From Candidatus Aminicenantes bacterium JdFR-78 (GTDB lineage: Bacteria > Acidobacteriota > Aminicenantia > JdFR-78): a DNA stretch of 50,288 nucleotides. The stretch is taken from the NCBI GenBank assembly GCA_002010665.1, contig MTON01000026.1, positions 1 to 50,288 on the forward strand, in the 5' to 3' direction. The notes beneath the pieces were generated by a model. It made no database searches, was not told the origin of the DNA, and saw only the letters and a list, made by a program, of their open reading frames with translations. Positions 1 through 50,288 of the stretch are shown here, piece by piece (the first letter of the stretch is position 1; every line of letters begins with the position of its first letter). A program made the translations under genes and the position numbers.

Positions 1-1
1 A

Positions 2-106
2 TATCCTGTGGTGTTGATGGAAGATGTAATGAGAAAAGTCGGTATTATTACAGAGATTCTTAGAGTTAATCAAGGTGGTAAATATGTCTTTACCAAGTGC
101 CGTTAG
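2..106 (+). CDS. C-terminal end of an unidentified protein (5' partial)
   Basis: The frame starting at base 2 stays open for 34 codons and ends at TAG (104-106), while the other two forward frames look less protein-like. The visible tail has alternating hydrophobic residues (YPVVLMEDVMRKVG, then ILRVNQGGKYVF) as expected of a folded domain end. It is followed at once by a strong promoter, which fits a gene end here. I do not recognise the family; the rest lies outside the window. Confidence 0.4.
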   Translation, partial: YPVVLMEDVMRKVGIITEILRVNQGGKYVFTKCR

Positions 107-127
107 CATTATAGAGTGGTATTTAAG

Positions 128-156
128 TTGACCTTATTTTTGAGCTATATTATACT
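128..156 (+). promoter_or_regulatory. Sigma-70-type promoter for the GTPase-arcC-OTC operon
   Basis: TTGACC (128-133) and TATACT (151-156) are separated by 17 bases, close to the ideal housekeeping promoter. Transcription should start near 163, giving a leader of about 44 nt that ends in a strong Shine-Dalgarno (AAAGGAGG, 194-201) before the ATG at 207. Confidence 0.75.
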
Positions 157-206
157 AAATCCTTGTTTCTAAAAAATTTTTATTTCTTTTTTGAAAGGAG
201 GTTTAG

Positions 207-1511
207 ATGAAAAAGGCGCTCATTATGGGAGCAGCTGGAAGAGATTTCCACAATTTCAATGTATATTTTCGGAATAATAAAAATTATCAGGTTGTGGCGT
301 TCACTGCAACCCAGATTCCAGACATTGAAGGGAGGAAATATCCTCCTGAGCTTGCGGGTGATTTATACCCAAATGGAATACCTATTTATCCTGAGGAGGA
401 ATTACCAGAATTAATCAGAAAATATGAAATTGACGAAGTCTTCTTCTCTTATAGTGATGTTTCACATCAATATGTAATGAATAAAGCATCTCTTTGTATG
501 GCAGAAGGAGCATCTTTTGTATTATTAGGGCCAGAGGCAACAATGCTCGAAAGTAAAGTTCCTGTTGTATCTGTTTGTGCAGTTCGAACAGGTTGTGGCA
601 AGAGTCAGACAAGCAGAAAGGTGAGTTTAATATTAAAGAATAAAGGTAGAAAGGTTGTAATAATCCGTCATCCCATGCCCTATGGTGATTTAAGAAAACA
701 GAAGGTTCAGAGATTTGCTGATTTTTCTGACCTTGATAAACATGAATGCACTATTGAAGAAAGAGAAGAATATGAACCCCATCTCAGAAATGGAATGATT
801 GTTTATGCAGGAGTGGATTATGAAGCGATTCTCAGGGAAGCTGAGAAAGAGGCAGATGTAATAGTATGGGATGGGGGAAATAATGATTTTCCATTTTATC
901 ATTCTGATTTGGAAATTGTTGTTACTGATCCGCATAGGCCTGGTCATGAAATTTCCTATTATCCAGGTGAAGTGAATTTCAGAAGAGCAGATGTAATAGT
1001 TATAAATAAAATTGATACAGCTGATAAGAAAAATATTGATCAAATAAAATTAAATATTAAAAAATATAATCCAAAGGCTAAAATAATAGAGGCAGCATCT
1101 CCAATATTTATTCAGGATGGAAACGAAATAAAAGGAAAAAGAGTTCTGGTAATAGAGGATGGTCCAACATTGACTCATGGTGAAATGAGTTACGGAGCAG
1201 GAGCTGTTGCAGCAAAAAAATATGAAGCAAAGGAGTTAATTGATCCAAGGCCATATGCAGTTGGAAGTATAAAGGAAACCTTTGAAAAATATTCACATCT
1301 GACAAATATTCTTCCTGCAATGGGATATGGAGAAAAGCAGATAAAAGAATTGGAGGAGACAATTAATCGGGCTGATTGTGATTTGGTAATAGTTGCTACC
1401 CCTATAGATTTAACCCGTCTCATAAAAACAGATAAGCCAGCTCTAAGGGTAACCTATGAACTTCAAGAATTAGGTTCACCAAATCTTGAAGAGGTATTAA
1501 AGGATTTCTGA
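207..1511 (+). CDS. COG2403-type P-loop GTPase (cyclic 2,3-diphosphoglycerate synthetase-like)
   Basis: The 434-residue protein begins with a Rossmann-like region (GAAGRDFHNF) and then has a P-loop-type motif, VRTGCGKS at 126-133, and a guanine-specificity motif NKID at 267-270. This layout matches COG2403, whose archaeal members were named cyclic 2,3-diphosphoglycerate synthetases; the bacterial function is not established. There is no membrane segment, so it should be cytosolic. It heads an operon: its TGA shares a base with the ATG of the carbamate kinase gene, so translation is probably coupled. Start at 207 is fixed by a strong Shine-Dalgarno 6 nt upstream. The link to carbamate kinase and ornithine carbamoyltransferase suggests a role tied to carbamoyl phosphate, but that is inference. 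Confidence 0.85.
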   Translation: MKKALIMGAAGRDFHNFNVYFRNNKNYQVVAFTATQIPDIEGRKYPPELAGDLYPNGIPIYPEEELPELIRKYEIDEVFFSYSDVSHQYVMNKASLCMAEGASFVLLGPEATMLESKVPVVSVCAVRTGCGKSQTSRKVSLILKNKGRKVVIIRHPMPYGDLRKQKVQRFADFSDLDKHECTIEEREEYEPHLRNGMIVYAGVDYEAILREAEKEADVIVWDGGNNDFPFYHSDLEIVVTDPHRPGHEISYYPGEVNFRRADVIVINKIDTADKKNIDQIKLNIKKYNPKAKIIEAASPIFIQDGNEIKGKRVLVIEDGPTLTHGEMSYGAGAVAAKKYEAKELIDPRPYAVGSIKETFEKYSHLTNILPAMGYGEKQIKELEETINRADCDLVIVATPIDLTRLIKTDKPALRVTYELQELGSPNLEEVLKDF

Positions 1512-2455
1512 TGAGCCAAAAAATTGCTTTGATTGCATTTGGTGGCAATGCACTTTTACCAGAAGACCAGAGAGGCCTGCAATGGGAGCAGATGCGGAAT
1601 GCTCAGAAAGCTGCAAAATTAATGGTTCATGTGGTTAAGAAGGGATATGAATTGATTATTGTTCATGGAAACGGTCCTCAAGTAGGAAATTTATTAATTC
1701 AGATGGAAGAAGCAGTAACAAAGGTTCCTCCCTTTACCCTTGAAGTATGTGATGCAATGACTGAGGGGAGTATAGGATATATGCTTGAAAAGGCTATTAT
1801 AAATGAATTGAGAAAAAATTCCATTGATAAAGAGGTCGCTACAATTTTAACCCAGGTAGTTGTGGATCGGGATGACCCTGCTTTTGAAAATCCAACAAAA
1901 CCTGTTGGTCCTTTTTATTCGAAATATAGAGCTAAAGAATTAATGAGAGAGAAAAAATGGAGAATGATAGAAGACGCAGGAAGGGGGTATAGAAAGGTTG
2001 TTCCTTCTCCAAAACCAATTGATGTTGTTCCAAAAAGAATAATAAATGATTTAGTCAGAAGCGGAAGAATAGTTATTGCAGCAGGAGGAGGTGGAATACC
2101 AGTAATTATTAATGGGAGAGGACTTTTTCAGGGAGTTGAGGCTGTAATAGATAAGGATTTTGCATCAAGTCTTTTAGCAAGAGAGGTAAAGGTTGATTTA
2201 TTCATAATATTAACTGCAATTGATAGGGTTTATCTTAATTTTGGGAAACCAAATCAGAAAGAGATAAAGGTTATGACAGTTGCTCAAGCAAAAAAATATT
2301 TGAAGGAGGGACAATTTCCTCCTGGTTCAATGGGTCCAAAAATTAAAGCAGCAATTGAGTTTATTGAAGGAGGAGGAAAAGAAGTTCTTATTACTTCAGC
2401 AAATAAACTTAAAGCTGCTCTTATAAAAAGGGCTGGAACAAGAATTATTCCTTAG
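1511..2455 (+). CDS. arcC: Carbamate kinase
   Basis: The enzyme interconverts carbamoyl phosphate + ADP and carbamate + ATP. It has 314 residues, the usual length, and carries the amino-acid-kinase-family signatures: GGNALLPEDQRG near the N-terminus, VHGNGPQVGN around residue 50, AAGGGGIPV near 195 and GSMGPKI near 275. The gene overlaps the preceding GTPase by one base (TGATG) and lies 19 bp before the ornithine carbamoyltransferase gene. Together the two could run the ATP-yielding half of the arginine deiminase pathway (citrulline to ornithine + carbamoyl phosphate to ATP). No arginine deiminase is visible in the window, so the physiological direction is not settled. Confidence 0.95.
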   Translation: MSQKIALIAFGGNALLPEDQRGLQWEQMRNAQKAAKLMVHVVKKGYELIIVHGNGPQVGNLLIQMEEAVTKVPPFTLEVCDAMTEGSIGYMLEKAIINELRKNSIDKEVATILTQVVVDRDDPAFENPTKPVGPFYSKYRAKELMREKKWRMIEDAGRGYRKVVPSPKPIDVVPKRIINDLVRSGRIVIAAGGGGIPVIINGRGLFQGVEAVIDKDFASSLLAREVKVDLFIILTAIDRVYLNFGKPNQKEIKVMTVAQAKKYLKEGQFPPGSMGPKIKAAIEFIEGGGKEVLITSANKLKAALIKRAGTRIIP

Positions 2456-2474
2456 AATTTGCGGAGGATGAGAG

Positions 2475-3392
2475 ATGAAAGATTTTATTTCAGTAAATGA
2501 TATAACAAAAAATGAATTTGAAGAGATTCTCAATCTTGCACAGGATATAAAAGAAAATCCAGAAAAATATAAAAATAAATTAAAGGATAAAATTCTGGCA
2601 ATGATATTTGAAAAGCCTTCTCTGAGAACAAGGGTGACTTTTGAAATTGGTATGCTCCAGCTCGGGGGAGAGGCAATTTATCTGAGCCCAAATGATATTC
2701 AGATGGGGAAGAGAGAGCCTGTAAAGGATATAGCAAGAAATCTGGAGAGATGGGTGGATGGAATTATGATTAGAACTTTTGGACATGAAATTGTTCTGGA
2801 GCTTGCAGAATATGCAAATATTCCTGTAATAAATGGTTTAAGTGATTTACTGCATCCATGCCAGGCAATGGCTGACTTCATGACCCTTAAAGAGAAAAAA
2901 GGAAAGTTAAAGGGACTTAAATTAGCATATCTTGGCGATGGAAATAATGTTGCTCATTCACTGATTTTTGCTGCTTCAAAATGTGGAGTGAATATTTCTA
3001 TTGCAACTCCTCCTGGTTATGAGCCTAAAAAGGAGATAATTGAAAAGGCAAGAGAAAATGCAAAAGATTTTGGTAACCTTATTGAAATAACAAATGATCC
3101 TGAAAGTGCGGTTAAGGATGCTGATGCAGTTTATACTGATGTATGGGCATCTATGGGACAGGAACAGGAAAGAGAGAAGAGGCTCAAAATTTTTCCTCCC
3201 TATCAGGTGAACAGAAAACTCATGTCCTTAGCAAAGGAAGATGCTGTATTCATGCATTGTCTTCCTGCTCATAGAGGAGAAGAAGTTACTGATGATGTGA
3301 TTGAATCTCATCAATCTGTTGTTTTTGACCAAGCAGAAAATAGACTTCATGTTCAGAAAGCAATTATGATATTATTAATGGGAAGAGAGTAA
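2475..3392 (+). CDS. argF: Ornithine carbamoyltransferase
   Basis: The enzyme transfers the carbamoyl group between carbamoyl phosphate and ornithine/citrulline. At 305 residues it has normal length. Key sites are present: carbamoyl-phosphate binding SLRT at 49-52, HPCQ at 127-130, and the ornithine-site HCLP at 261-264 with Cys262. Gene order after carbamate kinase is typical of a catabolic enzyme (arcB), but the sequence alone does not separate anabolic argF from catabolic arcB. A GGAGG-like site (GCGGAGGATGAG) precedes the start. Confidence 0.95.
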   Translation: MKDFISVNDITKNEFEEILNLAQDIKENPEKYKNKLKDKILAMIFEKPSLRTRVTFEIGMLQLGGEAIYLSPNDIQMGKREPVKDIARNLERWVDGIMIRTFGHEIVLELAEYANIPVINGLSDLLHPCQAMADFMTLKEKKGKLKGLKLAYLGDGNNVAHSLIFAASKCGVNISIATPPGYEPKKEIIEKARENAKDFGNLIEITNDPESAVKDADAVYTDVWASMGQEQEREKRLKIFPPYQVNRKLMSLAKEDAVFMHCLPAHRGEEVTDDVIESHQSVVFDQAENRLHVQKAIMILLMGRE

Positions 3393-3394
3393 CC

Positions 3395-5455
3395 ATGGAG
3401 AATAAAAATAAATTAGAAATTACTCAGGATGATTTAATATTTCTTGAAAATTTGCTTAAAAAGGAAAGGATTCCTTTAACCCTGAATGAATTAACTTTAA
3501 AGCTGGCATTTCATAAGACTGCAGAGGATAGGACTAAGCCAATTAAGGTCTATAATCCCTATTCAGATTATGAGGTTGGTGATTTGATTTATAAGTATTA
3601 TGATGAGCCTTTAAAAACCAGTAGCAGGGGAACAGAACATTTTAAGGGTGGTGTTGTTCTTGAGGTTGTAAGGAAGATTCCATTTCCAAAATTAAGCTGT
3701 CAGATGCTTGAAGTAGATTATAGGGGTGGTGGACTTTTTCGTAAATATACGGATTATATGAAAAAGACTAAGACTCAGATTCTTCTTCCATGTAATCTAG
3801 ATGGTAGAAGCGATCCTGTTGAGTTTTTACCAAAAGAAAAGGATCCACGCCAGGAAGAATTGCCCTTAAAGGAAAACGAGTTAAAATTGCTTGAATCCAG
3901 ATTAAAAAGCGCACTATCCAAATCAGATAAATTCTATAGTTGGAATGGTTATTGGTATTTAACAGAGGCAAAGGGTGAGATTGAAGAGCAAAAGATTTCA
4001 GAGGTTGAGCAGTTTTTGAAAGAGAATAAAAACTCAGTTACAACTCAGGAGTTGATTAAGAAGTATTTTTCAAAACCTCAAATTAGCCCTGAAATTCTTT
4101 ATCTGGAACTCAATCACATACTTGAAAGCAAATACAGAAAAAAATTTGTTCTTGTTTCTCCTGATAATTGGGGAAAGTGGAATCTAAAGGAAAACTTAGA
4201 AGCTTTAAAAAGTAAAATTCCATTATCTGCTCCACGTGCAGAAATGCCTGAAGGAGAAATCAGTAAGAGAGAAATCCAGGAAAAGAGGAAGGAACTTGGA
4301 CTTGAAAGGGAGAAATCTTTTCCTTGTAAGTTGTATTTAACATGGAGAGAAATTCTCTCGGGTGGAATAAGAATACCTCATGAACTTCAGCGATATTTCA
4401 ATAATTATAGAGAATATTTATTTAAGAATAAAGAAGATGGTAAAGAGCATCTTGTATATTACTATCCTGAGCATGGTTTTCTCCTTGGTTTTAAGGAAGT
4501 TTTTGAAAATCACGCTGTTATTCAAGGCTCAACCTTGACCATAGAGCATGAAAAGGATAATAGATTTAATTTTGTTATTAAAAAGTCAAAGAAAAAAATT
4601 ATGTATTATAGGAAAGCATACAACTGGGATAATGATAGAATTTTCACTGTAAGAGAGGAGAAAACGAGTTTCTGTGCTGTGAATAGGATGATATATCTTG
4701 GAGAGGAGATATTTGAAAATTTGAGTAGACTATATGATGAGAGAAAAGATTTAAATTTACAGGGATTATTACACCTTGTTTTTCAGACATTTGGTGCAGA
4801 TAGGGAAAATTTTGGAATTCATTATCTTCGACTCTATCATATTGTTGACCTTTTAAAGAATACAGATTTAGAACAAGTAGAGGCAATACTTCTTACATTT
4901 CCTGAGTTTTATCCTTCTGAAAAAGAAGAAGGAATTTTTCATTTAGATTTGAAAAAGATAATTCCAGAAGAAAAACCAGAGGAGAAAAAAGAAGAAGTTG
5001 TAGTGGAAGAGAAAGTTGAAAAAGAGGTTAGAGTTGTTGAAAAGGTTCCTGAACTTGAGAGAAAAGAGGAGATATATAAGGTTATTGAATCAATGCCAAT
5101 TCCCTCAAGAGAAGAGGCGGAGAAAGAGGAAAGAGTAGAAAGAGAGAAGCCAAAACCTGAGAAGAAGAAAATCAAAAAGGTGAAGAAAGCGAGACCTGGA
5201 AGAGAGATTTCAGCTAAGGAAGCAAAGATAGCAAAGAAATTAATCGAAGAAAAGATAGAGTGGGAAGAATCGAGAAAGGAACTTGTTTCAATTTATCAAG
5301 AAGAATCTCAGGCCCAATCATCTGAAAAGCATGAAGAGGAGAAGCCAAAAGTAACTCAATATAGGGAAAAAGCAAAGTTTGGTCTTTTTGCCCAGAAGCT
5401 TCAACAGGCACTTCAAAAAGAGACAGAGAAAAAAAAGGATAAAGACAAAAAATAA
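3395..5455 (+). CDS. Large uncharacterised protein with charged C-terminal tail
   Basis: A 686-residue protein I cannot assign. Residues about 1-150 form a mixed domain ending in a beta-rich part (GDLIYKYYDEP ... GGVVLEVVRKI) that could be SH3- or barrel-like. Residues about 155-270 contain helix-rich stretches that could be winged helices. Residues about 310-530 form another globular region (from KLYLTWREILSGG). From about 535 to the end the chain is dominated by Glu and Lys, probably coiled coil or disordered. There is no signal peptide or membrane segment. It starts 2 bp after ornithine carbamoyltransferase, hence the same transcript. The domain content hints at nucleic-acid or ribosome binding, but this is only inference. 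Confidence 0.8.
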   Translation: MENKNKLEITQDDLIFLENLLKKERIPLTLNELTLKLAFHKTAEDRTKPIKVYNPYSDYEVGDLIYKYYDEPLKTSSRGTEHFKGGVVLEVVRKIPFPKLSCQMLEVDYRGGGLFRKYTDYMKKTKTQILLPCNLDGRSDPVEFLPKEKDPRQEELPLKENELKLLESRLKSALSKSDKFYSWNGYWYLTEAKGEIEEQKISEVEQFLKENKNSVTTQELIKKYFSKPQISPEILYLELNHILESKYRKKFVLVSPDNWGKWNLKENLEALKSKIPLSAPRAEMPEGEISKREIQEKRKELGLEREKSFPCKLYLTWREILSGGIRIPHELQRYFNNYREYLFKNKEDGKEHLVYYYPEHGFLLGFKEVFENHAVIQGSTLTIEHEKDNRFNFVIKKSKKKIMYYRKAYNWDNDRIFTVREEKTSFCAVNRMIYLGEEIFENLSRLYDERKDLNLQGLLHLVFQTFGADRENFGIHYLRLYHIVDLLKNTDLEQVEAILLTFPEFYPSEKEEGIFHLDLKKIIPEEKPEEKKEEVVVEEKVEKEVRVVEKVPELERKEEIYKVIESMPIPSREEAEKEERVEREKPKPEKKKIKKVKKARPGREISAKEAKIAKKLIEEKIEWEESRKELVSIYQEESQAQSSEKHEEEKPKVTQYREKAKFGLFAQKLQQALQKETEKKKDKDKK

Positions 5456-5459
5456 AGAG

Positions 5460-6560
5460 TTATTTTATTAAGATTATTCTATGGTCACCGACCCTCTGAG
5501 TTATTCCCATTTCATCCAGTAATTCCAGTAATGGAATTGCATATTTTCTGCTTAAATTGGTTATTTTCTTGAAATCAGCAACTGTTAATTTATCTTTTTT
5601 CTCGTTCTTTAATTTTAATATTAATTCATCAATCCAGTGAGAATGAATAAAATATCCATCTTTTACTTTTATAATTTTATTTCTTTCTGTTAATAAATGA
5701 AGAAAAGCATCAAGTTTCCTTTGAGAGAGATTGAATTCCTTCTTAATTTCCTTAAGGGAAAGGGATGCTAATTTCCCCTCAAAATATAATTTCTCAATTT
5801 TTCTGAGAATTTTTTCTTCTTCTGGGCTTGGCCTGATTTTAAAATCTGGCAATGAAATTAAATCCTCAGTTATTTTAATTTTATTTTCTCTTTCAAGCCT
5901 CTTTAAAATAATTTGAAAAACCTCTCTTTTTTTAATCTGTAGTTTCTCTTGGAGTTTTTCGCTTGTAATACCTGGTCGGAGGGGGTGTTTTCTATGAAAT
6001 TTATTAATGATTTTAATAGCTCTTGAGCAATAGAAATCTATTGTTCTTTCTGAAACTATGAAGAGCGGGAAGAATGATAGAATTTTGATTCTCCCTTTTT
6101 CTTCCAATTCCTTACATATTTTTTCAATTTTCCCTTTGCTCAGATTAACAAATCCCTTGATATCAGATTCTGTTAAGCCATTTGCTCCTTTTAATTCAGT
6201 CAATGCAAGTAACATGGTTTCAGTATCCTTATTCAGTTTTTCAAGAAATTCTATTTTTCTCCTTTTGGGCTGGAATTTTAAAGGCATGGGATTTAAAACA
6301 GTACCTTCACAGATTTTAGATTCATTTTGAATATCAAGAATAATAAAATTGTCTTTCCATTTCAGGCTCAAAGGTTGATAGAGTATAATTCGGGCAAAAT
6401 CAGAATTTTTTGGATTTATCTGTTTTTTTGTATAAAGTGATAAAGTCCCCCTCACTTTGTTTTTTCCAGATTTTATTTTTATTTCCTGCTGATTTTTTAT
6501 GGTTTGCTCGCAGGAGAATAGTAGAGCATCAAGATGATGTGTTAGAGATTCACTGCTCAT
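5460..6560 (-). CDS. SelB-like protein lacking the GTPase domain (domain III plus winged helices)
   Basis: The 366 residues resemble the C-terminal half of the selenocysteine elongation factor SelB. Residues about 8-95 look like its EF-Tu-type domain III (HHLDALLFSCEQ ... ARIILYQPLSLKWKDNFII), and the rest looks like four consecutive winged-helix units, the part that in SelB binds the SECIS hairpin. Normal SelB has about 600 or more residues, with a GTPase domain and domain II first. Here the reading frame opens exactly at the domain III boundary. The upstream 7 bases lead straight into pgi, so no GTPase part is hidden in another frame. It is the last gene of the rnr-pgi operon. It could be a stand-alone RNA-binding derivative, half of a split SelB, or a decaying remnant; the frame is intact. 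Confidence 0.75.
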   Translation of the reverse strand: MSSESLTHHLDALLFSCEQTIKNQQEIKIKSGKNKVRGTLSLYTKKQINPKNSDFARIILYQPLSLKWKDNFIILDIQNESKICEGTVLNPMPLKFQPKRRKIEFLEKLNKDTETMLLALTELKGANGLTESDIKGFVNLSKGKIEKICKELEEKGRIKILSFFPLFIVSERTIDFYCSRAIKIINKFHRKHPLRPGITSEKLQEKLQIKKREVFQIILKRLERENKIKITEDLISLPDFKIRPSPEEEKILRKIEKLYFEGKLASLSLKEIKKEFNLSQRKLDAFLHLLTERNKIIKVKDGYFIHSHWIDELILKLKNEKKDKLTVADFKKITNLSRKYAIPLLELLDEMGITQRVGDHRIILIK

Positions 6561-6567
6561 GGCTGGT

Positions 6568-7941
6568 TCATATCCTGTAATGTTTTATTTCGAGTAAATC
6601 AGGTTTTTTATAACCCTTCCTATTTAGAAGAGAAAATGTGTATTTTTTACCAAGTTCAACCCCTGGCTGGTCAAAAGGATTTATATTTAACATTTCTCCT
6701 GCAAGTGCAGTTTGCATTTCCAGCATTAAAATAAATTGTCCAATGTAATAAGGATTTAATTCAGGTAGTATAAAAGTTACACTAGGTCTGTTATTTTCAG
6801 CCAATGCAATTTCAGTTGCTTTTTTTTCTGCTTTGAAAACCTGACTCAACATTCTGTTTTCTAAATATTCTATTGAAGAAAATTTAATTGGAAGTTGAGG
6901 AATTTTGATATCATCACTGTAGGAATCAATTTCCCAGAAAGTTATAATTTTATCACGGGGACCTTCCATGTAAAGCTGTATCTGTGAATGTTGATCCTTT
7001 GTTCCAAGAACTCTTACTGGAGTCTGTCCCCAGTTAATCTCTTGCCCATCAATTGTATATTTCTTGCCAAGGCTTTCAGCCCATAGCTGGCAATACCATT
7101 CTCCAAGTTTTTCTAGCTTACTTGAATACGGCATTATTATTTGTATTTTTTTACCTTTTTTATAAAATAAGAGATATATAAGCGCTGAGAAAAGAGAAGG
7201 ATTTTCTTCAGGATCGGGAGAAGTTATCTTATCCTTAATTGATTTTGCTCCTTTTATAATTTCCTGAGGATTTATTTTTAGGAAACAAAGGGGTAAAAGA
7301 GCAACAATAGAAAGAGCTGAATATCTTCCACCCAGATGTTCTGGAAATGGAAAAACTTTGTATTTCTCCTGAATGGAGAGCTTTAAAAGTTCATTATCAG
7401 ATTTATTTTCAGTTATAACTATTATATGGTCCTTTACTCCCTCATTTCCGAGTTCATTCTGAATTTTCTCTCTTAAAATCAGAAATGTTGCAAGAGTTTC
7501 TGTTGTTTTACCAGACTTACTTATCACAAAAAACAAGGTTTTTGAGAAATCTATAAGATCAGTTAATGGATTTATTTGATATGGGTCAATATTATCAAGG
7601 AAAAATACTCTTGGTTTTCCATTTCTTTCCTTGGAATCGAATAAGTTATGATAATAGGATAAAAGGGCCTGAGAAATTGCCTGAAAACCAAGGCTTGACC
7701 CACCGATTCCTATTAAGACTATATTTTCATAAAGTTTTTCTTTGGCTATAGCAAAATTATACATTTCATTTAGTTCATTTATTGAAGGTAAATTCAAAAA
7801 TCCGGGATTTTTCCTTAGTAAATTCTTTAATGAAGAGATTGCCTCATTATATCTGGATTTAATGTTTTCAAGCTGAAGTCCGTTTTCTATGTCAAGAGGG
7901 GGTGAAAGGGAAAATGTATAGTCAAATATTATTTTTTCCAT
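6568..7941 (-). CDS. pgi: Glucose-6-phosphate isomerase
   Basis: This enzyme interconverts glucose 6-phosphate and fructose 6-phosphate in glycolysis. The 457-residue length fits the shorter bacterial form. Diagnostic stretches are IGIGGSSLGFQA near residue 77 and FVISKSGKTTETLATF near 137 (phosphosugar-binding SIS domain), followed by EHLGGRYSALS near 198, DQHSQIQLYMEGPRD and the C-terminal NPFDQPGVELGK. The start follows the rnr stop by 2 bp without a clear Shine-Dalgarno, suggesting coupling to rnr. Confidence 0.95.
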   Translation of the reverse strand: MEKIIFDYTFSLSPPLDIENGLQLENIKSRYNEAISSLKNLLRKNPGFLNLPSINELNEMYNFAIAKEKLYENIVLIGIGGSSLGFQAISQALLSYYHNLFDSKERNGKPRVFFLDNIDPYQINPLTDLIDFSKTLFFVISKSGKTTETLATFLILREKIQNELGNEGVKDHIIVITENKSDNELLKLSIQEKYKVFPFPEHLGGRYSALSIVALLPLCFLKINPQEIIKGAKSIKDKITSPDPEENPSLFSALIYLLFYKKGKKIQIIMPYSSKLEKLGEWYCQLWAESLGKKYTIDGQEINWGQTPVRVLGTKDQHSQIQLYMEGPRDKIITFWEIDSYSDDIKIPQLPIKFSSIEYLENRMLSQVFKAEKKATEIALAENNRPSVTFILPELNPYYIGQFILMLEMQTALAGEMLNINPFDQPGVELGKKYTFSLLNRKGYKKPDLLEIKHYRI

Positions 7942-7943
7942 TT

Positions 7944-10010
7944 TTATCGAGAGGGAACAAAAAATACTTTTCTTCTGTAAATATCAACCATAGCAAGAGT
8001 TACTTTTAATCTATCTCCGAGTTTATATATTTTCCCCTTTCTTTTTCCTTTTATTGCATAAGGTGAGATTTTATAATAATAATCGTCTCTCAAGTCACTG
8101 TAATGAATCATTCCTTCTATAAAATATTCATCAAGTTCTATTATCAAACCTTCTTTTGCAATATCCATAATAGTTCCTGTAAAAACCTCTCCAAGTTTTG
8201 ATCTGAGAAATCTGATAATTCTCCATTCAATTAAATCTCTTTCTGCATCTTCAGCATTCCTTTCTGTTTCAGAGCAATGTTCAGCGATTTTATCCAATGG
8301 AAGATTGTTTATTTTTTCTCCCTTTAAAGCCTTCTTTAAGATTCTGTGAACAACCAAATCAGGGTATCTTCTTATAGGAGATGTAAAATGAGTATAAAAT
8401 TCCTTTGCTAATCCAAAGTGTCCTGCATTTTGAACAGAATAATGAGCTAAAGGAAGGGATTTCAATATTTTTAATGAAACAAATTTCTCTTCTGGTTTTC
8501 CTTGGACTTTATAAATAATTTTTTGAAGGTCAAAAGAGGTGAGGGGTTTTTTCCCATTTTGCAATAGGCCTAAATTTTGCAGAAGTTTCTTTAATTTATC
8601 AAGCTTAAGTTTTTCCGGGCTTTCATGAACACGGAATAGCAGAGGATAATCGTTCCCTGCAAGAAAGGATGCTACTGTTTCATTAGCAGCGAGCATAAAT
8701 TCTTCTATAATCTGGTGAGCCTCATTCTGTTCAAAGCGTCCAATAGCGTGCAATGTTCCATTTCTATATATGAGTTCAGGTTCAACCAAGTCAAAATCTA
8801 AACTCCCCTCTTCTATCCTTTTTTCCCTCAAAATCTGAGCAAGTTCTCTCATTAAAAATAGAAGACTTACGAGATTTTTGTATTTTTTCTGCTCCTCCTT
8901 GTCGTTCTGTAAAATTTTGAAAACAGAATTGTAGGTCATCCGAGCATAACTTCTAATTATTGAGGGGGTAAATCTATAATTTAATATTTCACCTTGCTCA
9001 TTGATTTCCATTAATACAGAAAATGTCAATCTGTCTTTACCTGGTTTCAAACTGCAGACCTGATTTGAAAGTCTCTCAGGAAGCATTGGAAGAACCTTAT
9101 CAGGAAAATAGACACTATTTCCTCTTCTATAAGCTTCTTTGTCTAAATTAGACCCCTGTTTTACAAAATGTGATACATCTGCTATATGAACTCCCAGTAA
9201 ATAATTGCCATTTGAAAGCTTTTCTAAACTCACAGCATCATCGAAGTCTCTTGCATCTTCTCCATCAATTGTAATTACAATTTTATTTCTAAAGTCCTCC
9301 CTTCCTCTAATATCCTCTCTTTTTAATTTTAAAGGAATTTTATTTGCTTCCTGAATTACCTCTTGTGGAAAGTTTTCAGAAAGAGAATACTGAGAGGTAA
9401 TTACCTTTAAGTCAACTCCAGCTTCATCTGGATACCCAAGTACATCAGTAACTTTACCCCTTAATCCCTCGGTTAATTCAACTTCAACTATCATACCCGG
9501 CATTGGATTAAAAGGTGAGATTTTATCAAGGATTATTTCCTTTGAATTCTTGAAGTCAATTGGAATTAAGAAGTTTCTATTTAATTTCCTCTCAAAATAT
9601 CCATATATTTTTTCATTTTTCCTTTTTATTACTTTAATTATCTTACCTTCGTTTTTTCCACCTTTTCTTTTTCTTGTGTAAATTACCTCAACCAAATCTC
9701 CGTTTAGAGCATCCTTTGTTTTGGTAGGAGGTATAAATATATCATCTAAAAGTTTATTTTCTGGAACAACGAATCCATAACCATTTGGATTGGATACATA
9801 TTTTCCTGTTAAGAGACCTCTATTTTCTGGAAGATAAAATCTATTGCGGGTCGCCTTCAATATACCTTCTTTAACCATTTCCTTAAGTGTCCTTTTAAGT
9901 TTCGATTTTTCTCTGGGTGAGAGATTAAGTTTCTTCTCAAGCTGTTTTTTAGACGCACTTTTCCCATAAGATTCAAAAAATTCAATAATTTTTCGTTTTA
10001 TACTATTCAT
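7944..10010 (-). CDS. rnr: Ribonuclease R (3'-5' exoribonuclease)
   Basis: About 688 residues with the RNase II/R order: N-terminal helix-turn-helix (1-65), cold-shock domains, the catalytic RNB domain with the acidic cluster DGEDARDFDDAVSLE near 250-265, and a C-terminal S1 domain (from VFTGTIMDIAKEG). It degrades structured RNA in the cytosol. A TTG at 10013 precedes the ATG at 10010; I choose the ATG because the -10 box at 10018-10023 ends 7 bases before it, so transcription should start on or next to that ATG. It heads the rnr-pgi-selB-like operon. Confidence 0.95.
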   Translation of the reverse strand: MNSIKRKIIEFFESYGKSASKKQLEKKLNLSPREKSKLKRTLKEMVKEGILKATRNRFYLPENRGLLTGKYVSNPNGYGFVVPENKLLDDIFIPPTKTKDALNGDLVEVIYTRKRKGGKNEGKIIKVIKRKNEKIYGYFERKLNRNFLIPIDFKNSKEIILDKISPFNPMPGMIVEVELTEGLRGKVTDVLGYPDEAGVDLKVITSQYSLSENFPQEVIQEANKIPLKLKREDIRGREDFRNKIVITIDGEDARDFDDAVSLEKLSNGNYLLGVHIADVSHFVKQGSNLDKEAYRRGNSVYFPDKVLPMLPERLSNQVCSLKPGKDRLTFSVLMEINEQGEILNYRFTPSIIRSYARMTYNSVFKILQNDKEEQKKYKNLVSLLFLMRELAQILREKRIEEGSLDFDLVEPELIYRNGTLHAIGRFEQNEAHQIIEEFMLAANETVASFLAGNDYPLLFRVHESPEKLKLDKLKKLLQNLGLLQNGKKPLTSFDLQKIIYKVQGKPEEKFVSLKILKSLPLAHYSVQNAGHFGLAKEFYTHFTSPIRRYPDLVVHRILKKALKGEKINNLPLDKIAEHCSETERNAEDAERDLIEWRIIRFLRSKLGEVFTGTIMDIAKEGLIIELDEYFIEGMIHYSDLRDDYYYKISPYAIKGKRKGKIYKLGDRLKVTLAMVDIYRRKVFFVPSR

Positions 10011-10017
10011 CAATCTA

Positions 10018-10047
10018 ATGATATCGTATGAATCGGGTTAAAGTCAA
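10018..10047 (-). promoter_or_regulatory. Leaderless-type promoter of rnr
   Basis: Read on the minus strand: TTGACT (10047-10042), 18-base spacer, TATCAT (10023-10018), then 7 bases to the ATG at 10010. No Shine-Dalgarno can fit, so the mRNA is probably leaderless. It sits just upstream of the divergent ppdK promoter. Confidence 0.6.
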
Positions 10048-10051
10048 ACTA

Positions 10052-10080
10052 TTGATTTTTCATATTATAGGATGTAATAT
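10052..10080 (+). promoter_or_regulatory. Promoter of ppdK
   Basis: TTGATT (10052-10057), 17-base spacer, TAATAT (10075-10080). The transcript would carry a leader of about 29 nt with a strong Shine-Dalgarno (GAGGAGG, 10104-10110) before the ATG at 10116, in contrast with the leaderless rnr promoter facing away from it. Confidence 0.6.
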
Positions 10081-10115
10081 ATACTGTTTGTATTTCATAG
10101 CTTGAGGAGGGCAAA

Positions 10116-12830
10116 ATGAAGAAAAAGTATGTATATTTCTTTGGACCTGGTGGAGCTGAAGGGAATAAGGATATGAAGGATATTCTTGGGGGAAAGGGAT
10201 CTGGTTTAGCAGAAATGACAAATGCTGGACTTCCTGTGCCTCCTGGTTTTACTATTTCAACAGAAGTTTGCAATATTTTCTATCAGAATGATGAAAAAGT
10301 TCCAGAGGAAGTAATGAAGGAGATTCTTGAAAATCTAAAGAAACTTGAGGAAGTGAATAACAAAAAATTTGGTGACAGAGAAAATCCCCTTCTTCTTTCA
10401 GTTCGTTCAGGTGCTAAATTTTCAATGCCTGGAATGATGGATACGATTTTAAATTTGGGTTTAAATGATGAAACTGTGGAAGGGCTTGCAAAGAAGACAG
10501 GTAATCGAAGATTTGCTCTTGATTGTTACAGAAGATTCATACACATGTTCGGGGATGTTGTTCTTGGTATACCAAAGCAAAAATTTGAAGAGATTCTTTC
10601 GAAAATCAGGAAAGAGGCTGGAGTTAAGTATGACTACGAATTAGATGAGAAACATCTTGAGAAATTGATTTCTGAATATAAGAAACTGGTGAAGAAAGAA
10701 AGCGGGAAAGACTTTCCCCAAGATGTTTTCGTTCAATTAAAAATGGCAATTGAAGCAGTCTTTAAATCATGGAATAATCCAAGAGCAATAGTATATAGGA
10801 AATTAAATAATATACCTCATAATTTAGGAACAGCAGTAAATATTCAAACAATGGTATTTGGAAATTATGGTCCCACTTCTGGGACAGGGGTTGGTTTCAC
10901 AAGAAATCCAGCAACCGGAGAGAAGGAATTTTATGGAGAATTCCTTTTAAATGCACAAGGTGAGGATGTAGTTGCTGGAGTCAGAACCCCAATGCCTTTA
11001 ACTAAGCTTAAGGAAGTTCTTCCAGAGGTATATGACCAATTAAAAGAAATTACAGATAGACTGGAGCGTCATTATAGAGATGTTCAGGACTTTGAGTTTA
11101 CAATTCAAGAAGGAAAATTATATATGTTACAGACAAGAAGCGGAAAGAGAACAGGTATAGCAGCTGTTAAAATTGCAGTGGACATGGTTGAAGAAGGAAT
11201 AATAACAGAGGAGGAAGCACTTGAACTCGTTGAGCCCCAGGCTTTAGATCAGTTGCTTCACCCTGTTTTTGACCCAAAGGAAAAGGAAAAATATCCTGCT
11301 GTTGCTAAAGGACTTGCAGCCTCACCAGGTGCAGCTACAGGTCAGGTTGTCTTCACAGCAGAAGATGCTGTTAAATGGGTAAATGATAAGAAAAGAGTTA
11401 TTCTTGTTAGATCAGAAACCTCGCCTGATGATATTCATGGAATGAGTGTTTCGCAGGGAATTTTAACTGCAGTTGGAGGTATGACTTCCCATGCTGCAAT
11501 TGTAGGTCGTCAAATGGGTAAGCCATCTGTTGTTGGATGTGGTGCTTTAAGAATTAATGAGGAACAAAAGTATTTTGAGGTAAATGGGAAGATGGTAAAA
11601 GAAGGAGACTGGATTTCAATTGATGGAACTACAGGAGAAGTAATATTAGCCCATGTGCCAACAAAGCCTTCAGAAATAATACAGGTAATAGAGGGAACAA
11701 TTCCTCCAGAGAAATCTCAATTATATCAATATTTCACTAAATTGCTTTCCTGGGCTGATAAGGTGAGAAGACTTAGAGTAAGAGCTAATGCAGATACTCC
11801 TCGTGATGCAAGAATTGCTTATTCACTTGGGGCAGAAGGAATTGGATTGTGCAGAACAGAGCACATGTTTTTTGCAGAAGACAGGCTTCCTTACATGAAA
11901 GAGATGATATTGAGTACATCTGAGGAAGAAAGGAGGAAAGCTCTTGAAAAACTGCTTCCTTTGCAGAGGGAGGATTTTTATCAGTTATTTAAAGAAATGA
12001 AGGGTTATCCTGTGACAATTCGAACACTTGACCCACCCCTTCACGAATTCTTGCCCTCAAAAGAAGATTTAAGGGTGGAGATCACAACTTTAAAACTCCA
12101 GGATCCAGAAAAGAATAAAAAGAAAATTGAAGAGCTTGAAAAATTACTTCATAGAGTTGAAGCACTTTTTGAGTTCAATCCAATGCTCGGTCATAGAGGT
12201 TGCAGATTAGGAATAACCTATCCTGAAATTACAGAACTTCAGGCTCGAGCGATTTTTGAGGCAGCGTGTAGACTTGCAAAAGAAGGTGGAAAGGTAATTC
12301 CAGAAATAATGATTCCTTTGGTTGGACACGTCAATGAGTTGGCTCACCAAAAGGAGATAGTGGAAAGAGTTGGTGAAGAGGTAATGAAGAAATATGGAGT
12401 AAAGGTGGATTATACTGTTGGTACAATGATTGAGATTCCACGAGCTGCAATTACAGCAGATAAAGTAGCTGAAGAAGCTCAATTCTTCTCATTTGGAACA
12501 AATGATTTAACTCAAACAGTTTTCGGTATTTCTCGTGATGATGCAGGAAAATTCTTAGTTGCATATCTTGAAAAAGGTATATGGGAAAAGGATCCATTTG
12601 AAACAATAGACCAGGATGGTGTTGGTGAGGTAATGAAAATAGCAGTTGAAAAGGGAAGGAAAACAAGACCTGATTTGAAAATTGGAATTTGTGGAGAGCA
12701 TGGTGGAGAACCCCTATCTGTTGAATTCTGTCATAAAATCGGTTTAGATTATGTAAGCTGTTCACCTTTCAGAATTCCAATTGCCCGTTTGGCTGCAGCA
12801 CAAGCAGCTCTAAAAGAAAAGAAAAAATAG
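10116..12830 (+). CDS. ppdK: Pyruvate, phosphate dikinase
   Basis: Converts pyruvate + ATP + phosphate to PEP + AMP + pyrophosphate, reversibly; in anaerobes it often runs toward pyruvate. The 904 residues show the full enzyme: nucleotide-binding N-terminal part (LGGKGSGLAEMTNAGLPVPP; SVRSGAKFSMPGMMDT), the phosphohistidine domain with GGMTSHAAIVGRQMG (His459), and the PEP/pyruvate barrel (GLCRTEHMFF, GTNDLTQ, and the GICGEHGGEP Cys loop near the end). Start is fixed by a strong Shine-Dalgarno. The PflX-like gene follows by 26 bp. Confidence 0.97.
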   Translation: MKKKYVYFFGPGGAEGNKDMKDILGGKGSGLAEMTNAGLPVPPGFTISTEVCNIFYQNDEKVPEEVMKEILENLKKLEEVNNKKFGDRENPLLLSVRSGAKFSMPGMMDTILNLGLNDETVEGLAKKTGNRRFALDCYRRFIHMFGDVVLGIPKQKFEEILSKIRKEAGVKYDYELDEKHLEKLISEYKKLVKKESGKDFPQDVFVQLKMAIEAVFKSWNNPRAIVYRKLNNIPHNLGTAVNIQTMVFGNYGPTSGTGVGFTRNPATGEKEFYGEFLLNAQGEDVVAGVRTPMPLTKLKEVLPEVYDQLKEITDRLERHYRDVQDFEFTIQEGKLYMLQTRSGKRTGIAAVKIAVDMVEEGIITEEEALELVEPQALDQLLHPVFDPKEKEKYPAVAKGLAASPGAATGQVVFTAEDAVKWVNDKKRVILVRSETSPDDIHGMSVSQGILTAVGGMTSHAAIVGRQMGKPSVVGCGALRINEEQKYFEVNGKMVKEGDWISIDGTTGEVILAHVPTKPSEIIQVIEGTIPPEKSQLYQYFTKLLSWADKVRRLRVRANADTPRDARIAYSLGAEGIGLCRTEHMFFAEDRLPYMKEMILSTSEEERRKALEKLLPLQREDFYQLFKEMKGYPVTIRTLDPPLHEFLPSKEDLRVEITTLKLQDPEKNKKKIEELEKLLHRVEALFEFNPMLGHRGCRLGITYPEITELQARAIFEAACRLAKEGGKVIPEIMIPLVGHVNELAHQKEIVERVGEEVMKKYGVKVDYTVGTMIEIPRAAITADKVAEEAQFFSFGTNDLTQTVFGISRDDAGKFLVAYLEKGIWEKDPFETIDQDGVGEVMKIAVEKGRKTRPDLKIGICGEHGGEPLSVEFCHKIGLDYVSCSPFRIPIARLAAAQAALKEKKK

Positions 12831-12856
12831 AGATAAATATACAAAAATAGAAATAA

Positions 12857-13789
12857 ATGTTCATTCCTATTTATATAAAAACTTATGAAGAAGGTCTTTT
12901 ATCCGAGAAGATAGAGCAAGCGTGGAGCATTTTAGAAGAATGCAGTCTTTGCCCAAGAAATTGTAGGGTTAATCGTTTAAAAGGGGAGAAAGGAGTTTGC
13001 AAGGGTGGTTTTTTACCTATGGTGTCCTCATATAACCCCCACTTTGGAGAGGAAAGTCCGCTTGTTGGAGAGCATGGTTCCGGAACAATTTTCTTAACGC
13101 ACTGCAATTTGAGATGCATTTTCTGTCAGAATTATTCAATAAGCCATGAAGGAGAAGGCAGAGAAATTACATTTGAGAGATTGGCGGAAATGATGATTGA
13201 ACTTCAGGAGCTCGGTTGTCACAATATAAATTTTGTGACTCCAACCCATTATGTTCCTCAGATTTTAAAGGCGCTTGAGATTGCAATAAAGAAAGGGTTA
13301 AGAGTCCCGCTTGTTTATAATACAGGCGCTTATGATTCATTGGAGACAATAAAAATTTTAAATGGAATAATTGATATATACATGCCGGATTTTAAATATG
13401 CAGATTCAGAAGTAGCAAAGAAATATTCACATGCTCCAGATTATCCAGAAGTGGCGAAAAAGGCTATCAAGGAAATGCATAATCAAGTTGGAGATCTTGT
13501 GATTAATGAGAAAGGAATAGCAGAAAGAGGGCTTCTCATAAGACATCTTGTTTTACCAAATGGTTTAGCAGGAACAGAGAAAATAATGAAATTCATTGCT
13601 GAGGAGATTTCTAAAAATACATATGTGAATATTATGGATCAGTATTATCCCTGTGGAGAAGTGTATTCTGACTTGTATCTTAATAGGAGAATTACACCTG
13701 AAGAATATAATGAAGCAATAGAATATGCTAAAAAAGAGGGAATTCATAGACTTGATAAGAGGGAGAAAAGAATCATATGGTGGATTTAA
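12857..13789 (+). CDS. PflX-type radical SAM protein (COG1313)
   Basis: A 310-residue radical SAM protein of the COG1313 family, related to pyruvate-formate-lyase activating enzymes but with unknown substrate. An N-terminal Cys set (CSLCPRNCRVN ... GVC) precedes the SAM cluster CNLRCIFC, with Cys at 83, 87 and 90. Other family-like stretches are NFVTPTHYVPQI, YNTGAYDS, MPDFKYAD and MDQYYPCGE. No pyruvate formate-lyase gene is present here. It is probably co-transcribed with ppdK, though no Shine-Dalgarno is clear before its ATG. Its stop overlaps the stop of the convergent usp gene by 4 bp. Confidence 0.9.
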   Translation: MFIPIYIKTYEEGLLSEKIEQAWSILEECSLCPRNCRVNRLKGEKGVCKGGFLPMVSSYNPHFGEESPLVGEHGSGTIFLTHCNLRCIFCQNYSISHEGEGREITFERLAEMMIELQELGCHNINFVTPTHYVPQILKALEIAIKKGLRVPLVYNTGAYDSLETIKILNGIIDIYMPDFKYADSEVAKKYSHAPDYPEVAKKAIKEMHNQVGDLVINEKGIAERGLLIRHLVLPNGLAGTEKIMKFIAEEISKNTYVNIMDQYYPCGEVYSDLYLNRRITPEEYNEAIEYAKKEGIHRLDKREKRIIWWI

Positions 13790-14262
13790 TCTTCTTTTAC
13801 GATTTTAATGGGAACTGAAGATTTTTTCTTTATTTCGTTTACTGCTGAACCAAAAAGAAAGCGAGAAATATTGGATCTCTTAGCTCTTGTTAACACAACT
13901 AAAATTGGTTTTTGTTCATTAATAAATTTCAGGCATTCCTCTGCGAAGTTCCCTGTTCTCATAATTGTTTTACATTCAATACATTTTTCATCTGCTAAGT
14001 CCTTAATTTCTTTTAACTTCTCTTCTGCCCTTAAACGGTACTCTTTTAAAAGAGCTTTTACAACTTCTTCTCCTGGTTTTTCCCCTAAGAAGCCAATATC
14101 TGTTAATTTACCGAAAATAAGTTCTGGCAAGTCAGGATCCACAACAAATAGGGCAATAAGAGATGCGGATTCCTTTTCAGCAAAGCTTAATGCGTATTCA
14201 ATTGTTTTTCGGGACTGGCGAGTAGTTGAAAGGGCTAAAAGAATTTTTTTATCCTTCTCCAC
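13786..14262 (-). CDS. Universal stress protein (UspA family), GTG start
   Basis: About 159 residues with a UspA-type fold: DKKILLALSTTRQSR (strand 1 and loop), LFVVDPD, and the C-terminal nucleotide-loop-like stretch RSNISRFLFGSAVNEIKK followed by SVPIKIVK. A longer frame would start at ATG 14346, overlapping the divergent VOC gene. I prefer the GTG at 14262 because family similarity begins there and a promoter (TTGATT ... TTATAA, 14298-14271) ends 8 bases before it, giving a leaderless mRNA. The extra 28 residues of the longer frame are rich in Tyr, Phe, Leu and Ile and not Usp-like. The function of individual Usp proteins is generally unclear. Confidence 0.85.
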   Translation of the reverse strand: MEKDKKILLALSTTRQSRKTIEYALSFAEKESASLIALFVVDPDLPELIFGKLTDIGFLGEKPGEEVVKALLKEYRLRAEEKLKEIKDLADEKCIECKTIMRTGNFAEECLKFINEQKPILVVLTRAKRSNISRFLFGSAVNEIKKKSSVPIKIVKED

Positions 14263-14269
14263 AAGGAGG

Positions 14270-14298
14270 CTTATAACATAAAGATTAGAAGAAATCAA
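14270..14298 (-). promoter_or_regulatory. Leaderless-type promoter of the universal stress gene
   Basis: On the minus strand: TTGATT (14298-14293), 16-base spacer, TTATAA (14276-14271); equally TATAAG one base further with a 17-base spacer. The GTG start lies 7-8 bases beyond the -10 box, where transcription should begin. It supports the shorter Usp start. Confidence 0.5.
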
Positions 14299-14331
14299 AT
14301 TGCCTTTAATTAAAAAATAAGGAGATTTAAA

Positions 14332-14715
14332 ATGAAAATAAATCATATGGCTTTAATCAATAATTCAGAGGAAAAGGCTGATAAATTCTACAAGGAATTT
14401 CTGGGCTTAAATAAACTTAGATGTTTTGAAGTTTCTGCTGAGATGGCTCAAAAAATTTTTAATCTAAAAGTGAATTATAAAGTGATTGTTTATTCAAATG
14501 ATCAATTCAGGGTAGAGATTTTTATTGACGAGAAGTATAAGGGTGATAAAAATTCTATTCCCCATGTCTGTATTGAGGTAAAGGATAGGGAAAAGCTTAT
14601 TTTAAAAGCAGAAAAAATGGGTATTGATTATACAAAAATTCCAAAACAAAATTCTTACTATCTATTTATTCGCGATTATAATGGGAATCTTTTTGAAGTA
14701 AAGGATATAACTTAA
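14332..14715 (+). CDS. VOC/glyoxalase superfamily protein
   Basis: A 127-residue protein with the paired beta-alpha-beta-beta-beta pattern of the vicinal oxygen chelate superfamily: it opens with KINHMALINNSEEKADKFYKEFLGL and closes with YLFIRDYNGNLFEVKD. His5 and the C-terminal Glu (FEVKD) are in positions that usually bind metal. The substrate cannot be told from sequence. A good Shine-Dalgarno (AAGGAG, 7 nt spacing) sets the start. The gene is head-to-head with usp. Confidence 0.8.
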   Translation: MKINHMALINNSEEKADKFYKEFLGLNKLRCFEVSAEMAQKIFNLKVNYKVIVYSNDQFRVEIFIDEKYKGDKNSIPHVCIEVKDREKLILKAEKMGIDYTKIPKQNSYYLFIRDYNGNLFEVKDIT

Positions 14716-14739
14716 AATCAAAATAAAATAATTCAAGAC

Positions 14740-14768
14740 TTGACAGAGGAAAGAAATGCCTTTAAATA
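14740..14768 (+). promoter_or_regulatory. Leaderless-type promoter of the porin gene
   Basis: TTGACA (14740-14745), 17-base spacer, TAAATA (14763-14768), then only 9 bases to the ATG at 14778. Transcription is expected within about 3 bases of the start codon, and no Shine-Dalgarno is present between the -10 box and the ATG. Confidence 0.65.
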
Positions 14769-14777
14769 AGTAAAGAC

Positions 14778-15797
14778 ATGAGATTAATTAGAATTTTGTT
14801 TTTTATTGCCCTTTTTCTTTTAACTAATAGTTTTATCTTGAGTGAAATAAAATATGGAGGATATTTTTCCTTTGATTACATAAAGTCTCAAAAGGAAGGT
14901 ATTAATCCAAATGGAGATATTTTAAATAGTTATTTTTCATTGAATTTTAGTGGAAAATTTGATTCTAAATTCTATTTTTATTCAGAAGTTAGGACAGAAA
15001 ATGCATTATCTGATTTTTTTCTTGAGCAGGCCTGGGTAGGATTTCGAGGAGGAGCTTTTTTTAATTTAAAATTAGGTGCATTTTTAGTTCCCTTTGGAAT
15101 GCTCAATCAGATTCATAGACCAAATCAAATGAGATTAATAAATCTTCCTCTTTCTCATGAAAATATTATTCCTGTGCCGTGGACTGATATTGGAGTATCT
15201 ATTGATGGAAAATATGGTATTGTTTCATACTCAGTTTATCTAACAAATGGTCTTGGAGAAGGAAAAGACATAAGTGGGGGTAGGCAATTCAGGGATAATA
15301 ATAAGGATAAAGCCAAAGGTGGCAGGCTTAGTGTCTCTCTTGGAAAAGGTCTAAAAATTGGATTTTCTCAATATAAGGGTAAATATAATTCAGAAAATAA
15401 TTTAAATCTGAATTTGAAAGGAATTGATTTGATATGGTCGAATGCAAAAACAATATTACTTGCTGAATACTCAAAAGCAGATATTGAAAATAGGATTCCC
15501 TATGAAAAGGGTAAGGCAGAAGGCTATTTTATAATTTTTTCATTTTCAATTGGAAATTTCAGTCCTGTGTTCAGTTATCAGTTCTTAAATTATAAGGATC
15601 CCTTTCATGGAGAAGGATTTATTCCTGGTTTGAAGGAAGGTGCTGGGATAGATAAAAAAAGAGAGAGATGGACTATTGGTTTAAATTATTATCCAGTTAG
15701 CAATATTGCATTTAAAGTGGAGTATCAGTTTAATAAGGAAAAGGATTTACAGCTGAAAGATAATACACTAAGAATTCAAGTAGCAGTCTCATTTTAA
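14778..15797 (+). CDS. Outer-membrane porin-like beta-barrel
   Basis: A 339-residue protein with an N-terminal signal peptide (MRLIRILFFIALFLLTNSFILS) and then alternating amphipathic strands ending in the outer-membrane-protein signature (LRIQVAVSF, terminal Phe). The stretch AWVGFRGGAFFNLKLGAFLVPFGMLNQIHRPNQ resembles the phosphate-selective porin family (OprO/OprP-like) in general style. The transported solute is unknown. A second promoter follows the gene, so the next gene is at least partly independent. Confidence 0.75.
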   Translation: MRLIRILFFIALFLLTNSFILSEIKYGGYFSFDYIKSQKEGINPNGDILNSYFSLNFSGKFDSKFYFYSEVRTENALSDFFLEQAWVGFRGGAFFNLKLGAFLVPFGMLNQIHRPNQMRLINLPLSHENIIPVPWTDIGVSIDGKYGIVSYSVYLTNGLGEGKDISGGRQFRDNNKDKAKGGRLSVSLGKGLKIGFSQYKGKYNSENNLNLNLKGIDLIWSNAKTILLAEYSKADIENRIPYEKGKAEGYFIIFSFSIGNFSPVFSYQFLNYKDPFHGEGFIPGLKEGAGIDKKRERWTIGLNYYPVSNIAFKVEYQFNKEKDLQLKDNTLRIQVAVSF

Positions 15798-15799
15798 TA

Positions 15800-15828
15800 T
15801 TGACATCAATTCCGTCAGATAATATATT
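15800..15828 (+). promoter_or_regulatory. Promoter of the FadL-like porin gene, very short leader
   Basis: TTGACA (15800-15805), 17-base spacer, TATATT (15823-15828), 14 bases before the ATG at 15843. The predicted leader is about 7 nt, with no Shine-Dalgarno. Confidence 0.65.
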
Positions 15829-15842
15829 ATTTTCAAAAGCTA

Positions 15843-17102
15843 ATGAGAATAATTAAAAGATTCTATTATGTTATCGCTCTTTTCTCACTAAGTTGTATGT
15901 TTGTCTTTGGAAATGGTTTTAATTTAAACAGCCTCGGTTCAAAGGCATCAAGTATGGGAGGGGCATTTGTGGGATTGGCAGATGATTTCAGTGCAATATT
16001 CTGGAATCCAGCTGGATTAACCCAAATTGATACCATAAAAATGGGATTTTTTTTGAATGATAATATTTCTTTTGGTTCTTATAAATACAAATTTCCATTT
16101 TTAGGGATAGATATAAGTGCAAATACTATTAATAATCATTACTTTTCTGGAATGGTTTTCTATTGTAGACCTATAACAGAAAAACTTTATACAGGATTCG
16201 CAATTTATATGCCTTCTCATACCGGAGCTGGATGGGATGGAAATGATTTAAAAGAATTAACAGGTGGTCAGGCCCTAAAATGGTATGGGAGAATTGGTGT
16301 GTTAGCATTTTCTCCTGTTATTTCTTTTAAGTTAAATGAGTATCTTTCACTTGGTGCAACAATAAATGTATATTATGGAATGCTGGCATTAAAAATGCCT
16401 GCTTTTGAGGAATTAGGACAATATGAGGAAGATTCAGGTGGATATGGATATGGAGCAACATTTGGGATTTTAATTAAACCTTCTAAGATTTTAAGTTTAG
16501 GATTTTCTTTAAAAACTCCTGTTAAAATAGACTTCGATGGGAGGGCTAAGATTCCTTTATTATCTTTTCTTGATTTTAACCCAGAATCAAATTTCAGGAG
16601 AGATATTACATGGCCAATGTGGATTGGTGGAGGAATAGCTTTGAAACCATCTGAGAATCTAATAATCACTGGAGATATTCATTGGACAAGATGGAGTGTA
16701 GTGAAGGAAATCTATACATATTATGATGATTTTGGCTGGAAAGAACTTTTTGAATCAGAAGAAATGAATAAAATGAAGTTTGATTGGAAGGATAAAATTC
16801 AATATCGTATCGGATTTGAATATTCTCTTTCGAAAAAAATAGCATTAAGAGGTGGTTATTACTTTGACCCAGCTCCAGGCCCGAATAAAACATTGAATAT
16901 TCTGCTTCCAACTTATACCTTTAATGTATTAACCCTCGGGCTGGGCTTCAAAACCGAAGATTTGATAATTGATCTTGGAGTTGAGTATATGGCTGGTAAA
17001 AAAAGGAGAATTTCAATGAATGAAATTATTGGGAGGGGGATGCCAGGAATTCATAGCATGAAAATTATTGCTCCGAATATTAGTTTTACATATATTTTTT
17101 AA
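15843..17102 (+). CDS. FadL/OmpP1/TodX-family outer-membrane transport protein
   Basis: 419 residues: signal peptide (to about residue 23, FVFGNGFNLN), then the family's N-terminal hatch motif GSKASSMGGAFVGLADDFSAIFWNPAGLTQ, which is the hallmark of FadL-type channels for hydrophobic compounds. Later strands (WPMWIGGGIALKP, IQYRIGFEYSLSKKIALRGGYYFDPAP) also fit, and the protein ends in an aromatic (FTYIF). It probably takes up long-chain fatty acids or other hydrophobic molecules across the outer membrane. The sensor kinase gene follows after 12 bp. Confidence 0.9.
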   Translation: MRIIKRFYYVIALFSLSCMFVFGNGFNLNSLGSKASSMGGAFVGLADDFSAIFWNPAGLTQIDTIKMGFFLNDNISFGSYKYKFPFLGIDISANTINNHYFSGMVFYCRPITEKLYTGFAIYMPSHTGAGWDGNDLKELTGGQALKWYGRIGVLAFSPVISFKLNEYLSLGATINVYYGMLALKMPAFEELGQYEEDSGGYGYGATFGILIKPSKILSLGFSLKTPVKIDFDGRAKIPLLSFLDFNPESNFRRDITWPMWIGGGIALKPSENLIITGDIHWTRWSVVKEIYTYYDDFGWKELFESEEMNKMKFDWKDKIQYRIGFEYSLSKKIALRGGYYFDPAPGPNKTLNILLPTYTFNVLTLGLGFKTEDLIIDLGVEYMAGKKRRISMNEIIGRGMPGIHSMKIIAPNISFTYIF

Positions 17103-17114
17103 AAGGGGAAAACA

Positions 17115-18935
17115 ATGAGAAAAAATAGTTTTTTTGAAAATCTTATAAATTTATCTGATCTTTTCATAATAGTTCTTGATGAGAAGGGATACATAACATA
17201 TACAAATGAAAGCTTTCAGAATTCCTTCGGTTTACTTCTTGAGAAAATTCTAGATATCCACATTACTGAATTTATACCAGAGGATTATCAAAAGAAGTTC
17301 TTAAAATATTTTGAAAGGATTTTAAAGGAAGGCGGGTTAAAAGAAATTGAGATTCCTTTTTTAAAAAAGGACGGGAAGGTGGTATGGCTCGAGGGAGATT
17401 CAAAAGTAATTCATTTTGAGGGAAAGGTTAATGTGGTAAATATATTCAGGGAAAAGGAAGAGAAACCTCATCTCACAGATGCGGTCTTTGAAAATAGCGT
17501 TTTTCCGATTGCAATTGTGGATAAAAAATTATTTTTTCTTAAAGTTAATAGAGAATTTGAAAATTTGACATCCTATAAGAAAGAAGAACTTGAAGGTAAG
17601 ATAAACCTAATAGATCTTGTTACTGAAACCAGGAAAGCACAGGTTTATTCATTCTGCCTTGAGCAGATGCAGGGTAATTATGAAAATGACAGGCTTCAAT
17701 TTAGAATCTTTGATAAGAAGAGAGAAATTAAAGAAGTTGAGATGAGTCTTAATTATATTCCAGAGGAAAAAAAAGCAATTGTTTTTTTCAAGGATTTGAC
17801 TGAAACAAGGAGACTGGAAGAACAAATTATACGCTCTGAGAAGCTATCAACTCTTGGTGAAATGATAGCAAGTATAGCTCATGAGTTAAATAATCCTCTT
17901 TCTGCAGTGATTGGATTTTCCGGTCTTCTATTGAGTGAAGAAGTGGAAGGCACAAAAAAGGAAATGATTGAGAGAATTTATAATGATGCCCAAAGATGCC
18001 ATAAGATAGTTGGAAACCTTTTAAGCCTTGTAAGAGGTAAAACCACAGAGAAAAAGCTGGTTAATTTAAATCAGATAATTGAGAAGACAATAGAAATAAA
18101 GGAATATGATTTAAAACTGGATAACATTATAATTGAAAAAAAACTTGAACCCTCTCTTCCAAGCATTGAAGCTGATTGGCATCAGATTCAACAGGTTATA
18201 TTAAATTTAATAAATAATGCTCATTTTGCGATTGTTAATCAGGGAAAAGGGAAAAAAATAACTATTGAAACAAAATTAAAAAACTCAAAGGTGATTTTAA
18301 AGGTTGCTGATGATGGTCCAGGTATTCCTGAAAAAATACTTCCTAAAATTTTTGAGCCCTTTTTCACCACTAAGGAAGATACTAAAGGTGCAGGTCTTGG
18401 ACTTGCTATAGTAAAAAGAATAGTCGAGGATCATGAAGGGGAAATTAATGTAGAATCAAAAGTAGGGGAGGGGACAGTTTTTTACATAGAATTGCCAATA
18501 AAAGAAGTAGAGAAAAAGGAGAAAAAAGAGATTACACCTCCTGCAGGAGAATTGAGAGTAAAGAAGAGAGTTCTCGTTGTAGAAGATGAGCCATCTGTAG
18601 CTCAATTATTTAAATATATCCTTAAAAAGCACGGTTGCGAAGTGGAAATTGCCAAGGATGGAAGAGAAGCTTTTGAGATTTTGAAGGAAAAAAGTTTTGA
18701 TTTTTTAATTTCTGATGTTCGAATGCCAGGAATGGATGGGAAAATGTTATATAAGACTATAAGAGATACAAGAATATTCAGTCCTGATTCAATTATTTTG
18801 ACTTCTGGTGATATGCTTAGTGATAGAACTCAGGAATTTATTAGAGCTTCAAAAATTAAGTTTTTGCCAAAGCCTTTTAAGGAAGAAGATTTATTAAAAT
18901 TAATAGGAGAATTACTAAAAAAGGAGGGAAAATGA
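17115..18935 (+). CDS. Hybrid PAS-PAS histidine kinase with C-terminal receiver
   Basis: 606 residues in the order PAS (about 8-115), PAS (about 120-235), HisKA with [18 protein letters not shown] (phosphorylated His256), HATPase with [20 protein letters not shown] and [12 protein letters not shown], and a receiver domain (from [10 protein letters not shown]) with acceptor Asp534 in [12 protein letters not shown]. There is no membrane segment, so the sensor is cytosolic and the PAS domains probably read an internal or membrane-derived cue. No output response regulator is adjacent. The gene overlaps galU by 4 bp (ATGA). Start is supported by AAAAGGGG upstream. Confidence 0.92.
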
Positions 18936-19792
18936 TAAAAAAAGCAGTTATTCCAGCAGCTGGTTTTGGAACGAGATTCCTTCCTGTTACAAAAGCAATA
19001 CCTAAAGAAATGTTGCCCGTTGTAGATAAGCCTCTTATTCAATATGGAATTGAAGAGATTATCTCTTCGGGTATGGATCAGATTTTGATCATTACAAGTC
19101 GAAATAAAAGTTCGATAGAGGATTATTTTGACAAAAATCCCGAGCTTGAAAAGGTTTTGGAGGAAAAGGATAAAAGGGATTTACTTGAGGAAGTTAAGAA
19201 GGTTTCTGATTTAGCTAAAATTGTTTACATTAGACAGAAAGAAATGATGGGGCTTGGTCATGCTGTGCTCTTAGCCAAGGATTTTGTAAATAATGAGCCC
19301 TTTGCAGTTTTACTCCCTGATGATATAATAGACTCTGAAATCCCGTGCCTAAAACAGCTTGTAGAAGTTTATTCTGAATATTCATGTTCAGTTGTGGCAC
19401 TGGAAAGAGTGGATGAGGAAGGAACATGGAGATATGGCATTATAAAACCAAGACAGATATCTGATAGAGTATTTAAGATTGAAGATGTTATTGAGAAGCC
19501 TGGTCCTGAACGAGCTTATTCAGATTTAGCTGTAATTGGAAGGTATGTTTTTGAACCTGATATTTTCTCAGAACTTGAAAGAACAAAACCAGATAGCAGA
19601 GGTGAAATCCAATTGACGGATGCATTTGGGCTTTTATCTAAAAAGAGACCAGTTTATGGTCTATTATTTGAGGGAAGACGTTATGATGTGGGAAACAAAT
19701 TTGGATTCATTGAAGCTAATATTAGATTAGCCTTAAAAAGAAAGGAATTCGAGGCAAAAATAAAGGAAATATTATCTTCTTTGAAATATTAA
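18932..19792 (+). CDS. galU: UTP-glucose-1-phosphate uridylyltransferase
   Basis: Makes UDP-glucose from glucose 1-phosphate and UTP for envelope polysaccharides. At 286 residues it is full length. It carries the nucleotidyltransferase signature AAGFGTRFLPVTKAIPKEM at the N-terminus (9-27), MMGLGHAVLLAK near 108, LLPDDIID near 127 and the FEGRRYDVGNKFGF stretch. A strong Shine-Dalgarno (AAGGAGGGAAAATG) lies inside the end of the kinase gene. Confidence 0.95.
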   Translation: MIKKAVIPAAGFGTRFLPVTKAIPKEMLPVVDKPLIQYGIEEIISSGMDQILIITSRNKSSIEDYFDKNPELEKVLEEKDKRDLLEEVKKVSDLAKIVYIRQKEMMGLGHAVLLAKDFVNNEPFAVLLPDDIIDSEIPCLKQLVEVYSEYSCSVVALERVDEEGTWRYGIIKPRQISDRVFKIEDVIEKPGPERAYSDLAVIGRYVFEPDIFSELERTKPDSRGEIQLTDAFGLLSKKRPVYGLLFEGRRYDVGNKFGFIEANIRLALKRKEFEAKIKEILSSLKY

Positions 19793-19794
19793 AA

Positions 19795-20205
19795 ATGAAA
19801 CATTATAAATATTTTTCAACAACAGCAGATATGGGTATGGTAGTAAGTGGAAAAGATATTTCCGAAATTTTTATTAATTCAGCAATGGGAATGTTCAATT
19901 TATTTTCTGCATCGGAGAACTTTAAGCCAAAAGAGGAATTTATGGTCAGACTTAAGGGAGAGAACTGGGAAGAACTTTTATTTAAATGGTTAAATGAATT
20001 GCTTTTTTATTATGATGCCTATAAAATATATTTTGTGGACTTTCAGATCTTGAGAATTGAACCTTATAGGATAGAGGCTTTAATAAGAGGAGATAAGATA
20101 GAGAATCAGAAAATTGAAAGAGAAATTAAAGCTGTAACTTATCATAATTTGGAAATAGTGAAAAAGAATAATAAATGGGAAGCAAAAGTACTATTTGATT
20201 TATAG
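19795..20205 (+). CDS. Archease (RtcB activator)
   Basis: A 136-residue archease-family protein: N-terminal KHYKYFSTTADMGMVVSGKD and FINSAMGMFNLF match the family's acidic metal-binding start, and the C-terminus ends in KVLFDL with the terminal acidic residue typical of the site. Archease speeds guanylylation of RtcB. It is placed immediately upstream (11 bp) of rtcB, the usual arrangement, and begins 2 bp after galU without a clear Shine-Dalgarno. Confidence 0.88.
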   Translation: MKHYKYFSTTADMGMVVSGKDISEIFINSAMGMFNLFSASENFKPKEEFMVRLKGENWEELLFKWLNELLFYYDAYKIYFVDFQILRIEPYRIEALIRGDKIENQKIEREIKAVTYHNLEIVKKNNKWEAKVLFDL

Positions 20206-20216
20206 AGGAGTTTAAA

Positions 20217-21662
20217 ATGAAAGAAAAATTAAAAAGAATAAGCGAATATAAATGGCTACTCCCTCAAAATGTAGATTCAAGAATGAAAGTTCCGGGCATA
20301 ATATTTGTTTCGAGAGATCTTCTGACCCAGACAGTGGAAGACGAAGCTCTTGTGCAAGTTAGAAACGCGGCAATGCTTCCTGGTATTGTAAAAGCTTCCC
20401 TTGCCATGCCAGATATTCATTATGGATACGGTCTTCCTATAGGTGGTGTAATTGCAACTGATTGGGAGAGCGGGGTTGTATCACCAGGGGGAGTAGGATT
20501 TGATATCAATTGTGGTGTAAGATTATTGGTTACAAATTTATATTTGAAGGATATAGAAGATAAAAAAAGAATACTTGTGGAGGCTCTTTATCGTCACATT
20601 CCAACAGGAGTGGGATCCAGAGGAAAATTGCGTTTAACTCATTCTGAAGAAAAGGAGGTATTGGCAAGAGGAGCTAAGTGGGCTGTTGAAAAGGGTTATG
20701 GGCTTAAAAAAGATTTAGAGGCAACAGAATCTTACGGATGTCTTGAAGGTGCAAATCCTGAGAAAGTGAGTTATAAAGCCCTTGAAAGAGGTGCTCAGCA
20801 ATTGGGCACACTTGGTTCAGGTAATCATTTCTTAGAAATTCAATATGTAGATGAGATTTATGATTATGGATTAGCCAAAAAATTTAATCTCGAAAAAAAT
20901 AAAATTACAATAATGATTCATACTGGATCTCGAGGGCTTGGGCACCAAATTGCAACTGATTATTTAGAGGTTATGGGGAGGGCTCTAAGAAAATATAATA
21001 TTGTCCTACCGGATAGACAGCTTGCCTGTGCTCCAATTAATTCTCCTGAGGGTCAGGATTATATATCTGCTATGAAGTGTGCAGCAAATTATGCATGGGC
21101 GAATCGACAAATATTAATGCACTGGACAAGGGAGGCAATATGTAAGGCTCTGAATGCCTCTCCAGAAGAACTGGGACTCGAGTTGATTTATGACCATGCC
21201 CATAATATAGTAAAAAAAGAAGAGCATATTGTTGATGGTAAAAAAAGAATTTTAGCTGTTCACAGAAAGGGAGCTACAAGAGCTTTTCCTCCGGGTCATC
21301 CAGAATTACCTGCAAAATATCGCTCAATGGGTCAGCCTGTTATAATTCCTGGAGATATGGGTAGATATTCCTATCTTTTGGTAGGAACAAGAGAAGCAAT
21401 GTCTGAAACCTTTGGTTCAAGCTGTCATGGCGCAGGAAGAGTTTTAAGCAGGCATAAAGCTATTAATAGGGCTCGTGGAAGATCAATAACTAATGAATTA
21501 GAAAAAGAGGGAATTCTGGTTAAAGCAGCTGATAGCAGAACTGTTAAAGAGGAGATGCCAGAGGCATATAAAGATGTTTCAATGGTTGTGGAGGCAATAG
21601 CAGGAGCAAAGATATCTAAAAAAGTTGCTCGGATGAAGCCTATTGTTGTAATTAAAGGATGA
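20217..21662 (+). CDS. rtcB: RNA-splicing ligase RtcB
   Basis: GTP-dependent ligase that joins RNA 2',3'-cyclic phosphate (or 3'-phosphate) to 5'-OH ends, used in RNA repair or tRNA splicing. It has 481 residues, full length. The guanylylated histidine is expected at His404 in SSCHGAGR. Metal-binding stretches are visible as GGVGFDINCGVR (about 91-102), GSGNHFLEIQ, HTGSRGLGHQ and YDHAHNIVKKEEH. A Shine-Dalgarno (GAGGAG) precedes the ATG. Confidence 0.96.
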   Translation: MKEKLKRISEYKWLLPQNVDSRMKVPGIIFVSRDLLTQTVEDEALVQVRNAAMLPGIVKASLAMPDIHYGYGLPIGGVIATDWESGVVSPGGVGFDINCGVRLLVTNLYLKDIEDKKRILVEALYRHIPTGVGSRGKLRLTHSEEKEVLARGAKWAVEKGYGLKKDLEATESYGCLEGANPEKVSYKALERGAQQLGTLGSGNHFLEIQYVDEIYDYGLAKKFNLEKNKITIMIHTGSRGLGHQIATDYLEVMGRALRKYNIVLPDRQLACAPINSPEGQDYISAMKCAANYAWANRQILMHWTREAICKALNASPEELGLELIYDHAHNIVKKEEHIVDGKKRILAVHRKGATRAFPPGHPELPAKYRSMGQPVIIPGDMGRYSYLLVGTREAMSETFGSSCHGAGRVLSRHKAINRARGRSITNELEKEGILVKAADSRTVKEEMPEAYKDVSMVVEAIAGAKISKKVARMKPIVVIKG

Positions 21663-21670
21663 CCAGGAAT

Positions 21671-22231
21671 TTAAGATAGATGTTCTAACAATATTTTTAT
21701 TCCTATACCTATAAGAATTAAACCTCCAAAAATTTCCATTTTTCTTTCGAGAAATTTCCCGATCTTATATCCAATTAGAGTGCTTCCAAAAGACAAAGTG
21801 AATGTTGTTATACCTATAATTAAGACTGGCAGGAGGATTGAAGTCTTGAGAAAGGAAAGCGTTAATCCAACAGCAAAAGCATCAATACTTGTCGCAATTG
21901 CTAAGAATAATAATATTTTAAAACTGAAGTGATCATAATCCTTTTCTATATCTGGATGTTTTTTAGTTGATTGATATATCATTTTAAGACCTATGAAACT
22001 TAAAATACCAAAAGCTATCCAATGATCAAAGCCTGTAATCAAATGTATTAGATTTAGTCCTATTAACCACCCAATCACTGGCATAAAACCCTGAAAAAAG
22101 CCAAAAAGCAGGGAAATTTTTAAGGCATTATTTAAATTGAGAGATTTCATGGTGAAGCCTTTTGACATGGATACAGCAGATGCATCCATGGCAAGTCCAA
22201 TTCCCATTAAGAAATATGTTAATATTTCCAT
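21671..22231 (-). CDS. mntP: MntP-type manganese efflux pump
   Basis: A 186-residue inner-membrane protein with six predicted helices and the two-fold repeat of MntP: GIGLAMDASAVSMSKG near the N-terminus and ATSIDAFAVGLTLSF in the second half, each with the conserved Asp in a membrane helix. MntP exports Mn2+. The gene is convergent with rtcB (8 bp gap) and divergent from the TonB receptor gene. In some bacteria mntP has a Mn riboswitch; the upstream gap here (about 110 bp, shared) shows no such structure that I can recognise. Confidence 0.9.
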   Translation of the reverse strand: MEILTYFLMGIGLAMDASAVSMSKGFTMKSLNLNNALKISLLFGFFQGFMPVIGWLIGLNLIHLITGFDHWIAFGILSFIGLKMIYQSTKKHPDIEKDYDHFSFKILLFLAIATSIDAFAVGLTLSFLKTSILLPVLIIGITTFTLSFGSTLIGYKIGKFLERKMEIFGGLILIGIGIKILLEHLS

Positions 22232-22274
22232 TCCTGTATTTTTATAACCTTAAATTCTACTAAATTTTTTTTGT

Positions 22275-22304
22275 TTGACAAATATATTTTCTTTTTTGTT
22301 ATAT
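22275..22304 (+). promoter_or_regulatory. Promoter of the TonB-dependent receptor gene
   Basis: TTGACA (22275-22280), 18-base spacer, TTATAT (22299-22304). The leader would be about 30 nt and includes AGGGA before the GTG start at 22343. Confidence 0.55.
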
Positions 22305-22342
22305 TTTAATTATGACATCTAATATTTTTTAGGGAAATAGAA

Positions 22343-24529
22343 GTGATTAAATTTTTTAGAATTTTAATAGTTTTAATACTCTCATCTATTTATTGTTTTG
22401 GAATTATAATTAAGGGCAGAGTTATTACAATTGATGGAAAACCATTAAAAGGAGCTTATGTTTTTTATAAATCAAGGAAAGCTATAACTGATAATAATGG
22501 TTATTTCAGTCTTGAGATTGACAGAAAAAGAAAAATTCGCCTGACTGTTACTCATGAGGAATACATGGGGAAGGAAATTGTTTTAACTTATAAAGATTAC
22601 TCAAGGGAAATTATTATTATGCTTGTGCCATATATCAGACAGAGTGAGGAAATTGTTGTTACAGCAATGCGCTATCCTGAACCCTTGACTCATGTTCCAG
22701 CAGCAGAGACTGTTATTACAAGAGAAAGTATCAATGAGAAAATGCCAACAAACATTGCGGATACAATTTTTGATAATCCAGGCGTTTCCAATATAGGAAT
22801 AGGAGGTTTTAATAAGGTCCCGAGCATCAGAGGTCTGGCTCGTAGAAGGGTTTTGATTTTGATTGATAATTCAAGAATTTGGAGCGATAGAAGAACAGGT
22901 CCTGATGCTTCTTTTCTTAATCCTTATGATATAGAGAAGATTGAGGTATTAAGGAGTCCTTCCTCGGTTTTTTATGGTTCTGACGCTATAGGAGGTGTTA
23001 TTCATATATTAACAAAAGAAAATTTTCTAAGGGATTTTGAAGGAAGAATCTATCTCAATTTTAATACTAATAATAAAGAGAAAAAAGCTGGAATTTCCTT
23101 TGGTAAAAGAATGAAGAATTTTAATTTTTATTTTTCTCTTCAGGGAAGGGATGGAGAAAACTATCATGCTCCATCTGGTGAGATTTTAATGTCTCATTTT
23201 TCAAGTTTTAATCTTACATTTAAAACAATTTATAAGTCAGAGAATAGAAATATAAGTTTAAGCTATATAGGAGAAATTGGTCGTGATATTGGAAAACCTA
23301 AAATAAATAGCTCAACCAAACCCACATGGTATCCGGAAGAGAGACAGAATCTGATAATTTTCCACTGGAATGAGAAAAAATTTATTCTGGGAGGGGATTT
23401 TTCCTTTAGGGCATATTTTAATCCAAATTCTCTGGAAACAAGAAAGGAAAAAATTTCGTCCTTCAAGGAAAAAGAATCCTATGCATTAAATAAGAGCAAA
23501 AATTATGGGTTCCAATTTACATATAGTAAAAAAATAATGGAAGATTTAAGACTCACAGGAGGAATTGATATCTTTGGGAGAGCTAAAGTTGAAGCAAAAA
23601 ATGAGGACACCTATTTCAATTCATTAGGCGAAATTATAAGAAAAAGGCTTATATATCCAATTAGAAATGGGTGGAGAAATGATGTGGGACTATTTATTTC
23701 AGCTGATTATTCGTGGAGTAGTAATCTGGATCTTGCAGGAGGTTTAAGGATTGATTTTCTTAAAACAAAAGTTTCTAAGACTTCATCATTAACAAAATTT
23801 GAAACTTCAAAGAGTACATGGACAGGCTTTATTGGAGCATCATGGAGTTTACCATATGGATTTACTTTTTTTGGGAATCTTTCACGAGCCTATCGTTTTC
23901 CAAGTTTAAATGAATTATTTTATACTGGGATTACAGGTAGAGGATATATAATAGGGAATCCTGACTTAAGGCCAGAGGTTAGTTTAAATATTGATACTGG
24001 TATGAAGTTCATAGGGAAAAGGATTTTTGGAGGTTTATATCTTTTTAAATATACAATTAACAATATGATAGAATATTACGAAAAGGAAAAGGGGATTTAT
24101 ACGTACAATAATATAGAGAAAGGAGAAATAAAAGGGATTGAGTTAGAATTGGAATATTATCCAGTGACTGGATGGAAAATTTTTGGGAATTTTCATTCTT
24201 ATAAAGGGAAAAGTTTAAAAACTGGTAACTGGCTTAATGATATTCCACCTACTCGGTTAATTCTCGGGACTAAATTGTGGAAGGGAAAATTTTGGGGAGA
24301 GATTTATGGAATATTCCAGAAAGAAAAAAATAATCCTGGTCCTGCTGAAATCAGAATTCCTGAATTCAGTGTTTTTAATTTTAAGACTGGGATTTATTTT
24401 AGTCCATCAATGCAATTTTATTTTAATATTGCAAATATTTTTAATAGGGAATACAAAGCAAGGCCAGATCCCTATTCACCCTTTGAGCCAGGGAGAAGTT
24501 TTATTTTAGGGATAAATTATGGTTTCTAA
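22343..24529 (+). CDS. TonB-dependent outer-membrane receptor
   Basis: 728 residues with a signal peptide, then a carboxypeptidase-regulatory-like beta domain (about 22-95; IIKGRVITIDGKPLKGAYVF) in front of the plug, as in SusC-like or colicin I-type receptors. The plug has EEIVVTAMRYPEPLTHVPAA (TonB-box region) and IEVLRSPSSVFYGSDAIGGVIHI. The barrel ends with AYRFPSLNELFYTGI, NPDLRPEVS and a final aromatic (LGINYGF). It should import a chelate or carbohydrate; the ligand is not evident. GTG start with AGGGA upstream. Confidence 0.93.
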   Translation: MIKFFRILIVLILSSIYCFGIIIKGRVITIDGKPLKGAYVFYKSRKAITDNNGYFSLEIDRKRKIRLTVTHEEYMGKEIVLTYKDYSREIIIMLVPYIRQSEEIVVTAMRYPEPLTHVPAAETVITRESINEKMPTNIADTIFDNPGVSNIGIGGFNKVPSIRGLARRRVLILIDNSRIWSDRRTGPDASFLNPYDIEKIEVLRSPSSVFYGSDAIGGVIHILTKENFLRDFEGRIYLNFNTNNKEKKAGISFGKRMKNFNFYFSLQGRDGENYHAPSGEILMSHFSSFNLTFKTIYKSENRNISLSYIGEIGRDIGKPKINSSTKPTWYPEERQNLIIFHWNEKKFILGGDFSFRAYFNPNSLETRKEKISSFKEKESYALNKSKNYGFQFTYSKKIMEDLRLTGGIDIFGRAKVEAKNEDTYFNSLGEIIRKRLIYPIRNGWRNDVGLFISADYSWSSNLDLAGGLRIDFLKTKVSKTSSLTKFETSKSTWTGFIGASWSLPYGFTFFGNLSRAYRFPSLNELFYTGITGRGYIIGNPDLRPEVSLNIDTGMKFIGKRIFGGLYLFKYTINNMIEYYEKEKGIYTYNNIEKGEIKGIELELEYYPVTGWKIFGNFHSYKGKSLKTGNWLNDIPPTRLILGTKLWKGKFWGEIYGIFQKEKNNPGPAEIRIPEFSVFNFKTGIYFSPSMQFYFNIANIFNREYKARPDPYSPFEPGRSFILGINYGF

Positions 24530-24550
24530 ATTAAATTCAGGAGGAAAATA

Positions 24551-26023
24551 ATGAAGAAAATCTTATTGATTGAATATTTTCTTTTCCTTTTCAACTGCCT
24601 TTTAATTTCGCAGACTGTTGTTAATTTTGATGATTTCTTTATCAACAGAACAATGAGAATTGATTATTATCATATTGGTAATGCTAAAAAGGAATTTATT
24701 ACGCTTGATAAGGTTTATGAGCAGGGTGTCTGGGCTGGAAGTACTCGTAATTTACTCGATCATTTTAATAATGGTCGCTACTTTGTGAAAATTTATGATT
24801 ACTCAACAAATCAGATGATTTTTTCAAAGGGTTTTGACAGTTATTTTGGAGAATATAAAACAACTACCCCTGCTCTAAAAGGAATTAAAAGAACTTATCA
24901 CGAATCCATTCTTATTCCTTATCCTAAAAATAAAATTATATTTACAATTGAGAAAAGGGACAAAAATAACCTCCTGCATCAGATTTTCGCACAAGTTATT
25001 GATCCAAATGGAATAGATATTATTAGAGAATCACCTGCAAGAAGAGTGAAAATATTTGAATTTTTAAAGAACGGTGATCCTCATAATAAAGTTGATATTG
25101 TATTTGTAGCAGAAGGATATACGAAAAAAGAGGAGAAGAAGTTTTCCTCAGATGTGAAAAGACTGATTAAAGTCTTTTTTCAACAGGAGCCGTATAAATC
25201 GCATAAAGACAGGTTTAATATATGGGGAGCCTTCAGTGCTTCAGAGGAAAGCGGATGCGATGAGCCCACTTATGGAAGTTATAAGAATACGATTCTAAAT
25301 GCGACATTTAACTCCCTTGGTTCTCAGAGATATCTTTTAACTGAAGATAATAAAACACTTAGAGATATTATAAGCAATGTTCCTTATGACGCAGTGATAA
25401 TTTTAGTTAATACTAAGCGTTATGGAGGCGGAGGGATTTACAATTTATATTGTACAGTTATATCTGATAATTACTGGACTAATTACATCCTGTTGCATGA
25501 ATTCGGACATTCCTTCGCTGGTCTTGCTGATGAATATTATACATCCTCAGTAGCTTATAGTGAGTTTTATCCAAGAGGAATTGAACCTGTTGAACCAAAT
25601 ATAACAGCTCTGCTTGATCCAAAAAATTTAAAGTGGAAATCCCTGTGTTCTTCTGGAGTTAAAATCCCAACTCCATGGGAAAAAGAAGATTTTGAGAAAA
25701 TGGATAATGAATATCAGAAAATTCGTAGAGAATTAAATAAAAAGATTGCAGAAATGAAAAGGAAGAAGGCGCCACGAGAGGAAATAGAAAAGCTCGAGGA
25801 AAAATCCGATAAACTTTCGAGAGAACATGCAAAAAAGATTGATGAGTTTTTGAAAAGAAGTAAAAATTATGGTATAGTCGGAGCTTTTGAAGGCGCTGGA
25901 TATTCTGCTAAAGGTCTTTATCGCTCCATGGTTGATTGTATAATGTTTTCAAAAGGAGTGAAACCCTATTGTAAAGTATGTGAGAAAGCTATAATTAGAA
26001 TGATTGAATATTATTCTGAATAG
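24551..26023 (+). CDS. Secreted M64-family (IgA peptidase-like) metallopeptidase
   Basis: 490 residues with a signal peptide (LFLFNCLLISQTVV), an N-terminal beta-domain, and the M64 catalytic domain: KVDIVFVAEGYTKKEEKKF, then the zinc motif HEFGHSFAGLADEYY (His316, Glu317, His320, Asp327). M64 was named for an IgA peptidase but the target here is unknown. Between the zinc site and the C-terminal SMVDCIMFS ... CKVCEKA block lies a charged helical insert of about 65 residues (about 377-440). Follows the TonB receptor by 21 bp with a good Shine-Dalgarno. Confidence 0.9.
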   Translation: MKKILLIEYFLFLFNCLLISQTVVNFDDFFINRTMRIDYYHIGNAKKEFITLDKVYEQGVWAGSTRNLLDHFNNGRYFVKIYDYSTNQMIFSKGFDSYFGEYKTTTPALKGIKRTYHESILIPYPKNKIIFTIEKRDKNNLLHQIFAQVIDPNGIDIIRESPARRVKIFEFLKNGDPHNKVDIVFVAEGYTKKEEKKFSSDVKRLIKVFFQQEPYKSHKDRFNIWGAFSASEESGCDEPTYGSYKNTILNATFNSLGSQRYLLTEDNKTLRDIISNVPYDAVIILVNTKRYGGGGIYNLYCTVISDNYWTNYILLHEFGHSFAGLADEYYTSSVAYSEFYPRGIEPVEPNITALLDPKNLKWKSLCSSGVKIPTPWEKEDFEKMDNEYQKIRRELNKKIAEMKRKKAPREEIEKLEEKSDKLSREHAKKIDEFLKRSKNYGIVGAFEGAGYSAKGLYRSMVDCIMFSKGVKPYCKVCEKAIIRMIEYYSE

Positions 26024-26031
26024 GAGTTTTC

Positions 26032-27408
26032 ATGGATTCTGTGCTTCTTTTAAATCCTCCAGGGGATAGACTTTATATTAGAGATTATTACTGCAGTTTT
26101 TCATCTAAGGCGGATTATTACTGGCCTCCCCAGGATTTGATAGTTTTAAGCGGGATATTAAGTGATAAATACAGAGTTAATGTAATAGATGCAATTATTA
26201 ACAAAATAAATTCAGATGAATGTTTAAAAAGAGTCTTGGATTCAGATTATAAAGCAATAATTTTTACCACAGGAACAGCTACTCTTATTTCAGATTTAGA
26301 ATTGATGAAAAAAATAAAAGATGAAAAAAAACATATAAAAATAATTGTAAGTGCTGGAATAATGAAATTTATTTACAAGGAATTTATGGATACATATGAT
26401 TTCATTGATGGTGTTCTGATTGATTTTACTGAAAAGGATTTTATTCATTTTATAGAAGATAGTTGTTCAAGCCCATTGAAAGGATTTGTTTATAGAAAGG
26501 ATGGGAAGTTAATTGAGCATAAGGAAAGATTACCCATGAAATTTTCGGTTCCTATTCCAAGACATGAACTTTTTGATTTTAAAAAATATAAAATTCCTAT
26601 TGCAAAAAAATTTCCATTTACTGTTGTAATTACATCACTTGGTTGCCCTTACAATTGTGCTTTTTGCACAGCAGGTGCATATGGATATAGGGTGAGAGAG
26701 GTAGATAATGTTATTAAAGAATTAATTTATTTAAAAAAACTGGGAGTAAAAGAAATATTATTTCAGGATCCCACTTTTACAATAAATAAGAAGAGGGTGA
26801 TTGAATTATGCAGAAAAATGTTAGACAATGGGTTAGAATTTACATGGAGCTGTAATGCTGATATTAAGTCCATGGATGAAGAGAAAATATATTGGATGAA
26901 GAGAGCAGGATGTCATACAGTTTCAATTGGCATAGAAAGTGGAGATGATTCAATTTTGAGAAAATATTCAAAAATGATTACTGTTGAACAAATTAAAAAA
27001 GTGGTTGATTTGTTGAATAAATACAAAATAAGAATTCTGGGTTATTTCATAATAGGACTTCCTGGAGAGACAAGGGAGTCTATTCTGAAAACTATTGAGC
27101 TGGCTAAGAGTCTTAAATTAGATATTGCTTCATTTGCAATTGCAACTCCTGATGTGGGAACAAAGCTCAGGCAGGAGGCAATAGCAAAGGGATGGATCTC
27201 GCCTGATGCATTAAATTTTGATAGCACTGAATTTCCGATTATAGAAACAGAGGAGTTGAAGAGAGAGGAAATCTGGAGGTTAAGGAGAAGAGCAGTGAGA
27301 GAATTCTATTTACGACCCTCCTATATTTTCAGAAGATTATTTCAGATTCGTTCATTCAGGGATTTAAAACTAACCATTTCCAATGCCATGTCTCTTTTAA
27401 GTAAATAA
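26032..27408 (+). CDS. B12-binding-domain radical SAM enzyme
   Basis: 458 residues: an N-terminal cobalamin-binding-type Rossmann domain (VLLLNPPGD ... WPPQDLIVLSGIL) and a radical SAM domain with CPYNCAFC (Cys205, 209, 212), SIGIESGDDSILRKY and YFIIGLPGETRESI. Members modify lipids, sugars and other molecules, often by methylation or ring rearrangement. Its placement directly before a YdjC deacetylase and a GT2 enzyme resembles the HpnJ-HpnK-HpnI set that builds cyclitol-ether hopanoids, though this protein was not matched to HpnJ itself. Shine-Dalgarno TAGGAG precedes the ATG. Confidence 0.9.
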   Translation: MDSVLLLNPPGDRLYIRDYYCSFSSKADYYWPPQDLIVLSGILSDKYRVNVIDAIINKINSDECLKRVLDSDYKAIIFTTGTATLISDLELMKKIKDEKKHIKIIVSAGIMKFIYKEFMDTYDFIDGVLIDFTEKDFIHFIEDSCSSPLKGFVYRKDGKLIEHKERLPMKFSVPIPRHELFDFKKYKIPIAKKFPFTVVITSLGCPYNCAFCTAGAYGYRVREVDNVIKELIYLKKLGVKEILFQDPTFTINKKRVIELCRKMLDNGLEFTWSCNADIKSMDEEKIYWMKRAGCHTVSIGIESGDDSILRKYSKMITVEQIKKVVDLLNKYKIRILGYFIIGLPGETRESILKTIELAKSLKLDIASFAIATPDVGTKLRQEAIAKGWISPDALNFDSTEFPIIETEELKREEIWRLRRRAVREFYLRPSYIFRRLFQIRSFRDLKLTISNAMSLLSK

Positions 27409-27412
27409 ATTC

Positions 27413-28261
27413 ATGAAAAGATTAATTATAAATGCGGATGATTTTGGATTAACGAATGGTATAAATGAAGGAATTATACTTGCCCACAAAAGGGGGATTT
27501 TAACAAGCACCACATTGATTCCGAACATGCCTGGTTTTGAAAATGCTGTTAAATTGGCAAAAGAGAATAAGACCCTGGGAGTGGGAATTCATTTGAATAT
27601 AATTAGAGGAAAACCTGTGAGGAGACCCGAGGAAGTTTCAAGTTTATTGAATAAAAACGGCAATTTTCTAACAATATATCCTTTTATTAAAAAATTCATT
27701 CTTGGAAAAATTGAAGCAGAACAAGTTGAAAAAGAGTTCCGAGCCCAAATTGAGAAGGTATTGGATGAAGGAATTGAAATTACACATTTCGATAGTGAAA
27801 AACACATTCATTCAATTCCAAAAATTATGGGAATTGTTATTAAATTGGCAAAGGAATACAAAATTCCAAAGATAAGATTTATTAATGAATTTTGTCTCTC
27901 CTTTGATATTGTCCGTTCTTTAAAGAGCATGGTTGTGTCCTGTTTAAATAGAAAAATGAAAAGGAATATTTTAAAAGCAGGTATATTGATTCCTGACAGA
28001 TTTTATGGTATTTGTGGGAGTGGTAGAATGAATAGTAAAAATCTCATAAAAATCCTTACTTCAATTCCAGACGGAGTTACAGAAATAATGGTGCATCCGG
28101 GAATAATTGATAATGATTATATAAAAATAGAACAGGAATACGGATCTTATTATCTAAAAGAGGAAAGGGAAAGGGAGCTGGAAGCCTTAATTGATTTAAA
28201 AGTAAAGGAAATAATTGAGGAAGAAAATATTCAATTAATAAATTACAGAGATTTAAATTAA
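27413..28261 (+). CDS. YdjC/ChbG (HpnK-like) carbohydrate deacetylase
   Basis: 282 residues. The YdjC family removes N-acetyl groups from sugars, using a metal held by an Asp pair and two His. Visible: INADDFGLTNGINEG (5-19), VGIHLNI (His near 62), HFDSEKHIHSIP near 125-136 and EIMVHPG near 226. ChbG acts on chitobiose; HpnK acts on a hopanoid-linked GlcNAc. With a radical SAM gene before and a GT2 gene after, a lipid-linked N-acetyl sugar is a reasonable guess. There is no Shine-Dalgarno, and the start is 4 bp from the upstream stop, so coupling is likely. Confidence 0.9.
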   Translation: MKRLIINADDFGLTNGINEGIILAHKRGILTSTTLIPNMPGFENAVKLAKENKTLGVGIHLNIIRGKPVRRPEEVSSLLNKNGNFLTIYPFIKKFILGKIEAEQVEKEFRAQIEKVLDEGIEITHFDSEKHIHSIPKIMGIVIKLAKEYKIPKIRFINEFCLSFDIVRSLKSMVVSCLNRKMKRNILKAGILIPDRFYGICGSGRMNSKNLIKILTSIPDGVTEIMVHPGIIDNDYIKIEQEYGSYYLKEERERELEALIDLKVKEIIEEENIQLINYRDLN

Positions 28262-28262
28262 A

Positions 28263-29246
28263 ATGAAAAATATACAAGAACCAGAAATTTCAATAGTGGT
28301 TCCCTTTTACAATGAGGAAGAGAATATAGAGGAGTTGTATAAGCGTTTGACCGAAACTTTAAAAAAATTGAAAAAAAGTTATGAGTTGATATTTGTTGAT
28401 GATGGAAGCAGTGATAAAACCTATCAGATTCTCTGTGAATTACACAAAAAAGATAAGCATGTAAATATTGTCAAATTGAAGAAAAATTTTGGTCAAACAG
28501 CTGCCTTAGCAGCAGGATTCGATCATGCAGAAGGAAAAATTATCATATCAATGGATGGAGATCTACAGCATGATCCTGCAGATATTCCAAAATTATTGGA
28601 TAAGATGGAGGAAGGATATGATATAGTTAGTGGGTGGAGAAAGAAAAGAGTTGACAACCTGATTTTCAGAAGGATTCCTTCCCTTGTTGCAAACAGAATT
28701 ATGAGATTTCTTTCAGGAGTAAAAATTCATGATTTTGGGACAACTTTTAAAGCGTATAAAAAAGAAGTAATAAAAAATATTCATCTATATGGTGAACTGC
28801 ATAGATTTATTCCTGCTCTTGCTAGCAGAATGGGGGTCAGGATAACCGAGGTCCCGATAAAGAATATTGTGCGTCAAAGGGGAAAATCAAAATATGGATT
28901 GTCAAGGGTTAGAAGAGTCTTGTTTGACTTACTAACTGTCAAATTCATAATCAGTTTTATTGATAGACCACTTCAGTTTTTTGGATTGATTGGTTTAGGT
29001 TTTGGGTCAGTGGGATTTATAATTGCATTGATTCTTACAATAGGCTTTTATTTCTTTAATTTATCTATTCGGGAAAATTTAGGGAATTTATTATTTAGTA
29101 TATTTTTAATGATTCTTGGAATTCAGTTTATAATGACCGGTTTATTAGCTGAAATCATATCAAGAGTTTATTTTGCCACTCATAAAACTAAAATTTACTT
29201 TGTTGAAGAGACAAAATTTCACAGGAATAAGGAAAAATTTTCTTGA
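28263..29246 (+). CDS. GT2 glycosyltransferase, polyprenyl-phosphate type (DPM1/GtrB-like)
   Basis: 327 residues: GT-A domain with ISIVVPFYNEEENIEELY, FVDDGSSDKT and MDGDLQHDP (metal-binding DxD), then two C-terminal membrane helices (about 235-263 and 276-300). This is the pattern of enzymes that put a sugar on a polyprenyl phosphate at the inner face of the cytoplasmic membrane. It follows the YdjC gene by 1 bp. The probable product is a membrane-linked monosaccharide for later transfer or for modification by the neighbouring enzymes. Confidence 0.9.
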   Translation: MKNIQEPEISIVVPFYNEEENIEELYKRLTETLKKLKKSYELIFVDDGSSDKTYQILCELHKKDKHVNIVKLKKNFGQTAALAAGFDHAEGKIIISMDGDLQHDPADIPKLLDKMEEGYDIVSGWRKKRVDNLIFRRIPSLVANRIMRFLSGVKIHDFGTTFKAYKKEVIKNIHLYGELHRFIPALASRMGVRITEVPIKNIVRQRGKSKYGLSRVRRVLFDLLTVKFIISFIDRPLQFFGLIGLGFGSVGFIIALILTIGFYFFNLSIRENLGNLLFSIFLMILGIQFIMTGLLAEIISRVYFATHKTKIYFVEETKFHRNKEKFS

Positions 29247-29272
29247 TTTTGAATTTTCTCATCTAAAAACCA

Positions 29273-31159
29273 ATGTGTGGAATATGTGGAATTTATAATT
29301 TTCAGGAGACCAATCCCTCTATAAAGGAACAAATTAAAAAAATGTGTCAGACCATGATTCACAGAGGGCCAGATGACGAAGGTTATTATTTGGACAATGG
29401 AATAGCTCTTGGAATGAGAAGACTCGCTATAATTGATCTTATAACTGGGCATCAGCCGATTCACAATGAAGACAAAAGTATATGGGTGATATTTAATGGA
29501 GAAATTTATAATTTCAAAGAATTGAGGGAAGAGCTTATCAAGAAGGGACATAAATTTTATACAAATTCTGATACTGAGACAATTGTTCATTTGTATGAGG
29601 AGGAGGGAGAAAATGTTGTTAATAGATTAAATGGTATGTTTGCATTTGCTATATGGGATAAGAAAAGTAGACTTCTACTTGTGGTAAGGGATAGACTTGG
29701 AATCAAGCCCTTACATTATTTTCACAAAAACAATTTGTTTATATTTGCCTCAGAGATAAAGTCAATACTTACAACAGATTATTATAAAAGAGAGATAGAT
29801 TTTGATGCATTGGCAAAATATTTTGCCTTTGAATATATTCCAGCACCTCAGACAATTTTTAAAGGAATAAAGAAACTTCTCCCAGGTCATCTAATTGTAA
29901 TGAAGAATGGTGAGGTAAAAATAAAAAAATACTGGGATATCAAGTATGAATATCAAAATAGGAGTGAGGATTATTATAAAGAACAGATATACGAAAGATT
30001 AAAGGAAGCGGTCAAAAAGAGACTAATTAGTGATGTTCCTTTAGGAGTTTTTCTCAGCGGAGGAATTGATTCAAGCACAGTTACCTATTTAATGAGTAAA
30101 GTAAGCAACTCAAAAATTAAAACTTTTTCAATAGGTTTTGAGGAGCAGTCTTTCAATGAATTGGAATACGCGAGAGTAGTGGCAGAACACATTAAATCTG
30201 AACACACAGAATTTGTTGTGAAATCAAAAATGGTAAAGGAGCTTGTTCCAGTACTTATGGAATATCTTGATGAGCCCCTGGCTGATGCTTCAATTATTCC
30301 AACATACATTATTTCAAAATTGGCAAGAGAATTTGTAACTGTTGCTTTGGCTGGAGATGGAGGAGATGAGTTATTTGCTGGCTATGATACTTATAAAGCC
30401 TACCAGATTGCTCGGCTTTACAGAAAAGTTCCAAAGTTCTTAAGAGATTCCATTATTAAGAGAATAGTTTATTTTCTTCCTGCTTCTTCAAAAAGATTGA
30501 GTTTCGAATTTAAGGCGAAGAAATTCATATCAGGGATAGATTATCCTCCTGAAATTTCCAATTATATATGGTGGGGAGCTTATAATCCCTCTGAGAGGGA
30601 TAGGTTATTCTCTGAGGAGTTAAAATCATTATTTAAAGATGATCCGTATTCTCCTGTTTTCTATCATTTAAAAAATTATAAACCTGAAAATATGCTTGAT
30701 AGACTCGCATATCTGGATATAAAACTCTATTTGCAGGATGATTTACTGGTTAAAGTTGATAGGATGAGCATGGCAAATTCATTAGAAATAAGAGTGCCTT
30801 TTCTCGATCACACTTTTGTAGAATTTGCAACTTCAATCCCTTCAAATCTTAAGTTAAACGGATTAAAAACAAAATACATCTTAAAAAAAGCTATGGAGCC
30901 TCATCTGCCAAAGAAGGTATTGTATCGGAAGAAAATCGGCTTTGATATTCCCTTAGGAGTATGGATAAGGAAGGAATTGAAGGATTTTGTACTTGAGGTT
31001 TTGTCCAGAGAAAATTTGAATCGTCATGGATTTTTCAATTATTCGTACATTGAGAAAATTTTAAAAGAACATTTTTCAGGTAAGCATAATCATCGTCAAT
31101 TATTATGGCCCTTGATAATTTTTCAGTTCTGGTATAATCGTTACATTAATGTTAAATAA
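29273..31159 (+). CDS. Asparagine synthase-like glutamine amidotransferase
   Basis: 628 residues. The N-terminal class II glutaminase begins MCGICGIYNF with Cys2 as nucleophile, then HRGPDDEGYY and FNGEIYNF. The synthetase domain has the pyrophosphatase loop FLSGGIDSST (about 262) and LAGDGGDELFAGYDTY. The length and style fit AsnB-like amidotransferases in exopolysaccharide or exosortase-linked clusters, which amidate sugar carboxylates, but no exosortase is present. General asparagine synthesis cannot be excluded. The gene sits in a glycolipid-type set and overlaps the next gene by 11 bp. Confidence 0.92.
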   Translation: MCGICGIYNFQETNPSIKEQIKKMCQTMIHRGPDDEGYYLDNGIALGMRRLAIIDLITGHQPIHNEDKSIWVIFNGEIYNFKELREELIKKGHKFYTNSDTETIVHLYEEEGENVVNRLNGMFAFAIWDKKSRLLLVVRDRLGIKPLHYFHKNNLFIFASEIKSILTTDYYKREIDFDALAKYFAFEYIPAPQTIFKGIKKLLPGHLIVMKNGEVKIKKYWDIKYEYQNRSEDYYKEQIYERLKEAVKKRLISDVPLGVFLSGGIDSSTVTYLMSKVSNSKIKTFSIGFEEQSFNELEYARVVAEHIKSEHTEFVVKSKMVKELVPVLMEYLDEPLADASIIPTYIISKLAREFVTVALAGDGGDELFAGYDTYKAYQIARLYRKVPKFLRDSIIKRIVYFLPASSKRLSFEFKAKKFISGIDYPPEISNYIWWGAYNPSERDRLFSEELKSLFKDDPYSPVFYHLKNYKPENMLDRLAYLDIKLYLQDDLLVKVDRMSMANSLEIRVPFLDHTFVEFATSIPSNLKLNGLKTKYILKKAMEPHLPKKVLYRKKIGFDIPLGVWIRKELKDFVLEVLSRENLNRHGFFNYSYIEKILKEHFSGKHNHRQLLWPLIIFQFWYNRYINVK

Positions 31160-31814
31160 AAAAGAATTATTTAAATTATATGAAAACACTGATTTACTGA
31201 CTAAAATTTTTATTCGAATAAAATTGAAAATCTGTCCATTCCTTAAAATGGAAAAGTATTTTCCCAGGAGAGGGGAGATAATTGATTTAGGGTGTGGAAA
31301 TGGTCTTTTTACAAACTTATTAAAATTAGGCTCAAAAGAGAGAAAAATTACAGGTTATGATTTGGATGAGAAAAAAATCCAGATTGCAAGAAAAACTCAA
31401 GAAATTAGTAATTCAGGTATAAATTTTTATCATGCTGATATCCTGAAAATAGATTATCCTGAGAGCGATGTTTTTTGTTTGAGTGATGTTTTATATTTAA
31501 TTCCTTATAAACAGCAGTATTTAATACTAAAAAAATGTTATTCGTCATTGAGAAAAAATGGCTTGCTGGTTATAAAAGAAATTGATACAAAACCAAAATG
31601 GAAATACCTATGGAATTTCTTTCAAGAAACCTTTGCAGTTAAAATTCTGAATTTTACTCTCGGAAGAAATTTCTATTTCAGAGGAGAAAATGAATTTAAA
31701 AAAATTCTTTCAGAGATTGGATTTAAGGTGAAAGTTATAAGACTGGATAAAGGATATTGGTATCCACATATTCTGTACCTGTGCTACAAAAATAATCTTG
31801 ACACAGAAAGGTAA
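31149..31814 (+). CDS. Class I SAM-dependent methyltransferase
   Basis: 221 residues with methyltransferase motif I (GEIIDLGCGNGLFTNLL, about 38-54), motif II region (TGYDLDEKKIQIARK), FYHADILKI and the hydrophobic strand LLVIKEID. The start overlaps the end of the AsnB-like gene by 11 bp, so it is translated from the same message. The substrate is unknown; lipid, sugar or quinone are possible. Its 3' end overlaps a possible promoter for the FKBP gene. Confidence 0.88.
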   Translation: MLNKKELFKLYENTDLLTKIFIRIKLKICPFLKMEKYFPRRGEIIDLGCGNGLFTNLLKLGSKERKITGYDLDEKKIQIARKTQEISNSGINFYHADILKIDYPESDVFCLSDVLYLIPYKQQYLILKKCYSSLRKNGLLVIKEIDTKPKWKYLWNFFQETFAVKILNFTLGRNFYFRGENEFKKILSEIGFKVKVIRLDKGYWYPHILYLCYKNNLDTER

Positions 31815-31826
31815 ATCTTCTAAGCT
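31798..31826 (+). promoter_or_regulatory. Possible promoter of the FKBP gene, -10 inside a palindrome
   Basis: TTGACA (31798-31803), 17-base spacer, TAAGCT (31821-31826). The -35 box is perfect and the -10 box poor. It overlaps the end of the methyltransferase gene. The -10 box lies in the centre of a perfect 16-bp palindrome (31817-31832), as expected of an operator that would block RNA polymerase; no regulator is identified. Confidence 0.35.
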
Positions 31827-31832
31827 TAGAAG
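31817..31832. repeat. Perfect 16-bp palindrome (operator-like)
   Basis: CTTCTAAG followed directly by its reverse complement CTTAGAAG. With no loop it is better suited to binding a dimeric protein on DNA than to an RNA hairpin. It shares 3 bases with the larger inverted repeat that follows. Confidence 0.6.
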
Positions 31833-31865
31833 GAAGGTTTATTTTTATAAAATTAAACCTTCCTT
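31830..31865 (+). repeat. 12-bp inverted repeat (hairpin) in the FKBP leader
   Basis: AAGGAAGGTTTA (31830-31841) pairs perfectly with TAAACCTTCCTT (31854-31865); the 12-base loop can add 3-4 more A-U pairs after one mismatch. No T-run follows on either strand, so it is not a standard intrinsic terminator. It could be an mRNA-stabilising stem, a factor-dependent end for the upstream operon, or a leader element. Confidence 0.65.
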
Positions 31866-31886
31866 GAAAGGAGAAAAAGCCATTCT

Positions 31887-31917
31887 CATTTTATTCAATT
31901 TGAAATTGGATAAAATG
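31887..31917 (+). repeat. 15-bp near-perfect palindrome just before the FKBP ribosome-binding site
   Basis: CATTTTAT-T-CAATTT (31887-31901) mirrors AAATTG-G-ATAAAATG (31903-31917) around one central base; the single mismatch is a G-U wobble in RNA. It ends 17 bases before the GGAGG site, so RNA folding could affect translation; at DNA level it could be an operator. Confidence 0.6.
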
Positions 31918-31943
31918 GGGTGAGTAATAAAATGGAGGTAATT

Positions 31944-32378
31944 ATGAAAGTAGGACCAGGAACAATTGTTCTAATGGATTACTCACTTTATCTAAAATCT
32001 GGAGAGCTTATTGCAACAACTGAAGGAAAATCTCCAATTGAGTTCGAATTTGGTAAAGGAGAGATATTATCCGCTCTTGAAGAGAGAATTGAAGGTATGG
32101 AAGTTGGTGAAAAGAGGGAAATAGTTCTTACTCCTGAAGAAGGATTTGGAAATATTGACTATGATGCAATAATTGATGTTCCGAGAAACAATTTTCCAGA
32201 AGATATAGAACTTAAAGAAGGCATGACATTCAGTTTGAAAAGAGAGGATGGAAAAGTAGTCCCTTTTACAATTAGAGGTTTTAAAGAGGATAAAGTGACA
32301 ATAGATTTTAATCATCCATTAGCTGGCAAAACACTTCGCTTTGTTGTGTCAATAGTAGATGTTAAATCAATTACCTAA
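31944..32378 (+). CDS. FKBP-type peptidyl-prolyl isomerase, SlyD-like
   Basis: 144 residues counted from the ATG at 31944, chosen because GGAGG lies 5 bases upstream; an in-frame GTG at 31920 would add 8 residues without a Shine-Dalgarno. FKBP strands (VLMDYSLYLKSGELI), the flap-inserted IF domain (about 70-125; FGNIDYDAIIDVPRNNFPED) and the signature NHPLAGKTLRF place it with SlyD-type isomerase-chaperones of the cytosol. It lacks the His/Cys-rich metal tail of E. coli SlyD. It probably assists folding; the next gene follows by 25 bp. Confidence 0.92.
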   Translation: MKVGPGTIVLMDYSLYLKSGELIATTEGKSPIEFEFGKGEILSALEERIEGMEVGEKREIVLTPEEGFGNIDYDAIIDVPRNNFPEDIELKEGMTFSLKREDGKVVPFTIRGFKEDKVTIDFNHPLAGKTLRFVVSIVDVKSIT

Positions 32379-32403
32379 AATCCTAAATTTATAGGAGGGG
32401 GAA

Positions 32404-34038
32404 ATGAGGAAACTGAACAATTTTTTACTTATTGTAGTAATTTTGCTTCTTTTTCCTCTTTTCTCTTTCTCAAAAGTTGGAGAAGTTTTAAAAGTTATCA
32501 AAACCCCAGGACCTTGTCCTACTGGATTGGCTTATGATGGAAAAAATCTCTGGCTTGCGGATTCATTTACTGATAAAATTTATAAAATTTCTCCTAATAC
32601 AGGTAAGGTTTTAAAAATAATAGATACGCCTGGTTATCATCCTGAAGGTTTAGCATGGGATGGAAAGTATCTTTGGCATATTGACAGAGGAGAGAAGTAT
32701 ATGTACATGATAGATCCTGAAACAGGAGAAGCATTGAGAATTTTAGAGTCGAATAGCAATAATCCCCGTGACCTTGCATGGGATGGAAAATGCATATGGA
32801 TAGCCGACTATAAGAAAGACATTCTTCTCAAGGTTTCGCCTATTGATGGAATGATGGAGTTAAATTTTCCCTCTCCTGCTCGTGAGCCAGCAGGTCTGAC
32901 TTTTGATGGAAAATATCTATGGGTTACTGATAGGATGGATGACAGGATATATCTGGTAAATCCTGAAGATGGAATTGTTCTTTCTTCTTTTCGTGCTCCA
33001 GGACCTTTCTCCTATGGACTTGCATTTGATGGGAAGACTTTATGGAATGTTGATTTTGAGAATAAAGAAATTTACCAGATAGATGTTTTCAGTGATGATA
33101 TAGTCTCAAAATGGGATGAATGGGAAGCTGAATTGAAATTTGTGAAGGAGTTTAGAAATTACGGGCCAGGCATAGTTACTTCTCTTGATATTTATCTTCC
33201 AATTCCAGAAAATCGGGATAATCAATTTTTGCTTGAGCCAATAAAATTTGAGCCAAAGCCAGATGAAATAATCACAGATGAATGGGGCCAGAAAATTGCT
33301 CATTTCCATTATGAAAATTTAAAACCTGGAACAATAGTGAGACCTGGATGGAAGGTTAAGGCTAAAATTTATGCTGTTGAGTATTTTATCTATCCGGATA
33401 AGATTGGTTCAATTGATGACATTCCCAAGGAGATAAGGGAAAAATACACAAGAGACGGAGATAAATATAGATTGTATGATCCTTTTATAAAAAATTTAGC
33501 ACAAAAGATTGCCGGAAATGAGAAGAATCCTTACTGGATTGCCAGAAAAGTTTTTGAGTACCTTGTGGAGCATCTTAGCTATAATTTAAAACCTCTCGGA
33601 GGATGGAATCCAGCACCAACTGTTTTAAAAAGAGGAACTGCTTCATGTTCTGAATATTCGTATTCAATGATTGCTCTTTGCAGAGCCTTAGGTGTTCCAA
33701 TCAGATATGTGGGTGCTATTAGTAGAAGGGGAGATGATGCAAGTATTGATGAAGTTTTTCATAGATGGACAGAGGTTTATTTACCTCCATATGGGTGGAT
33801 TCCATTTGACGCAAATAAAGGAGATACAGAGCTTCCAGGGCATAGAGCTCTTGGAATTGGAAATGTGAGTTCCCGTTATATAATTACAACCGAAAATGGA
33901 GGTGGGGATAAGTATCTCTGGTTTGGATATAATTATGGATTTAAATGGACATCTAAAGGAAAATGTAGAATTTATGAGGAAAGTTATGGTATCTGGTCTC
34001 CTTTAAAAAAGAAAAAAATTAGAATACCAATTGACTAA
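32404..34038 (+). CDS. Secreted beta-propeller / transglutaminase-like protein
   Basis: 544 residues with a signal peptide (LIVVILLLFPLFSFS). Residues about 35-265 hold five or six propeller blades with the repeated pattern GLAxDGKxLWxxD. The C-terminal half is a transglutaminase-like papain-fold domain with a complete triad: Cys415 (GTASCSEYSYS), His453 (EVFHRWTEVYL) and Asp469 (WIPFDANKGD). Such domains act as proteases or amidases in the periplasm or outside. Strong Shine-Dalgarno (GGAGGGGG). The propeller-plus-hydrolase layout is echoed in the proteins encoded at 36102-41258. Confidence 0.88.
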   Translation: MRKLNNFLLIVVILLLFPLFSFSKVGEVLKVIKTPGPCPTGLAYDGKNLWLADSFTDKIYKISPNTGKVLKIIDTPGYHPEGLAWDGKYLWHIDRGEKYMYMIDPETGEALRILESNSNNPRDLAWDGKCIWIADYKKDILLKVSPIDGMMELNFPSPAREPAGLTFDGKYLWVTDRMDDRIYLVNPEDGIVLSSFRAPGPFSYGLAFDGKTLWNVDFENKEIYQIDVFSDDIVSKWDEWEAELKFVKEFRNYGPGIVTSLDIYLPIPENRDNQFLLEPIKFEPKPDEIITDEWGQKIAHFHYENLKPGTIVRPGWKVKAKIYAVEYFIYPDKIGSIDDIPKEIREKYTRDGDKYRLYDPFIKNLAQKIAGNEKNPYWIARKVFEYLVEHLSYNLKPLGGWNPAPTVLKRGTASCSEYSYSMIALCRALGVPIRYVGAISRRGDDASIDEVFHRWTEVYLPPYGWIPFDANKGDTELPGHRALGIGNVSSRYIITTENGGGDKYLWFGYNYGFKWTSKGKCRIYEESYGIWSPLKKKKIRIPID

Positions 34039-34060
34039 ATAGAATCTTTTTGAATATATT
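34031..34060 (+). promoter_or_regulatory. Leaderless-type promoter of the small barrel gene
   Basis: TTGACT (34031-34036) overlaps the stop codon of the transglutaminase gene. After an 18-base spacer comes TATATT (34055-34060), then 8 bases to the ATG at 34069. Transcription should start on or just before the start codon. Confidence 0.55.
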
Positions 34061-34068
34061 GATAATCT

Positions 34069-34698
34069 ATGAGGTCTAAGAACTTAATACTCATTTACAT
34101 ATTTGTATTTTCTCTATTAATCAATAACAATTTATTCTGTCTAAATAAAAATAATCAAAAAGTAAAAGAGTCCATTAAAAGAAATTTTTTCATTGGAGTT
34201 CTATTGGGAAATTATAAAATTAAAGATGAAAGATTTGAAAGAATTTATAATAAAAAAAGAACTATAATAGGATTAGAATTCATATATGAATTATATAAAA
34301 ATCAAAAATATAGAATAGAGACCGGTTTCGGTCTTAAATTTTATTCAACGAACGGATATTCCACGGTAACAAATGATTATACTGAATTCAAACTTCGACC
34401 TTATATTCTGAATTTCAGAGTGAATTATTATATTTCTGAATTTTTTGAACCTTTTGCTGGATTTGGTTTTGATTATTACTCTTATAAGGAAGACTGTCCA
34501 GCTTTGATAAGCACAGAAGGTGGTAAGTTCGGCTATCATGTTGAAATAGGAGGATGTGTGGGATTCCCTAAATTAAAATGGCTTGGGTTAAGGGGATATT
34601 TAAGATACTCAGTGATAAATACGGAAGAGAATAATATAAAGGTTGAACTTGGAGGGCTTGAATTCGGGGTTGGCATGTTTTATAGATTTTCCCTTTAG
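34069..34698 (+). CDS. Small outer-membrane beta-barrel protein
   Basis: 209 residues: N-terminal signal peptide (LILIYIFVFSLLINNNLFCLN), then alternating strands (TIIGLEFIYELY, IETGFGLKFYS, LRPYILNFRVNYYIS, FEPFAGFGFDYYSY, GLEFGVGMFYRFSL) with a C-terminal aromatic-Ser-Leu end. It resembles an eight-stranded OmpA/OmpW-type barrel in size, but no family is clear. The next gene begins 3 bp after its stop. Confidence 0.7.
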   Translation: MRSKNLILIYIFVFSLLINNNLFCLNKNNQKVKESIKRNFFIGVLLGNYKIKDERFERIYNKKRTIIGLEFIYELYKNQKYRIETGFGLKFYSTNGYSTVTNDYTEFKLRPYILNFRVNYYISEFFEPFAGFGFDYYSYKEDCPALISTEGGKFGYHVEIGGCVGFPKLKWLGLRGYLRYSVINTEENNIKVELGGLEFGVGMFYRFSL

Positions 34699-34701
34699 AT
34701 A

Positions 34702-36033
34702 ATGAAAACAAAAATATTAATTTTTTTTATAATATTCACTGTTCTAATTTTTTCAATCTTCTACATAATAAAATTTAAATCCAAAAGTAATACTGATTTA
34801 AATTCTCCCAAAATTGTTATAATTGGCTTGGATGGGGCAAGCTGGAACTTTATAAGACCACTTCTTGAGGAAGGAAAATTACCAAATATAAAAAAAATAG
34901 TAAATGAGGGAAGTTATGGTACTCTTCAAACAATAAGGCCAACAAGATCTATTGTAATATGGACATCTATAGCTACAGGTAAAATACCTCAAAAACATGG
35001 AATTTTAAATTGGGTTTTCTTAAAAAATAAGGAATTAATTCCGTATAGAAGTAATCAAAAGAAAGTAAAAGCGTTCTGGAACATTCTAAGTGAAATAGGA
35101 TTCAAAGTTGGTATTGTTAACTGGCTTGCTACTTTTCCTTCTGAGAGAGTGAGGGGATTTATAGTTTCAGATGAATTCAAAAGAGGAAGACGCTTGGACC
35201 CTCTTAAAATAGAACTAACTTATCCAGTGACATTATATAAAAAAATTGAATTTGCATATAAAGGAAAAAAGGATTTTATCAATATATTAGAGAAAGAAAA
35301 ATTACCCAATTACTATAAGTTATTCTCCGGGAAAAAAGAACAAGGGAAGCTCATAACCCTTTATCCTAATTTTGTTGTAAATGAAAAGACAATTGAATTA
35401 GCAGGACTTTATTTATATAAAAGATTTCCAGTTCATGTTTTTGCCATTTATTTCCGCTTAATTGATGTTGTTTCACACTTTGCCTCTGGGTTCCTCAGCT
35501 CTGAACTTAGGGAAAGAGCTCTCAAAGAAGAAAAAGAAGGAGGAATTTCTGAGAAGACCTTAAGTCAGATAAATAAAGAATTTAGCAGAATTATTGAGCC
35601 AGTTTATGCTTATTCAGATCGAATTATTGGACGTTTTTTAAAATTCACTGGGTCTGACACTACTTTTTTCGTTATTTCTGATCATGGATTCAGTTATCAT
35701 AGAGGAGGATATGGTCACTCTGATACTCCAGAGGTCCCACATGGAATAATTTTAGTGAAGGGACCAAATATCAAAAAAAATTATGAAATAAAGAATGCCT
35801 GTATTTATGATATTGTTCCCACTATTCTTTTCATTTTAAATCTTCCAATTGGAAAAGATATGGACGGAAAAGTTCTAAAGGAAATTTTTAATGAGGATTT
35901 TTTAAAGAAAAGAGCTGTTAGGTATATTAATAGTTATGAAGGGAAAATAAGACTTGATGATTTGAAGAGAAATAAAGTTTTAGATGAGGAGCTCATTAAA
36001 GAACTTAAAGCATTGGGTTACATTGATAAATAA
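34702..36033 (+). CDS. Membrane-anchored AlkP-superfamily phosphodiesterase
   Basis: 443 residues with an N-terminal membrane helix (about 4-23), then the alkaline-phosphatase / nucleotide-pyrophosphatase fold: KIVIIGLDGASWNFI (first metal Asp), TRSIVIWTSIATGKIPQKHGI with the nucleophile position held by Ser83, a region FRLIDVVSHFA, and FFVISDHGFS with the metal-binding Asp-His pair, followed by GHSDTPEVPHG. It hydrolyses phosphodiesters or phosphoglycerol groups in the periplasm, by family analogy; substrate unknown. No Shine-Dalgarno; probably coupled to the barrel gene. Confidence 0.88.
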   Translation: MKTKILIFFIIFTVLIFSIFYIIKFKSKSNTDLNSPKIVIIGLDGASWNFIRPLLEEGKLPNIKKIVNEGSYGTLQTIRPTRSIVIWTSIATGKIPQKHGILNWVFLKNKELIPYRSNQKKVKAFWNILSEIGFKVGIVNWLATFPSERVRGFIVSDEFKRGRRLDPLKIELTYPVTLYKKIEFAYKGKKDFINILEKEKLPNYYKLFSGKKEQGKLITLYPNFVVNEKTIELAGLYLYKRFPVHVFAIYFRLIDVVSHFASGFLSSELRERALKEEKEGGISEKTLSQINKEFSRIIEPVYAYSDRIIGRFLKFTGSDTTFFVISDHGFSYHRGGYGHSDTPEVPHGIILVKGPNIKKNYEIKNACIYDIVPTILFILNLPIGKDMDGKVLKEIFNEDFLKKRAVRYINSYEGKIRLDDLKRNKVLDEELIKELKALGYIDK

Positions 36034-36035
36034 AG

Positions 36036-36063
36036 TTGACAAATTTATGGAAATATGTAGAAT
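36036..36063 (+). promoter_or_regulatory. Promoter of the secreted-propeller operon
   Basis: TTGACA (36036-36041), 16-base spacer, TAGAAT (36058-36063). The leader would be about 31 nt and contains a strong Shine-Dalgarno (GGAGGAG) before the ATG at 36102. It drives at least four tightly spaced genes up to 42458. Confidence 0.65.
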
Positions 36064-36101
36064 AAGAAGTCCAAATAACAACAAGGTAGGAGGAGATATT
36101 A

Positions 36102-37526
36102 ATGAAGAAAATTTTATTAATTTTTATAAGTATTATTTTGATTAATGGTTTTATTCTGTCCCAGACAATGTCTGAGCCCATTAATGTTTCCAATACTCAA
36201 GGAGCATCTAAATGGGGTCAGGTGGCATTTGGTCCAGATGGAATAGTTCATATAGTATGGGAGGAGGATTATCATGATAAGCCAGGCTCAGATATATTTT
36301 ACGTTTCATATGATGGGGAGAAATTTTCAGAACCCTATAACTTAACGAATTCTCCAAGTGTGGAGTGTGAGAGACCTTCTATCTGCACAAGCCCAAAGGG
36401 GCAGATAATTGTGGTGTGGACACAAGGGGATGGAGAAAAAATAGGTTTAAGAGAATATGATCCCCAACAAAAGAAATGGTTACCAATTGAATATATAAGT
36501 AAGAACTTAGGAGGGGAAGAAGCTGCTGTTGCTGCAGATAACGATGGAAATATTTATGTAATATGGTTTTCTGAAGGAAGGACATATAGCAGAGCAAAGA
36601 TTAATGGGAAATGGGAAGATGTCTTTAGAATGTCAACTGTGAGAAGGTCAACGATGGTTTGGATTGCTGCTGGTAAAGATGGAAAAATTTGGGCTATATG
36701 GAGAGAAAAACAGGCAAATGGAGAATACAAAATATATTACAGAAGAAGGACAAAAAATACCGAATGGACCAAATCAAAGGAAATGAATTTTCAAGGAGCA
36801 AGCCAAGCTCGACCTCATATGGATGTTGGTCCAGACAACATACCAGTAGTTGTTTACTGTGATGTGGATGTAGGGCATCAAAGAGAAATATGGATTTGTA
36901 CAATTGATGAAAAAGAAAATCCAAGGGAATTAGTTGTTGGATTAGCATTACAACACTACCCAAGGATTGCAATTGATAACGAGGGAAATAAACACATAGT
37001 ATGGCAAATTGGACCTGGAGACTATGGAAGAGGAATTAAATATATAAATAATATCGGTGGTTCATGGAATGAACCGCAACTGATGCCCTATTCAGGGGGT
37101 TCTCCACGGGTACCAGGAATTGCAGCTGATGATTTTGGAAATGTAGCAATCGTCTGGGAATCCTCTATTCCTGGGAAGGATAAGGAAATATGGTTTAGTT
37201 CTCTTTACCCCGTGACTCCAAAAAAATACCTCCCTCCAGTTAATTTAAATGTTTCAATTTCAATAAACAATTTAAAAACCAGTATTGAAATAACATATAA
37301 TTTGAGCTGGGAACCAAATCCAGAAAATAATGAAGAATATATTAAAGGATATAGAATTTACAAAAAGGAAAATGATGGAAAGTTCAATCTTTTAGTTGAA
37401 GTATCAAAGACTACCCACTCTGCATCTTTTACTTTTACAAATCCTCAAAGTAAAATTCAATTTGGAATTTCAACTGTTTCACTATCCGGTGCTGAGAGTG
37501 AAATAGTAGTTTTTGGCTCAGAATAA
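36102..37526 (+). CDS. Secreted sialidase-fold beta-propeller with C-terminal FnIII-like domain
   Basis: 474 residues. Signal peptide (IFISIILINGFILSQ), then about six propeller blades with repeats such as GPDGIVHIVWEE, SPKGQIIVVWTQ, DNDGNIYVIWFS, NEGNKHIVWQIGPG and DDFGNVAIVWES, and a fibronectin-III-like domain from about 380. Such propellers resemble BNR/sialidase folds, but the catalytic sialidase residues are not evident, so binding or scaffolding is more likely. It is a clear paralogue of the next gene product (shared YYRR..., W/VYxGPGDYGRGI and WESS stretches). Its TAA shares a base with the next ATG. Confidence 0.8.
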   Translation: MKKILLIFISIILINGFILSQTMSEPINVSNTQGASKWGQVAFGPDGIVHIVWEEDYHDKPGSDIFYVSYDGEKFSEPYNLTNSPSVECERPSICTSPKGQIIVVWTQGDGEKIGLREYDPQQKKWLPIEYISKNLGGEEAAVAADNDGNIYVIWFSEGRTYSRAKINGKWEDVFRMSTVRRSTMVWIAAGKDGKIWAIWREKQANGEYKIYYRRRTKNTEWTKSKEMNFQGASQARPHMDVGPDNIPVVVYCDVDVGHQREIWICTIDEKENPRELVVGLALQHYPRIAIDNEGNKHIVWQIGPGDYGRGIKYINNIGGSWNEPQLMPYSGGSPRVPGIAADDFGNVAIVWESSIPGKDKEIWFSSLYPVTPKKYLPPVNLNVSISINNLKTSIEITYNLSWEPNPENNEEYIKGYRIYKKENDGKFNLLVEVSKTTHSASFTFTNPQSKIQFGISTVSLSGAESEIVVFGSE

Positions 37527-39262
37527 TGAAAGCCATTAGACTAATCTTACTTATATTTTTCTCTTTTACATTTCTATTCCCCCAGAATGAAGTTATAAAT
37601 ATTTCAAAATCGCCTCAGTGGGAATCTTTTTATCCTCGAATAGCTGTTGGAGAAAATGAAAATATTCATGTTGTGTGGCTTGAAATATATTCGAGTGAGA
37701 GGGGAGATATTTTCTATGCCTCTTGGGATGCAAATAATCAAAAGTGGAGTGATCCCATTAATTTGAGTAATAGTGGTAAAGCCTATTCTGAAACATATAT
37801 GTCATGTGATATAGATATTGATGATTTCAACAGAGTTTATGTGGTATGGGTTGAAAAAGATGTAATTAAATTAAGAATATTTTCAGATGGAAAATGGGGA
37901 GGAATTTCTCAGATTGCAAGCAATAGCTTGGGAATTGACTGTCCAAGGATTGCTGTGAGCAAGGAAGGAGATATTTTTGTTGTGTGGTATTCGCTAAATG
38001 GTGTTGTGTATTCAAAAGCGCGAGTGGATGGAGTGTGGGAAGAAAGCAGAAGGTTGAGCACTTCTGGAAAAAGGTCAAAATTTCCGGATATTGCAGTGGG
38101 AAATGAGAGTGTATATGCTTGCTGGGTGGAAAAAACAGGTGATATGTATCAGGCTGTATATTCAAATAGAAAAAGAAATCTTAATTCTGGATGGAGTTCA
38201 GTAAAAAAAGTATATTCAAATAATTTATCTCACCAGCATCCAATCGTTGAAATAGACTCAGTTGATCATCCTCATGTGATCTGGACTTCTTACATGGGAG
38301 GACCAAGGGTTGTTCATTATTCTCGCTGGGATGGTTCTAAATTTACAACACCAGAGGAAATTTCATCGGTTAAACTTTTACATTATCCCTCTTTATATGA
38401 AAAAAATGATAATTTGTATGCCTGCTGGCAGGTCGGACCATATGGAAGTGGAATAGCAATCTATTATAACACTCGTCAGAAAGGGGAGTGGGGTGATGAA
38501 AAGGTAGTTCCAGGCTCAGGAGGATCTACATTTTCGGATGTTTCCACAAGTCCGGATGAGAAATATATATATTTTACTTGGGACTCAGGAGGTGAAATTT
38601 ACTATCGGTCTTTAAAGAATGAATATCAGCCAAATATCCCCCCTGTTGCTAAATTCACCTTTTCTCCTAAGACAGGCATTTTTCCTTTAAAAGTGAAATT
38701 TGATGCTTCTGCTTCATATGATCCAGATGGGAAGATAGTCGAGTATAACTGGGATTTTGGTGACAATTCAACAGGTTCGGGAAAAGTTATTTATCACACC
38801 TATGAAACATGGGGTGTTTTTTATATAACACTAACAGTAAAGGATAACGATGGAGACATTGCAAGCAAAACAAAACAAATCAAAGTTCTGCGTTTATTTC
38901 AGCCATTAAATATTAGATGGGAAACATTTAAAGATGAGAGTTTATTTTTAAGAAGATATGTTACTGATATTTACTGGGAGAAGAATCCCGAGAATGATGA
39001 GATAGCAAATATAGTGCTTTATAGGATATATAGGAAAAAGGCTGAAGAGAGCAAAGAATTTTATACATTGATAGGAGAGGTTGATTCCAATACATTCACT
39101 TATCGAGATTATGATGCTGCAGAAGAGGGAGTATATGTTTACACTGTGACATCAGTTGATGATCAAGGTCATGAAAGCCCAATTGATGAAGGACAAAATA
39201 CAGGTGAAATAAAAAGAAATAAGGAGAAATTTTTAAAGAGAAGATTGAATGAGATTAAGTAG
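37526..39262 (+). CDS. Secreted beta-propeller with PKD and FnIII-like domains
   Basis: 578 residues. Signal peptide (LILLIFFSFTFLFPQ), propeller of about 350 residues (VGENENIHVVWLE, SKEGDIFVVWYS, IDSVDHPHVIWTS, YACWQVGPYGSGIAIYY), then a PKD domain (about 372-455: FDASASYDPDGKIVEYNWDF, GDNSTGSG) and an FnIII-like unit (from INI/WETFKDES). It is paralogous to the previous protein, with the PKD domain inserted between propeller and FnIII. A surface or extracellular binding role is likely. No separate Shine-Dalgarno is visible; start overlaps the upstream stop by one base. Confidence 0.8.
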   Translation: MKAIRLILLIFFSFTFLFPQNEVINISKSPQWESFYPRIAVGENENIHVVWLEIYSSERGDIFYASWDANNQKWSDPINLSNSGKAYSETYMSCDIDIDDFNRVYVVWVEKDVIKLRIFSDGKWGGISQIASNSLGIDCPRIAVSKEGDIFVVWYSLNGVVYSKARVDGVWEESRRLSTSGKRSKFPDIAVGNESVYACWVEKTGDMYQAVYSNRKRNLNSGWSSVKKVYSNNLSHQHPIVEIDSVDHPHVIWTSYMGGPRVVHYSRWDGSKFTTPEEISSVKLLHYPSLYEKNDNLYACWQVGPYGSGIAIYYNTRQKGEWGDEKVVPGSGGSTFSDVSTSPDEKYIYFTWDSGGEIYYRSLKNEYQPNIPPVAKFTFSPKTGIFPLKVKFDASASYDPDGKIVEYNWDFGDNSTGSGKVIYHTYETWGVFYITLTVKDNDGDIASKTKQIKVLRLFQPLNIRWETFKDESLFLRRYVTDIYWEKNPENDEIANIVLYRIYRKKAEESKEFYTLIGEVDSNTFTYRDYDAAEEGVYVYTVTSVDDQGHESPIDEGQNTGEIKRNKEKFLKRRLNEIK

Positions 39263-41258
39263 AATAATTTTTATTGTATTAATTTTATTAATTTTAGAGA
39301 TAAATGTTTTTTGTCTTATTTTCGAAGGGCAAATTCCATCAGCATTTTTCAATTATAAAGGGGAGCTGAATTATATTTACAAGAGCAGTAATGGTAAAAT
39401 CCTTTTGGAAAATGCAGTTACCAAGGAAATTTTCGTTTTACCATTAAATGAAAATGTTTTTTCTCCATTAGTGAAAAAAGATAGAAATGGAAATCTTTGG
39501 TTGGTCTGGGAAGAGTGGAGTAAAAATCATAGTAAGATCTTCATAGGCAGGTTAAAGGAGGATGGGACTATTTCCATTTGTAATACAATTAATGAAAAGG
39601 GATTTAATTATTCTCCTGATTTATTTTTTGATGAAAATAATATTCCATGGCTTACATGGGTGAATTGGAGCAACTCACATTTCAGATCATTCATTAGTAA
39701 TACATCTTCTGGTAAAAAATGGATAGTGAATTCTATTCCTTTTATTTCAATTTCTTCTTCTAAAATAATAGTCAGTAACAATCAGATTTTAGTTTTTTGG
39801 AGTGGAAGCTATTCTGGGCCGGAAAATATATATTTTAAGAAATTAGGTTTTAACGATTACCATTATTTTAATTATTTTAATACCATTGATGATATTAATC
39901 TCTATCCAAATCTGAATCCTCAGGTTGCAATTGACAAGGATGGGTTAATATGGATGGTCTGGTCAGGCTATGATGGGCATGATTATGAAATATATTGTTC
40001 AATACAATATGGTGATAGAGTTTTAAGGAAAATCAAGATTACTGATAATTCTGAGAATGATGTTTCACCTTCACTTCTTATATTAGAAAACAGAACTCCT
40101 GTAATAAGTTGGTGTAAAACGAGTAAATGGGGAAGTGACATTTATGTCAAGTTTTTTGAAGGCGACAATTGGAGTGAGGAAATACGAATTTCATTTGGAG
40201 GCAATAATTATTTTCCTCAAATAATTTGTCATGCAGGGAAAATAGCACTGATTTGGAACTCATTAAATGAAATAAAGACAAAAGTTTTTTATTTGGATAA
40301 TCTAAAAATTTTTAATAATTTATCAACCCATTATAGAACACAGTTTATTTATAATCCTCTCCTTCAGGAAAATATATATATTGGTTTTGGGAATAGCATA
40401 ACTTATGGATATATTAATCATGAACCCTTTCCTGAGAAGGGGTACATACCTCGATTAAAGAATATGCTTAATATAAGCTTTGGAGAAACAGAGGTTCTAA
40501 ACGAGGGTTACCCGGGAGAATTGACCGAAAATGGTTTGAGTAGAATCGATGGCGTTATAGAAAATGATTCTGCTAGATATTTATTATTAATGGAAGGAAC
40601 AAATGATGTAATTTTCAATCAAATTTCAATGGACACAAGTGCTTTTAATTTAAGAGAGATGGTAAAAAAGTGTATAGAATATGGTGTATTTCCATCTATT
40701 GCAACCATTTTACCTCGGAACGACTGGGCTTGGTATTTCGATTTTTTCCGTAAAAGAATTTTTTATTTAAATGATAAAATAAGAGAAATTGCAAATGAAT
40801 TTTCCATTCCATTAACAGATCAATTTAATGCATTCTTTAATTACCCAAAAGAAAAAGGAGGTTGGAAGTCTCTATTAAGTGAGGATGGGAAACATCCGAA
40901 TGAAAAAGGATATCAGGTTATGGCTGAAGAATGGTTTAAAGAGATAAAGAAATTTCCTTTCCCTCCTATAAATTTCAATGTAAAAAGAGTTATAAATGAA
41001 ATACTCTTTTACAAAGAAGAGATAAATCGTCTTGAGTGGAATGATAGTCCAAAGATTAATATGGATTACTTAGAAGGCTATAAAATATACAGAAAAAGGA
41101 AAGGAGAAGAAAACTACAATTTAATAGCCATTGTTCGTAAGAGAAATGAATACTTAGACAAGGATATAAATCCAAATGAAAAATATAGCTATTTGATATC
41201 AACTCTAAGGAATGATGGAGTTGAGGGACCATGTGTAGGTCCCGTAAAAGATTATTAG
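39249..41258 (+). CDS. Secreted propeller / SGNH-GDSL hydrolase / FnIII-like protein
   Basis: 669 residues. Signal peptide (RIIFIVLILLILEINVFC), a propeller of about 340 residues (NGNLWLVWEEWS, IDKDGLIWMVWSGYDGHDYEI, KIALIWNS), then an SGNH/GDSL esterase domain: Ser383 in IGFGNSITYGY, GTNDV near 452, and Asp546-His549 in EDGKHPNEKGY. The C-terminus is FnIII-like (LEGYKIYRKRKGEENY). The esterase may deacylate a polysaccharide or lipid. Overlaps the upstream gene by 14 bp. Third member of the propeller series and the only one with an evident enzyme domain. Confidence 0.82.
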   Translation: MRLSRIIFIVLILLILEINVFCLIFEGQIPSAFFNYKGELNYIYKSSNGKILLENAVTKEIFVLPLNENVFSPLVKKDRNGNLWLVWEEWSKNHSKIFIGRLKEDGTISICNTINEKGFNYSPDLFFDENNIPWLTWVNWSNSHFRSFISNTSSGKKWIVNSIPFISISSSKIIVSNNQILVFWSGSYSGPENIYFKKLGFNDYHYFNYFNTIDDINLYPNLNPQVAIDKDGLIWMVWSGYDGHDYEIYCSIQYGDRVLRKIKITDNSENDVSPSLLILENRTPVISWCKTSKWGSDIYVKFFEGDNWSEEIRISFGGNNYFPQIICHAGKIALIWNSLNEIKTKVFYLDNLKIFNNLSTHYRTQFIYNPLLQENIYIGFGNSITYGYINHEPFPEKGYIPRLKNMLNISFGETEVLNEGYPGELTENGLSRIDGVIENDSARYLLLMEGTNDVIFNQISMDTSAFNLREMVKKCIEYGVFPSIATILPRNDWAWYFDFFRKRIFYLNDKIREIANEFSIPLTDQFNAFFNYPKEKGGWKSLLSEDGKHPNEKGYQVMAEEWFKEIKKFPFPPINFNVKRVINEILFYKEEINRLEWNDSPKINMDYLEGYKIYRKRKGEENYNLIAIVRKRNEYLDKDINPNEKYSYLISTLRNDGVEGPCVGPVKDY

Positions 41259-41270
41259 AAGGAGGTAGCC

Positions 41271-42458
41271 TTGAGAAATTTAGTTAAAACATCAAGATTC
41301 TTGATTGTTTTCATTTTTTTATTTGGATGTATTTTCCTCTATGGAGAGGAACCGCTTAATACTTTGAAAAACATAAGTTGCCAAATAGTAAATGGGAAAA
41401 TTGAAGTTATTGTAGAACTGGAAGGGAAATTTGAGTATGATGTATTTGAACTGTATGTTCCTCCTCGCTTAGTAATAGACATCTGGAAAATTCAGAATAT
41501 TGCGGTCAAGCCTGAAATTAAAGTAGCTGAGACTGGTGTTTTAAAAATAAGGGTAGGAGAGTATCAGCCAGAAGTTGCTCGTGTGGTTTTTGATTTACAA
41601 GAGCCTATCCCTTCATATAATGTTGAAAGAATAAAGAATGGAATTAAAGTCACATTTTTACTCAGAAAAATCCCAAAAAAGGTAAAAGAAATAAAGCCTG
41701 TTGAAGTTAAGAAAGTAGAATTACCTCCAAAAAAAATCGAGAAGAAAAAAGTTGTAAGAGAAATCCCGAAGAGAAAGATTGAAAGAAATTATTTTATTCA
41801 AATAAGAGGTGGTTTAAGTTTATTTTTAAAACCTGAGTTAACCAGCAGAAAAGATTTCGTGATTTACGGAGAAGATGGATTTATAAATGAAAATTATAAA
41901 TTTAAAACAAGTTTAATATTGTTTGATGTGAGTGGAGGCACATATTTTAATCTATTCCAGAAAACAATTAAAACAGGACTTGGATTTACATTATGGTCAA
42001 TTGGAAACGATGCAAGTTTTATTCTCTCAATTCCCCATCCTTTTATTTCAGATTCTCCTAGAGAAGTAAATTTTGACGATAAATTTAAAAATAATTTCTA
42101 TAATTTTTATGTTTATGGATTATATCCGATTTTTGAGAGAGATAATTTTAAAATTTGGACAGGATTAATTTTAGGATATGCAAATGGCAAAATGACCACG
42201 CTCGAGGATCTATCTTTTGAGGAAAAAGCTCCATTTACAAGTTCAGATATAACTATTACTTCAAAATCTTATGTTGAGGATAAAATATCAAATCTATGGG
42301 GCGGGTTTAAGGTAAATTTTGAATATCTTATTAATAAGAATTTCTCATTAATAATGGATACAAGATTAATTTACATGAATCCAAAAGTCACCAATTTGGG
42401 GAAGAGAGCTAATTACCTTCAGTGGCAGACGCATATTGGAATTCAATATAGTTTCTAA
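41271..42458 (+). CDS. AMIN-domain outer-membrane beta-barrel protein
   Basis: 395 residues, TTG start set by GAAGGAGG at a good distance. Signal-like start (FLIVFIFLFGCIFLYG), then an AMIN domain (about 40-130: VELEGKFEYDVFELYVPPRLVIDI, VLKIRVGEYQPEVARVVFDL), which binds peptidoglycan or glycans in secretins and amidases. A Lys/Pro-rich linker (about 132-170) leads to a beta-barrel-like region ending in HIGIQYSF with terminal Phe. It probably spans the periplasm, linking cell wall and outer membrane. Its last 50 bp overlap the end of the convergent glycosyltransferase gene. Confidence 0.8.
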   Translation: MRNLVKTSRFLIVFIFLFGCIFLYGEEPLNTLKNISCQIVNGKIEVIVELEGKFEYDVFELYVPPRLVIDIWKIQNIAVKPEIKVAETGVLKIRVGEYQPEVARVVFDLQEPIPSYNVERIKNGIKVTFLLRKIPKKVKEIKPVEVKKVELPPKKIEKKKVVREIPKRKIERNYFIQIRGGLSLFLKPELTSRKDFVIYGEDGFINENYKFKTSLILFDVSGGTYFNLFQKTIKTGLGFTLWSIGNDASFILSIPHPFISDSPREVNFDDKFKNNFYNFYVYGLYPIFERDNFKIWTGLILGYANGKMTTLEDLSFEEKAPFTSSDITITSKSYVEDKISNLWGGFKVNFEYLINKNFSLIMDTRLIYMNPKVTNLGKRANYLQWQTHIGIQYSF

Positions 42459-44820
42459 GATTTTTTAAAGGGAAGATAAAAGAATATTCCTCTGGCCCTC
42501 CACTCTGGTGGGGGAAATTTTTATCAAAATAATAATCATATCCGAGAGAGAGAATAAATTCTTCAGGAAGGAATGAAATTCTAAAAGACTTATTAATTGG
42601 GGCCTTTCGCTTAGATTCATAGGAGCCTATTTTCCCTTTAAAAACAATGAATTTTGAAATTTCTTTACCATCCAGAGTTTTTAGTTTAATCCATGGATTT
42701 AATACATAATCATTGCCAAGGGTTAGTTCCCCTCCATATATTCTGGTGATTAATTTAACTTTATTTCCAATTCGGATAATCTTTACAAATTGAAAATAGT
42801 CTTCTCCTCTTTTATTTGGAAATTTAAAATATAAATAAATTATTTTGAATTTCTTACTGGTATGAATTGATTTATCTATTTTTTCAATCAAAAGATACTC
42901 TTTTTCCAATTTTCCTTCTGGTTTGATAAGTAATGAAGGAGGAGAAAAATAATACTCATATCCAATTTTTATTTTTCCATTCATAAAAAGATTTCTGGTA
43001 TTGAATGAGTGAGAGAATAATAGATTTGATTTTATTTTATCTTTATATATTATGATTTTCTCTATTTCTTCTCCGTTTTCATCTAAAATCTTTATATAGA
43101 AATTTCTAACTTTTTCGTCCCTATTTATTAACTCTCCTATAAAACTTTCTGTTTTAATTTTCCATTCATTAGGAGAGGTTTTTCTAAAAATAATGGATTG
43201 AGAATATAGTTTGAAATTACCTGGGAAATGAAAATCAGGATATTTACTAAGTCTGTAAATTTTTATGGTTGGATTATGCAAATCTAATAAATAATCATCC
43301 CACTTTGGCTTAAAAGTTTTTATCAATAATGCATTTTTCTCTAAGGATTTATAAAACTTTGCATGGCGAGGAAATTCATCTGGTGCTTCTAGAAACCTTT
43401 TATACATTATGTCACTTACAATTATATATTCCACCTTTCTTCTGTGTAGCCATTCAAGGCTTACCTGAGAGAGACTGTGTCTATAAATTACTTTGTAATC
43501 TTCTCGAGATATGGGGGGACAGTACATTTCCAAAGCAATTTTCTTTCCTTTTGGAATGAATTTTTCTATCCATTCTTTAGCAACAGTTCGAGTATCTTTT
43601 TTAATTAGGCCGTAATTAAATTTATAAATTTTAACAATATCTGGAGAAATTAAAATCAGAAAAACAATTCCTAAGAAGAATGTTTCTTTTTTTCTCAAAA
43701 ATTTTAATTTAGTCTTCAATTTTTTAAATATAAAATCAAAAGCAAAAGCTGTAATAATAGCAAAAAAGGGTGCTGCTGGCAGGAAATATCTTACAGCGTA
43801 GGTTTTCCAATTACCAATTGTAAAAAATAAAAATAAAGGAAGTGAAAATAAAATAATTTCTTTTCTTTTTAAACGAATGATACCAAGTAAAATCCCTAAA
43901 AAGGCAAAATACTGTGATAAAATTCCTATGTTTCTTTTAAAACCATATTTTAGATAGAATATTAATGCTGATTGAGATGTAGATGTCCCATAATGACCAG
44001 CTTCATAGAGGTGTCTTGCCTGCCAATTAAAATCTCTCCAAAAGGTTGAAAAATCAAAAAATGCATAAGGAGTTCCTATAAAAAAACCGATCAGGAAAAA
44101 AAGAACAAAAAGAATTAATTTAAAATTAATAAATATTTTTATCAAGGATTCTCTTCTTTCTAAACTTGAAAACAGGTGAGCAAAAAATAAAGGGATAAAT
44201 AAAAGATGCCCACCATATTTTGTTGCCATTGCCAAACCAGCAAATAATCCCGCAAGCAAATAATATTTCAAATTTCCTTTTGAGTATATAAGCCAAATAA
44301 AATAAAAAGAAAGAACTAAAAAGAAAATCATTGGGACCACAGGCACCATACTATGGGATAATCTGTTATGTGTTAATGAGAAGATTAAAAATATGGAAGC
44401 AAATAAGCCAACTCTTTGATTGAATATTTTTTTGCCGATTAAATAAATTAATATTATTGTCCCAATACTAAATAAAGCGACTAAGAATCTTCCAGCAAGC
44501 ATGGGAATTGTGGGATTCATTTCAAACCAGTCTTTAAATTTAATTCCTTGAGGAATTCTTCCAATAATTTTTCCAAAAAAGAAAAGAATTTTCCAGGAGA
44601 TGAAAATTAAATATGTATGAAGTGAGGGGACATGAAAAAAATGAGGGTTAAGATCTCCACTAAAATATCCAATTGCAATTTTGGCAAATCTATTTTCGTC
44701 AACATGGTATAAATGTGGTAATCCCCATTTCAATCCACTAATTCTTACAATTACTGTGAGCAGAACCAGAAAAGGCAAAATTATTTTTTCTGAAAGATGA
44801 TTATTGAAATTTTTTACCAT
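42409..44820 (-). CDS. GT39/ArnT-like membrane glycosyltransferase with large C-terminal domain
   Basis: 803 residues. The first 400 or so carry about 12 hydrophobic helices and the GT-C signature (GLPHLYHVDENRFAKIAIGYF, acidic pair in the first loop), as in PMT/ArnT enzymes that move a sugar from a lipid donor to a protein or lipid A in the periplasm. From about residue 430 the chain is soluble: a short mixed domain, then about 330 residues that look beta-rich. That tail is unusually long for the family and I do not recognise it. The gene is alone on its strand with its own promoter, and its 3' end overlaps the AMIN gene. Confidence 0.85.
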   Translation of the reverse strand: MVKNFNNHLSEKIILPFLVLLTVIVRISGLKWGLPHLYHVDENRFAKIAIGYFSGDLNPHFFHVPSLHTYLIFISWKILFFFGKIIGRIPQGIKFKDWFEMNPTIPMLAGRFLVALFSIGTIILIYLIGKKIFNQRVGLFASIFLIFSLTHNRLSHSMVPVVPMIFFLVLSFYFIWLIYSKGNLKYYLLAGLFAGLAMATKYGGHLLFIPLFFAHLFSSLERRESLIKIFINFKLILFVLFFLIGFFIGTPYAFFDFSTFWRDFNWQARHLYEAGHYGTSTSQSALIFYLKYGFKRNIGILSQYFAFLGILLGIIRLKRKEIILFSLPLFLFFTIGNWKTYAVRYFLPAAPFFAIITAFAFDFIFKKLKTKLKFLRKKETFFLGIVFLILISPDIVKIYKFNYGLIKKDTRTVAKEWIEKFIPKGKKIALEMYCPPISREDYKVIYRHSLSQVSLEWLHRRKVEYIIVSDIMYKRFLEAPDEFPRHAKFYKSLEKNALLIKTFKPKWDDYLLDLHNPTIKIYRLSKYPDFHFPGNFKLYSQSIIFRKTSPNEWKIKTESFIGELINRDEKVRNFYIKILDENGEEIEKIIIYKDKIKSNLLFSHSFNTRNLFMNGKIKIGYEYYFSPPSLLIKPEGKLEKEYLLIEKIDKSIHTSKKFKIIYLYFKFPNKRGEDYFQFVKIIRIGNKVKLITRIYGGELTLGNDYVLNPWIKLKTLDGKEISKFIVFKGKIGSYESKRKAPINKSFRISFLPEEFILSLGYDYYFDKNFPHQSGGPEEYSFIFPLKNLRNYIEFQYASATEGN

Positions 44821-44828
44821 GATTTTAA

Positions 44829-44857
44829 TATATACATTTGTTAGGATAAAGTGTCAA
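44829..44857 (-). promoter_or_regulatory. Leaderless-type promoter of the glycosyltransferase gene
   Basis: On the minus strand: TTGACA (44857-44852), 17-base spacer, TATATA (44834-44829), then 8 bases to the ATG at 44820. The start site should coincide with the start codon, and no Shine-Dalgarno is possible. It is the cleanest example of this arrangement here. Confidence 0.7.
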
Positions 44858-44887
44858 TTTTCATTGAATTTCTGTTAAAATAACTAC

Positions 44888-45292
44888 GTGGTGAAGCCAT
44901 TAAGAATATGGGATATAGGACATTCAAATAGAAATCTGGATGAATTCTTAAATTTATTGAAAAAAAATAATATTGAACTTCTAATAGATATTAGAAGATT
45001 TCCTTCATCTCAGAAATTTCCTCATTTTAATAAGGACAATTTAAAAATTAAACTCGAGAAATTCAAAATTCGTTATTTATGGCTTGGAGAACAGCTTGGA
45101 GGATTTAGAAAGGGAGGATATGAGAAGTGGTTAGAATCGAATGAGTTTAAAGAAGGTCTTAATACCTTGAAAGAGAACGCCCGAAAGGTAAGAACAGCAA
45201 TAATGTGTGCAGAAGGATACTTTATGCGATGTCACAGGCGATATATTATATTTCTACTTGAAAAAGAAGGGTGGGAAATAATTCATATTTGA
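44888..45292 (+). CDS. DUF488 family protein
   Basis: 134 residues matching DUF488: N-terminal IWDIGHSNRNLDEFLNLL, LLIDIRRFPSSQKFPHFN, YLWLGEQLGG and the C-terminal MCAEGYFMRCHRRYI with its conserved Cys/His/Arg. The biochemical role of this family is not well defined. GTG start at 44888 (a second in-frame GTG follows at 44891) with no Shine-Dalgarno; a -10-like TAAAAT (44876-44881) lies 6 bases before it, so it too may be leaderless. It is divergent from the glycosyltransferase gene and convergent with the cytochrome gene (4 bp gap). Confidence 0.85.
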   Translation: MVKPLRIWDIGHSNRNLDEFLNLLKKNNIELLIDIRRFPSSQKFPHFNKDNLKIKLEKFKIRYLWLGEQLGGFRKGGYEKWLESNEFKEGLNTLKENARKVRTAIMCAEGYFMRCHRRYIIFLLEKEGWEIIHI

Positions 45293-45296
45293 ATTA

Positions 45297-46523
45297 TTAT
45301 TTTTTGCTTATTTGTCTTATCTTCAGAAGAAGTGCGATTGCAAGAATAAAGATAAATATAAGGGTTATTATTAATCCTTTCCTTCTGAATTTGACTTCCT
45401 TTAAAGCAGAATTTCCAGCCTCAATGATTTCATCAAGCAACTTATTTCCATTTTTAAGTTTTTCTTCAATTTCTTTTATATTAAGTCCATGAATAAGGTC
45501 TCTTACTTGTATCAATATTGTATTAACCTCTCTCAACTTGAATCTTGGCTCACTAACTTCCACTCCTGATTTTTGTGCTTTATCCAGTAAAGTTTCTGCT
45601 AAATCAATTCTATTGAGGTAATTATTAAGTTTTTGTTTCAATAGTTTTGCAATATTATATGGCTTAGAATCCACCTCATGGCATTTAATACAAACTGCCT
45701 TTTCCCCTATTCCTAACATCTCATCAGTAGGAGGAAGGATCTTGTGATTTCCGTGGCAGGCTTCACACTCAGATAGTCCTAATTCATCAAAAGCAGTTTT
45801 ATGAGGGCTAGAGGAAAAAAGCTCACTTGAGCTTAAATGACACTGTCTGCATACATATGCAATTGAGGTAAGTTCAGGAGGTAATGCACCGTGATTTCCA
45901 TGACAGTCATTGCAAACAGGTGCGGATAGATCCTTTTTTTCATATAATGCTTTGGCATGTACACTTTCTCTGTAATCTTTTTCTTGATTTGCTGGGATTC
46001 CATATTCTTTCATGAGTTCTTTATTGGAGTGACAATTTCCACATGTTGAAGGTATGTTCCATGGGAAGGTTTTTGACTTGGGATTTATAGCTTTGCGAAT
46101 GCCGTGGACACCGTGGCAATCAGAACAGACAGCAACTTTTGTATCTCCTTTTCTTAAAAGTTTACCATGCTGACTCGTCCAGTATAATGATAGCTGATCC
46201 ACCCTTAAAGATGGATTGTATTTTCTCATATAATTTGGGTTAGAATGGCAAGAACCACAAAATTCAGGAATTTGATTTCTTGGAGGAGCTCCTTTAAAAG
46301 TCTTATCCTTTGCTAAATCTATGTCTTCTACAGATGGATTTCCTCCATGGCAGTCGTTACACTTCAAACCATATTCTCGATGAATATCATTTTCAAATAA
46401 TATTGCAGGCGCCTTAAGCTCATCCTCTAATTCCATGTGACATTTTATACAATTATTCTCTTCCCCACTTAAATTACCGCCTATCAATAATACAAAAAAT
46501 ATAAAAATTAATTTTCTTTTCAT
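45297..46523 (-). CDS. Nine-heme cytochrome c, C-terminally membrane-anchored
   Basis: 408 residues. Signal peptide (LIFIFFVLLIGGNLSG), then nine CxxCH heme motifs between about residues 24 and 285 (CIKCH, CNDCH, CGSCH, CSDCH, CGNCH, CNDCH, CRQCH, CEACH, CIKCH). A helical stretch follows, then one membrane helix (about 383-401, GLIITLIFIFILAIALLL). It lies on the periplasmic side, anchored at its C-terminus. It follows cytochrome b by 6 bp, so it most likely takes the place of cytochrome c1/f as electron acceptor of the bc complex. Start fixed by TAGGAGAAAATG. Confidence 0.92.
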   Translation of the reverse strand: MKRKLIFIFFVLLIGGNLSGEENNCIKCHMELEDELKAPAILFENDIHREYGLKCNDCHGGNPSVEDIDLAKDKTFKGAPPRNQIPEFCGSCHSNPNYMRKYNPSLRVDQLSLYWTSQHGKLLRKGDTKVAVCSDCHGVHGIRKAINPKSKTFPWNIPSTCGNCHSNKELMKEYGIPANQEKDYRESVHAKALYEKKDLSAPVCNDCHGNHGALPPELTSIAYVCRQCHLSSSELFSSSPHKTAFDELGLSECEACHGNHKILPPTDEMLGIGEKAVCIKCHEVDSKPYNIAKLLKQKLNNYLNRIDLAETLLDKAQKSGVEVSEPRFKLREVNTILIQVRDLIHGLNIKEIEEKLKNGNKLLDEIIEAGNSALKEVKFRRKGLIITLIFIFILAIALLLKIRQISKK

Positions 46524-46529
46524 TTTCTC

Positions 46530-47609
46530 CTATAGTTTAGGGAAAAAATAAGTAACTAAAGTCATTACAATAATGTAAATTAAAATTAGCAGTCCAATTA
46601 TAAAGAATAATTTACTCTTTTCCTCTTTCTGAGCTTTTTTGTCCAAAAATGGAATTAATAACCAGAAGAGGCCACCTATGAAGAACCCAAAAAGAGCTAA
46701 TTTTTCCCCCTCTATGAATAATATTTTAGAAGGAATTATCTTTAATGTTGTAAACATAAAAGTAAAATACCATTCGGGTTTAATCCCAGGAGGAGCTGAG
46801 GCAAATGGATCTGCCTTTTCACCAATTTCCCATGGGAAAAACACGCAAAGAATTCCTATTAAACCGAGAATTAATATCCAAGCTAAGAAATCCTTTAAAA
46901 CAAAGTTGGGAAAAAATGGAATTTCTTTTACTTCACGATCTGATAAGCCAATGGGCGTACTCATGCCAAGAGTCTGAACTAAAAGTAGATGAACTCCAAG
47001 AATTAAAACAGTAATAAAAGGGAGAACAGCCACATGTATCCAGAAAAAGCGGGGGAGAGTAGCATTTGAAATGACTTTTCCTCCAAGAAGGAAAGTTTTT
47101 AATTTTTCACCTATAATTGGAACAATCCCAACAATGTCTGTTCCGACTCGAGTTGCAAAGAAAGCAAGCTTATTCCATGGTAGGAGATATCCAGTAAAGC
47201 CGAAGGCTAAGAAAATCAAGAGCAGGAAAAAGCCAGTTACCCATGTAAGCTCTCTTGGAGGTCGATAGGCTCTTAGAAAAAATGTACTAAACATATGAAT
47301 GAAAATTGCACCAATTAATAAATTTGCTGACCAGCTGTGTACAGAACGGATAAGCCAGCCAAATTTTACCTGGCTCATTATATATTGTATACTCTCAAAA
47401 GCTGAGTCTGCTGAAGGAGTATAATATAATAGAAGAAGAATTCCTGTTATTACCTGAATTATAAACAGGAATAAACAGATTCCACCAAAATAATACCAGA
47501 AAGAATACTTGTGTTCTGGAACCTTTTTCTTTTTTGTAAGTTGAGCTAAATCTGAAATTTTAAAACGGTAATCAAAATATAGCCATATCTTTTCCCAAAA
47601 CGTTTTCAT
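46530..47609 (-). CDS. Cytochrome b of a bc-type quinol oxidase complex (b6 and subunit-IV parts fused)
   Basis: 359 residues, seven to eight membrane helices. The b6-like part has heme-ligand helices (RSVHSWSANLLIGAIFIHMF; WIHVAVLPFITVLILGVHLL). A subunit-IV-like part follows in the same chain with the quinol-oxidation motif PEWY in IKPEWYFTFMFTTLK. The position of the extra heme-c ligand of b6 (Cys in FYCLGG) is held by Tyr here (FWYYFGG), with a Cys four residues later. Encoded 1 bp after the Rieske gene, so both are subunits of one complex in the inner membrane. Confidence 0.93.
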   Translation of the reverse strand: MKTFWEKIWLYFDYRFKISDLAQLTKKKKVPEHKYSFWYYFGGICLFLFIIQVITGILLLLYYTPSADSAFESIQYIMSQVKFGWLIRSVHSWSANLLIGAIFIHMFSTFFLRAYRPPRELTWVTGFFLLLIFLAFGFTGYLLPWNKLAFFATRVGTDIVGIVPIIGEKLKTFLLGGKVISNATLPRFFWIHVAVLPFITVLILGVHLLLVQTLGMSTPIGLSDREVKEIPFFPNFVLKDFLAWILILGLIGILCVFFPWEIGEKADPFASAPPGIKPEWYFTFMFTTLKIIPSKILFIEGEKLALFGFFIGGLFWLLIPFLDKKAQKEEKSKLFFIIGLLILIYIIVMTLVTYFFPKL

Positions 47610-47610
47610 T

Positions 47611-48036
47611 TCAAGTTCTCTTTGAAACTAATATTTTCTCCCCTACAATTTCAACATTATAAGCTTCAAGTGGTCGTGGAGGTGGTCCAGATATCACATT
47701 TCCTTTTAAATCAAATCTTCCATTGTGACATGGACAGAAAATCGTTTCTGTATCTCCATCATAAGTAACAGTGCAAGAGAGATGTGTGCAAACTGCAGTA
47801 AATGCTTTTAATTCCCCTTCTTTTGTGTTAATCAATATTCCTGGAGAGGATCCAAATTTAAAGATTTTATATGTATTTGGAGCCAATTCATTGATTTTGC
47901 CAGCTACAACACTTTTTACAATAACTTCTGATTGTTTTGGGGGCCATATATATTTTAAGACAGGATATAGAAAAGTTATTATTGTTCCAGCTATTCCACC
48001 TCCTAAGAGAAAATCAATAAACCTTCTCCTCTTCAT
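47611..48036 (-). CDS. Rieske [2Fe-2S] protein
   Basis: 141 residues. A twin-arginine-type N-terminus (MKRRRFIDFLLGGG) and membrane helix (about 10-28) are followed by the Rieske domain: CTHLSC (first Cys-His loop, with the usual second Cys) and CPCHNGRFD (second loop) bind the cluster, ending GPPPRPLEAYNVEI. It takes one electron from quinol at the periplasmic face and passes it to the cytochrome c partner. First of three tightly packed genes (Rieske, cytochrome b, nonaheme cytochrome). Confidence 0.95.
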   Translation of the reverse strand: MKRRRFIDFLLGGGIAGTIITFLYPVLKYIWPPKQSEVIVKSVVAGKINELAPNTYKIFKFGSSPGILINTKEGELKAFTAVCTHLSCTVTYDGDTETIFCPCHNGRFDLKGNVISGPPPRPLEAYNVEIVGEKILVSKRT

Positions 48037-48048
48037 TTTTACTTATGG

Positions 48049-48078
48049 AGAATAGCATAAAGAATTAAAAGAAGTCAA
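48049..48078 (-). promoter_or_regulatory. Short-leader promoter in front of the Rieske gene
   Basis: On the minus strand: TTGACT (48078-48073), 18-base spacer, TATTCT (48054-48049), 12 bases before the ATG at 48036. The leader would be about 5 nt. It lets Rieske, cytochrome b and the nonaheme cytochrome be expressed apart from the larger cytochrome gene upstream. Confidence 0.5.
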
Positions 48079-48122
48079 GAAAGAAACAGTAAATTCTTTT
48101 ATCCTCATTTTCTATCAAAAAA

Positions 48123-50114
48123 TCAATTAGCCTTTGGTTTTAAAATAAGATTTTCTAATTTCTTTAATTTTTCAGATAAATATTCATCCAGCATTAAGTA
48201 ATTATGTATTCCGTAGCTACCTTCTATTTCAATAGTTTGAAGTTCTCTTTTAGTTTTATTAATAAGCTTGCGGTTTTCTATATATATTGAAGATTTTTTC
48301 AACTTGTTAATCAAGTTTTTAATTTTGGATATTTTTTCCTTTATTGTCTTTTGCCATTCCACCATCATTTCATCATAACCTTCTTCATGACATTCAAGAC
48401 ATTTATCTTTTGATGGTTTTATCACCTGATTTTGTCCATTTAAATGGCAATCCTTGCATTCAACACCAGCATCAAACATAACATCTGGTGTAGCATTTTT
48501 ATAATCAACAATTTTTCCAGTATATAATTTTTTCTGGAGATTATGGCAGTTTGCACATTCTTTTTTAGTATTTAAATGATGGCATTTTGCACATTCTTTT
48601 TTTGAAAGAATAAATTCTCCATGCTGGCGAACATTTGAATGACATTTAGAGCATTTTAAATCTCTTTCAAGAATATGTCTTCCATGAGAGAATGTAGAAC
48701 CATAGACATTAACAGAGATTTCCTCTATGCCAGTATGACATGTAGCACATTCAGAAGGAATCTTTTCTTCTTTTACTATAAATTTTTCGGGTTCATAAGA
48801 AATTCCAGCTTCTTTTAATGCAGTAATAAGATTATTGTATGCTGCTGATAATAATTGTTCTGCATACTGAACATTATGGACTCCTTTACCCTGTTCGACA
48901 ATATCAATGTTAAATGTAGCGTCTTCCAGTAATTTCTTTATTTTTTCTTTATCTCCATTTTTAGATTGTTTGATTTTTTGACTTATATTTTTGTAAATTA
49001 ATTTAATTTTATTTAATTTTTTTTCTGTTGCTTTCTCCCATTCCCATAAAATTCTTGAAAATCCCTCTCCATGACAGGTCTCACAGGCTTCCGGAGAGGA
49101 GATATAGGTTCGTCCCTTTATTAACTTCCCCCCTTTATCCTCATGAAATATATGACAACCCTTACAGCTTAGTCCTTTTTCAAACATAATATTTGGTATT
49201 CGCTCCAAGTGTCCTTTTCCTCCTTCTCCTGAAAATAAAATTCTTTGAGCCTGGTGATGTTTTGGGTGGCATGTTTGACAATCTACAAGTGCTTCAATTT
49301 TCCTAACTATTTTATGTTGAATTGAAAGATGGCACTGCAAGCATTCTATTTTATGTTCACTTATATGCGTTTTATGCATTAAATCAGTATCATCATATTT
49401 GTTTAACCTGTCGACTTCCCAGTGGCATTTAAAGCAATTTTCCCTTGGAACTGTTCCATCCCCCATGACCACATAACTATGGCATTTATTACATGAAAAT
49501 CCATTTTTGAAAACCGAAGTGTGATTGAATCTAGCTTCCTTTGATACAAGGAATTTTTTCTCATGACAATGGGAACAATCTGAGATTCGAGGGTAATGCT
49601 CGCTTTTCTTAAAATGGCAAATAAAACAAGTACTTTCAGTTACTGTGATATGTTCTCCTTGCACAATCTGTGAATGGCAGCTTGTGCATCTGAGTTTTTT
49701 CCCTCTTTTTAAATCAGTCAAATGAATTTTATGGTCGAAAATTACTTTTTTAAATTTAACCCTTCCTTGCAAGAGTCTCTTTTCATGACATCCCTCTCTA
49801 AGGCAGCTTTCATCTGGAATTTCAGCCCATGGTTTTGATTTTAAATATAATTTTGTCCAGTATTTGCCAATCTGTAATAAGCCTAAAATTTTACTGTTTA
49901 ATTTTGATTTAAAACCAGGGGGATAATGACAGGTGGCACATTCAACGTTGTTGTGCTTTGAAGTTTGCCAACTTCTGTAAAAAGGTTTCATATAGTGACA
50001 TGTGGAACAGAATTTAGAATGAGAGGTATATTCTGCTGCTCCTCCAAGTAATAATAAAATTAAAAATACGAACGAAAGCAAAAAAATTATTCTTTTTTTC
50101 TTCTTTTTATTCAT
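48123..50114 (-). CDS. Large NapC/NirT-like multiheme cytochrome c (17 CxxCH plus one CX4CH)
   Basis: 663 residues. An N-terminal membrane anchor (IIFLLSFVFLILLLLGGAAEY) is followed by a NapC/NirT-like start (FCSTCHYMKPFYRSWQTSKH ... ECATCHYPPG). I count 17 CxxCH motifs and one CLREGCH (CX4CH) near residue 104. Two halves repeat each other: MFEKGLSCKGCH with CETCHGEGF and a helical Trp stretch, against MFDAGVECKDCH with CLECHEEGY and a similar helix, each followed by a GxHN motif (GVHN near 400, GIHN near 636). It is periplasmic, likely receives electrons from quinol or the bc complex and passes them on. Confidence 0.92.
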   Translation of the reverse strand: MNKKKKKRIIFLLSFVFLILLLLGGAAEYTSHSKFCSTCHYMKPFYRSWQTSKHNNVECATCHYPPGFKSKLNSKILGLLQIGKYWTKLYLKSKPWAEIPDESCLREGCHEKRLLQGRVKFKKVIFDHKIHLTDLKRGKKLRCTSCHSQIVQGEHITVTESTCFICHFKKSEHYPRISDCSHCHEKKFLVSKEARFNHTSVFKNGFSCNKCHSYVVMGDGTVPRENCFKCHWEVDRLNKYDDTDLMHKTHISEHKIECLQCHLSIQHKIVRKIEALVDCQTCHPKHHQAQRILFSGEGGKGHLERIPNIMFEKGLSCKGCHIFHEDKGGKLIKGRTYISSPEACETCHGEGFSRILWEWEKATEKKLNKIKLIYKNISQKIKQSKNGDKEKIKKLLEDATFNIDIVEQGKGVHNVQYAEQLLSAAYNNLITALKEAGISYEPEKFIVKEEKIPSECATCHTGIEEISVNVYGSTFSHGRHILERDLKCSKCHSNVRQHGEFILSKKECAKCHHLNTKKECANCHNLQKKLYTGKIVDYKNATPDVMFDAGVECKDCHLNGQNQVIKPSKDKCLECHEEGYDEMMVEWQKTIKEKISKIKNLINKLKKSSIYIENRKLINKTKRELQTIEIEGSYGIHNYLMLDEYLSEKLKKLENLILKPKAN

Positions 50115-50143
50115 TTTCCATGAATTCCTATAAGTTAGATAAA

Positions 50144-50172
50144 ATTATAGGAGATGTAGAATTACTCGTCAA
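50144..50172 (-). promoter_or_regulatory. Strong promoter of the multiheme cytochrome gene
   Basis: On the minus strand: TTGACG (50172-50167), 17-base spacer, TATAAT (50149-50144), a near-consensus sigma-70 promoter. Transcription should start near 50137, giving a leader of about 22 nt before the ATG at 50114. Confidence 0.75.
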
Positions 50173-50234
50173 GTTAATATTTTTTTCGAAACCAAAATAG
50201 ATATAGACATATTTACCAGTTAGAGAGGAAAAAG

Positions 50235-50288
50235 TTAATAAAGAGAGTTGAGGCTGCCCATCACATCCTGGTTATAATAAAGAGTTTG
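50235..50288 (-). CDS. Possible C-terminal end of another gene (5' partial)
   Basis: On the minus strand the frame from the window edge reads 17 codons (ending NQDVMGSLNSLY) to a TAA at 50237-50235; the other two frames stop sooner. The stop falls just before the cytochrome promoter, consistent with a gene end. It is too short to identify and may be chance. Confidence 0.25.
   Translation of the reverse strand, partial: QTLYYNQDVMGSLNSLY

Follow-up and report, generated by a model that had tools for sequence, protein, structure and literature searches.

Three adjoining genes of a Candidatus Aminicenantes genome probably encode a menaquinol-oxidizing Q-cycle complex of the Rieske/cytochrome b kind, in which a nonaheme c-type cytochrome replaces cytochrome c1 or f as the outlet for the Rieske electron. 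This reading is based on gene content, gene order, motifs, conservation and the linkage of cytochrome b to the nonaheme protein. The window, that is, the stretch of DNA analyzed, corresponds to an entire 50,288-bp contig, and the operon may therefore extend past the contig end. All genes of interest lie on the minus strand. They encode a Rieske [2Fe-2S] protein of 141 aa (47611..48036; PF00355, 6.7e-16, and orthologues), a cytochrome b of 359 aa (46530..47609; Cytochrome_B, PF00033, 8.3e-53, and Cytochrom_B_C, PF00032, 1.4e-08) and a cytochrome of 408 aa with an N-terminal signal peptide (as read from the sequence), nine CxxCH motifs, a helical hairpin and a C-terminal transmembrane helix (45297..46523). 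The gap is 1 bp between the Rieske and cytochrome b genes and 6 bp between the cytochrome b and nonaheme genes. Checking of the open reading frames, Pfam matches and motif positions bore out the initial annotation of this trio in its reading frames, coordinates, gaps and motifs. The span given there, 45297-48036, holds for the trio, but a fourth gene was overlooked. This gene (48123..50114, minus strand) lies 86 bp upstream of the Rieske gene on the same strand and encodes a 663-aa multiheme protein with a NapC/NrfH-type N-terminal domain (PF03264, 3.1e-08); within the window, the operon probably starts with this gene. Promoter and terminator scans gave signals at chance level only.

The membrane subunit is a cytochrome b and not NrfD, which sets the trio apart from Alternative complex III. 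It is a single chain that joins a b6-like N-terminal half to a subunit-IV-like C-terminal half, not a pair of separate b6 and subunit IV proteins. H91, H105, H192 and H207 are its heme b ligands, in the b6-type spacing of 13 and 14 residues between histidines (91-105 and 192-207), and the quinol-oxidation-site motif PEWY occupies residues 278-281 (46767..46778, minus strand). All four ligands and PEWY, or PEWF, are kept in nearly all relatives. Cys35 of b6, which binds heme ci/cn, aligns with Tyr40, and the relatives have mostly Tyr or Phe there and never Cys. The cytochrome b ligands, PEWY and the Rieske motifs of bc1 complexes are present and cytochrome c1 is not (no match to PF02167); the ligand spacing of b6f complexes is present, and the split b6/subunit IV, the heme ci cysteine and cytochrome f are not.

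The Rieske protein starts with a twin-arginine signal-anchor (MKRRRF), and its closest NCBIfam model is the b6f iron-sulfur subunit (3e-24). The two cluster motifs, read from the translation, are CTHLSC at residues 83-88 (47773..47790, minus strand) and CPCHNG at residues 101-106 (47719..47736, minus strand), and C83, H85 and C88 are invariant in 70 sequences. In high-potential Rieske proteins, a Ser and a Tyr in the second motif raise the potential. Here the motif reads CPCHNGRF, with Gly and Phe in their place. Gly106 is found in 68 of the 70 sequences; position 108 varies, with Tyr in 39 sequences and Phe in the other 31. Because the motif is without the potential-raising Ser and Tyr, the sequence suggests a low-potential, menaquinol-type chain.

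The CxxCH motifs of the nonaheme cytochrome are at residues 25, 55, 89, 133, 161, 204, 225, 253 and 278 and mark out a nine-heme domain of residues 25-282 (45678..46451, minus strand); in 20,000 shuffles of equal composition the maximum was two CxxCH, against the nine observed. The domain is followed by a helical region (residues 287-378; 45390..45665, minus strand) and, by hydropathy, a transmembrane anchor at about residues 379-403 (45315..45389, minus strand), the hydrophobic helix itself spanning about residues 379-405. An AlphaFold2 model (pLDDT 93) places C-terminal helices at residues 287-318, 324-343 and 349-407. Cytochromes c1 and f are also anchored by a C-terminal membrane helix. 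The protein matches only multiheme c families in Pfam, and the members of its family likewise match just generic ones, yet the family is uniform in layout: exactly nine CxxCH are present in 74 of 78 members, and the C-terminal membrane helix in 77. Eight histidines outside the CxxCH motifs are conserved (48, 119, 140, 189, 211, 241, 260 and 345), as are Met99 and Met171, and these ten residues are candidate distal heme ligands. With eight conserved histidines for nine hemes, at least one heme may be His/Met-ligated or open. H345, which is invariant in 66 sequences, is located in the helical region directly ahead of the membrane helix, and we suggest that it may ligate a membrane-proximal heme that would meet the Rieske protein. 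The best PDB match to the model (Foldseek) is the hydroxylamine oxidoreductase of Kuenenia (4n4j; prob 1.00, TM 0.42, E 6.5e-3), a weak match by which the cytochrome may be a distant octaheme-type fold. From this nearest structural neighbor it differs in having nine hemes and a transmembrane anchor, besides the TM-score of 0.42. For close relatives, no solved structure turned up.

The trio is conserved well beyond the genome in which it was first seen. Three orthologous operons were found among 40 relatives, two of them with a 17-heme gene upstream that is preceded in turn by cytochrome c biogenesis genes (CcsB type). Scanning of named genomes with a nonaheme profile gave 80 loci, which belong to Aminicenantes, other Acidobacteriota, KSB1, Calditrichota, Zixibacteria, Neomarinimicrobiota, Latescibacterota, Tectomicrobia, Gemmatimonadota, Eisenbacteria, NC10 and a few doubtful bins. 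The cytochrome b gene is directly upstream on the same strand in 68 of the 78 full-length nonaheme homologues, and the Rieske gene is ahead of it in 61. The query was the nonaheme protein by itself, so the search did not presuppose this association. Most exceptions are due to contig ends, masked bases or small rearrangements; the nonaheme gene is ahead of the Rieske gene in three loci (L107-L109), and another gene or stretch intervenes in three others (L064, L065 and L077). In a separate phylum sample, cytochrome b is adjacent in all 29 of the top Acidobacteriota loci and Rieske in 28 of the 29. The profile matches 125 of 396 Acidobacteriota genomes, a figure not to be taken as the prevalence of the trio because it includes partial matches to longer paralogues (such as 19-heme b561 fusions); about 47 genomes, counted by eye, match at E <= 3.1e-116. 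The recurrence of the Rieske-cytochrome b-nonaheme order in related genomes, which the initial annotation had proposed to look for, thus extends across many phyla, and the arrangement is not a matter of chance.

The three proteins also appear to have diverged together. Their pairwise distances are correlated with r of 0.80-0.83 against a permutation maximum of 0.16, a correlation to which shared genome descent contributes. In a single metagenome-assembled locus of Neomarinimicrobiota (L072), cytochrome b and the nonaheme protein are fused in one intact open reading frame of 852 aa. Another apparent fusion of the two, in L044, crosses masked bases and was set aside. Gene neighborhood as such is no proof of a stable complex, and the fusion and the distance correlation would bear on it indirectly. 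These observations can be set against a different reading of the nonaheme protein, in which it is a separate partner, for example a periplasmic carrier or a reductase, that travels with the operon while the Rieske electron exits to some other protein. The enzyme fold of its best structural match (4n4j) is in line with such a role, as is the shortage of conserved histidines that may leave one heme Met-ligated or open. However, the membrane helix of its own, the near-fixed place behind cytochrome b, the nine hemes, the co-divergence and the fusion all fit a subunit better, and no alternative acceptor gene is equally constant. We therefore consider a separate partner unlikely.

If the nonaheme protein is a subunit, the path of the electrons, its direction, the redox potentials involved and the final acceptor can be proposed, and we infer them as follows. 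Quinol would be split at the PEWY site, from where one electron would reach a second quinone by way of hemes bL and bH. The other would go to the Rieske cluster and from there to a membrane-proximal heme of the nonaheme subunit, whose heme chain would deliver it to periplasmic multiheme cytochromes. Onward transfer in this genome would most likely be through an outer-membrane conduit of the MtrA/MtrB type to an acceptor that is probably extracellular.

The overlooked upstream gene offers another possible point of quinol oxidation. Its product has an N-terminal membrane anchor, 17 CxxCH motifs and, at residue 104, a CxxxxCH that is likely an 18th heme site; the corresponding motif in the homologue from G005 is CxxCH. 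Orthologues lie upstream of the Rieske gene in L016 and L017. The N-terminal domain (PF03264) is of a kind known for quinol oxidation, and the gene adjoins the trio in several Aminicenantes, so that quinol might in reality be oxidized by this 17-18 heme protein, which would supply the nonaheme cytochrome, with Rieske and cytochrome b otherwise employed. But the gene is absent in most other phyla that carry the trio, whereas Rieske and cytochrome b are constant, and cytochrome b retains all of its heme ligands and PEWY. This assignment is accordingly very improbable, and quinol oxidation by the Rieske/cytochrome b pair is preferred.

Replacement of c1 or f by the nonaheme protein also has to be consistent with the rest of the genome, which is 2.53 Mb in 42 contigs and 96.8% complete, so that about 3% may be missing. 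Rieske and cytochrome b genes are each present twice. The second pair is on contig C2, behind sdhC, sdhA and sdhB, and is followed by a gene for a 98-aa membrane protein; there is no c-type cytochrome in that cluster. Cytochrome c1 (PF02167) is not found anywhere in the 96.8%-complete genome, nor are CBB3-type or other monoheme class-I cytochromes c (PF13442, PF00034), and the absence of a monoheme c1 or f, noted initially for the trio, thus holds genome-wide at the sensitivity of these Pfam models. A lone match to the cytochrome f model PF01333 was below the cut-off, in a gene resembling that for RNA polymerase beta' and without CxxCH, and was rejected. The CxxCH pattern occurs 235 times genome-wide against 36 in a reversed control, and the dense clusters among the matches listed are multiheme genes on contig C10. 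A c1 or f gene accompanying a second Rieske/cytochrome b pair would have told against the nonaheme protein as the replacement; because the second pair stands behind sdhCAB without either, the genome does not have that arrangement. The proposal that the nonaheme protein fills the place of c1 or f is in this way supported by the order conserved across phyla, by the second pair and by the one fusion, and the trio falls, as a conserved cluster, into the functional class of Rieske/cytochrome b complexes with a multiheme c and no c1 or f.

Genes that might carry electrons across the outer membrane are present in the same genome. Contig C10 has a DmsE/MtrA-type decaheme gene (3.4e-108) adjoining a gene for an MtrB/GSU2204-like porin (1.2e-83), and also encodes a 19-heme protein that carries a fused b561-like membrane domain. 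The Mtr genes are not adjacent to the operon in the window, the genome's own pair being on another contig. In eight Acidobacteriota loci (L049, L050, L051, L053, L058, L076, L084 and L095), an MtrA-type decaheme gene and a large porin gene precede the Rieske-cytochrome b-nonaheme genes, mostly immediately. Pfam gives no match for the porin of L049, and the first match of its model is MtrB of the solved Mtr complex (6r2q_B, E 1.5e-17); L050 has an additional MtrB/PioB protein above the curated cut-off. A phmmer search with the porin of the own genome gave no porin neighbors among the loci, but profiles and the fold search did find them. The setting is different elsewhere: in Zixibacteria complex I genes come after the trio, L080 has an NrfD-type module and L096 a molybdopterin oxidoreductase. 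Since the settings vary by lineage, the trio looks like a general hub from quinol to multihemes with a lineage-dependent output, and since the multiheme neighbors differ between phyla, the outlet is not necessarily extracellular in all of them. The initial annotation had the nonaheme protein widen the outlet to a multiheme wire; we likewise infer such a role, and it is strengthened by the MtrA/MtrB-like genes in relatives and in the own genome.

The same neighbors would also suit a complex that runs mainly in reverse, in which electrons from outside, from iron or a partner cell, enter by way of Mtr-type proteins and the nonaheme subunit, while the proton gradient drives quinone reduction. In several Acidobacteriota the trio has MtrA/MtrB-type genes as neighbors, and the Mto and Pio relatives of the Mtr genes function in iron oxidation. 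For Mto, this function is described in PMC8805035. On the other side, the Rieske motif without Ser and Tyr suggests a low-potential chain, no heme-copper oxidase was found genome-wide to complete an aerobic oxidation of iron, and the complex I genes behind the trio in Zixibacteria fit forward respiration. Operation mainly in reverse is thus quite unlikely. It is possible, and is offered tentatively, that the trio complex is an energy-conserving Q-cycle quinol oxidase for extracellular electron transfer that feeds Mtr-type conduits and replaces the non-bifurcating CymA, ImcH and CbcL types in Acidobacteriota and many uncultured phyla.

A novelty of principle was implied at the outset, and this was too strong, since Rieske/cytochrome b complexes with a multiheme c replacing c1 or f have already been described. 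The ext cluster of Geobacter (GSU2930-2937) encodes a Rieske protein (ExtO), a cytochrome b (ExtP), cytochromes with 10, 12, 5 and 4 hemes, and a porin, ExtI (PMC2825233, PMC5877670). Like the trio, it has Rieske and cytochrome b clustered with multiheme c and no c1 or f, and it has a porin as well. However, ExtP is short, b6-like and 23 kDa, with a separate ExtQ, whereas the cytochrome b of the trio is one 359-aa chain; the ext cytochromes belong to other families, with no C-terminally anchored nonaheme subunit described among them. The nonaheme protein did not match the NCBIfam models of the Geobacter cytochromes ExtM and ExtN (ExtM, 19.3 bits, cut-off 800). In the anammox complexes Kuste4569-4574 and Kustd1480-1485, a TM-anchored hexa- or octaheme c replaces cytochrome f, and one of them has an HAO-like octaheme (PMC12954380). 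Those complexes have a split b6/subunit IV, NAD(P) oxidoreductase subunits and a high-potential Rieske protein; the trio, by contrast, has a one-chain cytochrome b, no adjoining NAD(P) module in the window and a Rieske motif of low-potential appearance. In Methanoperedens, Rieske/cytochrome b genes occur with two pentaheme c cytochromes, and a c1/f-like gene is reported in the cluster too (PMC4683180); that cluster is archaeal, and its multihemes are of families other than the nonaheme. The Nap cluster of Caldithrix has Rieske and cytochrome b, no monoheme c1, and the tetraheme NapM as the proposed acceptor (PMC5317091), which is soluble, unlike the anchored nonaheme subunit.

The quinol oxidases surveyed for extracellular electron transfer are of the CymA, ImcH and CbcL types, which feed periplasmic multihemes and porin-cytochrome conduits, and the survey makes no mention of Rieske proteins (PMC6295460). 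CymA, ImcH and CbcL/MtoC/MtrH share with the trio quinol oxidation that feeds multihemes, but none is a Rieske/cytochrome b complex. In Acidobacteriia, no quinone oxidoreductase was noted near mtrCAB (PMC8805035). Neither a description matching a nonaheme cytochrome with Rieske nor one of its coupling to Mtr genes was found in the literature, the search being confined to open-licence papers and hence weak evidence. The principle is known, and the nonaheme family and its Mtr linkage are apparently undescribed.

A Q-cycle complex with a nine-heme c subunit would pass electrons straight to a multiheme route out of the cell. The trio also bears on the proposal, for which PMC5317091 cites Dibrova 2013, that multihemes were early Rieske acceptors. 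Its family recurs in many little-known phyla, at some loci directly beside genes for the export of electrons through the outer membrane.

In the window, the NapC/NrfH-type protein (48123-50114) next to the Rieske-cytochrome b-nonaheme gene set has 17 CxxCH motifs and, at residue 104, CLREGCH. Since a homologue has CLRCH at the latter position, its heme number is probably 18. The two genes beyond the nonaheme gene (42409-44820 and 44888-45292) are a DUF488 gene, which is encoded on the opposite strand, and one for a PMT-type glycosyltransferase; this interval (42409-45292) contains no more redox genes.

The same genome has a second Rieske/cytochrome b pair on contig C2 (locus L006, 8290-12856), placed between sdhC-sdhA-sdhB, upstream, and a gene for a 98-aa membrane protein, downstream; no c-type cytochrome is nearby. 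The order sdhB-(Rieske)-cytochrome b-small protein recurs in relatives (L011, L013, and L014). On contig C10 (locus L023), the region 4339-8347 encodes a c554-like protein with 8 hemes, a decaheme cytochrome of MtrA/GSU2203 type and an MtrB/GSU2204-type porin, which itself has one CxxCH. The same locus encodes a 19-heme protein joined to a b561/formate-dehydrogenase-gamma-like membrane domain (CbcL/MtrH-like; 8595-11390), and its periplasmic part is similar to the nonaheme family. At several loci, genes for 19-heme proteins of this kind are close to the three-gene set.

The neighbors of the set vary among genomes. In Acidobacteriota, an MtrA decaheme and an MtrB-fold porin are encoded upstream of it at L049, L050 (where there are two such pairs), L051, L053, L058, L076, L084, and L095. 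In the Zixibacteria locus L082, complex I genes (chain 3, 20 kDa and 49 kDa subunits) follow directly downstream (5684-8151). Often the nonaheme gene is followed by one for a membrane protein of DUF2339 type, about 550 aa long, assigned by a Pfam match in L056 (9257-10933) and by similar length and start in L066 (10208-11887) and L074 (10488-12149). At some loci this gene appears to lie between the cytochrome b and nonaheme genes.

The set itself also varies. In the Neomarinimicrobiota locus L072, cytochrome b and the nonaheme cytochrome form a single 852-aa reading frame (7672-10230), the two parts being separated by additional hydrophobic segments. Relative G005 has a tandem second copy of all three genes (L018, 8457-12484), whose cytochrome b has lost both heme bH ligands (HRHN at the four heme b ligand positions) and has PGWF where the quinol-oxidation-site motif PEWY is expected. 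L057 also has a second copy, with HRHH and PPWY in its cytochrome b. As read from these residues, a normal Q-cycle would not be possible for either second-copy cytochrome b.
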